Source: an uncultured Eubacteriales bacterium
Lineage (GTDB): Bacteria; Bacillota; Clostridia; Peptostreptococcales; Anaerovoracaceae
Direction: 5' to 3'
NCBI GenBank assembly: GCA_902797195.1
Contig: CADBRY010000110.1
Coordinates: 1-19,461, forward strand
Length of the DNA: 19,461 bases
In this document: piece by piece, positions 1-19,461 of the stretch
How the letters are laid out: the number at the start of each line of letters is the position of its first letter
Position numbering within the stretch: position 1 is the first letter of the stretch
The notes under the pieces: generated by a model
What the model was told of the DNA's origin: nothing
The model's input: the letters and a program-made list of their open reading frames with translations, nothing else
The model's database searches: none
Position numbers and translations under genes: made by a program

Positions 1-120
1 CGGGCTCACCAAACTGCTCCTGCGCCGGCTTGCGGTAGGGTTCTCCTGCGGGCTCACCAAACTGCTCCTGCGCCGGCTGGCGATAGGGTTCTCCTGCGGG
101 CTCACCAAAGGGTTCTCCGG
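1..120. repeat. 48-bp in-frame tandem repeat inside the zinc-ribbon gene
   Basis: Units at 1-48 and 49-96 are identical except for two bases (31/79 and 35/83). The unit starting at 97 keeps the first 13 bases and then skips 24 bases (8 codons) to GGGTTCTCC, so it is an in-frame shortened copy. Each full unit encodes 16 residues with the GEP triplet twice. The array continues off the left edge, so copy number is unknown. The near identity at DNA level suggests recent expansion. Confidence 0.85.
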
Positions 121-289
121 CCGGGCGGATTTCAGCTTCCGGAACCTCTTCCAAATCATTTATCAGTGCAGTGGTTTCTCCCTGATCCGCTCCGATGAAA
201 TCCCTGTTCGCTCCAAGTTTGGCGCCGCATTCTCTGCAGAAATTGGCTGTATCGGGAACCGCTGCTCCACAATTGTTACAAATCTTCAT
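1..289 (-). CDS. Zinc-ribbon protein with GEP-rich tandem repeats (3' end outside window)
   Basis: The first 96 residues of a protein that continues past the left edge. It opens with a zinc ribbon: CxxC (Cys4, Cys7) and a second CxxC about 15 residues on (FCRECG), the pattern of small zinc_ribbon_2 modules at the N-terminus of many clostridial membrane or signalling proteins. An acidic linker follows, then proline/glutamate-rich repeats built on GEP (GEPF, GEPA, GEPY, PAQEQF). ATG at 287-289 is chosen because GGAGG lies six bases upstream; another ATG at 292-294 is too close to that site. It is the last visible member of the minus-strand cluster, 65 bases after the four-helix membrane protein, and may have its own promoter. 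The function is unknown; a membrane segment or further domain may lie beyond the window. Confidence 0.75.
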   Translation of the reverse strand, partial: MKICNNCGAAVPDTANFCRECGAKLGANRDFIGADQGETTALINDLEEVPEAEIRPAGEPFGEPAGEPYRQPAQEQFGEPAGEPYRKPAQEQFGEP

Positions 290-322
290 CTCATTCCTCC
301 TGTTTCCAACACGTCACTTGTA

Positions 323-350
323 TCTATATTATTTACACAAAACTTATCAA
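323..350 (-). promoter_or_regulatory. Candidate promoter for the zinc-ribbon repeat gene
   Basis: Reading the minus strand, TTGATA (345-350) is followed after 16 bases by TATAGA (323-328), just after the stop of the upstream membrane-protein gene. A start site near 316 would give a leader of about 27 bases holding the GGAGG site. The -10 matches only 4 of 6, so read-through from upstream is equally possible. Confidence 0.35.
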
Positions 351-354
351 ATGG

Positions 355-966
355 TTACATGGGTCCTTCCGTTATCCTCATATCGTCACTGAACAGTTCT
401 TTTTTGCTCTCACTTTTCCTGGTTTCTATGATCGCGGCTATTCCGATCACTGCAAGGATCAGATGAAGAGCCACCCATATCCCAAGGGAAAGCGGCTCCA
501 CCGAGACAGTGGCTCCGCTGAAGTTCAGTACCGTTCCGGAAATAAGGCTGTTGACCTTTGATATCTGTCCCATGAAAATTCCCTTTACTATGAGATTCAC
601 GACGATACTCATGACAATCACCGGAACAAGAAGGCTTCTTCGCAAAGCCAACGCAAGCACTGCTTCCACCAGCGGGAGCAGGATGGACAGGATTATAAGC
701 ACCATGAGCATCCTGATCATGTCACCGACCACATCCGATATGGCGGACATATCGATGAAGCCAAAGCCCAGGTTCCCGATGTCTTCGGTTGTATTCATCA
801 TCTTTACCATCTTGAGGATATCGAAATTCCCCATTGGGGTCTTCACCTGAGTAAACACACCCACTATGGCAATGACGATCAGTATAACCGCTCCAATGTA
901 TTTAAGTCTGTTGTTTTCTCTGCCGTATCTGCTCATATTATCAGTAACCCTTTCTGACAACTTCAT
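355..966 (-). CDS. Hypothetical four-helix membrane protein
   Basis: A 203-residue protein of no family I recognise. Four strongly hydrophobic stretches are visible: near residues 24-43 (YIGAVILIVIAIVGVF), 85-108 (MIRMLMVLIILSILLPL), 112-130 (LLVPVIVMSIVVNLIV) and 162-180 (LGIWVALHLILAVIGIAAI). About 40 polar residues lie between the first two helices, and the C-terminal tail is charged. ATG at 964-966 is preferred because AAAGGG lies six bases upstream; it overlaps the 3' end of the kinase gene by 26 bases, so translation is probably coupled. A second ATG just after the kinase stop (19 codons in) would start at MSRYGREN. Its position after the kinase suggests a membrane partner of the kinase system; this is inference from context only. 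Confidence 0.7.
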   Translation of the reverse strand: MKLSERVTDNMSRYGRENNRLKYIGAVILIVIAIVGVFTQVKTPMGNFDILKMVKMMNTTEDIGNLGFGFIDMSAISDVVGDMIRMLMVLIILSILLPLVEAVLALALRRSLLVPVIVMSIVVNLIVKGIFMGQISKVNSLISGTVLNFSGATVSVEPLSLGIWVALHLILAVIGIAAIIETRKSESKKELFSDDMRITEGPM

Positions 967-2950
967 CGTGATCCCTTTCCAGGATCTGTGCCTCATTCTG
1001 ATAGTTCATGCCCGTTCCCCCACAGGCCCTTGCGTTTTCATAGTACCTGTAAAAATTGGAGTAGTCGGCTCTGTTGTTGCCCGAGAGCCTCAGGACCTCC
1101 GCCCTTGCCTTTATGAACCAATAGCTGTGGTCGTAGGCCGAATTCATTTTTTTTAGATAACCTTCCGCTACACGGTCCGCGCCGTCGGGATCCCCAATGG
1201 CGATGCAGCAGTTGGCAAGCTTGTACCAGTCATCGGCTGTTGCGGCATCGGATTCAGCAACCATGGAAAACCGCTCCGCCGCTTTGCCATATTCTTCCAT
1301 GTTGAAATAGGCGTCTCCCGCTCTCCGGTTGATCTGGGGATGCCAGGAAGGACTCATGGTTCTTTCCCCATCCAGCATCGTTTCCACACAGCCGGCATAG
1401 TCATGGCGGTCGTTGTATATTTTGTACATGGACATATATGCCCTGTTCATGAGATACTCATCCTCCGAGCCCAGGTTCCGTCCATTTTTAAGTCCGTCTA
1501 TGGCATTCTCGAAGCTCCTCAAAGCAGCCTCATTCTCTCCCAAAGCCATGTCTATTTCACCCTGAGTGTAGGAGATAGAATAATCTTTCAGGGGATATGG
1601 AGCATCCTTGGCCTTATCTATTTTTTCCTCGGCTCTTGAAGCATCTCCATTTCTGGCAAGGGCCACCGCATAATCTCTGTAGTGTTCCGCCCGCATGAGA
1701 TCGCTGTACATTTCTTCTGTGGTCTGAAAGAGTTTTACCGCTTCACCGGTCTTGTTTATCTCAAGGCAGCTGGCTGCCTGAAGGCAGTAAAGGTCGACTA
1801 TGCTTTTGTGTTCCCCCGCACTCTCTGTATCCGCCTTGACTTTCTTGATGTGGTCACCCACTGTCAGGTTGCAGTCATCATATCTGCCCTGGCAGTAGAG
1901 GGTATAGTCCTTCCAGTAGTAGCCTTCGGCTTTGTCATCGAAGAGATCGATTGCCTTTCCACCCTCGTCCACGGCACCGGCTAGGTCTCCCTTGAGCACG
2001 CAGGACTTGGCCTGGGCGACATGGTCGTCGTACTGAGCCACCTTGTGTTTCTGATATGCCATGAATCCGCCTGTAGCTCCGCATACCACGAGGGCTGCGG
2101 CTATAACCAGCGCCGCCACTTTTTTTCTTTCTCTTCGTTTCTGTTTGAGAGATGCGGAGCTTCTTTCCGGGATCAGGGTGAGGGCCTTGTACATTTCATA
2201 GGCGCTCTGATATCTCATGTCCGGATCCAGGTTGGTGGCCTTCTCAATGACCTTGGCAAAGGGCTCGCCAAGTATCATGGTCAGCTTTCCTATATCGATG
2301 CTGTGGGAATAGTCCGCTCTGACATTGCCCGTGGCCAGATGGTAGAGAGTTGCTCCCACACTGTAGATATCAGCCTTGTCATCGATGATCATTGAGATGT
2401 CTTCCCGCTTTTTCTTACTGGAAACAGCCCAGAATTGTTCGGGAGAGGTGTATCCTCTGGTATAACCCAGAACATTGTTTTCATCGAAGAAAAATGAGAT
2501 GTTAAAGTCTATGAGACAGATGTTGCCGTCGGGTCTGAGCATGATGTTCGACGGCTTGATATCACCGTGGATGATGGGCATCTCCCTGGTGTGAAGATAA
2601 TCCAGGGCACTGCAGATCTGAAGAGCCCACCTGAGCAGGTCATCCTTTGTGAATCTGGCTCCTTCACTCAGTAGCTGCTGAAAGGATTTGCCGGGGATGT
2701 AGCTCATTACGGTAAATACCCCTTGGTCGGTCTCGAGAAAATCCAGGACCTGGGGCAAAAATGTATTGTTCAGATTCTTGAGTATGTCTACTTCCTGCCG
2801 GTTATGCTGAAGACCTTTTCCCGCGTTGGTTATCCTTTTCAGCACGACGGTCTTCTGAAGGCGTTTGTGATATGCCTTATATACAACGCCTCCGCTTCCC
2901 TGTCCGATCTTCTCAAGAATATCGTATGTATCCCGAAGTTCGCTGTTCAT
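941..2950 (-). CDS. Membrane Ser/Thr protein kinase with C-terminal TPR-like region
   Basis: A 669-residue eukaryotic-like (PknB-type) kinase. The glycine loop is GQGSGG (16-21), the ATP lysine is Lys38 (VVLKRI), the helix-C Glu is probably Glu53, the catalytic loop is HGDIKPSN (128-135, base Asp130), the metal site is DFN (148-150) and the activation-segment end is SPE (169-171). HGD in place of HRD makes it a non-RD kinase, and DFN replaces DFG; all catalytic residues remain. A basic stretch (KQKRRERKK) leads into one membrane helix at about 278-299. The remaining 370 residues look like helical TPR repeats (alternating Ala/Tyr/Leu-rich helices) and would lie outside the cell. ATG at 2948-2950 has GGAG five bases upstream; a TTG 21 bases earlier overlaps the previous stop and lacks a good site. 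The substrate is unknown; the upstream FHA protein is an obvious phospho-reader candidate. No PP2C phosphatase gene is visible. Confidence 0.9.
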   Translation of the reverse strand: MNSELRDTYDILEKIGQGSGGVVYKAYHKRLQKTVVLKRITNAGKGLQHNRQEVDILKNLNNTFLPQVLDFLETDQGVFTVMSYIPGKSFQQLLSEGARFTKDDLLRWALQICSALDYLHTREMPIIHGDIKPSNIMLRPDGNICLIDFNISFFFDENNVLGYTRGYTSPEQFWAVSSKKKREDISMIIDDKADIYSVGATLYHLATGNVRADYSHSIDIGKLTMILGEPFAKVIEKATNLDPDMRYQSAYEMYKALTLIPERSSASLKQKRRERKKVAALVIAAALVVCGATGGFMAYQKHKVAQYDDHVAQAKSCVLKGDLAGAVDEGGKAIDLFDDKAEGYYWKDYTLYCQGRYDDCNLTVGDHIKKVKADTESAGEHKSIVDLYCLQAASCLEINKTGEAVKLFQTTEEMYSDLMRAEHYRDYAVALARNGDASRAEEKIDKAKDAPYPLKDYSISYTQGEIDMALGENEAALRSFENAIDGLKNGRNLGSEDEYLMNRAYMSMYKIYNDRHDYAGCVETMLDGERTMSPSWHPQINRRAGDAYFNMEEYGKAAERFSMVAESDAATADDWYKLANCCIAIGDPDGADRVAEGYLKKMNSAYDHSYWFIKARAEVLRLSGNNRADYSNFYRYYENARACGGTGMNYQNEAQILERDHDEVVRKGY

Positions 2951-2967
2951 TTCATCTCCGCCCTTCG

Positions 2968-4128
2968 TCAAACTCTGCTGATCACTTCGAAGGATCTTTC
3001 ACCGACGGTAAGGAGGCTTCCCGGTTTCAGCAGATTTTTCTCACCGTATCTCAGTGGCACTCCCCCGACCCATGTCTGGCCCTTGCCGGATATATCCACA
3101 ACATAGGCGCCTCTGATGGTTCGTATTATCAGGGCATGAGACTCGGATATCCCACGTCCCCGGAGACAGATTTCATTGCCTTTCCCCGTTCTGTCCTTTG
3201 GACGGCCTCCGATTCTTACTACCGGAAGCCTGTCTACGGTCCAGGTTTCCGCCACATCCCTCAGCAGAAGTTCCGGCGCCGTCTTAAGAAAGGTTTCATC
3301 GTAGTCCTGAAAGAAGACCATATGCTCTGCGGCAAATGAGATCAGATCGTAACCGGAAAGATCGCATTCCACATCCGGGGTTATAAGTCTTCCGTTGATG
3401 CCCACGTGATTTACGGATCTGTTGTCCGTTATCGAATAGCGATTTCCATACTTATGTATGGTCATGTGTCGTCTGCTTATTGACGGTTCTCCGGGTATGG
3501 CATAGTCGGAATGGAGCTCGCTTCTTCCTATCCCGAAATTGCTTTTCGTTATATGGATCTTCTCCAAAAGACCTGCGTAGATCAGAAATGTTTCCCTGCT
3601 CCCTCCGCTGACTTCACCGATGGTCTGGGTCAGGGTCATGGTCTTGTCATCCATGTCGATCCGCCTGTCCACCCGGATGTCGGATCTTGTCTCTCCTTTG
3701 CAGAGATCCAGCCCCTCAGCCCTGGTCAGTTTGGCTATAAAGTCCTCGGCAAGGTCGTACTTGCTTCTGAAGATCCCCTGTTTTTCGGCGAGGAGCATCT
3801 CCATGCCGGCGGAGAGTTTCACGTCATCGAGAAAAAGAGTAATCAAATTTTTCTCTTTTATTACGGCAAAATTTATTTCTCTTCTGCAGTTATGGGAATT
3901 CAGACTGGCTTCTGTTACAAAGGCAACGAAAACGGTGCATCTCTCCAGATGATTGGCTATATTCTCAGTCCACTCATCTCCGGGAGTTATGCCCTCGTCG
4001 TACCAGATCCTGTATCCGTCTCTTGCCAGCATCTCAATGTAAGGATACACACGAGCCTTATCCTTATGACTATAGCTGACAAAAATAAAAGGTCTGGAGC
4101 CTTCATATGGTTCCACATTGCATTTCAT
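2968..4128 (-). CDS. TIR-FHA-FHA domain protein
   Basis: A 386-residue soluble protein. Residues 13-130 form a TIR_2-like domain: FIFVSYSHKD (14-23), the WYDEG strand (42-46) and an S..C..E motif with Glu84, the position of the catalytic glutamate in NAD-cleaving TIR domains. Residues about 178-268 form an FHA domain with the pThr-binding set intact: Gly-Arg202, Ser218-Arg219-x-His221 and Asn245-Gly246. Residues about 303-384 look like a second, degenerate FHA fold: Gly-Arg309 is present, but SRxH has become SESH (328-331) and the Asn-Gly pair is lost. FHA domains bind phosphothreonine, so the kinase encoded immediately downstream (18-base gap) is the likely partner. GGGGA lies about eight bases before the ATG. 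It might be an NAD hydrolase gated by phosphorylation, or a TIR scaffold with no enzyme activity; the sequence cannot decide. Confidence 0.85.
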   Translation of the reverse strand: MKCNVEPYEGSRPFIFVSYSHKDKARVYPYIEMLARDGYRIWYDEGITPGDEWTENIANHLERCTVFVAFVTEASLNSHNCRREINFAVIKEKNLITLFLDDVKLSAGMEMLLAEKQGIFRSKYDLAEDFIAKLTRAEGLDLCKGETRSDIRVDRRIDMDDKTMTLTQTIGEVSGGSRETFLIYAGLLEKIHITKSNFGIGRSELHSDYAIPGEPSISRRHMTIHKYGNRYSITDNRSVNHVGINGRLITPDVECDLSGYDLISFAAEHMVFFQDYDETFLKTAPELLLRDVAETWTVDRLPVVRIGGRPKDRTGKGNEICLRGRGISESHALIIRTIRGAYVVDISGKGQTWVGGVPLRYGEKNLLKPGSLLTVGERSFEVISRV

Positions 4129-4155
4129 CCGTCTAATTCCCCACTGTATGACGCA

Positions 4156-4530
4156 CTATATTTCCGATTCAAAGTAAAAAACCTGATCCAGATCCATTTC
4201 CTCAAACCGTCTGAAAACATCAGGTTTAACGTTCTTTATTACCAGTTCACCGTCCCTGTCGTCTATCATATGCTGAACGTTCAAAAACATACTGATCACA
4301 GAATTATCTATGGTCTCAACACCACCCATGTCCATATGGATGCTGGAGCGGACCAAAGCGATAGATGTCAATTCATCCTCAAGGTCGTTTACTATATATG
4401 AAGTGAGCTCCCCCTGAGGAGCCACACAAACATGATCATCACATATAGTCTCTTTTATTTTTGTGCAGGTGCCGGTCTCCGTGTTCTCAAGGATCAGCGT
4501 CTCATCCAGCATTTCTCTGTTTATAGCCAT
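4156..4530 (-). CDS. STAS-domain protein (anti-sigma factor antagonist-like)
   Basis: A 124-residue protein whose C-terminal 90 residues have the STAS pattern. It has a strand (VCVAPQGELTS), a helix, a strand ending SSIHMDMGGVETIDNS and a helix (VISMFLNVQHMI), then GELVIKNV and a final FRRFEEMDLDQVFYF. TIDNSV aligns with the D-S-S/T-G phospho-acceptor loop of SpoIIAA-like proteins, so Ser in DNS is the likely phosphorylation site. About 30 N-terminal residues precede the domain. The ATG follows directly on the TAA of the upstream 66-residue gene (TAAATG), so the two are translationally coupled. A cognate anti-sigma kinase of the SpoIIAB/RsbW type is not seen nearby; the partner could be the cluster's own Ser/Thr kinase. 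Family call is fairly secure, role is inference. Confidence 0.75.
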   Translation of the reverse strand: MAINREMLDETLILENTETGTCTKIKETICDDHVCVAPQGELTSYIVNDLEDELTSIALVRSSIHMDMGGVETIDNSVISMFLNVQHMIDDRDGELVIKNVKPDVFRRFEEMDLDQVFYFESEI

Positions 4531-4731
4531 TTACTCTTCCTCTTCGCTTCTGGCCTGCATCTCCTTGAGAAACAGCGCAAAATCCCTGTTGCCGGTAGCC
4601 GCTCTCACCTGATCAAGTTCATTAAGATCAAGCTTGCGCCCTTTGACCCGGCCCTTCTGCCCCGGTTCCTCACCCATGAATCTCTTGTATTCCATGTAAT
4701 CTCTGAATTCTCTGTCACTTATCTTTTTCAT
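4531..4731 (-). CDS. 66-residue charged protein; possible exporter substrate or leader-like peptide
   Basis: A small, very hydrophilic protein between the ABC exporters and the STAS gene, 69 bases after the second exporter. The N-terminal part is basic and charged (MKKISDREFRDYMEYKRF), and the tail ends in EEEE. Residues 34-45 read LDLNELDQVRAA. Aligned with double-glycine leaders this puts Leu at -12, Glu at -8, Leu at -7 and Val at -4, with Ala-Ala instead of Gly-Gly at -2/-1; the remainder would be 21 residues. C39 peptidases recognise just this helix pattern, and a C39 exporter lies in the same cluster. Against this, Ala-Ala is not a usual cleavage site and the tail is not bacteriocin-like. 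It could instead be a small cytosolic regulator. The ribosome site is weak (GAGTGAG four bases from ATG). No family recognised. Confidence 0.7.
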   Translation of the reverse strand: MKKISDREFRDYMEYKRFMGEEPGQKGRVKGRKLDLNELDQVRAATGNRDFALFLKEMQARSEEEE

Positions 4732-4800
4732 GATCTCACTCTTTTCTTCATAACATATATGGCTGATTTATGCTTCTTATACACATATGCACCCAATGTG

Positions 4801-7002
4801 TTACATCTGTCTGCGCATAAGAGAGTAAAATATTCCTTTTTTTTCGATAAGTTCCTCCAAATGGCCGTATTCAACTATCCTGCCATTTTCCAGCACTGCT
4901 ATTTTATCACATTTGCTTATGGTTGAGTAGTTATGTGAAACAGACACTACCGTTGCCTTTCTCCTGTCAACGGCTTCTCTGAGTTTCACCTGTTCTCTGC
5001 TTCTCAGCTCGCTTTCGGCCTCGTCCATAAACAGTATTCGGGGATTGGCCATCAGGGCGCGTGCGATAAGGATCTTCTGCTTCTGCCCCGCGGAAATGTT
5101 CTCCCCGTCCTCACGGATCAGGGTATCGTATCCCATGGGAAAATTATCCAGCTCATCGGCAAGGCCCGAATCCTCAGCGGCCTGCCTGAAATCTTTTTCA
5201 TCCCAAAGCCCATTCCCCATAATGATATTGTCTCTGATGGTGGCGGTCAGCAGATGATCATCCTGCATAAGGGTGCTGGCGATCATGTCCATTGCCTTTC
5301 CAAGATCATCAGGGCTGCGTCCCAAAAGCCTGATCCTTCCGGAATCGGGAGTTGCTGCGCCGGAGAGGAGTTTCATAAGAGTGGACTTGCCGCTCCCTGA
5401 GGCACCGACGAGGCCCAGGCTCTCACCTTTCCCGATGGAAAGAGAGACATTTTCTATCACCGGTTCCTCCCCGTAGCCGAAGGAGATCTCATCGGCGGCG
5501 ATCACTTCGGCTCCTTCAGGGGCAGCGTCATAGGCGGTTACAAGCTCAGCGGAAGTGTCATCGGCCGCCATAAGTTCGGCCACATCGTTACCGGTTCCGT
5601 CGGCCTCAGCTTCATCGCCCCCTTCATTCACGACCTCTGCTCCAGCCGATGAACTGCTTATCACACCAAGCCCGCCGCTGCTTTCGGCTATGGCCGCGGC
5701 TCCCATCACACCCTCCAGGGCGGCTGCGGCACATCCAAGCATGCAGGCAAGGCTCTCATTATTCGAATAACCCCTTCCCATAAGAATGAATGCGGCGATG
5801 ACCGTCATTGCCAACCCCAGGACTATGCCCGCCGCGGAACGTCCAAGTATTACTCTCTTCTCCACCCAGCGGCTCCGTTGCTTTTCATCCCTCTTCGCCT
5901 CGTAGTACCTCTTTATCATGTGCTCAAGAGCGCCGGCCAATCTTATCTTTTCTATTCTGTATATTATCTCCACCAGGATCAGGCTCACTCTATCCCCGTA
6001 TGCCCTCAGCCGGGAGCGTCTCATTTCCAGAGTCCTGAGACTTACGTAGATCAACATCCCCGCCAAAGAAATGGCCGCGGCCGAAACTGCGGCGGCTGCC
6101 GGGAACATGATAAACAAGGGGATAAGTATCCCCACGGCGGAAACAAGTCCGGTCACCCCCTCCAGCCTTCCCTCAACTGTACTTCTGATCATTTCGAAAC
6201 CCTTCACCGCCTTGGAGGCCATTATCTTTCCCTCCTCTTCACCGGAACTGCCTTCATTAAAGTTATACAGGTCTTCGTAGAAAGCGTCCTGGATCTTCAG
6301 AGCTTCCTTTTCCGCCCATCTTCCTGATCCGGTCCGGGCGATCCAGTGGCTCACCACGAACATGAGGATCCAGAACAGGGTCATGGCGTGCCCCGAGTCA
6401 TGGCAAAGGTCGACCATCGCGCATGTGATGCAGCAGGAGATCATGAGAGAAAAAATTATGAGGGGGAACATATATCTGCCGATCCCCATCCGCCCAGGGG
6501 CCATGTCCTTTTTTCTTCCTTCTTCAAAGTCAACGGAGCCTTCACCGCTTTGCTTGAGAATGTTCTCCGTCTCTTTTCTTTCCCTTTTTCTGTGTTCCTC
6601 ACTGCGGGTTATGAGTACATCGTCCCTTATCTCTCTCTTCAGATAGTACTCCCTCAGAGTCTCCTCCAGACCTTCCTTCTCTGATTTATCATCCAGATGG
6701 ATCCTCGATCTGAACCTCTTCTTCAGCGGCTTCGTGGAGCCGTTTTTCACTATGTGCAATGTACAGTCATCCGTAGCTTCAAACTGCAGATTCCAGTCCG
6801 TGTAGTTATGATCCTTTGAGGAGACCGAGGGGATCATGCTTCCCTCTTCACAGTGCAAAAGAAACAGAGGCCGTCCCTGAATCCCATTCTCCGTTGGCAC
6901 CAAAAACACATCCACGGATCCACTGATGATCTTGAATGCATCCGCAGGGTTTTCGGTCTTATAGGTTTTTCCCGTGGAAAGTTCAATCATTGTCTTTTCC
7001 AT
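4801..7002 (-). CDS. NHLP-type bacteriocin export ABC transporter, permease/ATPase subunit
   Basis: A 733-residue half-transporter. About 90 N-terminal residues resemble the cyclic-nucleotide-binding-like domain seen in the ATPase/permease subunit of NHLP (nitrile-hydratase-leader) export systems. Membrane helices cluster at about 175-225, 285-330 and 395-450. The ATPase has Walker A GASGSGKST (about 534), signature ISAGQ (about 638), Walker B ILFMDEAE (about 658) and an intact H-loop SVSHN. Unusual is an acidic, Ala/Glu/Asp/Gly-rich linker of about 55 residues (around 450-505) between the membrane part and the ATPase. The start overlaps the preceding exporter gene by 20 bases; the in-frame ATG four codons on (6988-6990) has GGAAAAG upstream and may be the real start. 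The overlap and fold imply that it pairs with the C39 exporter as a heterodimer, but this is inference. Confidence 0.85.
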   Translation of the reverse strand: MEKTMIELSTGKTYKTENPADAFKIISGSVDVFLVPTENGIQGRPLFLLHCEEGSMIPSVSSKDHNYTDWNLQFEATDDCTLHIVKNGSTKPLKKRFRSRIHLDDKSEKEGLEETLREYYLKREIRDDVLITRSEEHRKRERKETENILKQSGEGSVDFEEGRKKDMAPGRMGIGRYMFPLIIFSLMISCCITCAMVDLCHDSGHAMTLFWILMFVVSHWIARTGSGRWAEKEALKIQDAFYEDLYNFNEGSSGEEEGKIMASKAVKGFEMIRSTVEGRLEGVTGLVSAVGILIPLFIMFPAAAAVSAAAISLAGMLIYVSLRTLEMRRSRLRAYGDRVSLILVEIIYRIEKIRLAGALEHMIKRYYEAKRDEKQRSRWVEKRVILGRSAAGIVLGLAMTVIAAFILMGRGYSNNESLACMLGCAAAALEGVMGAAAIAESSGGLGVISSSSAGAEVVNEGGDEAEADGTGNDVAELMAADDTSAELVTAYDAAPEGAEVIAADEISFGYGEEPVIENVSLSIGKGESLGLVGASGSGKSTLMKLLSGAATPDSGRIRLLGRSPDDLGKAMDMIASTLMQDDHLLTATIRDNIIMGNGLWDEKDFRQAAEDSGLADELDNFPMGYDTLIREDGENISAGQKQKILIARALMANPRILFMDEAESELRSREQVKLREAVDRRKATVVSVSHNYSTISKCDKIAVLENGRIVEYGHLEELIEKKGIFYSLMRRQM

Positions 7003-9049
7003 ATACGCTAAGATCCAGCACTTTGCTCTCTTCTCTTATGAGCACATCATCCCCTGTGATCAGCAGGCAGGTGCAGCCCCGCCTCCTTATATTGTTTATT
7101 ATCTTAAGGGTGGTTTCATCGTCTATGGCGCTGAAGGCCTCATCCATTATCAGGATAGAAGGATTTGCCGCAAGGGCCCTGGCGATTTCTATTCTTTGCT
7201 GCTCACCGCCGGAAAGCCCCCGTCCATTTACCCCAAGTCTGGTTTCAAGCCCCATCTGCCTCTTTGCTATAAATTCTTCGGCGCAGGCATCCTTCACCGC
7301 TTTTTCTATCTCATCCTCGCTTATATTCGGATTCCAAAGTGTAATATTCTCTCTTATGGTTGCGGGAAAAAGCACCGGTTTTTGTTCAACGACGGCTATG
7401 CTCGCATATATTGTTTTTGGTGAAATGGATGTGATGGTCCTGCCATCGTATCTGATTTCACCTTCTTCAGGCATTATCAGTCCTCCCAGCATTTTCCCAA
7501 GAGTCGATTTCCCGCATCCCGTCTCACCGGTGATTACAAAAAAGGTTCCTCCGGCAATGTCAAAGCTGAGGTCTTCAAAGAGCGGCTGTCCAAATGTTCC
7601 GTACTTGAAGCTCACACCCTTCACCCGGATATTTCCCCGGAGCTTCTGATACTCCCGTGAACGGCCCATGGTATCCTTTACCTCTTTATGCTTTGCCTCC
7701 TCAGGCAGCCTGCCGCCGTTGATATCTTCTTCCATACCGCCGGGGATCTCAAATAATTCAATAAGTTTTTCACCGCTTATTATCATGATCATCCCCATCA
7801 TGCACCAGGAGATAACAGCAGTGAGTTCCATATGAGCGCCATATATGTGCAGGGACAGAAGAACCGCCCCGCAGTAGACCACATATGTGATCCCTTTTCG
7901 CATCCTGCCCCGGCCTCTGATCCTGCCTCTGACATTTTCGGTAACGTCCCGGGCATCCTTCAGCCTTTGGATGTATTCATGGGCCTGTCCGGATTTTTTT
8001 ATAATGTCACGGCTGTCTATATCGGTGAAGGCTGTCCTGATCAGATTGCTTTCAAGAACTTTTGCCTTTACACGGTCCCTGGCCTGGATCCGGTCAAAGA
8101 GTATTCTGAGAGCACCGGACACACCTACGCCGAGGAGCACCGGCAAAAGCCCCCGGGGAGATGCGGCAAACATGAAAATGACAGAAACTATCAGGCCGAA
8201 GAGCCCGACTGCAAGGGTGCTCACAAATCCTACGGCGAACCTGTTCACCCGGTCATTGTGTGCCGTGCGGCCGACCAGATCCTCGGGATAACGGTCCTGA
8301 AGATATGTGATTGGAGCCTGAAGAAGTCTCCTCAGGTATGTCCATGAGCCTCTGATCTCGAACTTGTCCTTCCAAAGGGATAAGAAATACAGATATACCC
8401 CTGAAGACAGGACCGCCAAAAACAGGGCGATAAAAAAAACAACAAGGTTATTTAAAGAGGGAGACCGATCAAGGCCTATCAGTATGGCCGCGGCGGCTGC
8501 AAAGGCAACGGACATGATCCCGGAAAAGATGGTCGTCCAGGCATTTGGCACACTGCTTCTTAGCATCTGCAGCAGCCTTCCGGATCCAAAAAAACCTTCC
8601 GGCTTTTTTCCGTATGATACGTGCTCCCTGAATCCATCCCCCGGCCGGAAGGTAAGGACTATTCCGGAGAATTCTTTTTCCATTGTATCCCGGCTTACAT
8701 CCCGTTTTCCGAAGGCCGGATCGTTGAGCAAAAAGCGGTGGTTTTTGATCCCTTCAAAGACGACAAAGTGATTGTTCTCCCACCATAAAATAAAGGGGGG
8801 CTCCAATCCTCCAAGCTGGTCGATATCCACCTCGAGACCCTGACAGTCAAGCCCCCTTCTGTCGGCGGCCCTCACTATATTTCCCGCGCTGCATCCATCC
8901 CGGGAGACATCGGTCTCCCTGCGCATCTCCTCAAGGGAAGCGTATTGCCCGTGATACTGCAGTATCATGGACAGACAGGCCGCTCCGCACTCGGTCATTT
9001 CAGTCTGCAGCACGGTCCGTGTATTGACCGCCTTGAAAGTCTTTTCCAT
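6983..9049 (-). CDS. C39 peptidase-containing ABC exporter (NHLP peptidase/permease/ATPase type)
   Basis: A 688-residue PCAT-type transporter that would clip a leader peptide and export the cargo. The N-terminal C39 peptidase has Gln15, catalytic Cys21 (TECGAAC), His94 (NNHFVVF) and Asp110 (LNDPAFG). A membrane domain with several helices occupies about 165-440. The ATPase has Walker A GETGCGKST (about 506), Q-loop VEQKPVLFP, signature LSGGEQQR (about 613), Walker B ILIMDEA (about 632) and D-loop SAID. The H-loop is degenerate: where most exporters read AHR the sequence has ITGDD, so the switch histidine is missing. ATG at 9047-9049 starts one base after the sigma factor's TAG, with only a distant GAGGAGG, which suggests translational coupling. 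No classical nitrile-hydratase or Nif11 leader precursor lies in the window. Confidence 0.9.
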   Translation of the reverse strand: MEKTFKAVNTRTVLQTEMTECGAACLSMILQYHGQYASLEEMRRETDVSRDGCSAGNIVRAADRRGLDCQGLEVDIDQLGGLEPPFILWWENNHFVVFEGIKNHRFLLNDPAFGKRDVSRDTMEKEFSGIVLTFRPGDGFREHVSYGKKPEGFFGSGRLLQMLRSSVPNAWTTIFSGIMSVAFAAAAAILIGLDRSPSLNNLVVFFIALFLAVLSSGVYLYFLSLWKDKFEIRGSWTYLRRLLQAPITYLQDRYPEDLVGRTAHNDRVNRFAVGFVSTLAVGLFGLIVSVIFMFAASPRGLLPVLLGVGVSGALRILFDRIQARDRVKAKVLESNLIRTAFTDIDSRDIIKKSGQAHEYIQRLKDARDVTENVRGRIRGRGRMRKGITYVVYCGAVLLSLHIYGAHMELTAVISWCMMGMIMIISGEKLIELFEIPGGMEEDINGGRLPEEAKHKEVKDTMGRSREYQKLRGNIRVKGVSFKYGTFGQPLFEDLSFDIAGGTFFVITGETGCGKSTLGKMLGGLIMPEEGEIRYDGRTITSISPKTIYASIAVVEQKPVLFPATIRENITLWNPNISEDEIEKAVKDACAEEFIAKRQMGLETRLGVNGRGLSGGEQQRIEIARALAANPSILIMDEAFSAIDDETTLKIINNIRRRGCTCLLITGDDVLIREESKVLDLSVYGKDND

Positions 9050-9050
9050 G

Positions 9051-9578
9051 CTATAAGATCTGCAGGACCTCCTCGTCCTGCACCCGTACATTGAGTTGCT
9101 GTAATGTCCTTGACAGTATGACCCTGACATTGGCAGGGGTGAGCCCAAGCTTTTCCCCTATGTCCTTTGTCTTCATATCCTCGTAGTATCTGAGTATGAG
9201 CACCTGTCTTTTAGTTTCATCCAGAGTTGAAAGAAGGCCGTCCAGGTATTCACTGATCTCATTCAGTCTCATTGCCTGATCGAATTCCTCCTCATAGGGA
9301 ACGTCAAAACCTTCCATGTTGTCGATGGATGCTTCCTGCTTGTTGTCCCTGTAGTAGTTTTTAAGAGTGTTGTTGGCTATCACAAAGACCCATGTTGAGG
9401 CAGCCGCCTTCTCGGGATCGTACTTTTCTATATTCTTGTAACACTTAAAGAATACATCCCCCGTCAGGTCCTCCGCATCGTGTGGATTGTTTACACGCGC
9501 TTTGATATAGGACAAGACCCGGCTGTAGTAATCTTCATAGATTTGCTGAAAAAATGCTTCGTGATCCATGGTTTTCAT
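9051..9578 (-). CDS. RNA polymerase sigma factor, ECF-like sigma-70 family
   Basis: A 175-residue two-domain sigma factor. Region 2 covers about residues 4-75, with DAEDLTGDVFFKCYKN (core binding) and the WVFVIANNTLKNYYRD segment that normally contacts the -10. Region 4 covers about 113-170, a helix-turn-helix with LPQ-like LDETKRQVLILRYYEDMKTKDIG and LGLTPANVRVILSR. The open frame runs upstream into the glycosylase gene, but ATG at 9576-9578, 10 bases after the glycosylase TAA, fits the ECF length; MDHEAFF three codons on is an alternative. It is followed after one base by the C39 exporter gene. It may activate this cluster or an associated regulon. No anti-sigma factor of usual type is seen; the STAS protein downstream is an indirect hint at partner switching. 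Confidence 0.9.
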   Translation of the reverse strand: MKTMDHEAFFQQIYEDYYSRVLSYIKARVNNPHDAEDLTGDVFFKCYKNIEKYDPEKAAASTWVFVIANNTLKNYYRDNKQEASIDNMEGFDVPYEEEFDQAMRLNEISEYLDGLLSTLDETKRQVLILRYYEDMKTKDIGEKLGLTPANVRVILSRTLQQLNVRVQDEEVLQIL

Positions 9579-9588
9579 TCTGTCTCTT

Positions 9589-10413
9589 TTAACCGTAGTG
9601 CTTCCTGTAATAGGCAAACATATACTGCTGATAAACTCCGTTATATGGGGAGTACTCCTCGTAAGGATATCCATCCGGATACTCCTGTTCAAGTATCCTC
9701 TTTATCCATACATCTATGGGAAAGGCATCGATATGATGCAGGCCGAAGAGAGAAATGCAGCTTGCCACCTTCTTTCCCACTCCGTGGATAGAGATCAGTT
9801 TATCCAGAGTCTCTTCCTCATCCGCATCCCTGAGTGCATCAAGATCTATTTCTCCCCCCTCCACCGCCTTTGCGGCTGCGGTCACATATGCGCATCTGTA
9901 CCCCAGACTGCAGGATACCAGATCACCTTCTTCAAGGTCCAAAATTGCCTTTGGAGAAGGGAACCCGTAGTAGGTCTTTCCCCTGACATCTTTCAGTTTC
10001 TTCCCGCTCATCTCGCAGAGCTTTTCCACGCACCGGCGTATCCCGGGTATATTCTTGTTCTGAGATATGATGAAGGTTATGAGCATCTCCCAGGGATCCT
10101 GCCTCAGGATCCTTATGCCCTTCTGCTCCTTTGCGGCCACCTTCAAAAAGGGATCCTTTTCTCCGTCGATGCGCCTTCTGATTTTTCTGTAGTTTTCCCC
10201 AAGATCCAGATAGTTATCCCAATCGGTACCGTTGCCTTTCTCGTCCATTTCAAAGAAATATACATTCTTCTCCCCGGGGCTTATGTAAAGGCAATCATTC
10301 CCGTGGATGATCCTGTAAGTTCCGTTGTCCTCTTCTTCCCATCTGAAGCACTGTCCGCTGTCGGCGATCAGTTTCAGATCGAAATCATCGGTTATCTTCT
10401 TTTCGACTATCAT
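9589..10413 (-). CDS. 8-oxoguanine DNA glycosylase (OGG1 family)
   Basis: A 274-residue base-excision-repair enzyme expected to remove 8-oxoguanine and nick the strand. The N-terminal half has the OGG_N pattern (FDLKLIADSGQCFRWEE, then YISPGE and WDNYLDL). The C-terminal half has the helix-hairpin-helix: IHGVGKKVASCISLFG, whose second Lys aligns with the Schiff-base lysine (Lys249 in human OGG1), and PIDVWIKRI, whose Asp matches the catalytic aspartate. QNKNIPGIRR is the usual loop of bacterial members. GGAG lies eight bases before the ATG, under a strong-looking promoter. It is the first gene of the minus-strand cluster, with the sigma factor 10 bases after it. A repair gene leading a signalling/export operon is unusual; it may be only an old neighbour. 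Confidence 0.92.
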   Translation of the reverse strand: MIVEKKITDDFDLKLIADSGQCFRWEEEDNGTYRIIHGNDCLYISPGEKNVYFFEMDEKGNGTDWDNYLDLGENYRKIRRRIDGEKDPFLKVAAKEQKGIRILRQDPWEMLITFIISQNKNIPGIRRCVEKLCEMSGKKLKDVRGKTYYGFPSPKAILDLEEGDLVSCSLGYRCAYVTAAAKAVEGGEIDLDALRDADEEETLDKLISIHGVGKKVASCISLFGLHHIDAFPIDVWIKRILEQEYPDGYPYEEYSPYNGVYQQYMFAYYRKHYG

Positions 10414-10448
10414 CGTGGGTCTCCTTCGGGCAAACAGCCCATATATCG

Positions 10449-10476
10449 ATTATATTATCCCAGATATATTAGTCAA
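10449..10476 (-). promoter_or_regulatory. Promoter of the glycosylase-sigma-exporter cluster
   Basis: On the minus strand TTGACT (10471-10476), a 16-base spacer and TATAAT (10449-10454). The -10 is perfect and the -35 matches 5 of 6. The predicted start near 10442 gives a leader of about 29 bases with the GAAGGAG ribosome site. It is the only clear promoter seen for the genes down to about 355. Confidence 0.7.
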
Positions 10477-10498
10477 CCTCATTTCAAAGTGATATAAT
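10470..10498 (+). promoter_or_regulatory. Promoter of the cell-wall amidase gene
   Basis: TAGTCA (10470-10475), a 17-base spacer and TATAAT (10493-10498). The -10 is perfect, the -35 matches 4 of 6. Its -35 lies on the same bases as the -35 of the opposite-strand promoter. The predicted start near 10505 leaves only about nine bases before the ATG and no ribosome site. Confidence 0.55.
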
Positions 10499-10513
10499 CT
10501 GTGAATACAGACT

Positions 10514-11299
10514 ATGGTTATTTTCAGACGAAACAAATCTATTACGGCACTCATATTATCCTGTACACTCTGCCTGATCGCAGGCGGGCTTTTTTACGGG
10601 ATATTTCTCCATGACAAAGGACCCGGTCCTAAGGAGCCGGCCGCATCCACCGGCGAAACAAAGGCTTCTTCCCGGAGCAATCCTTCCGACGAAACAAAGG
10701 CGGCGGACACCGGATTTACCGTATACATAGAGACCGGCCACGGACGGGAGGACAGCGGCCGCTGGGACACAGGCTGCTCCTGGTCAGACGGAGAAAAGGA
10801 CTATGAGGAAGCTGAGCTGATGATCCCCATCGCAAAATCAATGGCAGCTTACCTGCGTTCATCGGGGGTAAAAGTGGTTACGGATGCGGATGAAGACAAT
10901 AACAGGAACCTGGAGTACACCCTGGACTACCTGGAGGATCATCCGGAAATAAACGCCTTTATCAACATACACTGCGATTGGGAAAATGCCGAATCGGGGA
11001 CCATGCCTCTCTACCGCACGGAGGAACAGCTTGAACTTGGAAAAGCCCTGAACAAAGGAGTCCACAGCCTTATAGACATGCCTGACAGAGGAGAGACCCA
11101 CAGGGAAGATCTGGATACTCTCAACAGCGAAAAAGTCCACTGCCCTGCCGTACTCTTTGAAACGGGAAGCATAAAGGAAGACAACCACATCCTTACAGAA
11201 AAATATGATGCCTACGGCAAAGGTCTTGCCATAGGCATGTGCGATTATCTTGGTGTAGAATTCAAGGAATCTTCAGATCCCTCTAAGTCAGATCTTTAA
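10514..11299 (+). CDS. Membrane-anchored N-acetylmuramoyl-L-alanine amidase (Amidase_3 family)
   Basis: A 261-residue zinc hydrolase expected to cut the amide bond between muramic acid and the stem peptide of peptidoglycan. Residues about 9-31 are a hydrophobic signal anchor after a basic start (MVIFRRNKS). A Pro/Ser/Thr/Lys-rich linker with a repeated GETKA/DETKA motif follows, then the catalytic domain from about 68. Zinc and catalytic residues: His76 (ETGHG, replacing the usual DPGHGG), Glu98 or Glu99, His153 (NIHCD) and Glu216 (FETGS). The domain is short for the family. There is no Shine-Dalgarno before the ATG and the promoter sits about 15 bases upstream, so the leader is very short. 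It is divergent from the glycosylase operon, and its end overlaps the opposite-strand YARHG gene by 17 bases. Confidence 0.85.
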   Translation: MVIFRRNKSITALILSCTLCLIAGGLFYGIFLHDKGPGPKEPAASTGETKASSRSNPSDETKAADTGFTVYIETGHGREDSGRWDTGCSWSDGEKDYEEAELMIPIAKSMAAYLRSSGVKVVTDADEDNNRNLEYTLDYLEDHPEINAFINIHCDWENAESGTMPLYRTEEQLELGKALNKGVHSLIDMPDRGETHREDLDTLNSEKVHCPAVLFETGSIKEDNHILTEKYDAYGKGLAIGMCDYLGVEFKESSDPSKSDL

Positions 11300-12083
11300 G
11301 GAACTCAACGTTTTCCTTCTCATAGTTGTTCATTCTGGATCTCACCTGATCCATATCATTTGTGTCGGGCCTGTACCAGTCAAATCCGTAGTAGTAATTG
11401 CTGAAGTCGTTGTTTTTGAAGGAATAGCCATTTCTGGCATAGATGTCATTCACTATCTTCTGGATCTGATTCTCCGACATATCCCTGACGTCAGCGTATC
11501 CAAGCCGCCTGCTGTCGCTGTCCGGAAAGAATATGGGCACGTTGGATGTATAAAGTCTGCTTTCAGGTTCGTCAATATATGTGGAATAGTCACTGTTTCC
11601 GGTCCCACTGTTTCCCTCATTCTGATCATAGGAACCGGTCTCCTCCTGATCCGGGACAGTGTACTGCTCTTCCGCACTGGTCTCTACGGGCACGGTCACC
11701 TCTTCACTTGAGGAGTCATCCCTGTCGCCATTCAGGAAGTACATGGTCCCGAATATGGCAGCCAGTACAGCCAGTCCTATACCCGCCCCAAGAAGGATCA
11801 TCTTGAGCACCCCGTTATCCCGCTTTTCCCTGTTTGCCTGGGTGGCGTAATGGCCGGTCACGGCACTGTCACTGAGTCGATAACCACAAGCTCTGCACAC
11901 TCCCAGGGATCCTTCAACCAGAGAGCCGCATCTGGGGCAGATCCTGTGAGACGACCTGGGCTGTTCTTTCTCGGGAGGAAGCAGCTGGGTCCTGTCGGGA
12001 TCGTCAAAGGCGATCTTCGCACCGCAGTTTTCGCAAAACTTCGTCCCTGTTACATTGTCATAACCACATCTTGCACACTTCAT
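11283..12083 (-). CDS. Double zinc ribbon-TM-YARHG domain protein
   Basis: A 266-residue single-pass membrane protein. Two zinc ribbons lie at the N-terminus: CARCG...CENCG (3-21) and CPRCG...CRACG (49-68). One membrane helix follows (about 95-116, MILLGAGIGLAVLAAIFG), then an acidic Ser/Gly/Glu-rich stretch. The C-terminal YARHG-type domain reads IVNDIYARNGYSFKN...DWYRP (about 213-245), here with Asn where the name-giving His would be. The topology suggests zinc ribbons inside and YARHG outside. It is the last gene of an operon with the response regulator and the histidine kinase (13-base gap), so it may sense or transmit an envelope signal. AGGA lies about eight bases before the ATG. The YARHG function is not known. 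Confidence 0.85.
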   Translation of the reverse strand: MKCARCGYDNVTGTKFCENCGAKIAFDDPDRTQLLPPEKEQPRSSHRICPRCGSLVEGSLGVCRACGYRLSDSAVTGHYATQANREKRDNGVLKMILLGAGIGLAVLAAIFGTMYFLNGDRDDSSSEEVTVPVETSAEEQYTVPDQEETGSYDQNEGNSGTGNSDYSTYIDEPESRLYTSNVPIFFPDSDSRRLGYADVRDMSENQIQKIVNDIYARNGYSFKNNDFSNYYYGFDWYRPDTNDMDQVRSRMNNYEKENVEFLKDLT

Positions 12084-12096
12084 AAAACTATCCTGC

Positions 12097-13407
12097 TCAA
12101 GAGGCGCCGTTATCGTCTTTAAGGGTCACCGTCACAACTGTACCCTTGCCCGGTGAACTGGAAATACTCAGGTCACCTCCGGCTTCAAGCTTGATCCTCT
12201 CCCTGATATTGTAGATTCCCTCCCGGGTTATATCCTGGATCTTGAGTTTATCCGTATTGAATCCAACTCCATCGTCCGTAACAACTATCTGCACCCAGTT
12301 TCCCTTCATCAGCCTTGTGGAAATCGTTACGGTACCCCCTTCTTCCTTGGGGGATACTCCATGTTTTACGGCATTCTCCACCAGTGGCTGGATGGTAAGG
12401 GGCGGAATGAAAAAGTCTTCATACTTGATATCATATTCTACTCGGATACGGTCGCCAAAGCGCAGCTCTTCCAGTGAGACGTAATTCTTTATCTCGGTCA
12501 GTTCCCATGAAAAAGGCACAGTCTCCGCTCTTTCAATTACCTCAAGAGTATTCCTCATATACTCGGAAAAGGTTCCTATTGCGTACTGGGCTTTGCGGGG
12601 ATCTGTGTCACAGAGATAGTAGATGCTCGTAAGTACATTATACAGATAGTGAGGCTTCATCCTGCCGGTGGCCATGGTTAAGCGGTTCCGCATATTTTCC
12701 GCCTCCTCGATCCGATATCTGGTCTCGATGTCCATGTGATGCTGTGTATAGACGATCACGAATCCGATGGAAATCAAAGGATAATGCAGCTCGATGCCAT
12801 CCAGAAATGGTTCAATAAACGTAGCTGTCAGTATAAGCAAGGGCATTGACATAAGAACGGCGATCTGTCGTTTATCAAGATAGTCCCGGTACTTTATAAG
12901 CAGTCCCATCGTCATTATTACAAGTACGATCCCGCCGGAACTGCCTATAAGAGTTTGTAATGAAAAGACGCTGTTGCCCATATCATGGCCAAAGGTTTTG
13001 AAATTGCTCTCGAACATGGTCAGCACTCTCAGAAGAGCACTTAATATACTTACTACCAGAGCAATATAGGATATGATGACTGGCACGGGCCTGTCTCCTT
13101 CGATCCCGTTGATCTGCGCCCTGACGTAGACCATGTACATAAAAAATATGGCATAGAGGCCGATACTTGCCATTGCCATCAGGATAATGCTCGCTATGCT
13201 GTTCAGGCTGCTGTCTATCACAAGACTTGCGGCATAGCATAGCATTGTAAAAGCAATCGTGAGCATCTCGACGAAAAATATTCTCGATGCCCGTGATTTC
13301 AAACTTTTTTTGGGATAATTAAGCAATACGATTATCGCTTCGATACCGCAGAATATAAGCAATGCAATATTTATTGCCTTTACGGTAAAATCCGTCAGAT
13401 CAGTCAT
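12097..13407 (-). CDS. Seven-TM sensor histidine kinase, LytS/YehU-like
   Basis: A 436-residue membrane kinase. Seven hydrophobic helices fill residues about 8-235. The His_kinase motif follows: MKPHYLYNVLTSIYYL with the phospho-acceptor His near 250, a variant of the usual NPHFLFN. The HATPase domain has the N-box PLVENAVKHG, G1 VTDDGVGF and G2-like REGIYNIRERI with GKGTVVTV at the end. It would phosphorylate the response regulator encoded just upstream; the two genes overlap by eight bases (ATG inside the end of the regulator). AAGGG is only three bases from the ATG. The N-terminal membrane domain has no ligand-binding module that I recognise. The downstream gene is the YARHG protein. Confidence 0.9.
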   Translation of the reverse strand: MTDLTDFTVKAINIALLIFCGIEAIIVLLNYPKKSLKSRASRIFFVEMLTIAFTMLCYAASLVIDSSLNSIASIILMAMASIGLYAIFFMYMVYVRAQINGIEGDRPVPVIISYIALVVSILSALLRVLTMFESNFKTFGHDMGNSVFSLQTLIGSSGGIVLVIMTMGLLIKYRDYLDKRQIAVLMSMPLLILTATFIEPFLDGIELHYPLISIGFVIVYTQHHMDIETRYRIEEAENMRNRLTMATGRMKPHYLYNVLTSIYYLCDTDPRKAQYAIGTFSEYMRNTLEVIERAETVPFSWELTEIKNYVSLEELRFGDRIRVEYDIKYEDFFIPPLTIQPLVENAVKHGVSPKEEGGTVTISTRLMKGNWVQIVVTDDGVGFNTDKLKIQDITREGIYNIRERIKLEAGGDLSISSSPGKGTVVTVTLKDDNGAS

Positions 13408-14191
13408 TTTCCCTTGTTTCCAGACTGCCGTGGGTCACTTCCGCCCAGCTGTACTGCTGCATATACTCTCCGTGATAGGAATTGATTCCCTTTGGCTCTC
13501 CGGCCAGATAGTCGAAGAAATCGCACTTCATCTTTGACGGGATAACGCCTATGCCGCCTCTCATGGTGACCACCGCATCGTTTGCTCCCACGGATTTCAA
13601 TGTGTCAAGCAAGTCCTTCCTGAGCTGTTTGATGTAAGATGATCTGTCTTCATCATCATCCCATAGGGTTGCCTTGATCTCGCCTATATTCACTACCGCA
13701 CAGTTTCTGTCAATAAGATAGGCAAGAAGTTCCTTCGTCTTGGAGTACTTGAACTTAAGAGGATGTCCGTCGTAGAACACCTCAAAATTACCGAATGCCT
13801 GAACTCTGAGTCCTTTATCGTCATCCTCATTGATGGGATTCCTAAGGTTTTTAAGCTCTGCATTGACCTTCTCAACCGTGAGCGGCTTGTTGACATAACC
13901 ACTGGCATGCAGCGAAAAAGCCTCCCCTGCGTACTGCTGATATGCCGTTGCGAAGATAATGTTCGTGTCGGGAGAAACCTTCTTGATCTTCTTTGCCAGC
14001 TCAACGCCTGACATTCCAGGCATCTCTACATCGAGAAAGGCAATATCAAAGACCTTCTGGTCAACCTCCTCCAGAGCTTCCTCAGGACCTGCGCACACTA
14101 CTAATTGAGCGTCAGGCATACATTGTCCAATAATCCTTGCTGATCCTTCGCGTATGATCTGTTCATCATCTACTATTAATATTCTAACCAT
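13400..14191 (-). CDS. Response regulator with receiver and winged-helix/BTAD (SARP-like) output
   Basis: A 263-residue two-domain regulator. The receiver (1-120) has the acidic pair Asp8-Asp9, phospho-acceptor Asp54 (FLDVEMPGMSG), Thr in FATAY and the conserved Lys in VNKPL. The output domain (about 138-263) begins VQAFGNFEVFYDG and has KTKELLAYLIDR, a Trans_reg_C-type winged helix, followed by a short stretch resembling the start of a BTAD region (CDFFDYL, YHGEYMQQYSWAE) that stops early. It likely controls cell-envelope or cluster genes on phosphorylation by the adjacent kinase. ATG at 14189-14191 gives the canonical MVRILIVDDE start; the frame extends upstream only to a TTG. There is no well-spaced ribosome site: AAGGTG is about 15 bases away, and TATAAT lies six bases before the ATG. 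Confidence 0.9.
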   Translation of the reverse strand: MVRILIVDDEQIIREGSARIIGQCMPDAQLVVCAGPEEALEEVDQKVFDIAFLDVEMPGMSGVELAKKIKKVSPDTNIIFATAYQQYAGEAFSLHASGYVNKPLTVEKVNAELKNLRNPINEDDDKGLRVQAFGNFEVFYDGHPLKFKYSKTKELLAYLIDRNCAVVNIGEIKATLWDDDEDRSSYIKQLRKDLLDTLKSVGANDAVVTMRGGIGVIPSKMKCDFFDYLAGEPKGINSYHGEYMQQYSWAEVTHGSLETREND

Positions 14192-14197
14192 GGCTAC

Positions 14198-14203
14198 ATT
14201 ATA
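14198..14203 (-). promoter_or_regulatory. Putative -10 element of the response regulator operon
   Basis: On the minus strand a perfect TATAAT ends exactly six bases before the regulator's ATG, so transcription would begin at or next to the start codon. The -35 is weak (TTGCTT 18 bases upstream, matching the first three bases). An alternative promoter, TTACAA-17-TATATA, lies about 20 bases further upstream and would give a short leader. Confidence 0.4.
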
Positions 14204-14281
14204 ACTCACCTTATATATATGAAGCAAATAATTTTTGTAACCTTTGTGTCTCCATTCGTAGTTTATACTTCATTTTAGTTA

Positions 14282-14294
14282 AGAGTTAAACTCT
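14282..14294. repeat. 13-bp perfect palindrome AGAGTT-A-AACTCT
   Basis: Two perfect six-base arms around one base, about 90 bases upstream of the response regulator ATG. The size and placement fit a dimeric regulator's binding site, but no second copy was noticed in the window. Confidence 0.5.
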
Positions 14295-14311
14295 GACTAT
14301 CATCTACGGTA

Positions 14312-14360
14312 CACGACCTTTTTCCTATCTGTGCGTGTGATTTATCAGGAAAAAGACGTG
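14312..14360. repeat. Long inverted repeat upstream of the response regulator
   Basis: CTTTTTCCT (14318-14326) and AGGAAAAAG (14347-14355) are perfect complements. Further out CACG (14312-14315) pairs with CGTG (14357-14360), with a small mismatch between. The loop is 20 bases. There is no U-tract after it in either direction, so it does not look like a terminator. It could be an operator pair or a structured RNA leader. Confidence 0.55.
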
Positions 14361-14374
14361 ACCACTGACCATAT

Positions 14375-14404
14375 AAAACGGGAGACCTTAAGGGCTCCCG
14401 TTTT
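14375..14404 (-). terminator. Rho-independent terminator after the YgjV-family gene
   Basis: AAAACGGGAG and CTCCCGTTTT form a perfect 10-bp stem, with a 10-base loop that itself contains the palindrome CCTTAAGG. It lies 27 bases after the stop of the thioesterase-hydrolase-YgjV operon. The A/T flanks make it symmetric, so it could also work in the plus direction, though no plus-strand gene ends there. Confidence 0.85.
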
Positions 14405-14430
14405 ATTTATGGTTTATGTGGGGCCGGTGT

Positions 14431-14967
14431 TCAGCCCTGAAAGTCAGGATCATCAAGTCCCTTCCAGCCAAAACGCACTATTGAGAAGATCACGGATCCC
14501 ATAATTATTATCTCCGTAAGAACCCCTCCGTAGGCATGGGAGATGATATCATACAGCATCCAGGCAGGTCCCACACAGACGATCTCCGAAAGCCTTACAA
14601 GTTTGGCGCTGTTGGTCCAAAAGGCAAAGGTCCCCACCGTGAAAGCTATGAATGGAAGTATGTCCAGCCAGCTGTTCCAGGTTATGATCATATAGATCAG
14701 ACTTGGAATGCAAAAGATTGGAGCGCAGCCCTTCCACTTCAGCCAGTTCCAGTCGTTTATCTTGAGGAGCAGCATGTTTCGAAGAATCTGCATTCCCATG
14801 TTGAACAGCCCTCCTGTCGCTCCCAGAAGGAAAAACTGTGTCCCGTAAAATACATTTGCTATGGATTGTATTATATAGAGGGCCCGGTTGGATTTTATCT
14901 GAAATGAAATAAAGAAACAGATGGTGGACAGAACTCCAAATCCGTTGGCTATTAATCTGATACCCAT
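14431..14967 (-). CDS. YgjV-family inner membrane protein
   Basis: A 178-residue polytopic membrane protein. About six hydrophobic helices are visible: FGVLSTICFFISFQ, LYIIQSIANVFYGTQFFLL, then a loop with GGLFNMGMQILRN, APIFCIPSLIYMII, LDILPFIAFTVGTFAFW, and IVCVGPAWMLYDII with a final EIIIMGSVIFSIVRF. The pattern matches the YgjV (Imp-YgjV) family, short multi-helix proteins of unknown role. It is the last gene of a three-gene operon, four bases after the nicotinamidase-like gene, and is followed by a strong terminator. The ribosome site is weak (GGGAATAG, well upstream of the ATG), so coupling to the upstream gene is likely. Association with a nicotinamidase-like enzyme hints at metabolite transport, but that is speculation. 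Confidence 0.75.
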   Translation of the reverse strand: MGIRLIANGFGVLSTICFFISFQIKSNRALYIIQSIANVFYGTQFFLLGATGGLFNMGMQILRNMLLLKINDWNWLKWKGCAPIFCIPSLIYMIITWNSWLDILPFIAFTVGTFAFWTNSAKLVRLSEIVCVGPAWMLYDIISHAYGGVLTEIIIMGSVIFSIVRFGWKGLDDPDFQG

Positions 14968-14971
14968 TTCT

Positions 14972-15502
14972 TTATTCTATTCCCGTAACGTTTACCTGAC
15001 ACATCTGCATTGTTTTAAGGGCTGCCGCATGGCTCTCCGGAGTAACTCCCGCACAGCAGGTCGCATCGGCGGAAACTTTGACCTCCGGCATCAGCGCCTT
15101 GAACAGGATCGCATTTGAGACCACGCATATATCCGTACATAGCCCAACCAGTTCGATCTCGATATCTTCTTTCATGGATATTTTCTGAAGGTCTTCTGCC
15201 AGAGCAATACTGCCAAAGACAGGTTTCTCATACTTCTTTGCCTTTGTGAGCATTTCATCGATATCGGACCTTATCTTCCACCCGTCGCTTCCTTTGATGC
15301 AGTGCTCTACCGGAAGATTTCTTCCCTCCTGGGTCTGCATGTAATTCTCATCATGGGTGTCCATAGTTGCATAAACGCAATCGGGGGGATACTGGGCTAT
15401 CTTCTTTTTTACGTTTTCGACTATTTTTACTGCCTCCGCCGTTCCCAGAGATCCGTCTATGAAATCATTCTGCATGTCTACGACTACCAAAATCTTTTTC
15501 AT
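14972..15502 (-). CDS. Cysteine hydrolase, isochorismatase/nicotinamidase family
   Basis: A 176-residue single-domain hydrolase. The triad is clear: Asp9 (VVVDMQNDF), Lys in KYEKPVFGS, and nucleophile Cys126 (LCTDICV). Between them, DTHDENY and LPVEHCIKGSDG resemble the metal-binding region of nicotinamidases (PncA), where Asp and His residues hold the metal. Nicotinamide deamidation for NAD salvage is therefore the best guess; other isochorismatase-like amidases remain possible. It is slightly short for PncA but complete. An excellent AAGGAGG site lies eight bases before the ATG, inside the last codons of the thioesterase gene (three-base gap). NAD recycling is interesting next to a possible TIR NAD hydrolase 10 kb away, but the two are in different operons. 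Confidence 0.85.
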   Translation of the reverse strand: MKKILVVVDMQNDFIDGSLGTAEAVKIVENVKKKIAQYPPDCVYATMDTHDENYMQTQEGRNLPVEHCIKGSDGWKIRSDIDEMLTKAKKYEKPVFGSIALAEDLQKISMKEDIEIELVGLCTDICVVSNAILFKALMPEVKVSADATCCAGVTPESHAAALKTMQMCQVNVTGIE

Positions 15503-15505
15503 GAT

Positions 15506-16009
15506 CTATTCCTCCTTATTACGTTCCTTGTGGGTGTCGGCGTTCAGATAGACCGACGCCGCAGTGGCGGCAAGTTTGCCCGTTTCTTCGATCACGGCTT
15601 CAGCCGTCAGCTGTATTATCCGCCTGCCTGCATTCGTTGCCTTTGCAGTTACCACGAGATAGTCACCCACCTTCACAGGTCTGATATATTTAACATCCAG
15701 ACTTACGGTTGGAGCAAAGTTTTCTCCCGCGAAGAATCTTGCCAGGGCCGCGATGGTGATATCAAATGCGGCGCAGATTATTCCTCCGTGAAGGTTTCCC
15801 ACTCTGTTGGCCTGCCAGGGAAGAACGGGAAAGACAAAGGTAAGGCTCCTGTCATCGTATGAGCCTCTTCCTTCTCTGCATTTCATCATTCCGTTCATGG
15901 TATCCTTCTGCAGTTCGTTGTTTTCGTAGAGGGTCCTCTCGATATGCTCTTCAAGAAGCCTTTGGCCCTCCGATGCTCCCGGATCCATTTTGTTGATCAT
16001 TTTTTCCAT
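15506..16009 (-). CDS. Hotdog-fold thioesterase, PaaI family
   Basis: A 167-residue protein with the PaaI-type acyl-CoA thioesterase pattern: NRVGNLHGGIICAAFD (HGG followed by the Asp of the active site), then SLDVKYIRPVKVGDYLVVTA and a final strand KLAATAASVYL. About 50 N-terminal residues of charged helix precede the fold. The substrate cannot be told from sequence. It is the first gene of the operon with the nicotinamidase-like and YgjV genes. ATG at 16007-16009 has GGAG seven bases upstream; a second in-frame ATG (MINKM) lies three codons on. A well-formed promoter lies 40-70 bases upstream. Confidence 0.85.
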   Translation of the reverse strand: MEKMINKMDPGASEGQRLLEEHIERTLYENNELQKDTMNGMMKCREGRGSYDDRSLTFVFPVLPWQANRVGNLHGGIICAAFDITIAALARFFAGENFAPTVSLDVKYIRPVKVGDYLVVTAKATNAGRRIIQLTAEAVIEETGKLAATAASVYLNADTHKERNKEE

Positions 16010-16048
16010 GGCAGATCTCCATTTATACTCAGGGATTTTCTCCTGCTC

Positions 16049-16077
16049 ATAATATCACATATGGAGTGCATTCACAA
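16049..16077 (-). promoter_or_regulatory. Promoter of the thioesterase operon
   Basis: On the minus strand TTGTGA (16072-16077), a 17-base spacer and TATTAT (16049-16054), with the TGN extension before the -10 (TGATATTAT). The leader would be about 33 bases and contains GGAG. Confidence 0.65.
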
Positions 16078-16081
16078 AAGT

Positions 16082-16111
16082 GTAACAAAAAAAACCACAT
16101 GATGGTATACT
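16082..16111 (+). promoter_or_regulatory. Promoter of the class V aminotransferase gene
   Basis: GTAACA (16082-16087), an 18-base spacer and TATACT (16106-16111), with an extended -10 TGG just before it. It lies back to back with the thioesterase promoter, whose -35 ends five bases away. The leader would be about 22 bases and include AGGAG. Confidence 0.6.
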
Positions 16112-16139
16112 GAAATCGAAAGGAGTGGGACCACTTGCA

Positions 16140-17279
16140 ATGATTTATCTGGATAATGCGGCCACATCATGGCCTAAACCCGAAGGTGTATATAGAGCGA
16201 TGGACGAATCCGTGCGCAGAGGAGGCAACGCAGGGAGATCTTCTTCTGAAAAGGCAAGAGCTGCTGCCGATGACATTAACGGCGCCAGAGCAGCCCTGGC
16301 AGAGCTCTTCCATGTCGCCGATCCCAATCGCATTGTTTTTGCACTTAACGCCACGGATGCCATCAACCTTGCGATCAACGGGATCCTTGAACCCGGAGAT
16401 CACGTGATAACCAGCCGGATGGAGCACAATGCTGTCACAAGGCCCCTCGCCTACCTTGAGGACAGAGGCGCCGCGGTCACGAAGGTCGCAACCGATCCGG
16501 TAAAGGGCGTTGATCTTGATGCCTTCAAAGAGGCTTTTAGAGACAACACCAGACTGGTGGTGATGACCCACGGATCAAACGTCACCGGTACTCTGAATCC
16601 CATTGAAGAAATTGGATCCATATGCCGTGAGAAAGGTGTGCCCTTCCTGGTGGATGCATCCCAGACGGCAGGCGCCGTTCCCATTGACGTTGTAAAGATG
16701 AACATAGACATGCTGGCCTTCCCGGGACATAAATCCCTCCTTGGTCCTACGGGGACCGGGGGGCTTTATGTTTCGGAAAATGTCAGCCCAAGACCGGTGC
16801 GTTCCGGAGGGACGGGAGTCTATTCCCAGGTCAGACTCCAGCCCGAAGAGCTTCCCTATCTCTATGAAGCAGGCACCCAGAACACCTGCGGCCTGGCAGG
16901 CCTTGCCGCCGGGGTCAGAGTCATACTGGAAAGATCGGTAAACAACATATTCTACGAAGAACAACAAAAACTTCAATATCTCATCGACGCACTGAAAAAC
17001 ATCCATGGCGTCACGATATACGGTCCTCTCTGCGGACCTAGGGCAGCGGCCCTTTCATTTAACATTGATGGTGTGGACTGTGCCGATGTGGCGATGATAC
17101 TTGAGACATCCTACGGCATCTCCGTCAGATCCGGTCTGCAGTGCGCTCCCGACACTCACCGACTGATAGGAACTATCGATGTGGGGGGAACAGTGAGAGT
17201 AAGTCCCGGTCTGTTTACGACCGGTGAAGATATGGATGTCTTTATAGAGGCTGTAAGAGATATAGCCCTGGAATCCTGA
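16140..17279 (+). CDS. Class V aminotransferase, cysteine desulfurase-like (SufS/EF2568-type)
   Basis: A 379-residue PLP enzyme. The start MIYLDNAATSWPKP is the family signature. PLP-binding features are MEHNA (ring-stacking His), THGSNVTG, DASQTAG and the Schiff-base Lys198 in FPGHKSLLGPTG. The C-terminal loop has Cys335 in RSGLQCAPDTH, the position of the persulfide-forming cysteine, and a following GTVRVSPG. It therefore probably removes sulfur from cysteine or selenium from selenocysteine; the shorter class resembling EF2568 is not proven to supply Fe-S clusters. ATG at 16140 fits the family; a GTG at 16125 overlaps the AGGAG site. AGGAG to ATG is about 14 bases, longer than usual. No SufU/IscU gene lies next to it. 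The next gene is convergent, 38 bases away. Confidence 0.9.
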   Translation: MIYLDNAATSWPKPEGVYRAMDESVRRGGNAGRSSSEKARAAADDINGARAALAELFHVADPNRIVFALNATDAINLAINGILEPGDHVITSRMEHNAVTRPLAYLEDRGAAVTKVATDPVKGVDLDAFKEAFRDNTRLVVMTHGSNVTGTLNPIEEIGSICREKGVPFLVDASQTAGAVPIDVVKMNIDMLAFPGHKSLLGPTGTGGLYVSENVSPRPVRSGGTGVYSQVRLQPEELPYLYEAGTQNTCGLAGLAAGVRVILERSVNNIFYEEQQKLQYLIDALKNIHGVTIYGPLCGPRAAALSFNIDGVDCADVAMILETSYGISVRSGLQCAPDTHRLIGTIDVGGTVRVSPGLFTTGEDMDVFIEAVRDIALES

Positions 17280-17317
17280 GGGAATCCTGACTTGGATCCT
17301 GAGAAACGGATCGTCTA

Positions 17318-18337
17318 TTATTCGACTTCCTCATCCACCTTTGGCTCGACAAGACGGCGGATCGTCTTGATTCCGCCCGGATCGTGGACGCCGGTTACGC
17401 ATATGCCTCTTCTGGAATTGTACGCGTGGACCACCTTGCCTCCGCCAATATACATGGCGTAGTGATGTCCGTAGAAAACCACATCTCCCGGTTCAGCTTC
17501 CGCAAGGGCAACGCCGCGACCTATGTTCTGAGCTCCGACTCGTGGCACTGCAGTATATCCGAAATGCCTGTATACGGAATAGATGAAACCTGAGCAGTCC
17601 GCTCCGTTGGTCAGACTTGTTCCTCCGTATCTGTAGGGATTGCCCACGAAGTTGAGGGCATAGTTGGCGACTCTGTTTCCGTCTCCCACTCCTATGGTGC
17701 TTCCGCTGTAATCCGCCCAGGCGGTATCTCTCGGACGTGCCTTAGTTCCCTTATGGATTATCTTGGATGTGGCGTCATTTATAATCGTCGAATTTACGGT
17801 CTTGGCATTGAGCACCGCTCCGTTTACGCTGATCACACGGTCTGTATCAACCTTGCTTCCATCGGCGCCTTCCTGAACGACCTTGGTGTTGTTCTCAAAC
17901 ATCTCATCGTTGGTCTCATACTCCGTCTCCGCCTCAACGTCGTTTACGTCGGAAACATCCGCTTTGATGGTGACGCAGAACAGAGGATCGTCGGTGCTGT
18001 TCTGTTCCAGCACATAGTCCACAGCCTCAGATTCTGAAAGGACCTCTTCGTTCATCTTATCCTTTTTGACGCCTGCCACCTTTGTGGTGATCTTCTTGTC
18101 CAGTACGATCTCGCTTACCTGGGCGCCCTTTGGGGTGTATTCGTCCATGACATCCTCTATGACCTTCTTGGCCGTTTCCTTGTCTTTGACCTTGAAGATT
18201 TCGGTGTCCCCTGCCTTTACAGCATAGACGGTTTCTATCTGTGCAATATATAACAAAACCGAGCCTGCTGCCAGCATGACAGCAAACACGGCGCAAAGTG
18301 CAATGAATATATTTCTGTGTCTTTCTATAAATAACAT
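17318..18337 (-). CDS. Membrane-anchored NlpC/P60 (C40) peptidase with G5-like domain
   Basis: A 339-residue secreted cell-wall hydrolase. An N-terminal hydrophobic anchor (about 8-34, IFIALCAVFAVMLAAGSVLLYI) follows a basic start. Residues about 40-130 form a region unlike any domain I can name. About 137-200 look like a G5 domain (TEYETND, NTKVVQEGADGS, VNGAVLNAKTV, ending KGTKARP). The C-terminal NlpC/P60 domain has Cys248 (ADCSGFIYSVYRHFG), His in HHYAMYIG and the downstream VVHAYN; the cut is expected in peptidoglycan stem peptides. ATG at 18335-18337 (MLFIERHRN) is preferred; an ATG six codons earlier would run through a TATAAT. No ribosome site is visible before either. It lies downstream of serS on the same strand, with 95 AT-rich bases between. 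Confidence 0.88.
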   Translation of the reverse strand: MLFIERHRNIFIALCAVFAVMLAAGSVLLYIAQIETVYAVKAGDTEIFKVKDKETAKKVIEDVMDEYTPKGAQVSEIVLDKKITTKVAGVKKDKMNEEVLSESEAVDYVLEQNSTDDPLFCVTIKADVSDVNDVEAETEYETNDEMFENNTKVVQEGADGSKVDTDRVISVNGAVLNAKTVNSTIINDATSKIIHKGTKARPRDTAWADYSGSTIGVGDGNRVANYALNFVGNPYRYGGTSLTNGADCSGFIYSVYRHFGYTAVPRVGAQNIGRGVALAEAEPGDVVFYGHHYAMYIGGGKVVHAYNSRRGICVTGVHDPGGIKTIRRLVEPKVDEEVE

Positions 18338-18343
18338 GTGTTG

Positions 18344-18349
18344 ATTATA
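18344..18349 (-). promoter_or_regulatory. Putative -10 element of the NlpC/P60 gene
   Basis: On the minus strand a perfect TATAAT ends exactly six bases before the preferred ATG at 18337. No convincing -35 is seen at 16-18 bases. The same spacing occurs at the response regulator gene. The six bases could also simply be codons if translation starts at 18355. Confidence 0.35.
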
Positions 18350-18432
18350 CAACATCTTGCTGTGGGATTAAACCGGTTCTTTTTACCAGTATAATATTTC
18401 CAATTATTGATTTTTTTCTCAACAGGGAATTA

Positions 18433-19461
<1,029 letters not shown>

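Follow-up and report, generated by a model that had tools for sequence, protein, structure and literature searches.

Background

The export systems of the NHLM (NHLP/Nif11) type, defined by the models TIGR03794, TIGR03796 and TIGR03797, combine a C39-type ABC1, a second transporter subunit ABC2 and a short precursor with a double-residue leader, as far as the consulted part of the source describes them (Haft 2010, PMC2887384), and all three components are shared by the locus studied here. A kinase and an FHA protein beside a secretion machine are found in type VI secretion (PpkA/PppA/Fha, from the consulted sections of PMC5995506), and in MlaFB a small STAS protein is encoded together with an ABC transporter, the STAS protein MlaB being placed on the ABC ATPase MlaF in the part of the source consulted (PMC7367683). 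PAMT clusters, likewise set in a peptide context, combine the gene of an FHA protein with nearby ABC transporter genes, as is the case here (PMC10787088, consulted in part).

The locus lies in a window of 19,461 bp, the whole stretch of DNA that was analysed, which is one entire contig (C110) of a draft genome that is 78% complete. Compared with NHLM systems its ABC proteins score below the curated cut-offs, no HlyD protein and no modifying enzyme was noticed in the window, the leader of its peptide (p66) is of another family and ends in Ala-Ala, and STAS, TIR and ECF proteins are recurrent partners; the further NHLM likeness, a HlyD-like protein and Nif11-like peptides, is seen in relatives only. 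In contrast to type VI secretion the locus has an ABC peptide exporter as its machine and FHA domains that are fused to TIR, with a PP2C phosphatase in relatives only, and the likeness is one of gene content. MlaFB is a lipid transporter, while docking of STAS on the ATPase is a prediction here, and PAMT clusters are different clusters centred on an O-methyltransferase, with no mention of C39, TIR or STAS in the consulted parts of PMC10787088. A literature search at overview level found no description of an exporter combined with p66 and TIR, STAS and kinase proteins.

Gene organisation

An earlier note on this DNA had read ten genes on the minus strand as one cluster, and all ten are open frames with the domains assigned to them, as borne out by Pfam; the small membrane protein and p66 are without a match above cut-off. 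Upstream of the run lies a σ70-like promoter match (TTGACT, 16, TATAAT; 10449–10476, minus strand) with 11 of 12 consensus positions. This match, which had been taken as one clear promoter, is good in itself, but the region as a whole holds no excess of such -35/-10 sites (12 compared with 11.4 in shuffles, sd 3.6).

The first gene encodes an OGG-type 8-oxoguanine DNA glycosylase (9589–10413; OGG_N 68 bits together with HhH-GPD), which probably stands outside the conserved module and did not catch the eye next to it in the relatives viewed. It is followed by an ECF sigma factor (9051–9578; Sigma70_r2 and r4_2 in Pfam) and by the two exporter subunits, the NHLM_micro_ABC1-like ABC1 with an N-terminal C39 peptidase, a TM domain and an ATPase (6983–9049), and ABC2 with an N-terminal beta-strand domain (approximately residues 1–90), TM helices and an ATPase matching ABC_tran (4801–7002). 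The starts of the ECF sigma factor and ABC1 were set at the ATG codons at 9578 and 9049, the scans having begun from 9572 and 9058. Further on are the genes of p66, a precursor-like peptide of 66 residues (4531–4731), the STAS-domain protein (4156–4530; STAS 49.5 bits, STAS_2 35 bits), the TIR-FHA-FHA protein (2968–4128; TIR_2 69 bits, FHA 69 bits in two stretches) and a Ser/Thr protein kinase with a TPR-like tail and, by eye, an apparent TM segment (941–2950; Pkinase 128 bits and TPR). The run ends with the small membrane protein (355–966) and a zinc-ribbon and repeat protein (2–289; Zn_Ribbon_1 36 bits) which is truncated by the contig edge. Another contig of the same genome (contig C39) starts with the same zinc-ribbon gene (95% identity) and, to judge from this match, probably carries on the locus beyond the left edge.

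The junctions are as tight as first described, with overlaps of 20 bases between ABC1 and ABC2 and of 26 bases between the kinase and the small membrane protein, the sequence TAAATG where the STAS start codon immediately follows the p66 stop codon, and a gap of 27 bases between STAS and TIR. The largest gap, 69 bases, separates ABC2 and p66. A stop of transcription at this place (4801–4731) had been named as evidence against a single unit, and the terminator scan of the minus strand revealed no terminator-like site there.

Relatives of the kinase in two other loci (L037 and L046) are 45–48% identical to it, and the place after the kinase, where the small membrane protein is found here, is occupied by proteins of 286 and 301 aa. 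By eye the C-terminal stretch of these proteins is FHA-like, and no BLAST match was seen between them and the small membrane protein.

Conservation of the locus

Scanning the named genomes with a four-row alignment gave a list of the best 80 TIR loci, an earlier scan with a one-protein query having found nothing. The exporter is present in 11 of these 80, which are not all independent as two of them (L052 and L118) are the genus members G011 and G013. The exporter pair and the TIR/FHA genes are neighbours in related genomes, and the earlier note had named the opposite result as one that would refute its cluster. STAS was found in 11/11 exporter loci compared with 5/69 of the other TIR loci listed, ECF in 10/11 compared with 2/69 and p66 likewise in 10/11 compared with 2/69, the one exporter locus without p66 being that of Schaedlerella (L068; S. 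arabinosiphila DSM 106076); most of the loci come from draft assemblies of metagenomes, and some of them also went into the counting profiles. Among the 69 loci counted as lacking the exporter, 33 have less than 8 kb of sequence upstream of TIR, so that absence is not proven for all, two give no match to the TIR profile, and two (L050 and L054) were included though the contig ends inside ABC2. Of the loci counted, L112 is a further, partial place in the genome that also holds L068. With the exporter absent from the stretch examined in 69 of the 80, TIR alone was rejected as the defining feature of the locus.

An FHA gene is present in 9, PP2C in 6 and a kinase in 5 of the 11 exporter loci, within the stretch examined. 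A switch of kinase and FHA would need a phosphatase, and relatives do encode PP2C, but kinase and FHA are not a constant part: phospho-signalling is frequent in exporter loci, and the near-constant part consists of ECF, exporter, p66, STAS and TIR.

Three further species of the genus (G011, G013 and G020) have ECF, ABC1, ABC2, p66, STAS and TIR-FHA as well, the module being split over two contigs each in G011, with ECF on contig C82, and in G020. The order ABC1-ABC2-p66-STAS-TIR is kept in all three and in other Clostridia including G663. When 297 genomes of the order were searched with a p66 profile only the own genome and G013 matched, and among 366 genomes of the class there were clear matches in the own genome and G663 together with three weak ones. 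One of the weak matches, in G533, has an exporter on one side and an ECF gene on the other.

For the class sample, linkage was counted by eye around 24 ABC2 genes of exporters in genomes other than the own one, listed in 25 rows as one gene takes up two. For at least five of them a STAS match lies no more than about 5 kb away on the same contig (G663, G533 twice, G406 and G327), and p66, STAS and TIR occur together at one of the 24 (G663), among the matches listed. One or more of these STAS genes are probably part of a different module; in L134 an RsbU-like phosphatase was seen by eye. The set of a pump, its own short peptide and kinase, phosphate-reader and TIR proteins is one that recurs in gut and rumen bacteria.

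The p66 peptide

The leader of p66 ends in the C39-type recognition motif L-S/D-x-x-E-L-x-x-V/I-x-A-A, predicted at 4597–4632 of the minus strand (LDLNELDQVRAA, positions -12 to -1) by the rule given in the consulted part of PMC6363468, and is followed by a predicted released part of 21 residues (4534–4596). The hydrophobic positions -4, -7 and -12 are those required by LahT150, according to the parts of two sources consulted (PMC6363468, PMC10885120). Among 45 aligned p66 members Leu at -7, Val/Ile at -4, Leu/Met at -12 and Ala at both -2 and -1 are each found in 44, Glu at -8 in 35, and the three hydrophobic positions plus Ala-Ala occur jointly in 44. The C39 substrates reviewed carry GG, GA or GS at -2/-1 (consulted part of PMC10885120), and p66 has none of these there, the one row without Ala-Ala being gapped.

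At E 0.01 a search of 5.8 billion proteins gave 42 clusters of the family, that of the window counted, and p66 had no Pfam family above cut-off and no NCBIfam match at E 0.1. A strict motif, formulated after p66 was known, was matched by 20 of 7832 frames of 40–80 residues in the loci examined, 16 of which are relatives by the p66 profile (12 distinct genes). Besides p66 it is matched by no frame of 40–80 residues in the genus loci and by none of 30–200 residues in the window. Identity to the p66 of the window is 63% in the leader compared with 48% in the C-terminal part (22 rows, each at least 35% identical overall).

The earlier note had given p66 no role, and from its sequence it is likely the cargo of the exporter. 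Nif11-like GG peptides are also encoded in 3/11 exporter loci. Since p66 is kept between species while other loci have a separate, variable Gly-Gly cargo, a signalling or regulatory role appears likelier than that of a bacteriocin.

The exporter subunits

ABC1 matches PF03412 with 123 bits and PF00005 with 108 bits, the TM model PF00664 reaching just 19 bits, under its cut-off, and its residues 15–650 align end-to-end on PCAT1 (E 1e-52). The NHLP-type assignment made at first reading holds in so far as the NHLM models are the best matches, but both subunits miss the cut-offs, ABC1 with 461 of the 853.3 bits needed for TIGR03796 and ABC2 with 244 of the 709.4 bits needed for TIGR03797, and are hence divergent relatives. 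Two exporter relatives, in L055 and L068, exceed the cut-offs (TIGR03796 993 and 910 bits, TIGR03797 794 and 716 bits). A HlyD-type TIGR03794 protein is encoded by none of the ten window genes and was found in 5/11 exporter loci, one example scoring 172 bits.

In the structure model of ABC2 the N-terminal domain has nine strands in residues 5–85 (block pLDDT 76–93), the entire chain being modelled at pLDDT 66 and pTM 0.39. A fold search with the entire chain, which barely probes this domain, listed ABC transporters as all of its best 50 matches, and a protein search with residues 1–490 gave one near-identical match. A profile built from TIR-linked ABC2 proteins found the domain in 11/11 exporter loci and in L132, and not in the other ABC2 proteins of L133–L155. 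By eye a diverged copy is seen in L151 and L154 with no TIR nearby, and the domain is therefore not a TIR marker. A cyclic-nucleotide-binding domain was rejected, as 12 members gave no Pfam match for that family at E 1.

TIR, FHA, PP2C and STAS proteins

The TIR fold is supported by Pfam TIR_2, by the structure model and by a fold search, in which TIR is structurally like SPARTA, AbTir and SARM1 and the first FHA like that of DgcB; residues 1–159 have no sequence match in PDB. The TIR domains of SPARTA, AbTir and SARM1 are NADases. The fold and, by its putative position, a conserved Glu are shared with these, the FHA and exporter context sets the protein apart, and the activity here is putative. 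The residue E84, which from the TIR motif we take to be the putative catalytic Glu, is invariant in 36/36 aligned proteins. The TIR proteins of L057, L058, L060, L062, L063 and L132 have no FHA match. For PP2C an example from a relative scores 69 bits in Pfam; in the own genome, where kinase and FHA are in the window, the nearest match has 32% identity and lies on a different contig.

The STAS protein resembles eight PDB sequences of the SpoIIAA/RsbV type (E 7e-10 to 3e-4), with which it shares the fold and sequence similarity. A Ser equivalent to Ser58, presumably the phospho-acceptor of SpoIIAA, is present by eye in 4/11 aligned STAS proteins including that of the window, i.e. it is not conserved, and none of the ten cluster genes encodes a HATPase anti-sigma kinase (Pfam, NCBIfam). 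Both results weaken a partner switch in which STAS would act as an RsbV-like anti-anti-sigma factor for ECF. In another exporter locus (L133) STAS and ECF adjoin a p66-like peptide and a protein of 407 residues that has no Pfam match, which keeps the partner-switch idea alive.

Proposed function and alternatives

The reading that we favour, with somewhat better than even confidence, is a divergent, Clostridia-type relative of NHLM-like peptide exporters with its own conserved peptide p66 and an attached regulatory module. Genes, domains, synteny and motif conservation are observed, and from these we infer cleavage, export, binding, phosphorylation and NAD cleavage by TIR. In such a system p66 would be a dedicated precursor whose leader helix is recognised by the C39 domain of ABC1 and cut after Ala-Ala (Ala45), and ABC1/ABC2 would export a peptide of ~21 residues. 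STAS would act as a small regulator that is produced along with p66 and most likely docks on the ATPase of the exporter, in the way MlaB sits on MlaF, or else on p66, while TIR-FHA would bind a phosphothreonine partner produced by the nearby kinase, reset by PP2C where present, and thereby couple export, or what follows from it, to a signal. The observed link of STAS and TIR to the exporter is one of gene position. The phospho-controlled peptide export of the earlier note is kept as a hypothesis.

Because the Ala at -2 (44/45) is unlike that of GG, GA or GS substrates, it is not certain that p66 is cleaved, and it could instead bind without being cut. It might then act inside the cell as a partner of the exporter, with its Ala-Ala leader occupying the C39 groove like a pseudo-substrate that is cut slowly or not at all, and together with STAS control the passage of other peptides through the pump. 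The contrast to the GG cargo of the same loci, the closeness of p66 to STAS in 10/11 exporter loci and the better conserved leader all suit this, but p66 retains every recognition position for cutting, and neither genus loci nor window offer another strict-motif cargo in the size ranges searched, which leaves it unlikely though worth keeping in mind. A locus for competition or defence, with an antibacterial peptide secreted by the exporter and TIR as an NAD-cleaving effector freed by phospho-signalling on damage or phage, is distinctly unlikely, as Pfam and NCBIfam reveal no known defence partner among the window genes, TIR of this type is common without the exporter (the 69 loci above, 33 of them with the short upstream sequence) and p66 is conserved and not diversifying. 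That two unrelated operons became neighbours by chance or hitch-hiking is scarcely credible: TIR genes of the same type do exist without exporter, a few with kinase or PP2C (e.g. L114), and the OGG and zinc-ribbon genes are not constant members, but the gene order recurs in several genera and STAS and p66 follow the exporter, so that synteny largely refutes it.

Returning to the favoured exporter with its own peptide, an elaboration that we regard as quite improbable is a secretion control at two levels. FlgM is an exported anti-sigma factor and offers a model in which the departure of p66 would report a working pump via STAS and ECF, while TIR, recruited through FHA to a phosphorylated partner, would make an NAD-derived signal sensed by ABC2 with its N-terminal beta domain. 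A TIR messenger would in that case gate the peptide exporter.

Significance

The locus unites short precursor-like peptides of a new family with a peptide exporter and with TIR/STAS proteins, often accompanied by FHA, kinase or PP2C. These genes are kept together across Clostridia, and many such Clostridia stem from gut and rumen samples. As p66 had no Pfam or NCBIfam model when tested, current bacteriocin models may miss loci of this kind, for which the p66 profile and the STAS-TIR synteny provide handles. Should p66 prove to be a secreted signal, it would represent a peptide language in a group of bacteria with few known examples, and if TIR gates the pump, TIR signalling would be extended from defence to secretion.

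Gene order in the window and in the same genus

All ten minus-strand genes named in the earlier note, with their domains, were recovered by reading frames and domain searches, and its junctions proved correct: overlaps of 20 and 26 bases, a TAAATG junction between the 66-residue gene (p66, 4531..4731) and the STAS gene, and short gaps elsewhere. The widest gap of the run, 69 bases between ABC2 and p66, gave no terminator-like site on the minus strand in a terminator scan. The proposed single clear promoter stands in so far as the match at 10476-10449 is near consensus (11/12), but such sites are no commoner in the region than in shuffles.

The genome is a draft (1.55 Mb, 300 contigs, 78% complete) in which contig C110 is the entire window. 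Another of its contigs (L003, G000:C39, 1-4768) opens with the zinc-ribbon gene that sits at the window edge (95% identity at the DNA level); next come a membrane part and two long zinc-ribbon proteins, of 576 and 641 aa. It is probably the continuation of the locus in a mixed-strain assembly. Contig C281 (L040, 7693-8304) encodes another TIR protein of this type, 43% identical across a stretch of 140 residues and truncated by the contig end; the 8.3 kb examined there gave no exporter match. At 11283-14191 the window carries a YARHG/zinc-ribbon protein and, after it, a sensor kinase (His_kinase/HATPase) with a response regulator, which may be a receptor pair in the vicinity of the exporter.

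Searching 61 genomes with TIR-FHA gave matches in 20 at E 0.001, but own genome aside only three members of the genus, G011, G013 and G020, aligned along most of its length (43-50% identity), the remainder matching in single domains only. ABC1 and ABC2 each found 7 of the 61 genomes at E 1e-40; G011 and G013 were matched by both and G020 by ABC1, its ABC2 being cut by contig ends. The other matches, of ABC2 in G012, G029, G057 and G059 and of ABC1 in G028, G037 and G057, align mainly through the ATPase part or with identities of 25-26%; G012 has an ordinary ABC pair. The order ABC1, ABC2, p66, STAS, TIR-FHA is identical in the three relatives, with ECF preceding ABC1, so that exporter pair and TIR/FHA genes are neighbours there as expected; adjacency is inferred across a break inside ABC1 in G011 (contigs C82 and C13) and inside ABC2 in G020 (C78 and C112). 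PP2C, ECF and the first 198 ABC1 residues stand in a row at the end of contig C82 (L048, 1-1879), probably the front part that the G011 locus otherwise lacks. In G013 (L035, 17805-19838) and G020 (L037, 11715-12923) ABC2 stops ~30 residues before the end of its window counterpart, the last aligned residues being 703-705 of 733, with a TGA inside the G013 match; this early end is apparently common to both.

The gene content surrounding this core varies. Genes found in at least one genus relative but absent from the window encode PP2C (nearest match in the own genome 32%, on a different contig), a membrane protein with zinc ribbon and FHA, a further kinase, and an FHA-FHA-ABC transporter that is fused to an ABC-2 permease. 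This transporter lies inside the locus in three genus members (L035 13743-16094, L034 8208-10619 and L037 7664-9991), and its nearest match in the own genome is 33%, over the ATPase part.

The p66 family and its leader

No Pfam or NCBIfam family scored above cut-off for p66, and its profile gave 42 clusters at E 0.01, that of the window among them, in a search of 5.8 billion proteins. Leu39, Asp40, Ala44 and Ala45 are kept in the alignment of the four genus members. A 45-member alignment (window, 41 of the clusters and three loci), with the columns of the window protein numbered back from Ala44-Ala45, has Leu 36/Met 8 at -12, Glu 35 at -8, Leu 44 at -7, Val 24/Ile 20 at -4 and Ala 44 at both -2 and -1, with -12, -7, -4, -2 and -1 kept together in 44 of the 45; after the predicted cut site follow Asp 41 (+5), Phe 36 (+6) and Phe 40 (+9). 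The reviewed C39 substrates end their leader in GG, GA or GS, whereas p66 departs from them with Ala-Ala.

Loci L034-L162 contain 7832 frames of 40-80 residues, and a strict pattern, composed only after p66 had been seen, matched 20; p66-profile relatives account for 16 of these (12 distinct genes). In the window (frames of 30-200 residues) it matched p66 alone. Since the matches are mostly p66 relatives, and in the window p66 alone, the leader motif is not explained by chance.

In two other NHLM-like loci (L133 12562-13258 and L136 7266-7942) a p66-like peptide, its leader ending in Ala-Ala followed by Gly-Asp, lies directly before an ECF sigma gene, which in L136 it overlaps; the next gene there is subtilisin-type protease-like by eye. 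Separate GG-site peptides accompany p66 in L055, L057 and L058; one each from L055 and L057 gave a weak Nif11-leader score, below cut-off, as was a weak class IIb bacteriocin score for the L057 peptide.

Distribution of the locus

Scanning 84,980 species genomes with a four-row TIR-FHA alignment gave at least 80 TIR loci. By gene profiles built from some of the very loci counted, 11 of 80 listed loci have the exporter, not all additional since two (L052 and L118) are G011 and G013 again. These 11 contain STAS (11), p66 (10), ECF (10), FHA (9), PP2C (6), HlyD (5), kinase (5) and Nif11-like peptides (3). The corresponding numbers in the other 69, which include L050 and L054 whose contigs end inside ABC2 and 33 loci whose examined sequence upstream of TIR was shorter than 8 kb, are 5, 2, 2, 6, 2, 0, 4 and 1. 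The record titles point to Clostridia or to bacteria without placement, for the most part assemblies from metagenomes, and to a single strain in culture, Schaedlerella arabinosiphila DSM 106076. The profile found no p66 in the Schaedlerella exporter locus (L068); ~18 kb from its STAS-TIR genes lies a second, partial copy (L112, 9537-10267), in which TIR breaks off after 90 residues. Sampling 366 genomes across the class gave one more, G663, with ECF, ABC1, ABC2, p66, STAS and TIR in a row; none of the other 23 exporter ABC2 genes in this sample lies in such a row. From these counts and the class sample we read the locus as one branch of the NHLM-like exporters: exporter, peptide, STAS and TIR form a unit there, often accompanied by kinase, PP2C and FHA.

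Discussion

Haft 2010 (PMC2887384) describes the exporter family and a large Ser/Thr kinase adjoining one Burkholderia NHLP type, so that a kinase near NHLP-type loci has precedent; a kinase/phosphatase/FHA pathway is described for type VI secretion in PMC5995506. In mainly open literature, largely at title and abstract level, no description was found of NHLP/Nif11 export joined with FHA, TIR, STAS or a sigma factor, or of FHA/PP2C joined with type I secretion or C39.

The favoured mechanism, suggested by motif and synteny, is that ABC1 and ABC2 export p66, cleaving it at Ala-Ala. By analogy, STAS, co-made with p66, may regulate the pump or p66, and TIR-FHA, kinase and PP2C may form a phospho-dependent arm. 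Against this mechanism speak the Ala at -2, the Schaedlerella locus without p66, and those loci that lack kinase or PP2C over the stretch examined. The conservation of the core peptide points to a role of p66 in signalling rather than killing.
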